Below, in pieces: positions 1 to 64,000 of a DNA stretch of 64,000 bases; position 1 is the first letter of the stretch; each line of letters starts with the position of its first letter. The stretch is from Voacanga thouarsii (Eukaryota; Streptophyta; Magnoliopsida; Gentianales; Apocynaceae). The notes under the pieces were generated by a model that saw nothing but the letters and a program-made list of their open reading frames with translations, made no database searches and had not been told where the DNA came from. Position numbers and translations under genes: made by a program. The DNA is taken from assembly GCA_026120185.1 (NCBI GenBank), contig JANUWF010002200.1, positions 3,470,001 through 3,534,000 on the forward strand, read 5' to 3'.

Positions 1-1091
1 GTCCATTGAGTCTCCTTTTGAATCATTCGACGTCCAAGTGAAGGTAACACACTGGGATGAGCTTAAGGTTGATGATTTGAAGAAAGAAGAATCCATGCCT
101 TTGGGGAGCGAGTGCCTTTGAAGTTGACTTCCGTTGACCATTCCTTCACAAGTCATTGGAGTGTCGCCTTTGGAAGGAGCCCTGCATATTTGCCTGATTT
201 TGTCTCATAAACCGTCAAAGTCGTCTCTGCTTCAGGTGAATCATTCTCGTGGTCGTGAATAACCAACAGTTGTTGGCCCGAAGAAGATCGCAAATTTGAT
301 AAGTACACCATAATTGGACCTAGTTTCAAAAAAAAAACAGTTTTGTTTCAAAAAAAAAAGGGGGAAGTTAGTTTCAAAAAAAAAAGAAAAAAAAAAGTTT
401 TTGAGTTTAGAAAAAAAAAACAGTTTTTGCGTTTACCAAAAAAAAAAAAAAAAAAAAAGCTAAGTGCATAAACAAAATGGAGTATTGGAGTTTACGGAAA
501 AACAAAGAAAAAAGGACAAACAATTGTTTGCGGAAAAAAAAAAGTCAACAAGATTGGCGACGGTTGCAATTTGGCTACTGTAGCGCTTTCAATTTCGCAA
601 TAGCAAATTGCGAAATTGAAAAAAAAAAAAAAAAAAAGAGGAGAAACTTACTGGGGCGCCCGCGGAAATTGCACCCAAAGATTGTAGGGATCTTCAATTC
701 AATTGAGCCAATGAAGATTGTTTCAAATTGGTGTTGAAAAAAAATTGATCAAGATGAAGGTCTTTTTATAGGTACTATAGAATGCCTTTTTCAAATCTTA
801 AAAGAATTCTAATTCTTGATTAAAAGATTTAAATTGAGATTTAAATTTAAATTCAAGAATTTTGATTGGTGAATTCAAAAAATATGATTCCTATTCAAAA
901 GTGGATTTTAAATCTTTTCATTAATTCCTTATAGGAATAGAAAAAGAATTCTATTTTATTAAGGAATTGAAAAAAATACTTTTATATTAATTTCTAATTA
1001 AATTGAGAAATTAATATTTGAAATACTTCAAGCCTTGTTTCCAAATTCTTTTAACAAAATATTTTCCCTCAAGTCTTGAAGTGGGGGCATT
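1..1091 (+). other. Internal 3' region of a putative Gypsy-like retrotransposon, non-coding
   Basis: No open frame with a recognisable domain is present. The stretch 320-460 is a series of A-homopolymers separated by short TTT/GTTT spacers. A purine tract (gaagtggggg, about 1079-1087) lies just before a TG-starting candidate LTR, which is what the polypurine tract of an LTR element looks like. I infer that this is the 3' end of an internal domain whose coding part lies left of the window. The family is not recognised. Confidence 0.35.
587..621. repeat. Perfect 15-bp inverted repeat (hairpin)
   Basis: Left arm 587-601 and right arm 607-621 are exact reverse complements separated by a 5-nt loop (602-606). 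The right arm runs straight into a poly-A tract. The role is unknown; it lies in the putative 3' internal region of a retrotransposon. Confidence 0.7.
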
Positions 1092-1942
1092 TGTAAACAA
1101 AGAATTTTTGGATAAAATATATTTTCAAGGTTAAAATAAAATTCTATATTTTAGTCTTGATTAATAAAAATTAATTCATGAATAAATATAATTATTCTTG
1201 AATTAATTAATATAATTGGGCTATTATTAAAAGCTCATTAAATCCAATGGATTATAAAATTGGACTATTGAAGTTGTGCTATCGTTTAGTGATCCATTTT
1301 ACATTAAATCCAATATATTATGGATTAAATGAAATTTAATTGGGCCCTAAAATTGGACTTTTGAAAATCTCATAACCCAAATATAATGTGGGTTAAATTA
1401 AATTAGGCTAAAACATACATTAAGCCCAAGGCATCTTAAACCCAGCTCCATTAGGGTTTGTTGGGAGTCTCCTTCAAAATCCCACATCGGCTATTTATGC
1501 TAAAGTTAAGGAATTTTTAGCCTATAAATTGACTCTTCCCTCAATGGTTCAAGACACCCCCAAGATCCTCAAGCTCAAGCTTCAACAAACAAGAGGCATC
1601 GCAAGTTTCAAGCATTCAAGCTTCATCAAATTCAAGGTTCAGAAGCTCCATCAAATTCAAGGTTCGGAATCTTCATCAAATTTCAAGGCGTTCATCTTGT
1701 TCTGCATTAAACAAGTCTCGAAGGCTTAGCAATCAAGTGTTCGTCATCAAATCCCGTTCGATCCGAGATCAAGCTCCTCAGCCCTCGAATTAACGTTTTT
1801 CACAAAGAGAAGAATCGGAGGACTCATCCTGCAATTTAGGACTTCTACGGAGATTTATAACCACTTTTCATATTTACTAAATATTTTGTAAATTTTGATA
1901 TTTTTCTTATCTTATCTGCAGACTTGAAATTTGTCGTCTACA
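1092..1942 (+). mobile_element. Putative LTR (851 bp) of a Gypsy-like element
   Basis: The segment starts TGTA and ends TACA, follows a purine tract, and contains a promoter-like stretch (cccacatcgg near 1482, TATA-like cctataaat near 1520). These are typical of an LTR. No second LTR copy is in the window, so the boundaries are inferred from the terminal dinucleotides and the purine tract only. A U3-type promoter region of an unrelated repeat is the alternative. Confidence 0.4.
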
Positions 1943-2303
1943 ATTACATCCTTTCATTAATTCTAAATCCTTGTGGTATCTCTATCCTATACGGATTCAC
2001 TTCCAGCGTGGTGCGAGGAGACCCACGATCTTTAATGAAGATTGTGATGGAAGTTGTAGGCCATTAGAACCCCTCACCCACTTCGTTTTTTAAATAAGGG
2101 TTTTCTTGAAAAAATATCACTTAAAAAAAATTTCAATTAATTCTCTTTTAACTTAAAATAAAATGTCTAAATCCATAAAAAATTTCTATATCAAGGTTTA
2201 TACCCTTTAACGAATTTTTCCTCTTGGGTTAATTTTATTTAAGTTAAAAACTTAATAATTTCAAAAAAAAATCCATTTCAAAATTCTTAGAGATTTTGAT
2301 CTC
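1943..2303. other. AT-rich non-coding DNA, insertion target of Copia A
   Basis: No gene is visible. The sequence continues after Copia A at 7616, sharing the 5-bp target duplication ATCTC (2299-2303 and 7616-7620). Confidence 0.6.
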
Positions 2304-2657
2304 TGTTATGAATTATTGGAATCTCCATTAATTAGTGGAGGCTCCACTAATTATGGATTTATGTGAATTATTAGATTTTTATGGATGTCCACCATTTAGT
2401 GGAGACACCATTAATTGAAGATGATGTATGCCATGATGTATTTCACTAATTAGAGCTCTATAAATAGAGCTATTCTCTAAGCTTGTAATACACCATCATT
2501 TTGTGAAAGAAAGATTAGTGAAAGAAAGATTAGAGAAAGAATTGTGAGAGAAAGAAAGAGAGAAGTTTGAAGAGAAATTCTTGTGCAAAGAATAGTTAGA
2601 ATTTTCTTAGTGTGTAGTGTGTAGATTTTATTCTAACACTACCCTAATTTTATAACA
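2304..2657 (+). repeat. Copia A 5' LTR
   Basis: It starts TGTTATG and ends ATAACA. TATAAATA at 2459-2466 is the likely promoter TATA box and sits inside a palindrome. A second palindrome with 10-bp arms lies at 2331-2351. By eye it is identical to 7262-7615. Confidence 0.93.
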
Positions 2658-2690
2658 CGTTATCAGCACGAGTCTCTGCCGTTATTAAAG
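2658..2690 (+). promoter_or_regulatory. Copia A primer-binding-site region
   Basis: The sequence cgttatcagcacgagtctc follows the 5' LTR directly and is repeated next to the 5' LTR of all four Copia copies. It is not the standard TGGTATCAGAGC tRNA-Met complement, so the priming tRNA is not assigned. Position and conservation support a primer-binding role. Confidence 0.6.
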
Positions 2691-2709
2691 CCAGAAGACA
2701 GGTACGCAT

Positions 2710-3290
2710 TTATTGATCTCGCTAAATTCGAATTTGTAGCCCTTGATATTTCTGAAAACAAAATTTTATATGTCATACAAAAATGCATCTAAATGCTAAA
2801 AAAAGGGAGATCCATATGTCATGTGGATAAAAAGAAAGATTTGACCACCTGAAGATGGTCGTACTACCCACTGTACGGTATGAATGGTTGCACCTGAAGT
2901 TGCAAGATTGTAAAACCGTGAACTCCGTGATGTATAAAACTACATCTTAGTTAAAAATTTTGCGGAGAAAAAGTTACTGATGAAGTTATATTGGAGAAGA
3001 CATTCTCCACTTTTCATACCTCGAATATTGTCCTGCAGTAACAATATCGAGAAAAATGGTATCCCAAATTGACAAATTTACATGAGTTATTATTGAGAAA
3101 TCATGAAGCCAGATGAGGCGGCTCCAACGGCACTCCCAAGTGAATGCTTGTTGGCTCCAGTGAAGCCATCGTTATAGTCGTAGTTGTGGCGGTGGCCGTG
3201 GTTATGGTCATGGACACACTCGATATTTCCCTTATCATAGAGAAATACGGCCACTGAAGTGGAACGAGAAAAGATAATAAGGGAAAAAGA
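2710..3290 (+). pseudogene. Copia A gag remnant
   Basis: The sequence aligns with the gag of Copia D (57972-58758) but has internal deletions: after the first ~25 codons it jumps about 120 bp, and a second short deletion follows. Stop codons and frameshifts occur throughout. The Gly/Arg/Tyr-rich stretch near the gag C-terminus (3160-3235) is still visible. It ends where the captured gene begins (~3291), so the CCHC zinc knuckle is missing. The same shortened gag is seen in Copia B and C, so the deletion predates their dispersal. Confidence 0.75.
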
Positions 3291-3332
3291 TATTTCCATT
3301 AATAATAAGCATCATATCTTTTATTCATATCA

Positions 3333-4675
3333 CTAATGTTCATATGAACTTGAGGATACATGCTTATAGTTGCTCTTTTGTAATTGAGTGACAAATGTAA
3401 GATGAAGGTTTGTAATTGTTCTTTTTCAATATTTACATTAGAGGAAACTAAACAATTAGTAATTATGGACTTCGACTCCTCTTTTTCGACATCCTCCTCC
3501 TTTTCTTTCCCCTTTGAGCCGGCATCGAGACTAGCGACGGAATTAGCCAGTAAAATTGCTGCGAAATGAGTCTTGAGATTTTATGATCTCCTTAAGTTTA
3601 TTATATTTCTTATTATATTTGGCCTTGAAGCATGCTTGTCTCAATTTACGTGTTTGGTCCTCTAGCTGCGTATTAGGACTTTCTTCTACCAGTTGTTTTT
3701 CACATTCCGAGTATCGCAATGGCTTCTTTTAATTTCTTCTCGGCCATATGTCCTCCTTCTTCTTTATTTTGCATATCCTGTAAATCGAAGTGATAGCATC
3801 GGTTATTTACTTATAAATCTTTCATAGTTTCATACTTGCAAATTATAAGTATGTATGAGAGAGAACACGAACATTCTTAATTATGGTCTCCAAGCTCACC
3901 AACTTCTGTGAGGCCATCGACGAATTCCTAACTCCCTACATCTTTTCTTGAGACGAGGTTATGCCAATATTCAATTCTTTGGCTGCGCTCTTGATTGGTA
4001 GGTAAGAAATCTTTGCGAAATTGTTTCTCTTGATAGTGTCCGGGAGTTATTGCCCTTCTTCTCCCTCTGCCTCTTAATCATCTTCTTCTCCCCAAGAATT
4101 TTATGCTGCAATAATATCTTGAATTTCGATATTATGCATTTCATGAGTACTTACTCCGACTTCGTTGTCAAGACCACTCATTATTTCTCCTAGAAAAATA
4201 AAATAATATAAGTAAAGATAATACCATTCAAAATCCATGTTTAAATGAATAATAACACTGGAATCATATTACGGCTTTGTTCAAAATCTATTAGAGAGTA
4301 GAAAGGATCATGCACAAGCATATCCTCATTCAAAGAAATAGTATCAAGAGGAACAGTATCAAAAGCAATCTCTTGTAGGGGCAGATCAACTTGGTCCAAA
4401 GCAGTATGTTCAAAACTTCCATTGAGTTCCATCAAAAACAAACCAAAAGAGAGTTTAATTTCATTATCAAGTACACTAAAAACAAATGAAAGCCCTCAAA
4501 GGTATCTCACCTGAAATTAGGAGGAAGCGGTTGGTTTGGAAAGGAAAACATATCAAAATCTTACTGCGTTCGAATTAGGCGGAAGCGGTTGGTTTGGAAA
4601 GAAAAATACATCAACATCTGCTGCAGAAACCGAGTCAAAATTTGACCATGTCTCAAATGAATTATGAGTCTCCAT
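3333..4675 (-). pseudogene. Captured RWP-RK (RKD-like) transcription factor gene, Copia A copy
   Basis: This is a four-exon gene antisense to the element. The start codon is at 4675 and the stop at 3333-3335. It matches the intact copy in Copia C (54959-56352) exon by exon with introns retained. The RWP-RK region is recognisable (LKKRCRELGIRRWPH), but the reading frame is broken by small indels, for example a frameshift in exon 3 within the segment before the RWP motif and a change at the RK end. Exon 1 has only two units of a 57-bp repeat, against three in C and four in B. Several indels fall at CAG/CTG sites and may be sequencing artefacts. Confidence 0.82.
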
Positions 4676-4737
4676 ATACGCTTTGTGATTTTTGTTTTTG
4701 ATGTTTACTAATGATCGATAAGCTGAGATATATATCG

Positions 4738-4738
<1 letters not shown>

Positions 4739-4770
<32 letters not shown>

Positions 4771-4771
4771 C
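4739..4771. repeat. (TA)n microsatellite in the 5' leader of the captured gene
   Basis: It is a TA dinucleotide run. The same tract, of different length, lies at the corresponding position in Copia B (~24885-24909) and Copia C (~54870-54888), so it came with the captured gene. Confidence 0.8.
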
Positions 4772-4941
4772 GTATGAGGAAGAAGAAGAGGTAGATGGTA
4801 GGTAGAGGGTCGGAGGAGAAGAAAAGACAAGAGAGGAAGATGAAAAGTCGGTGCGGGAAGAGTGAAAAAAAAAATAGATATTTTTCTTGACATTTCCTGC
4901 TTGTCATCATTTTCTTATATTTATTTTCTTATTCTCTTATG

Positions 4942-7135
4942 AAATCATTATTCCCTAAATTAAGGGAGAAACGAGAAACGAGTACAAGAAAGATCGTGAT
5001 TGGACAACATCATTAAATTATCTTGATCCGCATACAAGTACATGTGAACTTGAAGTTCAAAAGATAATTCATTTGTAAAGCATTGCAAATCAAATGCCGA
5101 GACGCTTTTGTTGACTCTAGAAGAGTAACAAAATCGCATATGCCGACTATAAATGCTCCTATTCGAATTGAAGTTCCAGTGAGAACAAAATATTATACAT
5201 ATAGGCTGTTGAGCCAAAAGCATGCCGGAAGCATGGCCGACCTCTTGGTTCTAAAGATAAAAATCCTCGAAAGAAAAGAGGATTAAATGATCCGAGAAGA
5301 TCATATTGAAGAAAAGAATGATAAAGACCAAGAGAGAGCTGATGACAAAGAACCGAGAAGTTGATGAAAGTAACACTGAAATTTCTATCAATTATACCAC
5401 TTACGGTAGAAGTTGGAATCGGATAGAAAGCTGTTATTGATGATATATTTGCATACAATATATCTCTTGATGTTACACGGGATAATGATGATCCTGAACC
5501 AATATCGATTGATGAATGTCGGCATAGAAAAGATTGGCTGCAATGGAAAGATGCGATTCAATCGGAGTTAAATGCAACGGCAAAACGTGAAGTCTTCGGA
5601 CTGCGGTCCGAACACCGAGAAGGTATAAAACCTGTTGGCTACAAATGGATATTTGTGCGAAAGCGCAATGAAAAGAGTGAAATCGTTCGATATAAAGCGC
5701 GATTAGTAGCCCAAGGTTTTTCACAAAGACCAGGTATTGATTATGATGAAACTTATTCTCCTGTTGTTGATGCTATTACACTCAGATATCTTATCGGTTT
5801 GGCGGTACATGAAAAGATAGATATGCGCCTATTAGATGTTGTCACTTTGCTTACTTGTATGGAAATTTAGAAAATGATGTTTACATGAAAATCCCAGAAG
5901 GATTTCATATGCACGAAGCATATAAACATTATCCTCGTGAAAATTACTCCATCAAGTTGCGAGAAATCATTATATGGCACTGAAGCAATGCGGGCGCATG
6001 TGGTTCACACGTCTTAGTGAATATTTATTGAAAGCGGGATTTAAAAATGACCGGGTATGTCCATGCGTTTTTATTAAGAAATGCTGGTTCTAAATTTGTG
6101 ATATTAGCTATATATGTTGATGATATTAATCTTATTGGAACTCTGAAGAGCTCCAAGAAACAATTGATTATTTAAAAAGAGAATTCGAAATCAAGGATTT
6201 TGGTAAAACCAAATTTTGCCTTGGTTTACAAATTGAACATTTGGAGAGTGGAACATTTATTCATCAATCAACATATACGACAAAAGTGCTAAAAGATTTT
6301 ACATGGACAAAGCACATCCATTGAGTATTCCAATGATCGTCAGATCATTAAATGTGGATAAAGATCCTTTCAGACCTCAAGAAAATGATGAAGAACTCCT
6401 TGGTCTGAAGTACCATATCTCGGTGCAATTGGTGCATTGATGTATCTTGCTAATAACACACGGCACTGATATTGCTTTCGTTTGTCAATTTATTAGCAAG
6501 ATTTAGTTCTTCACCAACACGACGACATTGGAATGGAATTAAACAAGTCCTTCGATATCTCCAAGGTACAATTGATCTCGGATTATTTTATTCAAATAAA
6601 ACCAGTCCAACATTGATAGGTTATGCGAGATCTTTGGTTATTTATCGATCCACATAAAGCACGTTCTCAAACGGGCTATCTATTTACATGTGGAAATACT
6701 TGCTATATCATGGCGTTCTACGAAACAATCTATAGCGACTACTTCTTCAAATCATCTTTGAAATTATAGCCATTCATGAAGCAAGTCGAGAATGTGTATG
6801 GCTAAGATCCATGATTCATTATATCCGAGAAAGTTGTGGATTATCATCAATCAAAGGTATTCCAACTCCTCTTTATGAAGACAATGCGGCTTGCATAGCT
6901 CAATTACGAGGAGGATATATTAAAGGAGATCGGACAAAACATATTTCACCAAAATTCTTCTTTACTCATGAACTCCGGAAGAAATGTGAAATTGATGTGC
7001 TACAAATTCGGTCATGTGACAACCTCGCGAGATATTTTCACGAAGACTTTACCGACGGCAACATTTGAAAAGTTGAGATATAAAATCGGTATGCGTCGGT
7101 TTAAAGATTTAAAGGAATCATCTCATCGGGGGAGT
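4942..7135 (+). pseudogene. Copia A reverse transcriptase/RNase H remnant
   Basis: After the capture, homology to Copia D resumes at the aatcattattccctaaat segment (D: 60437). Frame-shifted pieces of the Copia RT (RVT_2) follow, for example [20 protein letters not shown] at 5691-5750, the YVDD catalytic motif (6115-6126), and RNase H pieces with YEDNAACIAQLRG and the C-terminal IFTKTLPTATFEKLRYK-like end. At least ten frameshifts prevent translation as one protein. The integrase is absent. Confidence 0.85.
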
Positions 7136-7249
7136 AATAAACATACATATAGAATAGTGTACTCTTTTTCCTTCACTAGATTTTTTTCCCACTTGGGTTT
7201 TTATCTAGTAAGGTTTTAACGAGGCATATTCTTTATGTATGGATGGACA

Positions 7250-7261
7250 TCCAAGGGGGAG
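7250..7261 (+). promoter_or_regulatory. Copia A polypurine tract
   Basis: The purine run aagggggag lies immediately before the 3' LTR, the expected plus-strand primer. The same tract precedes the 3' LTR in B, C and D. Confidence 0.75.
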
Positions 7262-7615
7262 TGTTATGAATTATTGGAATCTCCATTAATTAGTGGAGGC
7301 TCCACTAATTATGGATTTATGTGAATTATTAGATTTTTATGGATGTCCACCATTTAGTGGAGACACCATTAATTGAAGATGATGTATGCCATGATGTATT
7401 TCACTAATTAGAGCTCTATAAATAGAGCTATTCTCTAAGCTTGTAATACACCATCATTTTGTGAAAGAAAGATTAGTGAAAGAAAGATTAGAGAAAGAAT
7501 TGTGAGAGAAAGAAAGAGAGAAGTTTGAAGAGAAATTCTTGTGCAAAGAATAGTTAGAATTTTCTTAGTGTGTAGTGTGTAGATTTTATTCTAACACTAC
7601 CCTAATTTTATAACA
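7262..7615 (+). repeat. Copia A 3' LTR
   Basis: It is a 354-bp direct repeat of 2304-2657 and is followed by the target duplication ATCTC. Confidence 0.93.
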
Positions 7616-8084
7616 ATCTCAAGGTTTTATTTGACAAAAACAATTTTTCTTTTGCTAAAATGAATTAAAATGGCTTTCCATTTTAACTTACAAAAATTTC
7701 TAAATCCAAAATATTTTCTATGTCAAGGATAAAAAAATTTTAAAAAAATAATCAATGATTAATTTTTATTTAAGTTAAAATAACCATTTAATTAAAGAAA
7801 AATATTTTCCATGTCAAATAAAAATTTTCAAAGACTTTGGTCTTTGATAAAACGTGCACATAGGACTTAAAATAATTAGTATGTTCGAAAACTATAAATA
7901 TTTTTATACTTTTCTATTTTTAATCCTAAGTGCTCAGATAAAAGAATTAAACACATTAATTAAATTAATTAATGATTTTGTTTAATCCTAATAGTCTTTA
8001 CTATTATTTTTTATGCAAAATATTCAAAGAATATTAACTATTACAATAAAAATAACTTCGCTTGGTATAGGACAAAAAATAATA
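7616..8084. other. AT-rich non-coding DNA
   Basis: It continues the sequence interrupted by Copia A and shows internal imperfect repetition of Copia A's left flank (atttttatttaagttaaaa). No gene is seen. Confidence 0.55.
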
Positions 8085-8089
8085 TATAC

Positions 8090-8131
<42 letters not shown>
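8085..8131. repeat. (TACA)n/(TA)n microsatellite
   Basis: A TACA run passes into a pure TA run. It marks the left limit of the element fragment that follows. Confidence 0.85.
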
Positions 8132-8133
<2 letters not shown>

Positions 8134-8756
8134 TCTCTGGTCCAATGCATCTGCCACACTGGATCATGGCCCATGGAAGACCCATGGACCATGGTCCGCA
8201 GGTGGGTGCTCGCGACCTGCCCACCCACGCGCTAACCGGGCATGCATCCTGAGGATGCAATAGCTTCTGCGAGAAAGCTACTGCATCCGCGAGGATGCTT
8301 TCCTCGCCTGGGTTGAGCTGAGGCACACTCGGGCCTAGTTGCGACTTCGAGTCATGGCTGGCTTGGGCGCAGCCTCGACTCCTTGGCTGGGCTTGGCAGC
8401 TCGGCTCCTCTTCCTTCTTAGACCATTTTTTTTTCCCTTTGATTTCTTTTGCAACTTTTCTCTGGGCATCTCTGCAACACTTAGCGATCGTCTAAGGCAA
8501 TTTCTTATTACATTTTTCCAACTAAAAACATGACATCCACCTATACCCTTTCAAATCAAATTTACACTAAAACTAAACAAAGCAGTAATGGAAATTTGTA
8601 CAGAGATCATATACCTCAACCGCGAGGTTTACAATGCATCTACCCATACCAAAACAACGAATGGTCTCATCATAATCATCACATTAGTCTTGCCAATTTG
8701 ATTAACTAGCACGCATCAATCCTAAGTCATTCAAAGCATCATGCTCTATTACCACT
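8132..8756 (-). mobile_element. Leader and 5' internal fragment of an LTR retrotransposon
   Basis: Read on the minus strand this follows the LTR at 8757-10654. A primer-binding-like site TGGTAATAGAGC (8743-8754) has one mismatch to the canonical tRNA-Met complement. The sequence downstream is unusually GC-rich for this window (8150-8400). It carries an open minus-strand frame of about 100 codons with no recognised domain. The element is truncated at the microsatellite, so no pol is left. Confidence 0.55.
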
Positions 8757-10654
8757 TGTAGGCAATGAATACAGAGGAAGCCATGCATGCAGTGAAAATA
8801 AACCCAAAAAATCAAAGACACAGCGCAACGGAAGGTAAAAAACAATACCTTTTCGTGTCCTTGGTTTATTTGACTGTGAAGTAGATGTCGTGCGAACCAC
8901 TGAAACGGCTTTGACTCTAGACAACGTCTCCGGTTGATGACCCGTCAATCTTCTACTCCTCCGTAGCATTGACACGAAGCTTTTCGCTTCTTAGAATATT
9001 CCTCCACCCAATCTGTGTTGGTGAAACAACCTAGGTGAAGAATGACACTTTTTGAATCTTTGCTATTGATTAGCAAAATCAAGAGGAACAACAAGAAGGA
9101 AAATATAAACGAGAGAGAAGAAATGAGAAGGCTCAGCTTTTTTTCTGTGTCGTGAGTCTACCATGAAGGAGAAGAACACCCAATTCTTATTCACGTTACC
9201 AAATAACTAAAACACTAGTGTTTAATATTTCAAAACATACGGAGGTTAACAACATAAGAGGTTTGGGTAATCCTTAACTTTTCTATTCTGTGAATAAAAA
9301 TAACCCTTTAGTCTAGGCTATTGGGCCAAAATAATTTATTATTTTTCTTGAACTCAATGAGCCCAAAAATAATAATCATTAATTATTTATTTCATGGCCC
9401 TATAAAAATAACTTAATAAATAATTAATGAGCTCAAATAAACTAAAACAATTATTAAACCTTTTATTAATTAGTTTAAGTCCATGTTAATTTTTCTAATT
9501 ATTCAATTTAGGCTTAGGCCCTGAATAATTAATTAACCAATTAAACTAGATAATAAAATTAATTTATCTCATTCTTTTATTTTATTCTAGTCCAAAAATA
9601 ATTTAAACTTCTAGAATAAAATAAAATCCTTTTTATTGTGACAATTTTCTCGATCTAAAATAATTAAGACTTACGGGTTATTCCGAAGACCAAAAAGACA
9701 CGTCACCTTGACTACTAAAATGATCAAAATACCATTGCTATATAAATAGCTATATTTTTCATTTTAAATATTTTTTAATATCACCATAAGAAAATATTTA
9801 CCTCAAGGATAATGCGGCGTTAGCTATGTCTTCGACCTGCAAGTAAAATAACCAAAATACCCCTCTACACATCGTCGTGCATTTAGAGAGGAATTAGTGT
9901 ACTAACACCTCTCTAAAAGACATCTACCATTCTTAAGTTTCTAGTTCAATGATCCACGACTTCTTGAAATATTTTCTCTTTTCAAGGGAGTTACCCTAAA
10001 GTTAATATCCAAGTCATGTTCCCCAGAACCCTAAATAATTAGACCATTCGAATAACCACAAGGGGCAATGTAGTGTAGACACTATCTTGTATAAGTGTAT
10101 CTTAATTAACTAGTCATATATACCCAATATACAAGTATATTAATCCTTCTCAAGAACCTCAACTATAGTATATCAAAGCATACGCTTCCAGCTTCGTCAA
10201 ACCACTAACTTATACTCAAGCTGTAGAGTACAAGTCCGTACTGTAGCAGTAGTAGTCTGAGTTTCTATCACATAATACTTTTAGAAACTACTACTACAGT
10301 TCTTGTTCTACGTATTCCAAATTCACTTGTGTTATGAAATGAGTAGACTACTCATTGGTTAAAGGTAAGACATTCCCTATTTAAAATTCACAACACAATT
10401 ACCTTACCATGATGAGATTCTCATTCTCATCATCCGGTTAAGAACAACAGTTTATATGTTAAGTATCCCATGGTCCATATCTTACTGTGAAAGACCTTCA
10501 CTCACATGAACCATTTGGTCAAATACAATGGGTCAAATAAAATCATGCACAAATACAAAAAAGATTTTACAAATAAACTCTAAGAAAAATACTTTTATTA
10601 ATACAAGTTAAAATTACATCAGAAACCTAGTCTAAGAAGGCATACATTCCAACA
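8757..10654 (-). mobile_element. Single long LTR (1,898 bp), minus strand
   Basis: The termini are TGTAGG on the left and CCAACA on the right, that is TGTTGG...CCTACA in element orientation. A primer-binding-like sequence abuts its downstream end. The second LTR and the body of the element are missing here. The family is not recognised. The interior holds no coding sequence beyond chance frames. Confidence 0.6.
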
Positions 10655-11060
10655 ACCTGATCAACTGACCTTCATGAAAGTCAACCACCTACTATTGCTG
10701 GCCCAATTAATCAGTCAAAGGAAGATGCACCATCAGAGGAGGTACAAGTTAGTCATGATATTATTTTGTCTTGCAATTCTAGTTTTAGCTATATTAAACT
10801 TTTGTTAATTGAGACTTGGTTTGTGATGTATAGACTTCTAAGAAGAAGATGAAAAAGCCCAAAAGATATAGCTGGTGCAGAGAAGCTGGGCATAACAAAG
10901 CTAAGTGACCACATCCAGGTTCATATTTGCACCCCAGGATTAGCATGCCAAAAGTTGGAACAAGGAAGTTAGATTGGGCTGGTTTGCATGCTGGAGCCAT
11001 TTGAAGTTTATTATTTTTTTGTTGGCAAAAATTGATGTGTATAACCAAATAGTCTAGGAT
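10655..11060 (+). pseudogene. Possible Mutator-like transposase C-terminal scrap
   Basis: After a putative intron ending ...gatgtatag (near 10829) there is a Lys-rich stretch followed by a CCHC-like W-C-R-E-A-G-H-N-K-A-K segment whose last cysteine position is a stop (TGA). Zinc knuckles of this form occur at the C-terminus of plant MuDR-type transposases. The stretch is short and broken, so the family call is weak. Confidence 0.3.
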
Positions 11061-12394
11061 TGTGAATAGTTTCAGTAGCTTTTGTAAATTTACAAAAGAA
11101 GCAGATGTGTGAGCGGCATTTTGTGATATGCTTGTTCTGTAAATTTATTATTTTGTTCTTGGCCGGAACTTTACCTTTTGCCAGGATGATCTATTGTTAT
11201 TTTGTTCTGTTAAGACTATGGATATTGTTCAATTATTTCATGGTAATGAAAATCAATAGCTGAAGTTGATGCTATGTTGTACCGTGCCATTTAGAGTACT
11301 TTTTGTTCATCGGTGTTTTTCCAATTGATATATCCCTTTCTACTTCTCTCTTTTCCCAACAGGATGTTTTCTCTAATCAATCAACAAAACCTTGTAGTTT
11401 TTTGCTAAATTGCCAACAAAGTCACTACCTCATGAAAGCAGCACAATTTCCATATAAATACATTAGCTTCAGTGCAAAAGCTGTCTTCCACAATGAGCTC
11501 AAACAAGGAGGTTTTGAGCCAAAATTTTCTGTCATGTTCAGATCAGAATTTAAAGCTCTGCTCCTCAAACAATCAGAGCTACTGAAATGCAGATGGATTT
11601 AGCTTCTTCACAACCACCAAAAGATTATCATGAACAAGGTCAGAATTATGGCAATCCAAAAGGCTAGCTTTCTCCTCTGAAATGAGGCCCTTTCTGCCTC
11701 CATCTTCTTTATCTTCCTCAATAGACCAGGTATGATCTGCTTTGATCTTTCTCACATAGGAGGGCCAACCTACTGAAACAATTGATATTTTGCACCGCAC
11801 TGCAAAAATAAAAATAATTGCCTCTTCGAAATGATTTCAGATCTAAACTCAACACCACTGCACATTCTACTTAAACTCACCGTCTTGTTTTCACATGCCA
11901 GAAATCTCCTTCCTGGATTCTTATTGGTCCATGATGTCTTAATAACAGTTGCAAACCCACATAAAGAATGCCGACTTCACTTCCTTCCACCGTGAATTCG
12001 AATTGTAAGATACTTGGTCTTCTTCTTCTTCAACTGTAGGAGGAAAGTTTGCTATTTGATTCTAGCATTAACTTCTGCGTTTAACCATTTCTAGGGTTAT
12101 AATTTGCAGAAGGAAAGATTGATGTTGGGGATGAGAAGACAACCGGAAAAAAAAAATGGTTACCATTTTAACACTAAAAAAAAGTGTTTTGTGTACAGTA
12201 AAATGACCAAATTGCCCTTCAAAAAAAATCAAAGTTGGAGTTGATTTTTTTTACCAACCATTGACTAGCCAAAAATTGATCGAAGGACTACATTTGCCAA
12301 AAAAAAAAAGAAGAAGAAGAGGAATTAATCTTACAAAAAATAAAAAATTCAGGACTAAATTTGAGAATTTGCCGATAAACATTGGCAAAGATGT
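11061..12394. other. Intergenic DNA without recognised genes
   Basis: Open frames here (for example 11303-11602) lack recognisable domains and conserved context. I see no RNA gene or element boundary. Confidence 0.5.
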
Positions 12395-13993
12395 AAATGA
12401 AGCCTACCCTCTTTCTTCCACCCCGACCAATTCAAAGGAAAAGCCCAAAAAGATGCTCTTATGGGTGGATGGTCATGATGTCAGCAGATAGAGATGACAT
12501 ATGAACTGAGAGGACAAGGTCTGCATAAATCAGTTGTTCTAAGGCCCGGCTGTGGGAACCTATCATTGCTTTTATTTATTATTAAACAGCAGCAACATTT
12601 TGGCCAAGTAAAATCAAATGCTGGGAACATGAAAGATGAAACATATGACGCAAACAAAATGCTCTGATGTCAACAACTTTAGTCCAGAAGAGCTTGTATA
12701 TGGGAGCCATGGCAAGAGTAAAGTAACAGGGGGGCTTGTTTCTATCCTTCACAAACACAAGAACAATGGCATGCACAATGTAGTCTTGCTGGCCCCTGGT
12801 GTGCCTTTGCCAAGTGCTTCTGTATGAGTATCGACCGCCACTTTCACCCACAATGATAGTCCGGGACGGAAATGCATAATCTGATAAAATCAGAGATGAA
12901 CTATTGAGTGATATGTATTAAAGCTATTCTGTTTTTCAGAAGCTACACAGAAGCAATGTGGTCAAAACTTAATAAGCTTTCAGGCACCAAATAATCAGTA
13001 ATACTCTCAGAGATTACATTGAAAGGTGTACAACTATAAATCCTGCACAGTACTCACCCATCTTTGGGAGAACACGTCTTATGTCAGCCTCGAGATCCTA
13101 TCATATCATTCATCTCACATGTGAGCAATGCATTCACGAATGACACCAACTTCAGTAAGAAAAAGATCACCTAAATGCCCTGAAACTTGTATCATACGCC
13201 CCCGTGATCAGCTTTTATATAAATTCAAACCTGAACTGTTAACCAGAGATAATGTCCCCCTCCCCTTTTGCCGCCCGCGCGGGGGGTGGGAGGAGCCAAA
13301 AATACATTTATATTTCATATGTAGACCTTTTCATGGAATTGGAAAAAGAAAAATCCCGCCAGTAAAATAGCTAGAGGGGCAGCTTAAGAGAAAGAGTCTC
13401 TCAAGGGGGCCTTCGGAAGCTCACAGGTACAACAAGTAACATTAAAATCACTATAAAAAAGAAGTGGTACTTCCTATTAACTGGAAAAACCAATCAAATA
13501 CTGGAAATATACGAGAAAGCATAATTGCATATACTTGCAGCAAATAATATAATTCCGGAAGGAGATCTGAATCCCGAAACAGAAGATGTGTACCCTTATA
13601 TCCATGACAAAGCAAGAGGTTTTGTAGTTCCTATATATTTTTGCATGAGAATTTCTTACAGTCAGAAAACTGAACCCCGTCTAATATGCATTTAATTATG
13701 CATGAAGAAAAAGAAAATCAATTCATTTCCTGAGAAATTCGGATTCAAATCATGTTTCAATATTCGCATGATATTTGTGATGCTCATATTTGTTCTTAGA
13801 TTTACCACATGTTGGGTTGACAACGGGATCAGATTGACCTTCACACCAGGTAAAAAACCGACAGTTAACAAAATTTCACGATTTGGTGCAAGATATATAA
13901 AGTCACCAAGATCTTCATCATTGTCATCCTCTGTTGTTTCCCACATAAATTGTACCCAAATCACCAACCACAAGAGTATTTCAGTTTTCACTG

Positions 13994-14045
<52 letters not shown>

Positions 14046-14285
14046 GACAATCGGAAAATGACGAAATGCACTGGATACAGTTGCAAAGGCAAGAATTGCA
14101 ACAAACGCAAGTAATATCGGGTGCATTCTACAGTAAAAAGATGTTAGAAATTCACCATTTAGCGCATCTCTCCCAAAAATTCCAGCAGCCCAGGATATAA
14201 CAACTGGAATTCCAGAGCCCAACCTTTCAGTAATCTGCAAGATAGTCAAACTCTTAGTGTACCACTGAGCATGCATACCCACATG
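12395..14285 (-). pseudogene. Partial duplicate of the F-box/FIST gene (exons 3-7)
   Basis: This block is homologous to 18725-20545 and lies downstream of the intact gene. Recognisable copies are exon 3 (start 14234), exon 4 (~13837-13951), exon 5 (~13550-13640), exon 6 (~13045-13085) and exon 7 (~12715-12868). It cannot be functional. The exon 4 acceptor has lost its AG (cag to caa). Exon 5 has at least two small deletions that shift the frame. Exon 3 is interrupted, and there are no F-box or C-terminal exons. A (TA)n tract has expanded in its intron (13996-14041). It is probably a tandem segmental duplicate that decayed. Confidence 0.8.
13996..14042. repeat. (TA)n microsatellite
   Basis: This is a long TA run inside an intron of the decayed FIST duplicate. 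The intact copy has only a short TATATCTATATAG there (20291-20305). Confidence 0.9.
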
Positions 14286-14696
14286 AAGATCACTTGATAA
14301 CTCAATTATATACTTAAAATTAATTAATTAAATATTTATTTTATTAAATATATTTAATAATAAATAATATTAAATATTTAATTAATTAATTATATTTAAT
14401 AATAAATTTTATTAAAATAAAAATTACTTAAATATGAAATTTGAATATATTAAATACTTATTTAATTATTAATATTTTTATATTTAATTTAAATTATAAC
14501 AAATTATAATATAAAAATAAATTATAATTAATTCAGATTTTAAATTTCAAATTTTAAATGTATAAATTTAATATTTAAATATTAAATTTTTAATTTTTAA
14601 ATTTCAATTTTATCTACAGATAAGAAATTATAATTGAATTTATTTTTTTAAATTTATAAATCGAAGAAAAATAAATATACTGAAACCAAATGTAAA
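14286..14696. other. Very AT-rich spacer
   Basis: It consists almost entirely of A/T with repeated attaattaa/atatttaataa units. No gene is seen. It separates the FIST duplicate from the 3' flank of the intact gene. Confidence 0.6.
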
Positions 14697-14975
14697 CTTT
14701 GACTCGCAAATTGTCATTTTGGCCTTTTCCTTTTAGGCAAAATGATTGATTAGATTTATCCTTCCCAGTATTATCAATTCTTGGTTTGGATTCAGAATGT
14801 GTTTACGTAAACTGTAAGGTTAAATTAAATAAGACGTTGCAGAGTTGCCATACCAAGTTTACATTCAGCTCTGTTTTATAGAACCATGATTACATTCAGC
14901 TCTGTTTTATAGAGGAAAGAACACCAAGCAAGAGACAATAGACGAGATGGCTTAGAAGTTGGCATTCTTGACGAT
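14697..14975. repeat. Segment duplicated at 47652-47945
   Basis: It shares long near-identical runs with 47652-47945 (for example gattgattagatttatcctt, and ggaaagaacaccaag near its end) with scattered differences and a ~50-bp indel. Each copy lies just downstream of an F-box gene on the minus strand. Confidence 0.8.
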
Positions 14976-15185
14976 AGTTTTCTGGTCCAAAGATTCTCCA
15001 TAACAATCCCTAAAATTATACCATATTCTATTTAATAGCAGAAGAAATCCATTATTAAGTCGATAGGCAAATGTCACATTATCACTTCTTCTTGTGGCTC
15101 GAAAGAAGTAGCACCAGGGAGTTGGATACCAAAAAGCACCCGAGGCCAACCAGATGTCTATTAACGAACAGTAATAGTTTTAACC

Positions 15186-17166
15186 CTATGGCTGTGCAGG
15201 AATGTAAGAGAGTACTAAGTAGACAGTGCTGAAAGCATGACGAAGAAGGCAGCACTGGGAATCTCCTTCTTGATCTCCTTGTCCATATTCGCTTATATGC
15301 CCACGCTTAATTTCTCCATTACAGAAAGTTCCAGCGAGTGTAACTCCAGGGAAGTTCTCCAGGAAAGGCGTGCTATCAACATTAGGCCGTCCAAAAAATG
15401 AGTCACCTCGACCACAACAAGCAAAGATGAAACCACCAAAGACTGATTCCTTTTTGCCAGTAACACCCAAAGGTGTTCGCTGGTAATTTCGTTGGTCAAA
15501 ATCTTCCTTGAGATGTCTGAATTTCTCAGAAACCTTATTGCAATTAGATATCGCGAGGTGAGAATCTGATGCGTAGATTTGGAAGGAATCTCCAGTTCTG
15601 ATACCAAGCTCATTGACAAATAGGTACTCCTCATCACCCCTAAAAGAATTGAGTTCATAAGTATGCAATAATATATAGATCAAAGCGAAATAAATGGTAA
15701 AGTAATGTTGTTGCAAACCCTAGAGCATCCATGAACACAAACACAAGTAAAAGCACCAAGAATTATTAGCTTTAGCCTTTAGGAACTCTCATAGACATCT
15801 TGATAACATTCTCGTAAAAATAATAACACAATTGACGAGAACATATTTCAAAATTTCGTATCTCCTATTCTCCCCTCCCCCTCCCTCATCCTATCTTTGG
15901 ACCAACAAACGAGAAAAGACTCCTCTCTGTTCCAAATTGAATATCTACATTTCTAATTTGGAAAGTTGAATCATCCCTCAATGAATGTCCACTTCTCAAA
16001 ATAACATATTTTCTGTCTAAACTTCCATTATTAATCTCCTTAGTGTAATGGATGGGTCCACTAATACACAGGTCCCACCAATAATCTCCCGTTAAGGTGG
16101 TAATGGATATGGTCAAATATTCTCTTAAATCTTTGTGCCAAGCGAAATGTGGACATTTAATCTAAGGAATGAGCAAGTATACCCTAAAATATTCATTTAT
16201 CATCTAATGCACTTAGTAATTTGCCATATCCCAATCAGCGCTTACTGAAGCTAAACACAAGAAGTCCACTTTCAAATATCAAACATTCGTCAAATAAATC
16301 ATTCCCCAGATTTATAGTTCCAAACAAAATAAAGGAGAAAAGAAACTACTTCTTTGGTCTTAATGCTGATAGACATTGAGGCAAAACAAATGAATGATCA
16401 GAGAAGCCTGGTCCACGGAAATGGTGGCTTGCTTACCCAAATACTTCATGGAATTCCAGAAATGTTTGCAATCTTACTTTCTCCAATCCAACGGAGCATT
16501 TTCGGTTTTTCCTAACTCCAATGTAAAGAGATGTATATCGAACACGCTCTCCAATCTGTAATAAAATAATTTTTAAAGAAGCCATATGCATTGAAATCAA
16601 AGACAAAAAATCAAGAAAGAACAGATGTCAGTCAGAGCTCAAGAGTACTACTTGTCCATATCCAGAAAATTTATTCTGCCTGTTATCATACCTTAAATTA
16701 TGCCACTTAATCAGTTAGTTTGTGACCATGAAGTACTCAATCAATTATGGAAACAAAAAATGAAAACACATGAAATAAGAACAAGTAGCAGTACATTTCG
16801 TTTCACAAATTAGCCAGGGCAGGAGATATCAGTTCTACTGAGCAGTTCCAGGTTAGCCCTCAAATTCTAAAATCCTAACCGATAGCTCAAGTATACAACT
16901 GAGGCTAGCACTGCTGACAGCAGTGTTGCTTAAAAACCATTGCCAGACTAAACAATGGTTTCAGGAGAACCAAAGACTTTGCTTTTCCTTCAAAGAGCAT
17001 AAGAAGGGGTTCAGAAGTTTGTTATGTGAATGTATTGAGGAAATATTTAACTTTCCTATGGCTGAAATACAGCAATTCATTTGCTTCTAAGAAGTCAGAA
17101 GTTAAGATCATTATGAGGCAGGTTCAACTGTATTTAACCCAAAGACATCAAGAGTATCTCAATTAG

Positions 17167-17206
<40 letters not shown>

Positions 17207-17488
17207 CAAGATACCTCATTGTAGATATTATCTAAAATAGTCTGACCATCGAGATTCTCATTTACTCCTTCTCTTCTTGCAGTCAGCCATGTGCAACGCT
17301 CCTTATATTTCTGTTTTACAGAAGCTGCCTTATATTTGGGACCAACAGCAGTTGTACCAGTTGATAACGCAACATGAAAATGGGTCTCCCCAATACCTAA
17401 AATGTTGTAATTGGAATAGAAGGAGGTTACTAGTTACTAATATTCTAAAGCTTCAAAAGAAAAAATAAATAACAATCAACTCCATAAT

Positions 17489-17530
<42 letters not shown>

Positions 17531-20500
17531 AGCCCCAAATGCCGCATAATAAAAGTAGGAGAATGTCTCCTTTACTACCACCCAGAGGAATAATTCAAAA
17601 AAATTGAGTAACATCACCCAAAACCATCATGTCATGTAAGACAATAAAGAATCCTTATTTACAAGGTCAAATGCCTGAAAAGTAGTTTTCCATTCCAGTT
17701 GCTACATGTTGGATTGCATGTGCGTTAAACACAAGAATTAACTGTTTGACATTAAAAACGAAAAAGTGCTGATAATAAGAAATTACAAGCTTCAGAGTAG
17801 ATTAACAGTATATCTTAAACCCTGAACACAAATACAATGTATAGAATAGGAAACAAAAGACCCAAAAAAAAGAAGGAAGAGGGGGGGGGGGGGGGTGTCA
17901 TTGACCAAAAGAAGAACAAATTTGGTGCTTCTCTCAGTTTTCGTAATCAAAATCAAAATGGAATTATAGGCTAGGGAATCATATTGAATTTCAAAAAATA
18001 GTCTCAAGAATACATGTTTGGTTATTATTTATCACTAATGGTTTCAAATACAATTTATATTTCCTCTTCTTTCTTTTTATTTTCCTTTTCCCACATTCTC
18101 TTCCCTTCACTGGAACGCCAACACTAACATCCACTGCCATAACCCTAACCTAACTGCCACAAATTCTCCAGATAAGGGCATTAAAAGTCAAGCCAGAAAC
18201 CATTCAACTCCATTTTGACATGAATTCAAATTTATAAGTGAACTAATAAAAAAATTGACTAGAAGGCACTGCATTGAAACCAGCTTCCAGACTACTATTG
18301 AAAATTTTCAAACTTAGATAAGATTATTCAGATCAATCCTCTTCACCAACTAAATCTCATTTGAGCCTAAAATTTGCACAACGGTAACTGGATGCTAGAA
18401 TCCTAACATAAAACTCTGTAATAACATAAATTAGATCTGCCAAATCATAGAGCAAAAATTCAAATCAAACAAGTTAAAATGTTGCTCAAGTTATTGCTTA
18501 ATGAATCTACTAAAATATTGCTCAAAATCATCTCACAACTACAAACCATGTATTAGTCACTGCCATCACGGAAGTGGAGGAAAAGTGGGCTGCTAGCCAA
18601 GAAAAGAAAGAAGCTAGTGAACAAGGGGATCAGGCTATATATAGGATAGTAGGAAATCAACAAACAATCAAGCCATAAATTTGGGAAAGGTTATTTTAAA
18701 AAAAAAAAAAATTGTTAATGGAGCCTGCACTCTCTCTTCTGCCCATACCAGTTCAAAGGAAAAGCCCAAAAAGATGCTCTTATGGGTTCATGGTCAACTG
18801 AGAGTACAAGGTTGGCATAAATCAGTTGGTCAGAGGCCTGGCTGTGCGACCCTATCATTGCTTTTGTTTATTATTAACCAGCAGCAACATTTTGGCCAAG
18901 TAATATCAGATGCTGGAAACATATAATGCAAGCAAAATGCTCTGATGTCCACAACTTTAGTTCAGAAGAGCTTTTATGTGGGAACCACAGCAAGAGTAAA
19001 GTACCAGGGGATTTGTTTCTATCCTTCACAAACACGAGAGCAATGGCAGGCACGATGTAGTCTTGCTGCCTACTGGTGTGCCTTTGCCAAGTGCTTCTGT
19101 ATGAGTATGGACCACCACTTTCACCCACAATGATAGTCCCCGAAGGAAATGCGTAATCTGATAAAATCAGAGATGAACTATGAGTTATATGTATTAAAGC
19201 TATTCTGTTTTTCAGAAGCTACACAGAAGCAATGTGGTCAAAACTTAATAAGCTTTCAGAGCACCAAATAATCAGTAATATTCTCAGAGATTACATTGAA
19301 AGATGTACAACTATAAATCCTGCACAGTACTCACCCATCTTTTGGAGAACAGGTCTTATGTCAGCCTTGAGATCCTATCATATCATTCACCTCACATGTG
19401 AGCAATGCATTCAAGAATGATACCAACTTCAGTAAGAAAAAAAATCACCTAAATGCCCTACAACTTATCGGATATACCCCCTTGATCAGCTTTTACATAA
19501 ATTCAAACCTGAACTGTTAACCCCAGAGAGCGTCCCCCCTCACCCTTTGCCATAAAAATTAAAAAAAAATCCCAAAATACATCCATATTTCATATGTAGA
19601 CCATTTATCATAGAATTGGAAAAAGAAGAACCCCACAAGTAAAATAGCTAGAGGGGAAGCTTAAGAATAAGAGTCTCTCAGGTGGGCCTTCGGAAGCTTA
19701 CAGATACAATAAGGAACCTTAAGTTAATCACTATAAACAAGAAGTGGTACTTCCTATTAAATGAAAATCCAATCAAATACTGAAAATACACAAAAAAGCA
19801 AAATTGCATATACTTACAGCAAATAATATAATTCCAGAAGGAGATCTGGATCCCGAAACAGAAGATGTGTACTCCCTTATATCCATGACAAAATCATCGT
19901 TCAAGAGGTTCTGAAGTTCCTGTATACATATATTTGCATGAGAATTTCTAACAGTCAGAAAACTGTACCCCGGCTAATATGCATTTAGTTATGCACGAGG
20001 AAAATGAAAATCAATTCATTTTCTGAAAAATACAGAGTCAAATCACATTTCAATATTCGCATGATATTTGAGATGCTCATATTAGTTCTTAGATTTACCA
20101 CATCTCGGGATGTCAATGGGATCAGATTGGCCTTCACACCAGGTAAATAACCAACAGTTAACAAAATTCCACAATTTGGTATAAGATCTTTATAATCAAC
20201 AAAACCTTCATCATTGTCATCCTCTGTTGTTTCCCACATAACCTGCACCCACAACATCGATGACAAGAATTATTCCAGTTTTCAGTGAATAATATATCTA
20301 TATAGACAATCAGAAAATGACAAAATGCACTGCATACAATTGCAAAGGCAAGAATTGCAACAAACCCAGGTAATAGTTGGTGCATTCTACAGTAAAAAGA
20401 AGCTAGACCTTCACCTCTTTGAATTCACTAGTTAGTGCTTCTCTCCCAATAATTCCAGCAGTCAAGGATGTAACAACTGGAATTCCAGAGCCCAACCTTT

Positions 20501-21456
20501 CAGTAATCTGCAAGATAGTCAAATTCTTAGTATTTACACTGAGCTTGCATACACATTAGGCCTAGATGAAGACCTCTTTATTTTTATTTTTTTATGCATC
20601 CTTTAACGGAAACAAGGGAATATCCAAATAGATATGTGGACAACCAAGCTACTATGTCCAAAGCACATACAACTAAAAGTTGTACCGTAAAATTTACATT
20701 GCTATTATATTCCTAAAGAGGGATGCAGGAGACATAGTAATTGAGATAGCATCATCAATCTAGAGCCAATTTACCTATTCTTGTATTCTACTCCATGCAA
20801 TTACTAGTTCATTTTCTCAGGTTATCCACATAACTATTGCATCAGAACTAAATGCTGTGGCTTTAGAATTTGTACTTCTAGCTTTTATTTTTTCCAATGC
20901 AATTCCCTTTATGTTGTGCTTGCTAACCAAGTTTTGATTTCGGTGCATCATCTTTATGCAGATTGATTAACAACTATTAAACTGGCTATAATCCAAGATA
21001 ACATGAAGAATTATCTTACAAGGCTGTGGGCATCCAGGTAGAACTTAGGATCAACATATACTATGGCGAATTGAGGACGAATCGGCTCTAACAAAACTTT
21101 TTCAAGCACTTCATTCACAGCCTCCTGCAAGAATATACAATTTGATGTCAGTGAAAGTACTAAGAAAAATCAACCACAATACTAACAAAGGTCGTACAGT
21201 AGCGTACTTGAAGGGAGGAGTTGAGAGAAAGCGCAGACGAGAGCTTGGGGGAAGAGAGGATTCGGGAGCATATGGCATTCCAGGTGCGGTTGACACAAGC
21301 CGCGGAGGCAAAAGACATGGCAGGAAGCCGAGAAAGGACGTTGTGCAGCAGGTCTGGACCTATGGCGTCATCGATGCTCATGCAGCCGCCGCCACCACTG
21401 CTGCCACCGGCGCCGCCGCTATTTCTGCTGTTTCCTTCCCTACCTTGAGTTGCCAT
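15186..21456 (-). CDS. F-box protein with FIST sensory domains (At5g63520-like), ten exons
   Basis: Coding exons on the minus strand: 21208-21456, 21020-21124, 20415-20507, 20099-20242, 19818-19919, 19335-19374, 19005-19157, 17215-17396, 16437-16555 and 15186-15639. All junctions are GT-AG and frames join without stops, giving 546 aa. Exon 1 has a Gly/Ser-rich N-terminus and an F-box (LLHNVLSRLPAMSFASAACV, then W-N). Exons 3-8 form the FIST N-type sensory domain (IPVVTSLTAGIIGREALTSE; later FPSGTIIVGESGG). Exons 9-10 form the FIST C-type domain (SVFGGFIFACCGRGDSFFGR). F-box proteins bind SKP1 and select substrates for SCF ubiquitin ligases. FIST domains are predicted small-ligand sensors, so a ligand-responsive SCF adaptor is inferred. 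The closest family I recognise is the Arabidopsis F-box/LRR-type At5g63520, about the same length. The start is the first ATG ahead of the F-box. Viral DNA begins only ~150 bp upstream. Confidence 0.9.
17171..17203. repeat. (GA)n microsatellite
   Basis: A pure GA run in an intron of the FIST gene, just past the exon 8 donor site. Confidence 0.9.
17489..17531. repeat. (TA)n-(GA)n compound microsatellite
   Basis: A TA run passes into a GA run within intron 7 of the FIST gene. Confidence 0.9.
17881..17896. repeat. Poly-G tract
   Basis: An uninterrupted G run of about 16 in an intron; its length is prone to sequencing error. Confidence 0.85.
18725..20545. repeat. Intact-gene copy of the segmental duplication
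   Basis: This part of the FIST gene, exons 3-7 with introns, is the partner of the decayed block 12395-14285. Shared intronic text such as aaaagcccaaaaagatgctc fixes the homology outside exons. Confidence 0.8.
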
Positions 21457-21542
21457 TTCAGCGGATTTCTCTGCAAAATTCTCATATACTAACCGTCGGT
21501 CGTATAAGTTAGAAAAAGGATTGGAATCGAACCGAAATTAAT

Positions 21543-21543
21543 T

Positions 21544-21592
<49 letters not shown>
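21543..21592. repeat. (TA)n microsatellite at the left edge of the viral block
   Basis: A TA run lies between the FIST gene 5' region and the first viral sequence (~21603). Endogenous caulimovirids in several plants are known to sit preferentially at TA-dinucleotide repeats, which fits this position. Confidence 0.85.
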
Positions 21593-21594
<2 letters not shown>

Positions 21595-21602
21595 GAACCA
21601 AC

Positions 21603-22044
21603 CTTTTACTATTACACTTTACAAGAATTAATTACTTCGGGTAGGTATCATTATTTTAAAACAAATTCCTTAAAAGTTATTAAAAAGTGTTAGCATATCT
21701 TGATATTGCATGGAGTTGTAATTTTATTTTGCCTTGGAAACCGTTCATACTATAAGTGTAACACGGATTTATAATATAGACAACATACTTAGTAAATTAG
21801 AAAAAAGAATCCTACAAAACATTGGCAGAAAGATAAATTATATTGTAAACTAGAAATTTTAAATCCAAATTTACAGATTACTACAACTAAAATTGATGCT
21901 AGTAACGAGGAAATTAGAGAGTTTGAAATGTATATAATAAACTTATCAAAATTAGATGTAATTAGAAATAGTAGTAGTCCCCATAGAAGTACTGTCTTTA
22001 TTGTTAGAAAATATAGTGAAATTGTTAAAGGAAAAAGTAAGATG
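21603..22044 (+). mobile_element. Endogenous pararetrovirus, left fragment (mosaic)
   Basis: It has three joined pieces. 21603-21705 resembles the viral leader (compare 30880-31000). About 21707-21740 is RT sequence in reverse orientation (compare 39281-39310). From about 21770 onward it is the plus-strand protease-RT linker (compare 41842-42131). That last piece continues, after Copia B, at 27442. Stops and frameshifts make it non-coding. Confidence 0.75.
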
Positions 22045-22396
22045 TGTTATAAAATTAGGGTAGTGTTAGAATAAAATCTTCACACTACACACTAATAAAA
22101 CTCTAACTATTTTGCACAAGAATTTCTCTCTTTCTTTTCTCTCACAATTTTCTCTAATCTTTCTTTCACTAATCTTTCTTTCACAAAATAATGGTGTATT
22201 ACAAGCTTAGAGAATAGTTCTAATTATAGAGCTCTAATTAGTGGATTACATCATGGCATATATCATCTTCCACTAATCTTAATTAGTGGTGTCTCCACTA
22301 AATGGTGGACATCCATAAAAATCTTCTATTAATTCACATAAATCCATAATTAGTGGAGCCTCCACTAATTAATAAAGATTCCAATAATTCATAATA
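22045..22396 (-). repeat. Copia B 3' LTR
   Basis: It is 352 bp. In element orientation it starts TATTATG instead of TGTTATG and ends ATAACA. The polypurine tract (ctccccctt on the plus strand) follows at 22397. Confidence 0.9.
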
Positions 22397-22496
22397 CTCC
22401 CCCTTGGATGTCCATCCATTACATAAAGAATATGCCTCGTTAAAACCTTACTAGATAAAAACCCAGATGGGAAAAAATCTAGTGAAGGAAAAAGAG

Positions 22497-24700
22497 TACA
22501 CTATTCTATATGTCCATTTATTACTCCCCCGATGAGATGATTCCTTTAAATCTTTAAACCAACGCATACCGATTTTATATCTCAACTTTTCAAATGTTGC
22601 GATCGGTAAAGTCTTCGTGAAAATATCTGCGAGGTTATCACATGACCGAATTTGTAGCACATCAATTTCACATTTCTTCTAGAGTTCATGAGTAAAGAAG
22701 AATTTTGGTGAAATATGTTTTGTCCGATCTCCTTTAATATATCCTCCTCGTAATTGAGCTATGCAAGCTCGCATTGTCTTCATAAAGAGGAGTTGGAATA
22801 CCTTTGATTGATGATAATCCACAACTTTCTCGGATATAATGAATCATGGATCTTAGCCATACACATTCTCGACTTGCTTCATGAATGGCTATAATTTCAA
22901 GCATGATTTGAAGAAGTAGTCGCTATAGATTGTTTCGTAGAACGCCATGATATAGCAAGTGTTTCCACATGTAAATAGATAGCTCGTTTGAGAACGTGCT
23001 TTATGTGGATCGATAAATAACCAAAGATCTCGCATAACCTATCAATGTTGGACTGGTTTTATTTGAATAAAATAATCCGAGATCAATTGTACCTTGGAGA
23101 TATCGAAGGACTTGTTTAATTCCATTCCAATGTCGTCGTGTTGGTGAAGAACTAAATCTTGCTAATAAATTGACAAAGAAAAGCAATATCGTGTCGTGTA
23201 TTATTAGCAAGATACATCAATGCACCAATTGCACTCGAGATATGGTACTTCGAGACCAAGGAGTTCTTCATCATTTTCTTGAGGTCTGAAAGGATCTTTA
23301 TCCACATTTAATGATCGCACGATCATTGGAATACTCAATGGATGTGCTTTGTCCATGTAAAATCTTTTTAGCACTTTTGTTGTATATGTTGATTGATGAA
23401 TAAATGTTCCACTCTCCAAATGTTCAATTTGTAAACCAAGGCAAAATTTGGTTTTACCAAAATCCTTGATTTCGAATTCTCTTTTTAAATAATCAATTGT
23501 TTCTTGGAGCTCTTCAGGAGTTCCAATAAGATTAATATCATCAACATATATAGCTAATATCACAAATTTAGAACCAGATTTCTTAATAAAAACGCATGGA
23601 CATACCTGGTCATTTTTAAATCCCGCTTTCAATAAATATTCACTAAGACGTGTAAACCACATGCGCCCGCATTGCTTCAGTGCCATATAATGATTTCGCA
23701 ACTTGATGGAGTAATTTTCACGAGGATAATGTTTATATGCTTCGTGCATATGAAATCCTTCGAGGATTTTCATGTAAACATCATTTTCTAAATTTCCATA
23801 CAAGTAAGCAAGTGACAACATCTAATAGGCGCATATCTATCTTTTCATGTACTCGTCAAACCGATAAGATATCGGAGTGTAATAGCATCAACAACAGGAG
23901 AATAAGTTTCATCATAATCAATACCTGGTCTTTGTGAAAAACCTTGGGCTACTAATCGCGCTTTATATCGAACGATTTCACTCTTTTCATTGCGCTTTCG
24001 CACAAATATCCATTTGTAGCCAACAGTGTTTTATACCTTCCGGTGTTCGGACCGCAGTCCGAAGACTTCACGTTTTGCCGCTGCATTTAACTCCGATTGA
24101 ATCGCATCTTTCCATTGCAGCCAATCTTTTCTATGCCGACATTCATCAATCGATATTGGTTCAGGATCATCATTATCCTGTGTAACATCAAGAGATATAT
24201 TGTATGCAAATATATTATCAATAACAGCTTTCTATCCGATTCCAACTTCTACCGGAAGTGGTATAATTGATAGAAATTTCAGTGTTACTTTCATCAACTT
24301 CCGGTTCTTTGTCATCAGTTCTCTCTTGGTCTTTATCATTCTTTTCTTCAATATGATCTTCTGGATCATTTAATCCTATTTTCTTTCGAGGATTTTTATC
24401 TTTAGAACCAAGAGGTCGGCCATGCTTCTGGCATGCTTTTGGCTCAACAGCTATATGTAAAATCTTTTGTTCTGTTGGAACTTCAATTAGAATAGGAGCA
24501 TTTATAACTGGCATATGCGATTTTGTTACTCTTCTAGAGTCAACAAAAGTGTCTGGCATTTGATTTGCAATGCTTTACAAATGAATTATCTTTTGAACTT
24601 CAAGTTCACACGCGCTTGTATGTGGATCAAGATAATTTAATGATGTTGTCCAATCACGATCTTTCTTGTACTCGTTTCTATTCTCCCCTAATTTAGGGAA
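22497..24700 (-). pseudogene. Copia B reverse transcriptase/RNase H remnant
   Basis: A 205-codon open stretch (23204-23821) carries the core of the Copia RT with the YVDD motif (IYVDDINLIGTPEELQ) and the FCLGLQIEHLESGTF block. RNase H pieces lie at 22497-23200 (MLQIRSCDNLADIFTKTLP near the end). Many frameshifts occur, several of them at CTG/CAG sites. There is no integrase. Confidence 0.85.
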
Positions 24701-24884
24701 TAATGATTTCACAAGAGAATAAGAAAAGAAATATAAGAAAATGATGACAAGTAGGAAATGCCAAGAAAAATATCTCCTTTTTTTTTTTTCACTCTTCCCG
24801 GTACCGACTTTTCCTCTTCCTCTCTTGTCTTTTCTTCTCCTCCGACCCTCTACCTACCATCTACCTCTTCTTCTTCCTCATACA

Positions 24885-24909
24885 GATATATATATATATA
24901 TATATATGT
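24885..24909. repeat. (TA)n tract in the captured gene leader
   Basis: A TA run followed by atgtatcgatatatat, equivalent to the tracts in Copia A and C. Confidence 0.75.
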
Positions 24910-24972
24910 ATCGATATATATATCGCTTATCGGTCATTAGTAAACATCAAAAACAAAAATCACAAAGCGTAT

Positions 24973-26424
24973 ATGGAGACTCGTAATTCATTTGAGACAT
25001 GGTCAAATTTTGACTTAGTTTCTGCAGCAGATGTTGATGTATTTTCATTTTCAAACCAACCGCTTCGCCTAATTCGAACACGTAAGATTTTGATATGTTT
25101 TCCTTTCCAAACCAACCGCTTCTCGCCTAATTCGAACGCGTAAGATTTTGATATGTTTTCCTTTTCAAACCAACCGCTTCGTCTAATTCGAACGCGTAAG
25201 ATTTTGATATATTTTCCTTTCCAAACCAACCACTTCCTCCTAATTTCAGGTGAGATACCTTTGATGGCTTCCATTTGTTTTTAGTGTGCTTGATAATGAA
25301 ATTAAACTCTCTTTTGGTTTGTTTTTTTATGTAAATCGATGGAAGTTTTGAACATACCGCTTTGGACCAAGTTGATCTGCTCCTACAAGAGACTCGCTTT
25401 TGATATTGTTCCTCTTGATACTATTCATTTGAATGAGGATATGCTTGTGCATGATCCTTTCTACTCTCTAATGGATTTTGAACAAAGCCGTAATATGTTT
25501 CCAGGTTATTATACATTTAAACATGGATTTTGAATGGTATTACCTTTATCGATATTATTTTCTTTTTCTAGGAGAAATAATGAGTGGTCTTGGCAGCGAA
25601 GTCGGAGTAAGTACTCATGAAATGCATAATATCGAAGTTCAAGATATTATTGCAGACAAAATTCCCGGGGAGAAGAAGATGATTAAGAGGCAGAGAGAGA
25701 AGAAGGGCAATAACTCTCAAACACTATCAAGAGAAACAATTTCGCAAGATTTTTACCTACCAATCATGAGCGCAACCAAAGAACCGAATATTGGCATAAC
25801 CCGTCTCAAGAAAAGATGTAGGGAGTTAGGAATTCGTCGATGGCCTCACAGAAATTGGTGAGCTTGGAGACCATAATCAAGAATGTTCGAGTTCTCTCTC
25901 ATACATACTTATAATTTGTAAGTATGAAACTATGAAAGATTTATAAGTAAATAACCGATGATATCACTTCGATTTACAGGATATGCAAAATAAAGAAGAA
26001 GGAGGACATATGGCCGAGAAGAAATTACAAGAAGCCATTGCGATACCGGAATGTGAAAAACAGCTTGGTGGAAGAAAGTCCTAATACGCAGCTTAGAGGA
26101 CCAAACACGTAAATTGAGACAAGCATGCTTCAAGGCCAAATATAATAAGAAATATAATAAACTTAAGGAGATCATAAAATCTCAAGACTCATTTCGCAGT
26201 AATTTTACTGGCTACTTCGCCGCTAGTCTCGATGCCGGCTCAAAAGGGAAAGAAAAGGAGGAGGATGTCGAAAAAGAGGAGTCGAAGTCCATAATTACTA
26301 ATTGTTTGTCGTCCTCTAATGTAAATATTGAAAAAGAACAATTACAAACCTTCATCTTACATTTGTCACTCAATTACAAAAGAGCAACTATAAGCATGTA
26401 TCATCAAGTTCATATGAACACTAG
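24973..26424 (+). pseudogene. Captured RWP-RK (RKD-like) gene, Copia B copy
   Basis: The start codon is at 24973 and the stop at 26422-26424, antisense to the element, with four exons and three introns at the same places as in Copia C. Exon 1 holds four units of the 57-bp repeat but is frame-shifted. Exon 3 reads through the RWP-RK core (LKKRCRELGIRRWPHRN), then shifts at the RK end so the lysine is lost. Exon 4 has small insertions. A polyadenylation-like AATAAA follows the stop. The disruptive differences from the C copy concentrate at CAG/CTG, so true loss of function should not be assumed without read-level checking. Confidence 0.83.
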
Positions 26425-26459
26425 TGCTATGAATAAAAGATGTGATGCTTATTATTAAT

Positions 26460-27060
26460 GGAAATATCTTTTTCCCTTATTATCTTTTCTCGTTCCACTT
26501 CGGTGGCCAGTATTTCTCCGTGATAAGGGAAATATCGAGTGTGTCCATGACCATAACCACGGCCACCGCCACAACTACGACTATAACGATGGCTTCTACT
26601 CGGAGCCAACAAGCATTCACTTCGGGAGTGCCGTTGAGCCGCTCATCCGGCTTCATGATTTCTCAATAATAACTCATGTTAAAGTCGTCAATTTTGGATA
26701 CCCTTTTTCTCGATATTGTTATCGTAGAACATGAAAATTGGAGAATGTCTTCTCCAATATAACTTCATCGCAACTTTTTCTCCGTAAAATTTTTAACTAA
26801 GATGTAGTTTTATACATCACGGAGTTCACGGTTTTACAATCTTGCAACTTCAGTGCAACCATTCATACCGTGCAATGGGTAGTACGACCATCTTCAGTGG
26901 TCAAATCTTTCTTTTTATCCACATGACATATGGATCTCCTTTTTTTTTTAGCATTTAGATGCATTTTTGTATGACATATAAAATTTTTTTTTCGTAAATA
27001 TCAAGGGTTACAAATTCGAATTTAGCGAGATCAATAAATGCGTACTGTCTTCTCGGCTTT
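26460..27060 (-). pseudogene. Copia B gag remnant
   Basis: It is collinear with the shortened gag of A and C, including the Gly/Arg/Tyr-rich tail (about 26520-26600 on the plus strand) and the central block ending in the leader. Frameshifts occur throughout and there is no zinc knuckle. Confidence 0.75.
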
Positions 27061-27065
27061 AATAA

Positions 27066-27089
27066 CGGCAGAGACTCGTGCTGATAACG
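27066..27089 (-). promoter_or_regulatory. Copia B primer-binding-site region
   Basis: It is the complement of the cgttatcagcacgagtctc motif, adjacent to the 5' LTR. Confidence 0.6.
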
Positions 27090-27441
27090 TGTTATAAAAT
27101 TAGGGTAGTGTTAGAATAAAATCTTCACACTACACACTAATAAAACTCTAACTATTTTGCACAAGAATTTCTCTCTTTCTTTTCTCTCACAATTTTCTCT
27201 AATCTTTCTTTCACTAATCTTTCTTTCACAAAATAATGGTGTATTACAAGCTTAGAGAATAGCTCTAATTATAGAGCTCTAATTAGTGGATTACATCATG
27301 GCATACATCATCTTCCACTAATCTTAATTAGTGGTGTCTCCACTAAATGGTGGACATCCATAAAAATCTTCTAATAATTCACATAAATCCATAATTAGTG
27401 GAGCCTCCACTAATTAATAAAGATTCCAATAATTCATAATA
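27090..27441 (-). repeat. Copia B 5' LTR
   Basis: It is the 352-bp partner of 22045-22396. It also carries the TA rather than TG outer terminus, then the duplication AGATG. Confidence 0.9.
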
Positions 27442-28581
27442 AGATGGTCATTAATTATAAAAGATTAAATGATAATACATTAGAAGATAGTTATAATATC
27501 CCAAATAAAGAACAACTAATAAATAGAATTCAAGGATGCTACATATTTAGTAAGTTTGATTATAAATCAGGATTCGGGCAAATTAGAATGCACCCAGATA
27601 GTATAGCATGGACTGCTTTTACCTGTCTTTTGGGACATTTTGAATGGTTAGTTATGCCTTTTGGATTAAAAAATGCACCTGCAGTTTTTCAAAGGAAAAT
27701 GAACACAATTTTTAATAAATATAATCGGTTTGTTTTAGTATAGATCGATGATATTTTAGTTTTTTTTAAAATAAAAATGAACATATTAGTCATCTAAAAA
27801 TTGTTTTGTCTAAATTCTTAAAACACGGTATTGTAATTAGTAGCAAGAAAGCTCAATTATTTAAGAAAAATATAGAATTCTTAGGGATAGAAATAGGCCA
27901 AGGCAAAATAAAATTACAACCCCATATAAGTACAAAAGTATTAGATTTTTCTGATAAAATAAAAGACACAAAACAATTACAATAGTTTTTAGGAATATTA
28001 AATTATGCAAGACCATTTATTCAAGACTTAAGTAAAATCATAGGACCATTATATAGCAAAACAAGTCATAAAGGACACAAATATTTCAATAAAGAAGATA
28101 TACAATTAGTAAAACAAATAAAAGAAAAAGTAAAAATTTTATCAAATTTAAGGTTACCATTAGATAGTGATTATTTAATTTTAGAAACAGATTGATGTGA
28201 TAAGAGATGGGAGCCATTTTAAAATCCAAACGCCATAAATATAGTAATAAATTAGAAGAATAAATTTGCAGATATAGTAGTAGTAAATATAGAGAAAAAT
28301 GAAATATTAGTAGTATCGATGCAGAATTATTAGCAATTTGTTATGCTTTAGACAGTTTTAGATTATTTATTCTAAATAAACAAGAATTTACACTTAGAAC
28401 TAATTGTGAAGCAATAGTAAAATTTATTAATAAGAAAAATGAAAAATATAGTTCTCAAAGAAGATGGTTAAATTTTTTAGATAGAATTACTAATGATGGA
28501 TATAAAATTAATTTTGAACATATTAAAAGAAATGAGAATAAAATTGCAGATCATTTGTCAAGATTACTAACAAATATTATA
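27442..28581 (+). pseudogene. Endogenous pararetrovirus RT/RNase H (copy V1)
   Basis: This is the caulimovirid RT with the block VINYKRLNDNTLED and the FEWLVMPFGLKNAPAVFQ palm region. The tyrosine of the catalytic YIDD is replaced by a stop (27741-27743). Further stops and frameshifts follow. RNase H ends at the TGA at 28579-28581. The N-terminal pol part lies left of Copia B (21770-22044). It functioned in copying pregenomic RNA into DNA; this copy is dead. Confidence 0.88.
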
Positions 28582-28629
28582 TGACTTTACAAATGGATTT
28601 CAGCAAAAATACTATAAAGATTGGCCAAT

Positions 28630-30060
28630 GGGAGCTCACCAAGTATCCCAAAGGAAACAAATCTCCATTTTAGAACTCCAGTAGAAGGTAAATTAGAATA
28701 GATTCACCAAATATTTTTAGATAATCTTTGGAATGCACAAAATGCAAGACAAAAGATTAAAAGTTTACAAGTCTTAGCATTTTATTTTAGTAATCTGCCA
28801 AGACAGAGTTATTCACATTATGTAGTAACACAGGGTCACCAACCAAGTGTTTACTCACAATGGACTTCTGTTATGGCATGTGTTGAAAATTTTAACAAAC
28901 CCTTGTACAAATGTTTTAGAAATCTTCATGAAGCATTAGAATTTACTAGAAGTAGAATTGGTTTAAATTTCTTTATTGAACCAGATTGTAGAATAGAATT
29001 ACAAAATTCTTCCCCACAAGTTTTTCCCTAATTAACTAATATACCTAGCACAAGTAATTCTCCAGTAGACACAAACATACAGAAAATAAATTTTTACAAT
29101 CATTGTGATGCTTTAAGTAGAAATTTTAAATTATTAAATGATAAGTGCCAATCCTACAATGAAGATATTAATTCTCAAAAAGAATTAATTCATTCATTGC
29201 GACAACAGCATAAGTTGTATACTGGTATAATTTCTTTTCAAAATGAAGAAATTGTGCGAATGACAGCTAAGCTGGAAAATTTTCAGAATCAAGAACCAGA
29301 AGTTGTTTTTATGCCAGAAAAGCTAGAAATAGATAGACCTTTTGAATTTTTGATCCCTAGAATGTTTTTTAAAGCACAACAACTCTTGACAAAATTTCCG
29401 GATACTATTATAGAACTGATTACTGAAAAAATCCAAGATAAGTTTTTAGAAAAATTTTCTCTTTTACAAGAATGGCTTAGAATTTGTACAGATCCTCACC
29501 TAACCTTACATCCTGTATATTGTAAACATCCTACAAAAGAATGTAACCCTGACACTTGTCAAATTTGTCAACCTGATTGTGCAGCATATACTTTTGATTT
29601 TATCACTTGTGGTTGTCAATTAGAATATTTAATATTAACAGCTAATATTAATTTAGCATACTTTAGAAATTTTGAATTAAACTTAGCAAATGGAGAAGTG
29701 TTCTCAGTCACACTACAGACACTGCTGGATTATGGATGCCTCAATCAGATTATCTTTACAACTCCAGAACAAACAGATATTGTTGAAAGACAGCTGGCTC
29801 TTGCAATCTTGAAAGAATTTGAATTAGCAAGACCTATTGTAAAAGTTGAAATTTGCTCAGCTCCTCCAGAATGGGACAGTCTATAAATCATTCCTTCAAT
29901 CCATCGTATATGGGTCACTTCAACACGAAGGTTACCAATTAATGCAGAATCTGGATTTATCAGACGTAAAATTTGCTCTAAAAGCATTGCAAGACAACTG
30001 AGACACTGGAGACTAAAAACTCTTACTTTTAAACATGACAAAATTATGAAGCGAGGCTAG
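28630..30060 (+). pseudogene. Endogenous pararetrovirus viroplasmin/transactivator-like gene (V1)
   Basis: The N-terminal part (about 28800-28990) contains the viroplasmin-type, RNase H1 hybrid-binding-like signature (SHYVVTQGHQPSVYSQW, then a Phe-Lys-aromatic segment). A 229-codon open stretch follows at 29197-29886 with a Cys-rich cluster (CKHPTKECNPDTCQICQPDC). A stop at 29884 interrupts the C-terminus. In caulimoviruses this protein forms inclusion bodies and reactivates translation on polycistronic RNA. That function is inferred from position after RNase H and the domain. Confidence 0.72.
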
Positions 30061-30448
30061 AGTTTCCATCTTTTTGCGGAAAATAAGATTAAAAAAATAT
30101 ATGTACAACATCAATATTTTTTGGCGGAAGTAGAATTTGAAACCAGGACAAAATATCCAGATATTTGGCAATATTATCTTTTTCTTTATGAACAGAAGTC
30201 ACAAGAAGAAGAAGAAGGATCTGGAACTGAGATATGTGGAAGCGAATCTAAAGGCGAAATGCAGCAAGATTAAAGATCACTCCTCAAGACTGCCACTTAT
30301 GCAAAAAGTAGCTACAGGGACTTCCACTTTCTGTTAAGCCTACACCTCAAAACCCACTTTCTGTTATGCCTACACCTAAAACTTCACTTTCTGTTAAGCC
30401 TACGAATATGTGCTGTACACCTAAGAACTAGAGTAATAGGAAATTTTC

Positions 30449-30458
30449 ATTATAAAAG
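30449..30458 (+). promoter_or_regulatory. Viral pregenomic RNA promoter TATA box (V1)
   Basis: ttataaaagg lies in the large intergenic region after the viroplasmin gene and before the primer-binding site, where caulimovirids place the pregenomic promoter. The same box occurs in copy V2 (36751-36760). Confidence 0.6.
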
Positions 30459-30576
30459 GTATCAGTCTCTGAGATGTGGAGTACGATGCACATACTAGAA
30501 TTTGCTATTTTCATATTTCTTGTAAGTACCATATGGTGAGCAAACCTCACCGGTTTTTGCAATTCAATACCCCTTT

Positions 30577-30590
30577 TGCAAATAAAACTC
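30577..30590 (+). terminator. Viral polyadenylation signal candidate
   Basis: An AATAAA motif (gcaaataaaactc) lies ~130 bp downstream of the TATA box, giving a short terminal redundancy as expected for a caulimovirid RNA. It is conserved in V2. Confidence 0.5.
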
Positions 30591-30839
30591 TCTGGTAGCG
30601 ATGTTTAGTTTCTAACTTTCCAATAGCTAAGAATAAGTAAGAGAGTTAAGTACTTTCAGATAGTTCATCACTAAAATCCTTAATAGCCGTCGGCAAAAGA
30701 GTCAAAGTACTCGTGTAGCCGTGAAGCCAGTGGAGAGACGTTAAAGGCATTTTAGGGGAAGAGGCATAAGCCATCCTGGTGAATGAAAGAATAAGTGAAC
30801 GAACTATTATTTGGTAGGACTTTCAAACTCTTTTTCTTA

Positions 30840-31100
30840 TTCTTTAGTTATTCCCTATAGTATCTGAATCAACCCGTTACTATTACGCTTTACAAGAATT
30901 AATTACTCCTAGTAGCTGTCATTACTTTAAACAAACCGTAGATTCCTTAGAAATTATTGAACAGTATTATGCATATCTTGATATTGTAGAATTTGACCTT
31001 CGTCAAACTAGAAGATACCGTCCATGGTCTTACTATATATATATATATTAATCAAGCTAAAATAGACTTAATCTAGCAAAGGTATTTTGAAATAAAATCT
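30840..31100 (+). pseudogene. Decayed leader ORF of the pararetrovirus (V1)
   Basis: It is homologous to the 82-codon minus-strand frame in V2 (36102-36350) and encodes the same SRYYYALQ-like and FDLRQTRRYRPWSYY segments. Here the start codon is lost and a stop follows the TA-rich stretch. Its function is unknown. Confidence 0.45.
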
Positions 31101-31482
31101 GGTATCTAATTTAACCCTTTTGGACATAGCTATATTGTTCCTGAGATAAATAAATCTATAAAAGTTTTATATATAGATAGATATATAGAAACTTTATATA
31201 GTACATATATATATAGCAACTACAACAGTTTGTCGAGCTCCTAGAAGTTCCACTACAAGTGTTACTATTTCCTCCACTAAGTACCTATTTGCTCCTATAG
31301 ATATAAAAACTTACGTTTGTAAAAAGGTTTTCATATACATATATATAGTTTCCTACTTTTCCCACTATCAACTTCCACCATTAAAACACTATTCACTATT
31401 CACATTCATTAGATTTTCCACCACTAGACTATAGCTTCTTCAACCTACTCAAGTTCCAAAAGGGCACCCCCCCCTCCTAATT

Positions 31483-31494
31483 TGGTATCAGAGC
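31483..31494 (+). promoter_or_regulatory. tRNA-Met primer-binding site of the pararetrovirus
   Basis: TGGTATCAGAGC is the exact complement of the initiator tRNA-Met 3' end used by Caulimoviridae to prime minus-strand DNA. By convention it marks the start of the circular genome map. A run of C (31468-31475) lies just upstream. Confidence 0.88.
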
Positions 31495-31724
31495 AATTTC
31501 TTTATTTTAATTTTTACAGCTTAAATATTTATGCTTTGTTTAAGTGATTTAAAAATCCAATTAAAAAGTACATTGAAACGTATTGCAATTTATAAAAACC
31601 TGCTTTGAACCACTAATCCCTATAATCCTAATATTAAGATATATACTTACACTATTTATATATTAAACTTAGAACTTACTGATATTCGTAGACAACTGGC
31701 ATTATTAAGTTCAGCTTAATTTTT

Positions 31725-31913
31725 ATGTTGTGTATTTACCATTTAAATAATAGAATAAAAATTAATAAAACTCTTATTAAAAGTTACTCTCGTTTGCTTG
31801 GTTTTACAGATCCATACTCTTTTCAATTTTTCCAACTCAGTAATAGAATCTTTAATCTCACTATAGAAAATAGCTTGTTAATAAAACGATTAGAAATATT
31901 AAATTCGGCTTAG
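31725..31913 (+). CDS. Pararetrovirus small ORF 1 (V1)
   Basis: A 62-codon frame, the first substantial ORF after the primer-binding site. It is repeated at 46846-47000 and, in reverse, near 44055-44150. It is Leu/Ile/Asn-rich with no domain recognised. It ends three bases before the next ORF begins, as in polycistronic caulimovirid RNAs. Confidence 0.45.
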   Translation: MLCIYHLNNRIKINKTLIKSYSRLLGFTDPYSFQFFQLSNRIFNLTIENSLLIKRLEILNSA

Positions 31914-31916
31914 TAT

Positions 31917-32384
31917 ATGACAGATATTAGACGAATAGAATATTTAAATCTTGAACTTATAGGAAAAACAAAAAACATAGTTTATAGTAATAAACATAGG
32001 CATACTTGTTATTTCTCTTCCCAATATTTACATAATTTACATGGTGAGAATCAACAATTTAATAGTCTTATTGATTTAGTAATTAGTCTTGGAGAAAAAT
32101 TAGAAGCTCAAGAAAAGAAATTTTCTAATATTTGGGACATTATAGTAAAACATATTAAAGACAAAAATAAGATATTCGAACAATTAGCAAAAAAATTAGA
32201 ATATATTAAGGAACAAAATAATATTATAATACGAAGAGTAAAAACCCTAGAACCATTAATAGAAGAATCTAGTCAATATAAAGAAATACTAGTCAAATTT
32301 GGAAAACACTCTCAGAAAATAGAAGAATTTGTTTCTGACATAAATAAAATATTAAAAAATATAGAAACACTTATTCTTAGTTAA
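31917..32384 (+). CDS. Pararetrovirus ORF 2, coiled-coil protein (V1)
   Basis: This 155-codon frame is open in this copy. Heptad-like Ile/Leu/Lys/Glu spacing through residues 45-155 suggests a long coiled coil. In caulimovirids a small coiled-coil virion-associated protein is common in this region, so that role is possible but unproven. Shorter reversed copies are at 43697-44053 and 45496-45852. Confidence 0.55.
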   Translation: MTDIRRIEYLNLELIGKTKNIVYSNKHRHTCYFSSQYLHNLHGENQQFNSLIDLVISLGEKLEAQEKKFSNIWDIIVKHIKDKNKIFEQLAKKLEYIKEQNNIIIRRVKTLEPLIEESSQYKEILVKFGKHSQKIEEFVSDINKILKNIETLILS

Positions 32385-32460
32385 TGTCTTTAGAAGATAA
32401 TTTCGATTAGAAAAACTTATTCCTAATTAATGTCTTTAGAAGATAATTTCGATTATAAAA
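32369..32460 (+). repeat. ~46-bp tandem duplication
   Basis: The segment acttattc...atttcgatta occurs twice in a row with two or three differences, spanning the stop of ORF 2 and the start of the next small ORF. Confidence 0.75.
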
Positions 32461-32461
32461 A

Positions 32462-32695
32462 GTGCCTTTTGGAATTAAAAAAGTATCATTCGGAAACTTT
32501 AGGCCGTACGACTATCTAGGAATTGCTAATTCTGACAAAATATATCCAAAACAAAATAATATTCAAATAGCATTATTAATTAAAATTTGTGAAAAATTAG
32601 ATATTTTAGAAAAAAGATTAGCAGCTTTAAGCCTAGAAAAAGAAATAGATAAGTTAACAGATAAATTTAGTAAAATTCCTGTAGAAAGAAAATAG
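32462..32695 (+). CDS. Pararetrovirus ORF 3, small basic/coiled-coil protein (V1)
   Basis: A ~77-codon open stretch with a probable start upstream at 32434 that is broken by the local tandem duplication. The C-terminal half is Lys/Glu/Leu-rich and ends KIPVERK. A reversed fragment is seen at about 44500-44555. Function unknown. Confidence 0.4.
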   Translation: MPFGIKKVSFGNFRPYDYLGIANSDKIYPKQNNIQIALLIKICEKLDILEKRLAALSLEKEIDKLTDKFSKIPVERK

Positions 32696-32757
32696 AAAAA
32701 ACAAATAACTTATAAATTTGGATATTTATCTTCAGAAAAAATAAGTAGTGAAAAAAT

Positions 32758-34080
32758 ATGAGGAGATTATCATTTTCAGGACCAAGTAGAACTCTAAATG
32801 AAAATACCAGCGTAGAAACTTCCCTTTTAGGAAGAATTAGACAATCTAGATAAAATAGACAAGTTCAGTTAGAAGAAATTATAGATGTAAATAGAGATGT
32901 AGAAATTTATAAAAATCATGATATAGATTTATTAAATCCTAGAAGATTATACCAAGTAGGTTGGTTACAATCTCATACAGGTTTATTTAGATCAAATAGA
33001 AAAGAACCTCTGTCAGTAACTACTGAACCTAGCATATTAAAATTGGTCACAACTAAAAGTCTTAAAAATTTAACAAATACATTATATGCATTTAGGATTA
33101 ATAATAGTAGGAATTAAGGATTAGCAAGATCAGGCTTAGGAACTAAAGTCTTATTAATAATATTAGATAAAAGATGGAAAGATGTTAAAAAAGCATTAAT
33201 TGCAACAATAGAAGTAGACATGAATGAAAATAGAGGAATTTTTTATTGTAGTCCAAATTTTTTAATAACTTTAGAAGATTTTGCGAAAAATATAGAAATA
33301 GGCATTCAAACTAAGGGTTATGAAGAATTTAGTGGTGAAAATTTAATTATAAGTTTAGGATTTATAGGAAGATTAACCAATGGTTCTAGAACAAAATATA
33401 AAATAGAAATAAAACCTATCATAGATGCTATGGCTAGTAAAGGAATTCAACTAATAAAACCAGTAAAAGTTAATCCAGAAATTCTAGCAGGAGAAGAATG
33501 GAATCTTAGCAAATTCTTAGAATTAGATACTCCTTTAGTACCTAGAGATGGTGTAATATATCAAAATAATAGAAAAGAAACTAGTGTCAGATTTTTAAAT
33601 TATTCTAATACAAATATAAGAACAGAAGAAGATGAAGATAGAGAATCTATAAGACAAGGAATAGAAAATGTATGCATAGAAATTATGAAAACTGAAAATA
33701 AAATAATGTACCCTAAAGAATTAGGTTTAGAATTAACAGAACAGGATTTAATGAGATTAGAAATAGAATTAGAACAAAATGGACAAATAGATGATACTGA
33801 ATATTTATATTATGATTTGGATAGAAATATAAGAGTAAAAACTGAACAATACATTGGAAATATAGAAGAAAATAATACATGTGTAGAATATATTGATACT
33901 GCTTCTCCCTCTACTGCCTCTAGTAATCCTTATCATCCCCCACAGCCTGTAGTACCACAACAAGTTGTAAGACATTATAGTCCAAGAAATTTACCTAAAA
34001 TGACATACAGTGATTATAGAGAAATGCAAACAGAAACAGCACCCAAGAGAAAAAGACAACCTTTAGAAAATAATAGATAA
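32758..34080 (+). pseudogene. Pararetrovirus movement protein (V1)
   Basis: The frame starts MRRLSFSGPSRT and runs 440 codons to 34080, with two in-frame stops (near 32851 and 33115). The 286-codon part from 33220 is open. It contains the 30K-superfamily movement protein core (GIFYCSPNFLITLEDFAKN, then LIISLGFIGRLTNG). Caulimovirid movement proteins build plasmodesmal tubules for cell-to-cell spread. At 32851 the tandem copies at 44152-44442 and 45951-46241 retain a sense codon. Confidence 0.75.
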
Positions 34081-34105
34081 TAAGAAATTAATAGATAATA
34101 GTAGA

Positions 34106-35575
34106 ATGCTAAATTTAGCAGCTCATGACCCACAATTATGGAAAGGAGTAATAGATACTTGGAAATATCTAGTAGTACAACATTATATTCAACAAAACTT
34201 TGATCATACAGCAGAAGAAATGTATAGTTATTTAGAAACCTTTTTAGGAGAAATAGTTAGAGCAGCTTGGGAAAAATATAAAGAAAAATTTCCATTAGAA
34301 TTAGCAAATGATTTAGCCTTAGGACCCAATCCACATAATTTTACAAATAAAATCCAATTAATTTTAACAGCTCAAAGTCCTAATTATGGGAGCAGAATTC
34401 AACAAGAAGAAGCCATTAGAAAACTAGAACAACTATCTATAAAAGATTGGAAATCTATTAAACCTTTTTTACAAGATTACTATTATTACACTACCTTAGC
34501 AGGATGTTTTTATGAAGAATCAATTTTAGAAAAATTATTCTTAAAATTACCAGGACCTTTAGGAGAAGAAATATATAAAAGTTATAAATCTTATGATTGA
34601 AATGTGGCACATATAAAAAATATAGCTACCTATATAAAATTTATAGTTATGAAGTAAGTAGAAAAATGTACATTCATACAAATACAGAAACAACTAAAAG
34701 GAGAGTATAGTTTTTGTAAAAATATTTATACTCCTCAGCATTATGGGCAACAAAATTCTAGAAAAAGCTTTAGACAACCTGAGATGAAATATTATAAGAA
34801 AAAATATTACCTTAGAAAGTCTTCAGCTAGAAAACCTTATCTAAACAAAGATAGGCATGTAAGAAAATTTAGTAAGAATAGAACTTAAAAAAATAAATTA
34901 CAGTGTTATAGTTGTGGTCAGCCTAATCGTCTAGCAAGAGACTGTCCTGGAAAAAATAATCTATATAATAAGCAAACTGCATTAGTAGAATGTGTAAACG
35001 AAGATATTATTGGTGTAGATGAATATATGTCAGACTCAAAAAGTGTATATAGCATAATCTTTGTTGAGGATATAGACTCTTAGCAACCTGAGTCCGAGGA
35101 GGAAATCGAAGATTTAGATTTTGTAGAAGAAATAACTAGTACTCGGTCACCGAAAAATCAATCGTCTTATTTATCTCATTTAGATAATGTAACAGATACC
35201 CTTCAAGAATTAGTCATTGTAAATTGTGAACATGAATGGATACATAGAAAATGATCTAATAGTAAACTTTGTTATTTATGTGAAAGATATCCCTCTTTAG
35301 CACTTAGATGGCAATGTAGTAATTGTTTGCAAGAAGCTTGTAAATTTTGTCTAGAAAAACAAAATATAGAATTAAAACTAATAGATAAAGGAAAACAAAA
35401 ACAAAGAAAGGATCCTGTAGAGCATCATTTAGAACGAAGAATTAAGATAATAGAACAAAAGATAGACCAACTAGAAGATCATGTATATAAAATAAATATT
35501 GAACAGGTTCAGATAATTGAAAATAGCTATACTCCTAATATAGAAATTTTAGACAGAAAAAAAAGTAAAAAAACC
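34106..35575 (+). pseudogene. Pararetrovirus coat protein region (V1)
   Basis: The first 164 codons (34106-34600) are open, followed by several in-frame stops. It contains a CCHC nucleic-acid-binding knuckle (CYSCGQPNRLARDC, ~34905) and, further on, a second Cys-rich cluster (C-x2-C...C-x2-C...C-x2-C, ~35270-35350), then an acidic and coiled region. Caulimovirid coat proteins carry such a knuckle next to basic residues. Copy V3 (40119-41190) keeps this part open. Confidence 0.72.
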
Positions 35576-35732
35576 AATAGGATAGATATTCTTGTTTTAA
35601 TCAAAATAGGAAATATAGAGATAGAAGTAACAACCTTAATTGATACGGGTTGTAGTAATTCAGTTCTTAATACTACTATAATACCTGAAAAATATCATAC
35701 AATTGCTAGTACTATAGCAATACTATCTGGGT
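35576..35732 (+). pseudogene. Pararetrovirus aspartic protease, truncated (V1)
   Basis: It carries the catalytic D-T-G (LIDTGCSNS, 35642-35650), then stops where the sequence switches into the reversed copy V2 at ~35733. The retropepsin would be released from the pol polyprotein. Complete-length copies are at 41205-41520 and 43152-43517. Confidence 0.75.
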
Positions 35733-36101
35733 GCCCTTTTGGAACTTGAGTCGGTTGAAGAAGCTATAGTCTAGTGGATGGAAAACTTGGTAGAAAATCT
35801 AAGGAATGTGAATAGTGAATAGTGTTTTAATGGTGGAAGTTGATAGTGGGAAAAGTAGGAAACTATATATATGTATATGAAAACCTTTTTACAAACGTAA
35901 GTTTTTATATCTATAGGAGCAAATAGGTACTTAGTGGAGGAAATAGTAACACTTGTAGTGGAACTTCTAGGAGCTAGACAAACTATTGTAGTTGCTATAT
36001 ATATATGCACTATATAAATTTTCTATATATCTATCTATATATAAAATTTTTATAGATTTATTTATCACAGGAACAATATAGCTATATCCAAAAGGGTTAA
36101 A

Positions 36102-36350
36102 TTAGATACTAAATTTTATTTCAAAATACCTTTGCCAGATTAAGTTTATTTTAGCTTGATTAATATATATATAATAAGACCATGGACGATACCTTCTAGT
36201 TTGACGAAGGTCAAATTCTATAATATCAAGATATGCATAACACTGTTCAATAGTTTCTAAGGAATCTACGGTTCGTTTAAAGTAATGATAGCTACTAGGA
36301 GTAATTAATTCTTGTAAAGCGTAATAGTAACAGGTTGATTCAGATACCAT
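36102..36350 (-). CDS. Pararetrovirus leader ORF (V2), 82 aa
   Basis: This open frame begins MVSESTCYYYALQELITPSS and lies between the promoter and the primer-binding site. The V1 copy has the same frame but with a lost start codon and a later stop. Its conservation could reflect a coding role or simply recent common origin. No family recognised. Confidence 0.4.
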   Translation of the reverse strand: MVSESTCYYYALQELITPSSYHYFKRTVDSLETIEQCYAYLDIIEFDLRQTRRYRPWSYYIYINQAKINLIWQRYFEIKFSI

Positions 36351-36750
36351 AAGGAATAACTAAGGAATAAGAAAAAGAGTTTGAAAGTCCTACCAAATAA
36401 TAGTTCGTTCATTTATTCTTTCATTCACCAGGATGGCTCACGCCTCTTCCCCTGAAATGCCTTTAACGCCTCTCCACTGGCTTCACGGCTATACGGGTAC
36501 TTTGGCTCTTTTGCCGACGGCTACTAAGAATATATAGTGATGAACTGTTTAGAAGTGCTATTTTACTCTTTTACTTATCCTTAGCTATTAAAAAGTTAGA
36601 AACTAAACATTGCTACAAGAGAGTTTTATTTGCAAAGGGGTATTGTATTACGAAAACTGATGAGGTTTGCTCACCAGATGGTACTTACAAGAAATATGAA
36701 AATAGCAAATTCTAGTATGTGCATCGTGCTCCACATCTCAGAGACTTAAG

Positions 36751-36760
36751 CCTTTTATAA
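36751..36760 (-). promoter_or_regulatory. Viral pregenomic promoter TATA box (V2)
   Basis: It is the complement of ttataaaagg with the same flanks as in V1. It drives transcription leftward, towards V1. Confidence 0.55.
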
Positions 36761-37129
36761 TGAAAATTTCCTATTACTCTAGTTCCTAGGTGTATAGCAC
36801 ATATTCGTAGGCTTAACAAAAAGTGAAGTTTTAAGTGTAGGCATAACAGAGAGTGGGTTTTTAGGTGTAGACTTAACAGAAAATGGAAGTAAGCTACTTT
36901 TTGCATAAGTGGCAGTCTTGGGAAGTGATCTTTAATCTTGCTGCATTTCGCCTTTAGATTCGCTTCCACGTATCTCAATTCCAGATCCTTCTTCTTCTTC
37001 TTATAACTTCTTTTCATAAAGAAAAAGATAATATTGCCAAATATCTGGATATTTTGTCCTGGTTTCAAATTCTATTTCCGCCAAAAAATATTGATGTTGT
37101 ACATATATTTTTTTAATCTTATTTTCCGC

Positions 37130-38560
37130 AAAAAGATGGAAACTCTGGCCTCACTTCATGATTTTGTCATGTTTAAAAGCAAGACTTTTTAGTCTCCAGT
37201 GTCTCAGTTGTCTTGCAATGCTTTTAGAGTAAATTTTACGTCTGATAAATTCAGATTCTGCATTAATTGGTAACCTTCGTGTTGAAGTGACCCATATACG
37301 ATGGATTGAAGGGATGATTTCTAGACCGTCCCATTCTGACGGAGCTGAGCAAATTTCAACTTTTACAATAGGTCCTGCTAATTCAAATTTTTTCAAGATT
37401 GCAAGAGTCAGCTGTCTTCCAATAATATCTGTTTGTTCTGGAGTTGTAAAGATAACCTGGTTGAGGCATCCATAATCCAGCAGTGTCTATAGTGTGACTG
37501 AGAACACTTCTCCATTTACTAAGTTTAATTCAAAATTTCTAAAGTATGCTAAATTAATATTAGTTGTTAATATTAAATATTCTAATTGACAACCACAAGT
37601 GATAAAATCAAAAGTATATGCTGCAAAATCAGGTTGACAAATTTGACAAGTGTCAGGGTTACATTCTTTTGTAGGATGTTTGCAATATACAGGATGTAAG
37701 GTTAGGTGAGGATCTGTACAAGTTCTAAGCCATTCTTGTAAAAGAGAAAATTTTTCTAAAAACTTATCTTGGATTTTTTCAGTAATCAGTTTTATAATAG
37801 TATCCGAAAATTTTGTCAAGAGTTGTTGTGCTTTAAAAAACATTCTAGGGATCAAAAATTCAAAAGGTCTATCTATTTCTGGATTTTCTGGCATAAAAAC
37901 AACTTCTGGTTCTTGATTCTGAAAATCTTCCAGCTTAGCTGTCATTCGCACAATTTCTTCATTTTGAGAAGAAATTATACCAGTATACAACTTATGCTGT
38001 TGTCGCAATGAATGAATTAATTCTTTTTGAGAATTAATATCTTCATTGTAGGATCGGCACTTATCATTTAATAATTTAAAATTTCTACTTAAAGCTTCGC
38101 AATGATTGCAAAATTTTATTTTCTATATATTTGTGTCTACTGGAGAATTACTTGTGCTAGGTATATTAGTTAATTGGGGAAAAACTTGTGGGGAAGAATT
38201 TTGTAATTTTGTTCTACAATCTGGTTCAATAAAGAAATTTAAACCAATTCTACTTCTAGTAAATTCTAATGCTTCATGAAGATTTCTAAAACTTTTGTAC
38301 AAGGGTTTGTTAAAATTTTCAACACATGCCATAACAGAAGTCCATTGTGAGTAAACACCTGGTTGGTGACCCTGTGTTACTACATAATGTGAATAACTCT
38401 GTCTTGGCAGATTACTAAAATAAAATGCTAAGGCTTGTAAACTTTTAATCTTTTGGCTTGCATTTTGTGCATTCTAAAGATTATCTAAAAATACTTGGTG
38501 AATCTCTTCTAATTTACCTTCTACTGGAGTTCTAAAATGGAGATTTGTTTCCTTTGGGAT
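37130..38560 (-). pseudogene. Endogenous pararetrovirus viroplasmin/transactivator-like gene (V2)
   Basis: It is homologous to 28630-30060. Open pieces are at 38123-38332 (domain end, ACVENFNKPLYKSFRNLHEA) and 37487-38008 (Cys-rich cluster). A stop at the join (37487) and further changes break it. Confidence 0.7.
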
Positions 38561-38599
38561 ACTTGGTGAGCCCCCATTGGCCAATCTTTATAGTATTTT

Positions 38600-39770
38600 T
38601 GCTGAAATCCATCTGTAAAGCCATATAATATTTGTTAGTAATCTTGACAAATGATCTGCAATTTTATTCTCATTTCCTTTAATATGTTCAAAATTAATTT
38701 TATATCCATCATTAGTAATTCTATCTAAGAAATTTAACCATCTTCTTTGAGAACTACGTTTTTCATTTTTCTTATTAATAAATTTTACTATTACTTCACA
38801 ATTAGTTCTAAGTGTAAATTCTTGTTTATTTAGAATAAATAATCTAAAATTGTCTAAAGCACAACAAATTGCTAATAATTCTGCATCGATACTGCTAATA
38901 TTTCCTTTTTCTCTATATTTACCACTACTATATCTGCAAATTTGTCCTTCTAATTTATTACTATATTTATGGGGTTTGGATTAAATGGCTTCCCATCCGT
39001 TATCACATCCATCTATTTCTATAATTAAATAATCACTATCTAATGGTAACCTTAAATCTGGTAAATTTTTTACTTTTTCTTTAATTTGTTTTACTAATTG
39101 TATATCTTCTTTATTGAAATATTTTTGTCCTTTATGACTTGTTTTGCTATATAATGGTCCTATGATTTTACGTAAGTCTTGAATAAATGGTCTTGCATAA
39201 TTTAATATTCCTAAAAACTGTTGTAATTGTTTTGTGTCTTCTATTTTATCAGGAAAATCTAATACTTTTGTACTTATATGGGGTTGTAATTTTATTTTAC
39301 CTTGGCCTATTTCTGTCCCTAAGAATTCTATATTTTTCTTAAATAATTGAGCTTTCTTGCTACTAATTACAATACCATGTTTTAAGAATTCAGACAAAAC
39401 AATTTTTAGATGACTAATATGTTCATTTTTATTTTTAAAAAAAACTAAAATATCATCGATGTATTCTAAAACAAACCGATTATATTTATTAAAAATTGTG
39501 TCCATTTTCCTTTGAAAAACTGCAGGTGCATTTTTTAATCCAAAAGGCATAACTAACCATTCAAAATGTCCCAAATGACAGGTAAAAAGAAGTCCATGCT
39601 ATACTATTTGGGTGCATTCTAATTTGCCAGAATCCTGATTTACAATCAAACTTACTAAATATGTAGCATCCTTGAATTCTATTTATCAGTTGTTCTTTAT
39701 CTGGGATATTATAAGTATCTTCTAATGTATTATCGTTTAATCTTTTATAATTGATGACCATCTTACTTTT
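38600..39770 (-). pseudogene. Endogenous pararetrovirus RT/RNase H (V2)
   Basis: The best preserved RT in the window: the 197-codon frame 38981-39574 includes the intact YIDD motif (39452-39463). A frameshift separates it from the upstream palm block (39561-39761), and RNase H (38600-38980) is also frame-shifted. Confidence 0.85.
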
Positions 39771-40080
39771 TCCTCTAACAATTTCACTATGTTTTCTAAC
39801 AATAAAGGGAGCACTTATCTGGGACTACTACTATTTCTAATTACATCTAATTTTGATAAGTCTCTTATATGCATTTCAAACTCTCTAATTTCCTCGTTAC
39901 TAGCATTAATTTTAGTTGTAGTAATATGTAAATTTGGATTTAGAATTTCCAGTTTACAATATAATTTATCTTTCTGCCAATGTTTTGTAGGATTTTCTCC
40001 AATTATTTCTTCTTTTTCTAATTTACTAAGTATGTTGTCTATATCATAAATCCCTGTATCTAAAAGATTATATAATTTTT

Positions 40081-40150
40081 CTAAAATTGATTCTTCATAA
40101 AAATATCCTGCTAAGCATAGCAGGATGTTTTTATGAAGAATCAATTTTAG
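40081..40150. repeat. Near-perfect inverted repeat at the V2/V3 junction
   Basis: Arms 40081-40112 and 40119-40150 are 31/32 complementary with a 6-nt loop. It arises because V2 (minus) and V3 (plus) both end in the same coat-protein segment. Confidence 0.9.
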
Positions 40151-41190
40151 AAAAAGTATTCTTAAAATTACCAGAACCTTTAGGAGAAGAAATTTATAAA
40201 AGTTATAAATCTTATGATTGGAATGTGGCACATATAAAAAATATAGCTACCTGTATAAAATTTATAGTTATGAAGTTAGTAGAAAAATGTACATTCATAC
40301 AAATACAGAAACAACTAAAAGGATAGTATAGTTTTTGTAAAAATATTTATACTCCTCAGCATTATGGGCAACAAAATTCTAGAAAAAGTTTTAGACAACC
40401 TAAGATGAAATATTATAAGAAAAAATATTACCTTAGAAAGTCTTCAGTTAGAAAACCTTATCCAAACAAAGATAGGCATGTAAGAAAATTTAGTAAGAAT
40501 AGAACTTATAAAAATAAATTACAGTGTTATAGTTGTGGTCAGCCTAATCATCTAGCAAGAGACTATCTTAGAAAAAATAATCTATATAATAAGCAAACTG
40601 CATTAGTAGAATGTGTAAACGAATATATTATTGGTGTAGATGAATATATGTCAGACTCAGAAAGTGCATATAGCATAATCTCTGTTGAGGATATAGACTC
40701 TCAGCAACCTGAGTTCAAGGAGGAAATCGAAGATTTAGATTTTGTAGAAGAAATAACTAGTACTCGGTCACCAAAAAATCAATCGTCTTATTTATCTCAT
40801 TTAAATAATGTAACAGATACCCTTCAAGAATTAGTCCTTATAAATTGTGAACATGAATGGATAGATAGAAAAGGATCTGATAGTAAACTTTGTTATTTAT
40901 GTGAAAGATATCCCTCTTTAGCACTTAGATGGCAATGTAGTAATTGTTTGCAAGAAGACTGTAAATTTTGTCTAGAAAAACAAAATATAGAATTAAAACT
41001 AATAGATAAAGGAAAACAAAAACAAAGAGAGGATCCTGTAGAGCATCATTTAGAACGAAGAATTAGGATAATAGAACAAAAGATAGACCAACTAGAAGAT
41101 CATGTATATAAAATAAATATTGAACAGGTTAAGATAATTGAAAATAGCTATACTCCTAATATAGAAATTTTAGACGAAAAAAAAAAGTAA
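40119..41190 (+). pseudogene. Pararetrovirus coat protein C-terminal part (V3)
   Basis: The frame 40405-41190 (261 codons) is open and carries the CCHC knuckle (CYSCGQPNHLARD, with the last Cys changed to Tyr), a long acidic stretch, a Cys-rich cluster (CYLCERYPSLALRWQCSNC) and a Lys/Glu-rich coiled segment. The N-terminal half of the gene is absent. Confidence 0.7.
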
Positions 41191-41199
41191 TAAAACCAA

Positions 41200-41782
41200 T
41201 AGGATAGATATTATTGTTTTAATCAAAATAGGAAATATAGAGATAGAAGTAACAGCCTTAATTGATACGGGTTGTAGTAATTCAGTTCTTAATACTACTA
41301 TAATATCTGAAAAATATCATACAAGTACTATAGCTGAAGCAGTTCAGATGGATGGGAAACTATATAGGTATACGAAATCAGTAAAAAATGTAGTTTTTCA
41401 TTTTAAAATTTCTTCAACTTATTATACAGAACTTTACTATGTTTCTGAGATTTATCTTAGACCTACTCAGTATAATTTAATTATAGGTTTAGATTTTATA
41501 CTCTAATATTATCATGGTTTAGTTTTGACCCGTAATGGTCTTCATTTTTTCAAAAGTAGCACTTTACCTTATAATACTCTAGAGTGCGCTGAGAAGCATA
41601 GTGGCCCCTATCACCCAGCTAAAACTCGTGTAGAGATAGAAACTCCAGAGCTTGATAAAATTGAAAATTGTAAATGTTCTCTTTTTGGTAACTATAAACA
41701 GAATAAAGTAGATCAATTATTAGACACAGATCACCGTGAATTTTTGGAACAAATAGATTCCCAAATAGATTGGTTAGATTAG
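41200..41782 (+). pseudogene. Pararetrovirus protease and pol linker (V3)
   Basis: The D-T-G protease region (~41264) is interrupted by a small deletion and a stop at ~41504. The linker frame 41525-41782 remains open with a Cys pair (NCKCSLFGNY). Confidence 0.65.
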
Positions 41783-43151
41783 GATATACAAATTAATTAT
41801 TTACATTTAGAAAAATTATATAATCTTTTAGAAACAGGGATTTATGATATAGACAACATACTTAGTAAATTAGAAAAAGAAGAAATAATTGGAGAAAATC
41901 CTACAAAACATTGGTAGAAAGATAAATTGTATTGTAAACTAGAAATTTTAAATCCAAATTTACAAATTACTACAGCTAAAATTGATGCTAGTAATGAGGA
42001 AATTAAAGAGTTTGAAATGCATATAAGAGACTTATCAAAATGAGATGTAATTAGAAATAGTAGTAGTCCCCATAGAAGTGCTGCCTTTGTTGTTAGAAAA
42101 CATAGTGAAATTGTTAGAGGAAAAAGTAGGATGGTCATCAATTATAAAAGATTTAACGATAATACATTAGAAGATAGTTATAATATCCTAGATAAAGAAC
42201 AACTGATAAATAGAATTCAAGGATGCTATATATTTAGTAAGTTTGATTGTAAATCAGGATTCTGGCAAATTAGAATGCACCCATATAGTATAGCATGGAC
42301 TGCTTTTACCTGTCCTTTGAGACATTTTGAATGGTTAGTTATGCCTTTTGGATTAAAAAATGCACCTGCAGTTTTTCAAAGGAAAATGGACATAATTTTT
42401 AATAAATATAATTGGTTTGTTTTAGTATAAATCAATGATATTTTGGTTTTTTCTAAAAATAAAAATGAACATATTAGTCATCTAAAATTTGTTTTGTCTG
42501 AATTCTTAAAACACGGTATTGTAATTAGTAGCAAGAAAGCTCAATTATTTAAGAAAAATATAGAATTCTTAGGGACAGAAATAGGCCAATGTAAAATAAA
42601 ATTACAACCCCATATAAGTACAAAAGTATTAGATTTTCCTGATAAAATAAAGACACAAAACAATTACAACAATTTTTAGGAATATTAAATTATGCAAGAC
42701 CATTTATTCAAGACTTAAGTAAAATCATAGGACCATTATATAGCAAAACAAGTCATAAATGACAAAAATATTTCAATAAAGAAGACATACAATTAGTAAA
42801 ACAAATTAAAGAAAAAGTAAAAAATTTACCAAATTTAAGGTTACCATTAGATAGTGATTATTTAATTTTAGAAACAGATGGATGTGATAAGGGGTGGGGA
42901 GCCATTTTAAAATCCAAACCCCATAAATATAGTAATAAATTAGAAGGACAAATTTGCATATATAGTAGTGGTAAATATAGAGAAAAAAGAAATATTATCA
43001 GTATCAATGCATAATTATTAGCAATTTGTTATGCTTTAGACAATTTTAGATTATTTATTCTAAATAAACAAGAATTTACACTTAGAAATGATTGTGAAGC
43101 AATAGTAAAATTTATTAATAAGAAAAATGAAAAACGTAGTTCTCAAAGAAG
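41783..43151 (+). pseudogene. Pararetrovirus RT/RNase H (V3)
   Basis: RT blocks are at 42131-42430 and 42443-42679. The catalytic motif is destroyed: the Tyr codon is a stop (42428-42430) and the first Asp is Asn. RNase H continues to 43151, where the sequence jumps back to protease. Confidence 0.8.
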
Positions 43152-43517
43152 ATGGTTAAATTTCTTGTTTTAATCAAAATAGGAAATATAGAGATAGAAG
43201 TACCAGCCTTAATTGATACGGGTTGTAGTAATTCAGTTCTTAATACTACTATAATACTTGAAAAATATCATACAATTGCTAGTACTATAGCTGAAGTAGC
43301 TCAGATGGATGGGAAACTATATAGGTATACGAAATCAGTAAAAAATGTAGTTTTTCATTTTAAAATTTCTTCAACTTCTTATATAGAACCTTACTATGTT
43401 CCTGAGATTTATCTTAGACCTGCTAAGTATAATTTAATTATAGGCTCAGATTTTATACTCCAATATTATCATGGTTTAGTTTTGACCCGTAATGGTCTTC
43501 ATTTTTTTCAAAAGTAG
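43152..43517 (+). pseudogene. Pararetrovirus aspartic protease fragment, unit 1
   Basis: A 121-codon open frame with D-T-G (ALIDTGCSNSVLNTT) and the downstream retropepsin-like YNLIIGSDFIL block. It is fused at its 5' end to the RNase H sequence and lacks the rest of pol. It recurs at 44951-45316. Confidence 0.7.
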
Positions 43518-43576
43518 TACTTTACCTTATAATACTCCAAAGTGCGCTAAGAAGCATAGTGGCCCCTATCACCCAC

Positions 43577-44053
43577 CTAAAACTCGTGTAGAGATAGAAA
43601 CTCCAGAGCCTGATAAAATTGAAAATTGTAAATGTTCTCTTTTTGGTAACTGTAAATAGAATAAAGTAGATCAATTATTAGACACAGATCACCGTGACTA
43701 GATTCTTCTATTAATGGTTCTAGGGTTTTTACTCTTCGTATTATAATATTATTTTGTTCCTTAATATATTCTAAATTTTCTACTAATTGTTCGAATATCT
43801 TATTTTTGTCTTTAACATGTTTTACTATAATGTCCCAAATATTAGAAATTTTCTTTTCTTGAGCTTCTAATTTTTCTCCAAAACTAATTACTAAATTAAT
43901 AAGATTATTAAATTGTTGATTCTCACCATGTAAATTATGTAAATATTGTGAAGAGAAATAACAAGTATGCCTATGTTTATTACTATAAACTATGTTTTTT
44001 GTTTTTTCTATAAGTTCAAGATTTAAATATTTTGTTCGTCTAATATCTGTCAT
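43577..44053 (-). pseudogene. Pararetrovirus ORF 2 fragment, unit 1 (reversed)
   Basis: A 158-codon frame whose first ~120 codons match ORF 2 (31917-32384). Its last third reads the reverse of the protease linker, so it is an accidental fusion created by the rearrangement. Confidence 0.65.
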
Positions 44054-44151
44054 ATACTAGGCCGAATTTAATATTTCTAATCGTTTTATTAACAAGTTAT
44101 TTTCTACAGTGAGATTAAAGATTCTATTATTGAGCTGGAAAAATTGAAGAA

Positions 44152-44442
44152 TCAAGATTCTACTGTTCTAGGTTCAGTAGTTACTGACAGAGGTTCTTCT
44201 CTACTTGATCTAAATAAACCTGCATGAGATTGTAACCAACCTACTTGGTATAATCTTCTAGGATTTAATAAATCTATATCATGATTTCTATAAATTTCTA
44301 CATCTCTATTTACATCTATAATTTCTTCTAACTGAACTTGTCTATTTTCTCTAGATTGTCTAATTCTTCCTAAAAGGGAAGTTTCTACGCTGGTATTTTC
44401 ATTTAGAGTTCTACTTGATCCTGAAAATGATAATCTCCTCAT
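44152..44442 (-). pseudogene. Movement protein N-terminal fragment, unit 1 (reversed)
   Basis: A 96-codon frame matching the start of the movement protein gene (32758 onwards), without the stop that interrupts V1. The 30K core is absent. Confidence 0.65.
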
Positions 44443-44950
44443 ATTTTTTCACTACTTATTTTTTCTAAAGATAAATATCCAAATTTATAAGTTATTTATT
44501 TTTTCTGTTTTCTTTCTACAGGAATTTTACTAAATTTATCTGTTAACTTATCTATAAAGGACAAAAATATTTCAATAAAGAAGACATACAATTAGTAAAA
44601 CAAATTAAAGAAAAAGTAAAGAATTTACCAGATTTAAGGTTACCATTAGATAGTGATTATTTAATTTTAGAAACAGATGGATGTGATAAGGGATGGGGAG
44701 CCATTTTAAAATCCAAACCCCATAAATATAGTAATAAATTAGAAGAACAAATTTGTAGATATAGTAGTGGTAAATATAGAGAAAAAGGAAATATTAGCAG
44801 TATCGATGCATAATTATTAACAATTTGTTATGCTTTAGACAGTTTTAGATTATTTATTCTAAATAAACAAGAATTTACACTTAGAACTGATTGTGAAGCA
44901 ATAGTAAAATTTATTAATAAGAAAAATGAAAAACGTAGTTCTCAAAGAAG

Positions 44951-45316
44951 ATGGTTAAATTTCTTGTTTTAATCAAAATAGGAAATATAGAGATAGAAGT
45001 ACCAGCCTTAATTGATACGGGTTGTAGTAATTCAGTTCTTAATACTACTATAATACTTGAAAAATATCATACAATTGCTAGTACTATAGCTGAAGTAGCT
45101 CAGATGGATGGGAAACTATATAGGTATACGAAATCAGTAAAAAATGTAGTTTTTCATTTTAAAATTTCTTCAACTTCTTATATAGAACCTTACTATGTTC
45201 CTGAGATTTATCTTAGACCTGCTAAGTATAATTTAATTATAGGCTCAGATTTTATACTCCAATATTATCATGGTTTAGTTTTGACCCGTAATGGTCTTCA
45301 TTTTTTTCAAAAGTAG
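44951..45316 (+). pseudogene. Pararetrovirus aspartic protease fragment, unit 2
   Basis: Same translation as 43152-43517. Confidence 0.7.
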
Positions 45317-45375
45317 TACTTTACCTTATAATACTCCAAAGTGCGCTAAGAAGCATAGTGGCCCCTATCACCCAC

Positions 45376-45852
45376 CTAAAACTCGTGTAGAGATAGAAAC
45401 TCCAGAGCCTGATAAAATTGAAAATTGTAAATGTTCTCTTTTTGGTAACTGTAAATAGAATAAAGTAGATCAATTATTAGACACAGATCACCGTGACTAG
45501 ATTCTTCTATTAATGGTTCTAGGGTTTTTACTCTTCGTATTATAATATTATTTTGTTCCTTAATATATTCTAAATTTTCTACTAATTGTTCGAATATCTT
45601 ATTTTTGTCTTTAACATGTTTTACTATAATGTCCCAAATATTAGAAATTTTCTTTTCTTGAGCTTCTAATTTTTCTCCAAAACTAATTACTAAATTAATA
45701 AGATTATTAAATTGTTGATTCTCACCATGTAAATTATGTAAATATTGTGAAGAGAAATAACAAGTATGCCTATGTTTATTACTATAAACTATGTTTTTTG
45801 TTTTTTCTATAAGTTCAAGATTTAAATATTTTGTTCGTCTAATATCTGTCAT
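45376..45852 (-). pseudogene. Pararetrovirus ORF 2 fragment, unit 2 (reversed)
   Basis: Same fusion frame as 43577-44053. Confidence 0.65.
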
Positions 45853-45950
45853 ATACTAGGCCGAATTTAATATTTCTAATCGTTTTATTAACAAGTTATT
45901 TTCTACAGTGAGATTAAAGATTCTATTATTGAGCTGGAAAAATTGAAGAA

Positions 45951-46241
45951 TCAAGATTCTACTGTTCTAGGTTCAGTAGTTACTGACAGAGGTTCTTCTC
46001 TACTTGATCTAAATAAACCTGCATGAGATTGTAACCAACCTACTTGGTATAATCTTCTAGGATTTAATAAATCTATATCATGATTTCTATAAATTTCTAC
46101 ATCTCTATTTACATCTATAATTTCTTCTAACTGAACTTGTCTATTTTCTCTAGATTGTCTAATTCTTCCTAAAAGGGAAGTTTCTACGCTGGTATTTTCA
46201 TTTAGAGTTCTACTTGATCCTGAAAATGATAATCTCCTCAT
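45951..46241 (-). pseudogene. Movement protein N-terminal fragment, unit 2 (reversed)
   Basis: Same translation as 44152-44442. Confidence 0.65.
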
Positions 46242-46749
46242 ATTTTTTCACTACTTATTTTTTCTAAAGATAAATATCCAAATTTATAAGTTATTTATTT
46301 TTTCTGTTTTCTTTCTACAGGAATTTTACTAAATTTATCTGTTAACTTATCTATAAAGGACAAAAATATTTCAATAAAGAAGACATACAATTAGTAAAAC
46401 AAATTAAAGAAAAAGTAAAGAATTTACCAGATTTAAGGTTACCATTAGATAGTGATTATTTAATTTTAGAAACAGATGGATGTGATAAGGGATGGGGAGC
46501 CATTTTAAAATCCAAACCCCATAAATATAGTAATAAATTAGAAGAACAAATTTGTAGATATAGTAGTGGTAAATATAGAGAAAAAGGAAATATTAGCAGT
46601 ATCGATGCATAATTATTAACAATTTGTTATGCTTTAGACAGTTTTAGATTATTTATTCTAAATAAACAAGAATTTACACTTAGAACTGATTGTGAAGCAA
46701 TAGTAAAATTTATTAATAAGAAAAATGAAAAACGTAGTTCTCTAAGAAG

Positions 46750-47514
46750 ATGGTTAAATTTCTCAGGAACTAAAGTCTATATTTTCACCCTAATATTTAC
46801 TAAAGGGTTGAGACAACTGGCATTATTAAGTTCAGCTTAATTTTTATGTTGTATATTTACCATTTAAATAATAAAATAAAAATTAATAAAACTCTTATTA
46901 AAAGGTACTCTCGTTTGCTTGGTTTTACAGATCCATACTCTTTTCAATTTTTCCAGCTCAGTAATAGAATCTTTAATCTCAATATAGAAAATAGCTTGTT
47001 CAAAATTAATTTTATATCCTTCATTAGTAATTCTATCTAAGAAATTTAACCATCTTCTTTGAGAACTATGTTTTTCATTTTTCTTAGTAATAAATTTTAC
47101 TATTGCTTCACAAACAGTTTTAAGTGTAAATTCTTGTTTATTTAGAATAAATAATCTAAAACTGTCTAAAGCATAACAAATTGCTAATAATTCTGCATCG
47201 ATACTGCTAATATTTCTTTTTTCTCTATATTTACCACTACTATATCTGCAAATTTGTTCTTCTAATTTATTACTATATTGATGGGGTTTGAATTTTAAAA
47301 TGGCTCCCCATCCCTTATCACATCCATTTGTTTCTATAATTAAATAATCACTATCTAATAGTAACTTTAAATCTGATAAATTTTTTACTTTTTCTTTTAT
47401 TTGTTTTACTAATTGTATATCTTCTTTATTGAAATATTTTTGTCCTTTATGACTTGTTTTGCTATATAATGGTCCTATGATTTTACTTAAGTTTTGAATA
47501 AATGGTCTTGCATA
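46750..47514. mobile_element. Endogenous pararetrovirus, right-end fragments
   Basis: 46801-47000 is ORF 1 region in plus orientation. About 47001-47514 is RNase H/RT in minus orientation (compare 38690-39210). Homology ends near 47514, the right border of the viral block. Confidence 0.75.
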
Positions 47515-47651
47515 ACAAAAGTTAAAGCCTCAAGATTGGTTATTGAAATCAAAATCGTTTTCCGGTTTTGAGAATGATAATGAAAATAAATTCAATTCAA
47601 ATAATTTTACATTTTCAAATAACATAATTCACTCACAAAACATTATATTCC

Positions 47652-47945
47652 TTTACTCACAAATTGTCATTTTGGTTTTTTTTCCTTTTAGGCAATATGA
47701 TTGATTAGATTTATCCTTCTCAGTATTATCAATTCTTGGCTTGGATTCAGAATTTGTGTTTAAGTAAACTGTAAGTTTAAATTAAATAGGAAGTTGCAGA
47801 AATGCTATACCTGGTTTATAGTTTAGATAGGGGCAAAAGCAAAATGACAACGTAGAACCATGATTACATTGAGCTCTGCTTTATGGAGGAAAGAACACCA
47901 AGAGACAATAGAAAAGATGACTTGGAAGTTGGCATTCTTGATGAA
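47652..47945. repeat. Segment duplicated at 14697-14975
   Basis: See 14697-14975. This copy lies in the 3' flank of the F-box/LysM gene, about 450 bp beyond its stop codon. The remaining bases 47515-48397 show no gene. Confidence 0.8.
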
Positions 47946-48397
47946 ATAGTAAAGCTTTAAACATTTGTGCCCCCAACAATGGAGTAGTCTACAATCCTTT
48001 ACAGATTCATTCAATCTGGGCGACAGATCATTCTCTATGATGGGGGTTCCGTGCAAATTACAATTTGATGTAAGAAACTAACCCAAAGGTAGGTAGTTTG
48101 GGAAATTACACATTACACGAATAATTAAGTAGAGCATGCAAATCCACTGGGAAGTAATGGCTAGCAGGGTTGATAGGAAATAACCTTCCAGTTGACCGTA
48201 CCTTTTCCAACCATCACTTCTAAGGAGGAATGATTTGCACTAGTTTCTTATGAATTATACACACGCAAAGAGAAGACTTGAGGAAAAGCATCTGCTGAAA
48301 AGGGTTGATTTCAAAGTGGGAACAGTTTAGCAAGAAGGCGACCACGATTGAAGTTTCTTGATTCTTCTGTCCACGTTTTTATTTAAACCAGCCGTGA

Positions 48398-50731
48398 CTA
48401 GGCAAAACCAGCCTCTCTCTCCCACCTTATATCCTCGGAGAATTGTGTGAGAGCACCTCGCGGATCACCATTTGACACAGACAAATAGTATTGTGCAGTT
48501 CCATCATCAACATGCATGCTCCTCTTCAAGGAGTTGATCACCCTTCGTTTGGCTCGTTCTGTGGTAAACCTACCCAAAAGATTACTAAGTTTTCCATCAG
48601 GGCCACCCTCAAGATACAGTACTGCCACTTCCCTTTTTGCATAGATATCCAACTCTATATAGCATGTACCATTGACAAGAAGCTCTGGTTTGTTTACAGG
48701 AATCAACAACCTCTCTCTGGAATATATTCCATGGTCACTCATCATATTATTTAAGCGTTTTATGTCCATGACCTACAAATATAATAATTAGTAAATAACG
48801 TCCAAGATTTCTTTACAACTGTTTAATATTTGTTCCAGCTTGATACAACAGATATTGGATAAAAAGTAACTGGAAATTGGCTCATGAGTTCAAGATCAAC
48901 TACAAAAAACACTGCACCAGTCAGCAAAAAACATGGCAACGTCTTTTCTTTATTTCTCTTTCTTCAATTATCCAAAATGATAACAAATATGCTGTTTGAA
49001 GATCCAAGAAATCAGCAAAATTCATTTGAAAATTCAAATACAGGAACTGGAAGTGCTTCTTTTTCAGAAGCATTGCAGATATTTAGAGAATTAGTATTTG
49101 CACTAAACTATAGGCCAGTCTTTGAGTTTCACAAATTGACCATGTCCCAACTGAAAGACCAGGCAGGGTTAAAGTGATTTTGCATGTGCATTTATGCCTT
49201 GTCAATGAGAACAATGTGAAATTGTACTGACCCTCAGTAACAAATGTTCATCATATCCCAAGTATGGTTTTGCCCTGAATTCTAGCCCTCAAATGCTCTC
49301 AAACAATAAACTCTCCAGTTTTGGACTAAACAGAGAATAATGTGAAAGGATGTATGGCATGACTTTGCAACAATAAACAATTTAACCTTTGGCAGCTTAA
49401 CACACCAACTAAGACCTCCAACCACAAACTGCATAGTGACAAAATATGTCCTAAATTATGTCATCAATTACCTAACAAGAGACGTTTCTCTTTTTTCCAG
49501 GATGTCCAAGCTTTGCAAACAACATGGCGAAATATTTATACTGGCATAGTCATCATATGAGGGGTGTGAGATGCGACCACAAGAATTAGTGGATGTTCTC
49601 AGAAATTTTAGTTTTACATTTTTACCAGACTCAAATATCTGAAGCTAACCCAGTTTCAGTTTTAATTTTACTAACTTTTACAGACTCCAAATACGACAAG
49701 CAACAGAAGACCCAAAATAAACTGATTATGTATATAAATCCTTAGTGCTAAACAACGAACATCATATAGAAATCAACCTCAGTGTGCCAACTGCAGGGAA
49801 ATTACTCACTCAACTGGCACAAAAGAACGCTGAAACAAATGCAAAAAGATTCCTCATCAATTTACATCCCAAGACTACTATAAGCCACCGCACTAAAAAT
49901 TAGATAAGTTCAAATCCATTTTTCAGTTAGAATCAGAGCAAGAACCCCCTCGTTTGCAGCTCATTTGACTGTAAGACAGAAATGGACGGCAACCCTTACT
50001 TTGATAACTCCCCTTTTCTCCGATTTCTAGTTGTTAAAAGAACAAGTATTGTCTCGTTAAGTTTCCATAATTCACACTTTCAGTAGTAAGGTCCATAACC
50101 TTAAGCAGACCCACCTCATAGCAACTACACAAATGGACATTCTTCACATAATCTTCTAGTTCCGGTAAACTTAACCTAATTTAAACCATTACTAGAAAAT
50201 GAGCTAATAATTAACAACCATGCAAACATATAACAATTAGGCACTTATTACAATCAAACAGAAAGGGAAGAAGTATACCTGGACAGAGTACTTAACGGCA
50301 AGGCCAGCAACAGTGTCACCACGCTGGATACGATGAGAGATAGCAAATTTGGAGATACTAGTATCCCTCCAGAAGCTCCCAGAAGTAGGATTGCCAAAAA
50401 CATCCTTGAGCTTCCAAGGTAATTTAAAAGCCCTAATTTGAATTTCCCTATCAGACGCCACAGAGTTCCAGAGCCTGCACACGCACGCCGCACGCGCCAA
50501 GTCCTCCAAAGGCAGCTTTTCAAGAATAGCCCGGAGAGTGTCCCGGCATAACAACGCAGAAAAATAAGAATTCATTGGAGAAATCGTCATGCGGGTCGGC
50601 TCCATTTCTCCTCCTTCCCATCCTCCAACGCCGGCGGTGGCGGAGCTGGAAGATGATGCTTGGTGGTCTCGGGTAGAATTCAGGGGTTGCAGTAGCTGCT
50701 CTTCTTCTTCATCACAGCAACATCCTACCAT
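48398..50731 (-). CDS. F-box protein with LysM domain (At1g55000-like), two exons
   Basis: Exon 1 is 50279-50731 and exon 2 is 48398-48772 on the minus strand. The intron is GT-AG and phase 0, and the protein is 275 aa. Residues ~50-95 form an F-box (LRAILEKLPLEDLARAACVC, then R-x-W). Residues ~135-180 form a LysM domain split by the intron (ISHRIQRGDTVAGLAVKYSV, continuing MDIKRLNNMMSDHGIYSRER). The C-terminus carries the family-typical VDDGTAQYYLSVSNGDPRGA block. F-box binds SKP1 in SCF ubiquitin ligases. LysM usually binds GlcNAc polymers, but in this intracellular family its ligand is unknown. The start is the first ATG of the open frame, preceded by ~80 bp of Ser/Glu-coding low-complexity sequence. 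It resembles the short Arabidopsis family member At1g55000. Confidence 0.9.
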
Positions 50732-52111
50732 TCTTGTTCGAGATTTTTTGCCCTCAACCTCAACCAGAGGAAGAGAGACGGGCTGTGGATGGAATGAGTG
50801 ACGGGTTTGGTAACTTTTTTCACCGACTATGGCTGGCTGGTGGATGAGGCATTGGCACGCAGCTATAGCTATGGGTCATTTTATACGCAGTAGTGGTATG
50901 TAAAATAATCATTGTGGACCTGTTTCGAGACAAACGGCGCCTTTGCCCGATCCTTTTTTCAGATCTCCGGCAATTTCATTCCCCCATGAATTTATCAGCC
51001 AATATAATATTTTACAGGCCAGTAGTGAGTAAATATATAAAAATTAAATTAAATTAAATTTATTTAAATACAATAAAAAATATTAAATATGTGAGATTAA
51101 AGAAATTCAAATAAAAATCAAATCAAACCGTTAATCTGAACTTGGCTAATTGAACTTAGGATGAGTTATGGTTAAACTGAGCTTGGATTTAAAATTTTGA
51201 GTCTAATTAAGTTCAGCCAAGTTTGGATTATTATATATATTATATAAATATATTTTTTTATAATTGATATAAATATATTTATTTTATTAATATATCATAT
51301 AAATTAAATATTTAAACAAAAAATTCCAAGTATGATATCAATCACAATTTATACACTTAAACAAAATAAATATATTTATTATTAATATATCATATAAATA
51401 CTTAAAAAAGAGATTCCATATCAATTACAATATATATACTTAAATAAAAAGATCTCAAGTTACTAAGTTAGACGTCAACCACAATTTACAAATTGTACAA
51501 TATATTTGTGACAATGTAATAACTTGAGGTAGCCGCAGCAGATTGTGCTTTGTGGTTTGATGGAAGAGTATAAATCCCAAGTTATGATTGTGTTAGGTTT
51601 AATTGAAGTGTATGTTTGTAATTTTTTTTATTTTTTCTATTCTAAGTGATTTTTTAGTGAGTAATGACTTTTTTTTTTATTAAAAAAAATTCAGGCTCAG
51701 CTCGAACTCACTATTTATTTGAGTTATTTTGGGTTGAGTTCAGACTTAGTTATTCATTTTTAGTTTAAACTAAGTTTGAACTTAACTAAATTTGGTTCAC
51801 CTTATTCTTTTTGACAGCTTTAAAGCTTATGATGTATTGTATGCATATGATAATTTCGAGAAATAAAAATTATTTAAATTAAAATAAAATTTTAAATTGA
51901 TATAGATTAGAAAAAATCCCAATCTACTTATAACTTAAACCCTATCTAATTTTTTAGAGTACTACTTAATTTTTTTTTATGAAACCAAAATATATTTTTT
52001 ATTTATAAATATATTGTTAGTTTTATTATTTATTATAAGTAGATTGTAATGTTGATTTTTAAAATTAATTTTTTAATAAATTTTTTAAAAAATATAATTT
52101 TAATCTAAATA
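50732..52111. other. Upstream region of the F-box/LysM gene and AT-rich spacer
   Basis: The first ~250 bp probably hold its promoter and 5' UTR. The rest is AT-rich with no gene recognised. Copia C inserts at its right end. Confidence 0.5.
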
Positions 52112-52478
52112 TGTTATAAAATTAGGGTAGTGTTAGAATAAAATCTACACACTACACACTAAGAAAATTCTAACTATTCTTTGCACAAGAATTTCTCTTC
52201 AAACTTCTCTCTTTCTTTCTCTCACAATTCTTTCTCTAATTTTTCTTTCACTAATCTTTCTTTCACAAAATGATGGTGTATTACAAGCTTAGAGAATAGC
52301 TCTATTTATAGAGCTCTAATTAGTGAAATACATCATGGCATACATCATCTTCAACTAATCTCAATTAATGGTGTCTCCACTAAATGGTGGACATCCATAA
52401 AAATCTTCTAATAATTCACATAAATCCATAATTAGTGGAGCCTCCACTAATTAATGGAGATTCCAATAATTCATAACA
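52112..52478 (-). repeat. Copia C 3' LTR
   Basis: It is 367 bp with TG...CA termini, followed by the polypurine tract complement (ctccccctt). Confidence 0.92.
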
Positions 52479-52602
52479 CTCCCCCTTGGATGTCCATCTA
52501 TACATAAAGAATATGCCTCGTTAAAACCTTACTAGATAAAAACCCAGTGGGAAAAAAAAACTAGTGAAGGAAAAAGAGTACACTATTCTATATGTCTGTT
52601 TA

Positions 52603-54700
52603 TTACTCCCCCTGATAAGATGATTCTTTTAAATCTTTAAACCGACGCATAACGATTTTATATCTCAACTTCTCAAATGTTGCAGTCGGTAAAGTCTTCG
52701 TGAAAATATCTGCGAGGTTATCACATGACCGAATTTGTAGCACATCAATTTCACATTTCTTCTGGAGTTCATGAGTAAAGAAGAATTTTGGTGAAATATG
52801 TTTTGTCCGATCTCCTTTAATATATCTTCCTCGTAATTGAGTTATGCAAGCTGCATTGTCTTCATAAAGAGGAGTTGGAATATCTTTGATTGATGATAAT
52901 CCACAACTTTCTCGGATATAATGAATCATGGATCTTAGCCATACACATTCTCGACTTGCTTCATGAATGGCTATAATTTCAGCATGATTTGAAGAAGTAG
53001 CTGCTATAGATTGTTTCGTAGAACACCATGATATAGCAGTATTTCCACATGTAAATAGATAGCCCGTTTGAGAACGTGCTTTATGTGGATCAGATAAATA
53101 ACCAGCATCTTGGAGATATCGAAGGACTTGTTGAATTCCATTCCAATGTCGTCGTGTTGGTGAATAACTAAATCTTGCTAATAAATTGACAGCAAAAGCA
53201 ATATCAGGTCGTGTATTATTAGCAAGATACATCAATACACCAATTGCACTGAGATATGGTACTTCAGGACCAAGGAGTTCTTCATCATTTTCTTGAGGTC
53301 GGAAAGGATCTTTATCCACATTTAATGATCGGACGATCATTGGAATACTCAATGGATGTGCTTTGTCCATGTAAAATATTTTTAGAACTTTTGCTGTATA
53401 TGTTGAATAAATGTTCTACTTGCCAAATATTCAATTTGTAAACCAAGGCAAAGTATACTTTTACGACCATTCTTGATGTCGAATAATCAATTGTTTCTTG
53501 GAGCTCTTCAGGAGTTCCAATAAAATTAATATCATCAACATATATAGCTAATATCACAAATTTAGAACCAGATTTCTTAATAAAAACACATGGACATACC
53601 TGGTCATTTTTAAATCCCGCTTTCAATAAATATTCACTAAGACGTGTGAACCACATGCGCCCGGATTGCTTCAGAGCCATATAATGATTTCTGCAACTTG
53701 ATGGAGTAATTTTCACGAGGATAATGTTTATATGCTTCAGGCATATGAAATCCTTCGGGGATTTTCATGTAAACATCATTTTCTAAATTTCCATACAAGT
53801 AAGCAGTGACAACATCTAATAGGCGCATATCTATCTTTTCATGTACTGTCAAACTGATAAGATATCGGAGTGTAATAGCATCAACAACAGGAGAATAAGT
53901 TTCATCATAATCAATACCTGGTCTTTGTGAAAAAAAACCTTGGGCTACTAATCGCGCTTTATATCGAACGATTTCACTCTTTTCATTGCGCTTTCGCACA
54001 AATATCCATTTGTAGCCAACAGGTTTTACACCTTCTGGTGTTTGGACTGTAGGTCCGAAGACTTCATGTTGTGTCAGTGCATTTAACTCCGATTGAATCG
54101 CATCTTTCCATTACATCCAATCTTTTCTATGCCGACATTCATCAACTGATATTGGTTTAGGATCATCACTATCATGTATAACATCAAGAGATATTATATG
54201 CAAACATATGATCAATAATTGTTTCTATCCGATTCCAACTTCTACCGGAAGTGGTATAATAGATAGAAATTTCAGTGTTACTTTCATTTATGTCTGGTTC
54301 TTTGTCATAAGCTTTCTCTTGGTCTTTATCATTTTTTGCTTTAATATGATCATCTGGACCATTAATCCTCTCTTCTTTCGAGGATTTTTATCTTTAGAAC
54401 CAAGAGGTCGGCTATGCTTCTGGCATGCTTTTGACTCAGCAGCTATAGGTATAATATTTTGTTCTGCTGGAACTTCAATTCGAATAGGAGCATTTATAGC
54501 TGGAATATGCGATTTTGTAACTCTTCTGGAGTTAACAAAAGCGTCTGGCATTTGATTTGCAATGCTTTGCAAATGAATTATCTTTTGAATTTCAAGTTCA
54601 CATGCGCTTTTATGCGGATCAAGATAATTTAATGATGTTGTCCAATCATGATCTTTCTTGTACTGTTTCTGTTCTCCCCTTAATTTAGAGAATAATGATT
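52603..54700 (-). pseudogene. Copia C reverse transcriptase/RNase H
   Basis: An open frame of 255 codons (52603-53370) holds the RT C-terminus and a nearly complete Copia RNase H (VNLLARFSYSPTRRHWNG; YEDNAACITQLRGRY; the C-terminal ADIFTKTLPTATFEKLRYK). About 22 residues are missing in the segment before DAGYLSDPHK compared with D. The RT palm is split over two more frames (53312-53716 with YVDD, 53637-53999) by frameshifts and a deletion near 53465. There is no integrase. Confidence 0.85.
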
Positions 54701-54869
54701 TCATAAGAGAATAAGAAAAGAAATATAAGAAAATGATGACAAGCAGGAAATGCCAAGAAAAATATCTATTTTTTTTTCACTCTTCCCGGTACCGACTTTT
54801 CATCTTCCTCTCTTGTCTTTTCTTCTCCTCCGACCCTCTACCTACCATCGACCTCTTCTTCTTCCTCAT

Positions 54870-54888
54870 ACATATATATATATATATG
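54870..54888. repeat. (TA)n tract in the captured gene leader
   Basis: A short TA run ~70 bp upstream of the ATG, homologous to tracts in Copia A and B, inside a pyrimidine-rich 5' leader. Confidence 0.7.
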
Positions 54889-54958
54889 TATATGTATCGA
54901 TATATATCTCAGTTATCAGTCATTAGTAAACATTAAAAACAAAAATCACAAAGCAGAT

Positions 54959-56352
54959 ATGGAGACTCGTAATTCATTTGAGACATGGTCAAATTTTGAC
55001 TCGGTTTTTGCAGCAGATGTTGATGTATTTTCATTTCCAAATCAACCGCTTCTGCCTAATTCGAACACAGAAGATTTTGATATGTTTTCCTTTCCAAACC
55101 AACCGCTTCTGCCTAATTCGAACGCAGAAGATTTTGATATGTTTTCCTTTCCATACCAACCGCTTCCTCCTAATTTCAGGTGAGATACCGTTGAGGGCTT
55201 CCATTTGTTTTTAGTATGCTTGATAATGAAATAAAACTCTCTTTTGGTTTGTTTTTTATGTAAATCAGTGGAAGTTTTGAACATACCGCTTTGGACCAAG
55301 TTGATCTGCCCCTACAAGAGACTGCTTTTGATATTGTTCCTCTTGATGCTATTCCTTTGCATGAGGATATGCTTGTGCATGATCCATTCTACTCTCTAAT
55401 GGATTTTGAACAAAGCCAGAATATGATTCCAGGTTATTATCCATTTAAACATGGATTTTGAATGGTATTACCTTTACTGATATTATTTTATTTTTCTAGG
55501 AGAAATAATTAGTGGTCTTGACAACGAAGTCGGAGTAAGTACTCATGAAATTTATAATATCGAAGTTCAAGATATTATTGCAGAAAAAATTCTTGGGGAG
55601 AAGAAGATGATTAAGAGGCAGAGAGAGAAGAAGGGCAATAACTCTCAGATACTATCAAGAGAAACAATTTCGCAATACTTTTACCTACCAATCAAGAGCG
55701 CAGCCAAAGAATTGAATATTGGCATAACCTGTCTCAAGAAAAGATGTAGGGAGTTAGGAATTTGTCGATGGCCTCACAGGAAATTGGTGAGCTTGGAGAC
55801 CATAATCAAGAATGTTCAGGTTTTCTCTCATACATACTTATAATTTGCAAGTATGAAACTATGAAAGATTTATAAATAAATAACCGATGATATCACTTCG
55901 ATTTACAGGAGATGCAAAATAAAGAAGAAGGAGGACATATGGCTGAGAAGAAGTTGAAAGAAGCCATTGCGATACTGGAATGTGAAAAACAGTTGGTGGA
56001 AGAAAGTCCTAATACGCAGTTAGAAGACCAAACACAGAAATTGAGACAAGCATGCTTCAAGGCCAAATATAATAAGAAATTTAATAAACTTAAGGAGATC
56101 ATAAAATCTCAAGACTCATTTCGCAGTAATTTTACGGCTAATTCTGCTGCTAGTCTCGATGCTGGCTCAAAGGGGAAAGAAAAGGAGGAGGATGTCGAAA
56201 AAGAGGAGTTGAAGTCCATAATTACTAATTGTTTAGCTTCCTCTAATGTAAATATTGAAAAAGAACAATTACAAACCTTCATCTTAAATTTGTCAACTCA
56301 ATTACAAAAGAGCAACTATAAGCATGTATCTTTAAGTTCATATGAACACTAG
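54959..56352 (+). CDS. Captured RWP-RK (RKD-like) transcription factor, intact four-exon copy
   Basis: Exons 54959-55179, 55269-55432, 55500-55819 and 55909-56352 join in frame through three GT-AG introns (89, 67 and 89 bp) to give 382 aa. Exon 1 has three units of a 19-residue repeat (core FSFPNQPLLPNSNTEDFDM). Exon 2 is acidic with aromatic residues (DPFYSLMDFEQSQN). Exon 3 carries a basic stretch and the RWP-RK DNA-binding domain (LNIGITCLKKRCRELGICRW, then PHRK). Exon 4 is rich in Lys/Glu/Leu heptads, a possible coiled coil. RKD proteins regulate egg-cell and embryo programmes in plants; the Citrus nucellar-polyembryony gene belongs to this family. The gene is antisense to Copia C, with AATAAA just after its stop (56360-56365). 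A Cys replaces the Arg seen in A and B just before RWP. Whether it is expressed is unknown. Confidence 0.85.
55023..55170 (+). repeat. 57-bp coding repeat in exon 1 of the captured gene
   Basis: There are three in-frame units, the last truncated by the exon end. Copia A has two and Copia B four, so the number varies between copies. Confidence 0.85.
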
Positions 56353-56394
56353 TGATATGAATAAAAGATGTGATGCTTATTAATGGAAATATCT

Positions 56395-56985
56395 TTTTCC
56401 CTTATTATCTTTTCTGTTCCACTTCAGGTGGCCAGTATTTCTCTGTGATAAGGGAAATATCGAGTGTGTCCATGACCATAACCACGGCCACTGCCACAAC
56501 TACGACTATAACGATGAGCTTCTGCTGGAGCCAACGAGCATTCACTGCGGAGTCGTTGTTGAGCCAGTTCATCTGGCTTCATGATTTCTCAATAATAACT
56601 CATGTTAAAGCTGTCAATTTTGGATACCCTTTTTCTCAATATTGTTATTGTAGAACATGAAAAGTGGAGAATGTCTTCTCCAATATAACTTCATCAGTAA
56701 CTTTTTCTCCACAAAATTTTTAACTAAGATGTAGTTTTATACATCACGGAGTTCACGGTTTTACAATCTTGCAACTTCAGGTGCAACCATTCATACCGTG
56801 CAGTGGGTAGTACGACCATCTTCAGGTGGTCAAAATTTTCTTTTTATCCACATGACATATGGATCTCATTAGCATTTAGATGCATTTCTGTATGACATAT
56901 AAATTTTTTTTTCAGAAATATCAAGGGCTACAAATTCAAATTTAGCGAGATCAATAAATGCGTACCTGTCTTCTGGCTTTACCAA
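56395..56985 (-). pseudogene. Copia C gag remnant
   Basis: It has the same shortened gag as A and B: leader-proximal ~25 codons, a deletion, then the central gag block and Gly/Arg/Tyr-rich tail. In-frame stops are present and the zinc knuckle is missing. Confidence 0.75.
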
Positions 56986-57009
56986 TGGTAGAAACTCGTG
57001 CTGATAACG
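56985..57009 (-). promoter_or_regulatory. Copia C primer-binding-site region
   Basis: The complement of cgttatcagcacgag abuts the 5' LTR. Confidence 0.6.
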
Positions 57010-57376
57010 TGTTATAAAATTAGGGTAGTGTTAGAATAAAATCTACACACTACACACTAAGAAAATTCTAACTATTCTTTGCACAAGAATTTCTCTTCAA
57101 ACTTCTCTATTTCTTTCTCTCACAATTCTTTCTCTAATCTTTCTTTCACTAATCTTTCTTTCACAAAATGATGGTGTATTACAAGCTTAGAGAATAGCTC
57201 TATTTATATAGCTCTAATTAGTGAAATACATCATGGCATACATCATCTTCAACTAATCTCAATTAATGGTGTCTCCACTAAATGGTGGACATCCATAAAA
57301 ATCTTCTAATAATTCACATAAATCCATAATTAGTGGAGCCTCCACTAATTAATGGAGATTCCAATAATTCATAACA
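57010..57376 (-). repeat. Copia C 5' LTR
   Basis: It is the 367-bp partner of 52112-52478 and is followed by target duplication AAATA. Confidence 0.92.
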
Positions 57377-57516
57377 AAATACACTTTTTTACTTTTTTAA
57401 GGCTATGTTCAGATTAAGAGGAAGGAGTGAAGAGGAAAAATGAGTAATTAGAGGCAAAAGGAAATGAAAGTGCTTACTGTGTTCGAATAATTGATAAGAG
57501 GGAAGGAAAAATAATG
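57377..57516. other. 140-bp spacer between Copia C and Copia D
   Basis: Its purine-rich text (gattaagaggaaggagtg; gggaaggaaaaataatg) has a loosely complementary counterpart after Copia D (63200-63320). The two may be the ends of one small inverted-repeat element split by Copia D, but the match is imperfect. Confidence 0.3.
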
Positions 57517-57870
57517 TATTATGAATTATTGGAATCTTTATTAATTAGTGGAGGCTCCACTAATTATGGATTTATACGAATTATTATAGAAGATTTTTAT
57601 AGATATCCACCATTTAGTGGAGACACCACTAATTGAGATTAGTGGAAGATGATGTATACCATGATGTATTCCACTAATTAGAGCTCTATAAATAGAGCTA
57701 TTCTCTAAACTTGTAATACACCATCATTTTGTGAAAGAAAGATTAGTGAAAGAAAGATTAGAGAAAATTGTGAGAGAAGAGAAAGAGAGAAATTCTTGTG
57801 CAAAATAGTTAGAGTTTTATTTGTGTGTAGTGTGAAGATTTTATTCTAACACTATCCTAATTTTATAACA
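57517..57870 (+). repeat. Copia D 5' LTR
   Basis: It starts TATTATG rather than TGTTATG and ends ATAACA. It has an extra gattagtgaaagaaa unit compared with the 3' LTR. Confidence 0.9.
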
Positions 57871-57895
57871 CGTTATCAGCACGAGTCTCTACCGG
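57871..57895 (+). promoter_or_regulatory. Copia D primer-binding-site region
   Basis: cgttatcagcacgagtctc directly follows the LTR, as in A, B and C. Confidence 0.6.
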
Positions 57896-57971
57896 TACAA
57901 AAGCCAGAAGACTAAGCACGAATTTCTGCCGTTAACAAAACCAGAAGACATGTACGCATTTATTGATCTCT

Positions 57972-58758
57972 ATGGCTAATCTCGCTAAACTCGAATTTGT
58001 AGCCCTTGATATTTCTGGAAAAAATTATATGTCATGGGGTTCTCGATGCAGAAATGCATCTAAATGTTGAAGGCCTTAGTGAAACTATTCAAGCAAATAA
58101 TAGTGCATCTGCACAACACAAGGCTAAAGCTTTGATTTTTATTCGTCGTCATCTCGATGAAAATTTGAAAATGGAATATCTTACCGAAAAAGATCCATAT
58201 GTCCTGTGGGTAAATTTAAAAAAAAGATTTGACCACCTGAAGATGGTCGTACTACCCACTGCACGGTATGAATGGTTGCACCTGAGGTTGCAAGATTTTA
58301 AAACCGTGAATGAATATAGCTCCGCAATGTATAAAATTACATCTCAATTAAAATTATGCGGAAAAAAAGTGACTGATGAAGATATGTTGGAGAAGACATT
58401 CTCCACCTTTCATACCTCAAATATTGTCCTGCAACAACAATATCGAGAAAATGGGTATATAAAATTTACAGATTTAATTACTGCCCTCCTCATTGTAGAG
58501 AAGAATAATGAGTTATTATTGAGAAATCATGAAGCCAGACCAACTGGCTCAACAGCACTCCCAGAAGTGAATGCTGTTGGCTCTAGTAGAAGCCATCGTT
58601 ATAGTCGTGGTTGTGGCCATGGCCGTGGCCGTAGTCGTGGTTATGGTCGTAGACACGCTCGATATTTCCCTTATCACAATTATAATCAAACTGTGAGAAA
58701 TATTGGCCATCTGAAGTGGAACAGAAAAGATCATAAGGAAAAAGAAAAAAGAAATTGA
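57972..58758 (+). pseudogene. Copia D gag
   Basis: It starts MANLAKLEFVALDISGKNY, the typical N-terminus of plant Copia gag. An extra G in the homopolymer after ATGTCATG shifts the frame, and the remaining ~230 codons (to 58758) are open. The UBN2-type capsid block (IRRHLDENLKMEYLTEKDPY; YEWLHLRLQDFKTVNEYSSA) is followed by a Gly/Arg/Tyr-rich tail. A second frameshift in an A-rich run separates it from the zinc knuckle. Gag packages the element RNA. Confidence 0.85.
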
Positions 58759-58759
58759 A

Positions 58760-59041
58760 GAAAAGTATGAGGATATATGTTATAGATGTGGCATGAAAGG
58801 TCATTGGTCACGAAACTGTCGTACGGCTAAGCATTTAGTTGAATTATATCAAGCTACATTGAAAAATAAAAATGTGGAAGCAAATTTTTTTCAACATCTA
58901 ATAAATGATGCTGATGATGATGATATTGATCTTGAAGATTTTAATATCAATATTACCAATATGGATGTATCGGATTTTTTTGAACACCCAGACGGTAGGA
59001 TATACCATTTAATTGGTGATGACAGTGTCCAGAAGAACTAA
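58760..59041 (+). pseudogene. Copia D zinc knuckle and gag-pol linker
   Basis: It carries a CCHC knuckle C-Y-R-C-G-M-K-G-H-W-S-R-N-C (58778-58819), followed by an acidic Asp-rich linker and a stop at 59039. This segment is absent from Copia A-C, where the captured gene replaces it. Confidence 0.8.
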
Positions 59042-59119
59042 AGCCTCACCCTGATATTTTTGTATTTTCATTTTCATTCTATTTTAATAATATTTACGTT
59101 TGCATATATATATTTGTGT

Positions 59120-59580
59120 TCGGATAGGTCATTGTTAATGATGATGTATGCATTATTGATAGTGGAACTACACACACCATACTAAAAAATGAGAAATATT
59201 TTTCTGATCTCAAAATGGGAGAAATAAATATTTATACGATAAACGGTAGTGCAAATGTGATTGAGGGCTCAGGAAGAGCTAGTATATTGTTGCCTAAAGG
59301 AACAACAATTATTATTGATAAGGCACTATTTTCCTCAAAATCCAGAAGAAATTTATTGAGTTTTAAAGATATCCGCAGAAATGGGTATCATGTTGAAACA
59401 AATGAGAAAAATGAGATTGAGCATCTTTTTATTACTCAAATGCATTTGGGTAATAAATCGGTATTAGAAAAACTACCGTCTTTTTCTACTGGTCTATATT
59501 TTGTAAAAATACGTACAATTGAAATTTATCATCTAGTAAACCGAAGTTTACTGATCCTATTACTTTTAGCATTTGGCATG
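59120..59580 (+). pseudogene. Copia D aspartic protease
   Basis: Catalytic D-S-G (CIIDSGTTHT, codons at 59158-59166) heads a frame open to about 59530, with the retropepsin-like LSFKDIRRNGYHVET block. A frameshift lies near 59530, before integrase. The protease would cut the gag-pol polyprotein. Confidence 0.85.
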
Positions 59581-60422
59581 ACCGGTTGGGTCATCCGAGA
59601 TCTACCATGATGAGAAGAATCATTGAGAATGCACATGGTCATCCTTTAAAAAATAAAAGGATATTGACATCAGAAAAATTCGCATGTACTGCATGTTCCC
59701 TAGGAAAATTAATTGTTAAACCATCACCAATAAAAGTAGGAGCTGAAAGTCCTACATTTCTCGAACGGATTCACGGAGATATTTGTGGACCTATTGATCC
59801 ACCATGTGGACCGTTCAAATATTTTATGGTCTTAATTGATGCATCATCCCGATGGTCACATGTATGTTTATTTTCTACTCGCAACCTGGCGTTTGCGAGA
59901 TTACTTGCTCAAATAATTAAATTACGAGCACAATTTTCGGACAATCACATTAAAAATATCCGTTTGGATAATGCTGGTGAATTTTCATCACATGCTTTTG
60001 ATGCATATTGCATGTCAATTGGGATTAATGTTGAACATCCTGTAACTCATGTTCACATAAAAAATGGTCTTGCTGAATCTTTGATTAAACGATTACAATT
60101 AATTGCTAGACCATTATTAATGAAAACAAATCTCCCAACATCTGCCTGGGGACATGCTATTCTACATGTTGCAACACTTGTACGCATAATACCAACTAGT
60201 TATCATAAATTCTCTCCTTTGCAATTGGCTTTTGGGTCAGAACCAAATATTGCTCATTTAAGAATTTTTGGGTGTGCTGTATATGTTCCAATTGCACCAA
60301 ACCAACGTACAAAGATGGGTCCTCAAAGAAGAAAGGAGATATACGTTGGATATGATTCTCCCTCTATTATCAGGTATGTTGAACCCACGACAGGAGATGT
60401 ATTCACGACAAGATTTGCTTGA
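59571..60422 (+). pseudogene. Copia D integrase
   Basis: It has an HHCC zinc-binding head (WHDRLGH and later CTACSLGK) and the catalytic triad: Asp at 59778-59780 (HGDICGPI), Asp at 59967-59969 (RLDNAGEF) and Glu at 60075-60077 (NGLAESLIKR), giving the DD35E spacing. The 278-codon frame is open. An extra T near 60420 truncates the C-terminal end before RT. This domain is missing in Copia A-C. Confidence 0.88.
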
Positions 60423-60429
60423 TTGTCAT

Positions 60430-62603
60430 TTTGATGAATCATTATTCCCTAAATTAGGGGGATAACCAAAACAAGCATAAAAAGGATCTTGCTTGGACAA
60501 CATCATTAAATTATCTTGATCCGCGCACAAGCGCATGTGAACTTGAAGTTCAAAAGATAATTCATTTGCAAAGCATTGCAAATCAAATGCCAGACGCTTT
60601 TGTTGGCTCCAGAAGAGTTACAAAATCGCATATTCCGAGCTTATAAATGCTCCTATTCGAATTGAAGTTCCAGCAGAACAAAATATTATACCTATAGTCA
60701 CTGAGTCAAAAACACGCCAGAAGCGTGGCCGACCTCTTGGTTCTAAAGATAAAAATTCTCGAAAGAAAAGAGGATTAAATGATTCAGAAGATCATATTGA
60801 AGAAAAGAATGATAAAGACCAAGAGAGAACTGATGACAAAGAATCGGAAGTTGATGCAAGTAACACTGAAATTTCTATCAATTATACCACTTCCGATAGA
60901 AGTTGGAATCGGATAGAAACTGTTATTGATAATATATTTGCATACAATATATCTCTTGATGTTACACAGGATAATGATGATCCCGAACCAATATCGATTG
61001 ATGAATGTCGGCATAGAAAAGATTGGCTGCAATGGAAAGATGCGATTCAATCGGAGTTAAATGCACTGACAAAACGTGAAGTCTTCGGACCTGCAGTCCG
61101 AACACCTATTGGCTACAAATGGATATTTGTGCGAAAGCGCAATGAAAAGAGTGAAATCGTTCGATATAAAACGCGATTAGTAGCCCAAGGTTTTTCACAA
61201 AGACCAGGTATTGACTATGATGAAACTTATTCTCCTGTTGTTGATGCTATTACACTCCGATATCTTATCAGTTTGGCAGTACATGAAAAGATAGATATGC
61301 GCCTATTAGATGTTGTCACTGCTTATTTGTATGGAAATTTAGAAAATGATGTTTACATGAAAATTCCCGAAAGATTTCATATGCCTGAAGCATATAAACA
61401 TTATCCTCGTGAAAATTACTCCATCAAGTTGCAGAAATCATTATATGGCCTGAAGCAATCTGGGCGCATGTGGTTCACACGTCTTAGTGAATATTTATTG
61501 AAAGCGGGATTTAAAAATGACTAGGTATGTCCATGTGTTTTTATTAAGAAATCTGGTTCTAAATTTGTAATATTAGCTATATATGTTGATGATATTAATC
61601 TTATTGGAACTCCTGAATAGCTTCAAGAAACAATTGATTATTTAAAAAGAGAATTCGAAATCAAGGATTTTGGTAAAATCAAATTTTGCCTTGGTTTACA
61701 AATTGAACATCTGGAGAGTGGAACATTTATTCATCAATCAACATATACAACAAAAGTGCTAAAAAGATTTTACATGGACAAAGCACATCCATTGAGTATT
61801 CCAATGATCGTCCGATCATTAAATGTGGATAAAGATCCTTTCCGATCTCAAGAAAATGATAAAGAACTCCTTGGTCCTGAAGTACCATATCTCAGTGCAA
61901 TTGGTGCATTGATGTAACTTGCTAATAATACACGACCTGATATTGCTTTTGCTGTCAATTTATTAGCAAGATTTAGTTTCTTCACCAACACGACGACATT
62001 GGAATGGAATTAAACAAGTCATTCGATATCTCCAAGGTACAATTGATTTCGGATTATTTTATTCAAATAAAACCAGTCTAACATTGATAGGTTATGCAGA
62101 TGCTGGTTATTTATCTGATCCACATAAATCACGTTCTTAAACGGGCTATCTATTTACATGTGGAAATACTGCTATATCATGGCGTTCTACGAAACAATCT
62201 ATAGCAGCTACTTCTTCATATCATGCTGAAATTATAGCCATTCATGAAGTAAGTCGAAAATGTGTATGGCTAAGATCCATGATTCATTATATCCAAGAAA
62301 GTTGTGGATTATCATCAATCAAAGATATTCCAACTCCTCTTTATGAAGACAATGTAGCTTGCATAGCTCAATTACGAGGAGGATATATTAAAGGATTGGA
62401 CAAAACATATTTCACCAAAATTCTTCTTTACTCATGAACTCCAGAAGAAAGGTGAAATTGATGTGCTACAAATTCGGTCATGTGATAACCTCGCAGATAT
62501 TTTCACGAAGACTTTACCGACTGCAACATTTGAGAAGTTGAGATATAAAATCGGTATGCGTCGGTTTAAAGATTTAAAGGAATCATCTCATCAGGGGGAG
62601 TAA
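60430..62603 (+). pseudogene. Copia D reverse transcriptase and RNase H
   Basis: The linker (60430-61100) and the RVT_2 core follow: [20 protein letters not shown], then the YVDD motif at 61582-61593 and the FCLGLQIEHLESG block. RNase H ends with TKTLPTATFEKLRYKIG. Stops at 61522, ~61618, ~61915 and ~62139 and frameshifts near 61975 and 62392 inactivate it. Several stops are CAG to TAG or CAA to TAA. Confidence 0.87.
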
Positions 62604-62716
62604 TAAACAGACATATAAAATAGTGTACTCTTTTTCCTTCACTAGATTTTTTTTCCCACTGGGTTTTTATCTAGTAGGATTTTAACGAGGCATATTCTTT
62701 ATGTAATGGATGGACA

Positions 62717-62728
62717 TCCAAGGGGGAG
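62717..62728 (+). promoter_or_regulatory. Copia D polypurine tract
   Basis: The purine run aagggggag directly precedes the 3' LTR. Confidence 0.75.
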
Positions 62729-63067
62729 TGTTATGAATTATTGAAATCTTTATTAATTAGTGGAGGCTCCACTAATTATGGATTTATGTGAATTATTATA
62801 GAAGATTTTTATGGATGTCTACCGTTTAGTGGAGACACCACTAATTGAGATTAGTGGAAGATGATGTATGCCATGATGTAATCCACTAATTAGAACTTTA
62901 TAAATAGAGCTATTCTCTAAGCTTGTAATACACCATCATTTTGTGAAAGAAAGATTAGAGAAAATTGTGAGAGAAGAGAAAGAGAGAAATTCTTGTGCAA
63001 AATAGTTAGAGTTTTATTAGTATGTAGTGTGAAGATTTTATTCTAACACTACCCTAATTTTATAACA
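62729..63067 (+). repeat. Copia D 3' LTR
   Basis: It is 339 bp, starts TGTTATG and ends ATAACA, and lacks one 15-bp unit present in the 5' LTR. Confidence 0.9.
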
Positions 63068-64000
63068 TGTATTAATTTATAATTTTATTTATATTTTGAC
63101 TTGAATAAAAATATTTTAATTAATATACAAATGTTTATTAAAGGGAGTTACTTCCCTATGGATGTCGTCTATTTTAGTAAGTTAGACATTTTTAATTTAA
63201 TCTAATTCCACCATACTCTATTCTCCTTCTTTTCATTTCCTTCTCTCCTAAAAAAGTCAATTCAAATAACCTAAATTGGTTCCTTTATTTTTTCTTATCT
63301 TCCAAATCATTCAATCCAAACTTACTATAGAAGAACAGAGGTAAAATTACCCTTCAAGAATAGCTTTAGGATTTTAGTTCAAATGGATTGATTCAAAATT
63401 TAGTGTATTATCACAATTCAAACTTCCGAGGGAGACAACCATTTATCATGCAATATGTTCTTATCAACATCGTTGTTCCCCCTTATACATTGAGAAGGAG
63501 GAGGGGGGGGGGGTTAGAGAGGACCTATCTTGATCCCTTTTCTATAAGGAAGAGCTCTCTTTCTGCTAGAGCTATACATATACGTGAAACTAGATAAACT
63601 CATTATAAGACATGCATACACTTCTAAGCATTAGATCAGATGAAATCATACCTTCTGAATAACATGATTGAGCAAGCAACAAGGGTGAAATACATTACAC
63701 AACAGAGAGCTCTCATATTAGCAATACTGAGATTGTAACTAAATCTCAAAGTCAAATGAAGATCATTATAGCCTTCATGTCCTGCCCCCTTTCTTCTATT
63801 CCCTTCTTTTTTCTGGGGTTTATCGTGTAAGTACGACCTCATGTCTTCAACATCAAACGCATAAGATGATGACTACAAGAAATGAACGTTTAGAGCAATC
63901 ACACAAGTTAGCTTAACATCTTTTACATGCTAAATGCTGTGAACTGCCCATTTTTACCCCTTCGTTAATTCTGTGAACTAAGCATGGGTGGGAAAAACTC
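63068..64000. other. Right-end intergenic DNA, no gene recognised
   Basis: It contains a poly-G tract (63503-63514) and a minus-strand open frame of 68 codons at 63636-63842 (begins MRSYLHDKPQKKEGNRRKG) that could be a terminal exon of a gene to the right. No domain or splice partner can be identified. Confidence 0.35.

What the first reader, a model, noticed from the sequence alone, without database searches (positions are those of the whole stretch)
54705..56392. Intact RWP-RK (RKD-like) gene captured inside an LTR retrotransposon
Seen: four exons join in frame through three GT-AG introns into 382 codons with an RWP-RK domain and an AATAAA after the stop, all inside Copia C in antisense orientation. 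Known: RKD-type RWP-RK factors control egg-cell and embryo identity, and one underlies nucellar polyembryony in Citrus. Inference: the element may be multiplying a regulator of reproduction, as functional extra copies or as antisense/siRNA sources that affect the parent gene. I know of no described retrotransposon family carrying this gene.
Basis: partly seen in the sequence, partly recalled or inferred. Interest (0 to 1): 0.92.

Follow-up and report, generated by a model that had tools for sequence, protein, structure and literature searches.

The report
Jumping element carrying an embryo-identity gene
A Copia-type jumping element in a plant genome (probably of the coffee family) carries a plant reproduction-control gene (RKD type) with its introns, written backwards inside the element, and sits in this window in three separately inserted copies; it was likely spread with the help of related elements, and whether the carried gene does anything is untested.

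Summary
The gene at 54705-56392 is real: four exons, three GT-AG introns, 382 codons, a Pfam RWP-RK domain (4.7e-21), and RKD-type homology across all exon joins. It lies antisense inside Copia C. Two more copies of the same gene-bearing element (A, B) lie in the window. Each has its own exact 5-bp target duplication, LTRs with 0 or 3 substitutions, and the same capture junctions; a neighbouring relative (D) lacks the gene. This is a young, non-autonomous Copia family that carried an RKD gene through several rounds of retrotransposition. Antisense orientation likely explains why the introns survived. A is a mosaic of B-like and C-like parts.

Limits: only C has an open frame. A and B bear a CAG/CTG-specific error signature, likely a nanopore artefact at CHG-methylated sites, so most of their frame breaks cannot be judged. 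dN/dS between copies is not significantly below 1. Donor gene, copy number and expression could not be tested (the host genome search did not complete nine times). RWP-RK genes overlapping intact LTR elements are already reported in pearl millet, so 'no described family' is too strong. Any effect on reproduction is conjecture.

The parts
52112..57376 (-). Gene-bearing Copia element, copy C (5,265 bp; element sense on -), flanked by exact 5-bp target duplications AAATA (52107-52111 and 57377-57381)
   Evidence: blastn and end inspection
52112..52478 (-). 3' LTR of C (element sense); 3 substitutions in 366 compared to the other LTR; purine tract beside it at 52479
57010..57376 (-). 5' LTR of C (element sense); PBS-position site CGTTATCAGCACGAG just inside, at 56995
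54704..56394 (+). Captured segment in C (approximate ends), replacing about 1.69 kb that relative D keeps (D 58745-60436)
   Evidence: alignment with D
54959..55179 (+). Exon 1 of the RKD-like gene, with a 57-bp (19-codon) in-frame unit whose number varies between copies (one fewer in A, one more in B, relative to C)
55269..55432 (+). Exon 2
55500..55819 (+). Exon 3, holding the RWP-RK domain (protein residues 180-227)
55909..56352 (+). Exon 4 to the stop codon; AATAAA at 56360
52479..54703 (-). pol remnant of C, in several frames; 91% identical to the matching part of D; the one piece scanned (52603-53415) gave no Pfam hit
56395..57009 (-). gag remnant of C (about 76-81% identical to D, with deletions)
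2304..7615 (+). Gene-bearing copy A (5,312 bp), target duplications ATCTC on both sides, 0 substitutions in 353 LTR bases
3289..4940 (-). Captured RKD segment in A (approximate ends); frame broken as assembled
22045..27441 (-). Gene-bearing copy B (5,397 bp), target duplications AGATG on both sides, 3 substitutions in 351 LTR bases
24712..26468 (+). Captured RKD segment in B (approximate ends); frame broken as assembled
57516..63070 (+). Relative D without the gene: Pfam gag (58003-58758), gag-pre-integrase, integrase core and SH3 (59523-60422), RVT_2 (60547-61524)

Best explanation
A Ty1/copia retrotransposon family in this plant genome carries, in antisense orientation, a whole four-exon RKD-type RWP-RK gene, and three separately inserted copies of it lie in this window; it was likely moved by proteins supplied in trans by complete relatives. 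Shown: same capture junctions in A, B and C; a different exact 5-bp target duplication around each; matching LTR pairs; introns present in all three; gene absent from relative D; in D the replaced stretch holds the integrase region. Inferred: the capture happened once, at DNA level (or from an antisense transcript), because the gene is unspliced and reversed relative to the element. In the element's own RNA the introns are reverse-complemented, so they would not be spliced out, and the gene would survive each round of copying. Copies then likely recombined by template switching between co-packaged RNAs, giving mosaic A. Most likely the gene is now a passenger: copies A and B look CHG-methylated by an indirect sequence signature, while C, which lacks that signature and keeps an open frame, is the copy most likely to be expressed. 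LTR-driven transcripts would be complementary to RKD mRNA and could feed small RNAs against the parent gene; neither RNA has been seen.
For: Gene model and domain. Three gene-bearing copies: blastn 93.5-93.6% over most of the gene segment and 91.9-92.7% over its 5' part. Exact duplications ATCTC/ATCTC (A), AGATG/AGATG (B), AAATA/AAATA (C). LTR pairs 0, 3 and 3 substitutions in 353, 351 and 366 bases, about 0-0.33 My with the rate 1.3e-8 quoted in PMC10011142 (my arithmetic). Between-copy divergence of several percent exceeds the within-copy LTR divergence, so the gene-bearing lineages are older than these insertions. Mosaic: LTR window 52112-52411 has 15 sites A=C against 1 A=B; windows 53312-54811 have 46 A=B against 7 A=C; gene windows 55112-56311 have 19, 12 and 16 for A=B, A=C and B=C. 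PBS-position site and purine tract shared by A, B, C and D. Replaced D stretch 58745-60436 covers nearly all of the ORF (59523-60422) with the integrase-region hits.
Against: As assembled, A and B have broken gene frames: 8 and 9 indels in exons, of which 3 and 3 are not beside a CAG/CTG, two of these shared by A and B; and in-frame stops at codons beginning 55127 (A, B) and 55070 (B). A carries S-S and B carries D at Y188/F189, which are invariant in 12 aligned RKDs, so these copies may be dead whatever the artefact. dN/dS does not differ significantly from 1. The donor gene was not found and the copy number in the genome is unknown. D's LTRs differ at 15 substitutions and its ORFs are in pieces, so D is probably not itself the helper.
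Confidence: 0.85

Rival explanations
1. The carried RKD is functional and kept by selection: it gives the host extra RKD dose, or gives the element access to egg-cell or embryo programmes.
For: C is fully open with all invariant RKD residues of the 12-sequence alignment and carries about 255 bp of upstream sequence and an AATAAA. The exon-1 unit varies by whole 19-codon steps. Point estimates of dN/dS are below 1 (A-C 0.63, B-C 0.59).
Against: None of the three gene pairs is significantly below 1 (P 0.18, 0.15, 0.53), and the pol remnant gives similar values (0.68, 1.09, 0.72). A and B are not open as assembled, and conserved Y188/F189 are lost there. The uncorrected ratios of 0.36-0.60 shrink once the transition bias is allowed for.
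Confidence: 0.12
2. The frame breaks in A and B are real: the family carries a dead RKD pseudogene, and C is a lucky or recently gene-converted copy.
For: Indels at 56135 and 56295 are shared by A and B and are not beside a CAG/CTG in C; Y188/F189 changes lie in codons that pass the mask.
Against: CAG/CTG trinucleotides of C differ in 65 of 98 (A) and 69 of 98 (B), against 780 of 5178 and 889 of 5234 over all trinucleotides (odds ratio about 12, P about 3e-31 and 3e-32). 5 of 8 exon indels in A, 6 of 9 in B, and the in-frame stops sit at such sites. The signature is absent from C and D.
Confidence: 0.35
3. The three copies come from duplication of the locus, not from retrotransposition.
For: All three lie within 55 kb.
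Against: Each copy ends exactly at LTR termini with its own exact 5-bp duplication (chance about 1 in 1024 per copy at equal base frequencies, my arithmetic). A lies in the opposite orientation to B and C.
Confidence: 0.03
4. The carried gene acts mainly as a source of antisense RNA or small RNA that silences the parent RKD.
For: The element's LTR-to-LTR transcript would read the whole gene in antisense. Maize LTR elements with captured sequences act as siRNA reservoirs against donor genes (PMC13317346, passage). Antisense CitRKD1 overexpression abolished somatic embryogenesis in Citrus (PMC6090715, passages).
Against: No small-RNA or transcript data were available. The similarity of the carried gene to its living donor is unknown, so the match needed for silencing is untested.
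Confidence: 0.25

Closest known systems
RWP-RK genes overlapping intact LTR elements in pearl millet (PMC10011142; passages, section 8)
   Same: RWP-RK genes lie within intact LTR elements, and LTR expansion is linked with expansion of the gene family.
   Different: A grass and a genome-wide overlap count; the parts I saw do not describe orientation, introns, subfamily, element family or shared capture junctions. Here each is shown for one Copia family.
LTR-captured genes of rice, sorghum and maize, with full-length examples expanded by retrotransposition (PMC3726574; passages)
   Same: LTR elements carrying host genes and copying them.
   Different: The main text has no occurrence of 'antisense', 'intron' or 'RWP'. 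Here the gene is reversed, intron-bearing and an RKD.
Maize Bs1 and tomato Rider/SUN (as described in PMC13317346; passages)
   Same: Retrotransposon with host gene sequence inside.
   Different: Bs1 holds gene fragments from three genes; Rider/SUN is a read-through transduction. Here a whole gene replaces an internal part of the element.
Antisense additional ORFs of Grande, RIRE2 and Retand (PMC11963269; passages)
   Same: An antisense reading frame inside a plant LTR element; nuclear localisation is reported for Grande.
   Different: Those lie between pol and the 3' LTR in Gypsy-type elements (recalled for Grande and RIRE2) and have no known host donor in the passages seen; here an intron-bearing RKD lies within a truncated gag-pol of a Copia.
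CitRKD1 of Citrus polyembryony (PMC6090715; passages)
   Same: RKD-type RWP-RK gene affected by a transposon.
   Different: There a MITE lies upstream of a resident gene with six exons; here a four-exon gene is carried by the element.

Membership tests
Ty1/copia LTR retrotransposon (non-autonomous derivative) | Two matching LTRs with 5-bp target duplication | tested here: met
   A, B and C
Ty1/copia LTR retrotransposon (non-autonomous derivative) | PBS-position site and polypurine tract next to the LTRs | tested here: met
   CGTTATCAGCACGAG and AAGGGGGAG at the expected places in A, B, C and D; the matching tRNA was not determined
Ty1/copia LTR retrotransposon (non-autonomous derivative) | Integrase upstream of RVT_2-type reverse transcriptase | tested here: met
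   Met in the relative D (rve 31.4 bits, just under its cut-off of 32.6; SH3_retrovirus; RVT_2 E 1.2e-37). A, B and C lack the integrase part, and the one C pol piece scanned had no Pfam hit
RWP-RK protein | RWP-RK domain above the Pfam cut-off | tested here: met
   74.9 bits against 29.3
RKD subfamily | Short protein with RWP-RK and no other Pfam domain (NLPs, from recall, add GAF-like and PB1 parts), nearest to proteins named RKD | tested here: met
   Only RWP-RK found; hits are named RKD1 to RKD4 or RWP-RK proteins (120 of 367 listed)
RKD subfamily | Egg-cell or embryo expression and function | not testable with these tools
   No expression data
Captured host gene | Identifiable donor with the same intron positions | not tested
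   Host genome search unanswered nine times
Captured host gene | Present in some members of the element family and absent from others | tested here: met
   A, B and C carry it, D does not

The most novel reading that the evidence does not exclude
The element uses the RKD as cargo for its own benefit: an embryo- and egg-identity regulator expressed from young, unmethylated copies such as C pushes cells towards a germline-like state in which the element can move into the next generation, so that a selfish element is spreading a reproduction switch through the genome.
Probability: 0.07. Interest if true: 0.93.

Novelty: new variant of a known kind. Interest (0 to 1): 0.62.

Why it matters
Gene capture by LTR elements is known, but the captured pieces are often fragments or spliced copies. 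Here a whole intron-bearing transcription-factor gene has been copied repeatedly because it lies backwards in the element. If it is general, the antisense arrangement would be a route by which retrotransposons spread complete genes with introns and upstream sequence, and a simple filter (reversed, intron-bearing genes between LTRs) would find others. The carried gene belongs to a group that controls egg-cell and embryo identity, so extra or silencing copies could touch reproduction. Coffee, a likely relative of this host, is reported to have an RWP-RK expansion (PMC4383925, passage); whether elements like this one contribute is open, and the two protein searches here list no Coffea protein close to the element's (120 of 367 and 120 of 408 hits listed).

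Tried and rejected
Purifying selection: uncorrected dN/dS of 0.36-0.60 looked like constraint, but with a transition bias estimated from non-coding columns no pair is significant, and the pol remnant behaves alike. Rejected as evidence of function.

Taking the frame breaks of A and B at face value: rejected for those at CAG/CTG sites because of the context-specific signature. In A, 26 of 41 altered CTG sites, and in B 26 of 39, became strings containing CG, counted from the commonest outcomes printed; for CAG 9 of 33 (A) and 17 of 33 (B). That basecallers not trained on plant modifications lose accuracy is in PMC7501810 and PMC9749173 (passages). Neither passage set describes this CTG-to-CG pattern, and the search for it found no paper, so the methylation reading is my inference.

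Other relatives: the scan of viral contigs gave no relative. No solved structure matched by sequence at E 0.001. No protein listed exceeds 64% identity, and that over 29% of the query; 120 of 367 and 120 of 408 are listed. Coffee's RWP-RK expansion as the same family: not supported by these lists.

Donor gene and copy number: the genome search did not complete. Intron positions against RKD genes of other plants: not tested, since no plant genomic DNA was at hand.

Literature: ten searches in an open-licence library. Within these I saw no description of an RKD gene in antisense inside a Copia family; subscription papers are mostly missing. The pearl millet overlap is the nearest.

Full report
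Gene model. The product has one Pfam domain, RWP-RK, at residues 180-227 with E 4.7e-21. Aligned with 11 RKD-type proteins (of the 120 listed), it is colinear through all three exon joins and keeps every column invariant in that alignment. The best hits are RKD or RWP-RK proteins, those with the best E-values at 41-47% identity; 367 passed E 0.001 and 120 are listed.

Three copies. A blastn of the gene and of element C against the window showed two more copies carrying the same gene: A (2304-7615, reversed) and B (22045-27441). Each copy ends at LTR termini and has its own exact 5-bp duplication: ATCTC, AGATG and AAATA for A, B and C in window letters. The capture junctions are the same in all three, while D, a relative immediately downstream of C, has about 1.69 kb of its own at that place (58745-60436). 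D shows gag, integrase-region and RVT_2 Pfam hits in copia order; the replaced stretch covers nearly all of the integrase-region ORF. By eye it also covers a zinc-knuckle and a protease-like motif (recalled motifs, no call). A, B and C are therefore non-autonomous as they stand. D's LTRs differ at 15 substitutions and its ORFs are in pieces, so the real helper is unidentified.

Age and history. The LTR pairs differ by 0 (A, 353 bases), 3 (B, 351) and 3 (C, 366) substitutions, about 0 to 0.33 million years at 1.3e-8 per site per year (rate quoted in PMC10011142; my arithmetic). The copies differ from each other by more than that, unevenly: A and C share LTR type (15 against 1 informative sites in the left LTR window), A and B share the pol remnant (46 against 7 in 53312-54811), and in the gene the three are about equidistant (19, 12, 16). 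A-B divergence is 25 of 855 in exons against 9 of 1719 in pol at unmasked columns. So A is a mosaic and more than two gene-bearing lineages existed; template switching between co-packaged RNAs is the likely cause (inference).

How the introns survive. The gene is antisense to the element, so the element's RNA carries the introns reversed and they would not be spliced. The capture cannot be a simple copy of the spliced mRNA; DNA-level repair, or an antisense transcript, is needed (inference). A recent review of gene capture in plants describes transduction and abnormal template switching for retroelements; its text has no occurrence of 'antisense' or 'intron' (PMC13317346, passages).

The CAG/CTG signature. 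Compared with C, CAG/CTG trinucleotides differ in 65 of 98 (A) and 69 of 98 (B), against 780 of 5178 and 889 of 5234 overall (odds ratios about 12). CTG is intact in only 8 of 49 (A) and 10 of 49 (B), and often becomes CCG, CTCG or TCG; CAG is intact in 18 of 51 in both. CAG+CTG per kb is 10.4 and 8.7 in A and B but 19.0 and 16.6 in C and D, while GAC+GTC stays at 14.6-15.4. CAG/CTG is also low in 0-2 kb and 9-10 kb, outside A, so the affected zone is not limited to the elements. I read this as nanopore basecalling at CHG-methylated cytosines; this is inference. It implies that A and B are methylated and C is not, and it makes most frame breaks in A and B unreliable. Against that, 3 of 8 exon indels in A and 3 of 9 in B are not at such sites, two are shared, and residues Y188/F189 are changed in both.

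Selection. With masked columns (1257 of 5482) removed, 255-256 codons remain. At kappa 3.02, dN/dS is 0.93 (A-B), 0.63 (A-C) and 0.59 (B-C), with P 0.53, 0.18 and 0.15 against neutrality; the pol remnant gives 0.72, 0.68 and 1.09. There is no evidence for constraint and little power.

Host. In a tree with 47 of the 120 listed RKDs, the element protein groups with Oldenlandia (90/80), then with Coffea and Cinchona (93/95), on a long branch (1.08); these supports are below the program's starred level and the bootstrap had not settled. The neighbouring F-box/LysM gene (first exon at 50237-50875) groups with Cinchona, Coffea and three unnamed proteins at 97/98, from 31 of 120 listed hits and with the window row filling 39% of columns. 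The host is probably in or near Rubiaceae, and the donor was probably the host's own RKD. The coffee genome hub paper reports an RWP-RK expansion in Coffea canephora (PMC4383925, passage).

Known work. In pearl millet, RWP-RK genes overlap intact LTR elements and the authors link LTR expansion with growth of the family (PMC10011142, passages and section 8). Rice and sorghum have hundreds of LTR-captured genes, some full length and expanded (PMC3726574, passages). Antisense additional ORFs exist in Grande, RIRE2 and Retand (PMC11963269, passages). So the kind is known; the variant, a whole reversed intron-bearing RKD in a Copia with several recent copies, is what is new as far as ten searches of an open-licence library show.

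Not reached. Donor, genome copy number, expression, small RNAs and methylation were not examined; the genome search did not complete nine times.

Noticed in passing
window 0-10 kb (copy A and flanks) and 22-28 kb (copy B): CAG/CTG-specific corruption of the assembly, likely a basecalling artefact at CHG-methylated cytosines; it could serve as a rough methylation map of the assembly.
   Followed up: partly
window 33118-34600, 35255-35749, 38981-39598 (-), 46864-47529 (-): Endogenous-pararetrovirus-like ORFs (Pfam movement protein, caulimovirus coat domain, a sub-threshold aspartyl protease hit, RVT_1, RNase H) as scattered pieces.
   Followed up: no
window 42755-46652: Direct repeats with 1,799-bp spacing, three copies at 96% identity, in the pararetrovirus-like zone.
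   Followed up: no
window 50237-50875 (-): First exon of an F-box/LysM gene (At1g55000-like), which groups with Cinchona and Coffea.
   Followed up: partly
window 15186-15719 (-): ORF with a sub-threshold FIST_C match (E 2.4e-05).
   Followed up: no
exon 1 of copies A, B and C (C: about 55011-55175): A 57-bp, 19-codon unit differs by whole units between copies: one fewer in A (net -56 as aligned), one more in B (net +57) than in C.
   Followed up: partly
C 54704-56394 and D 58745-60436: The captured segment and the D stretch it replaces are almost the same length (about 1,691 and 1,692 bp), perhaps by chance.
   Followed up: no
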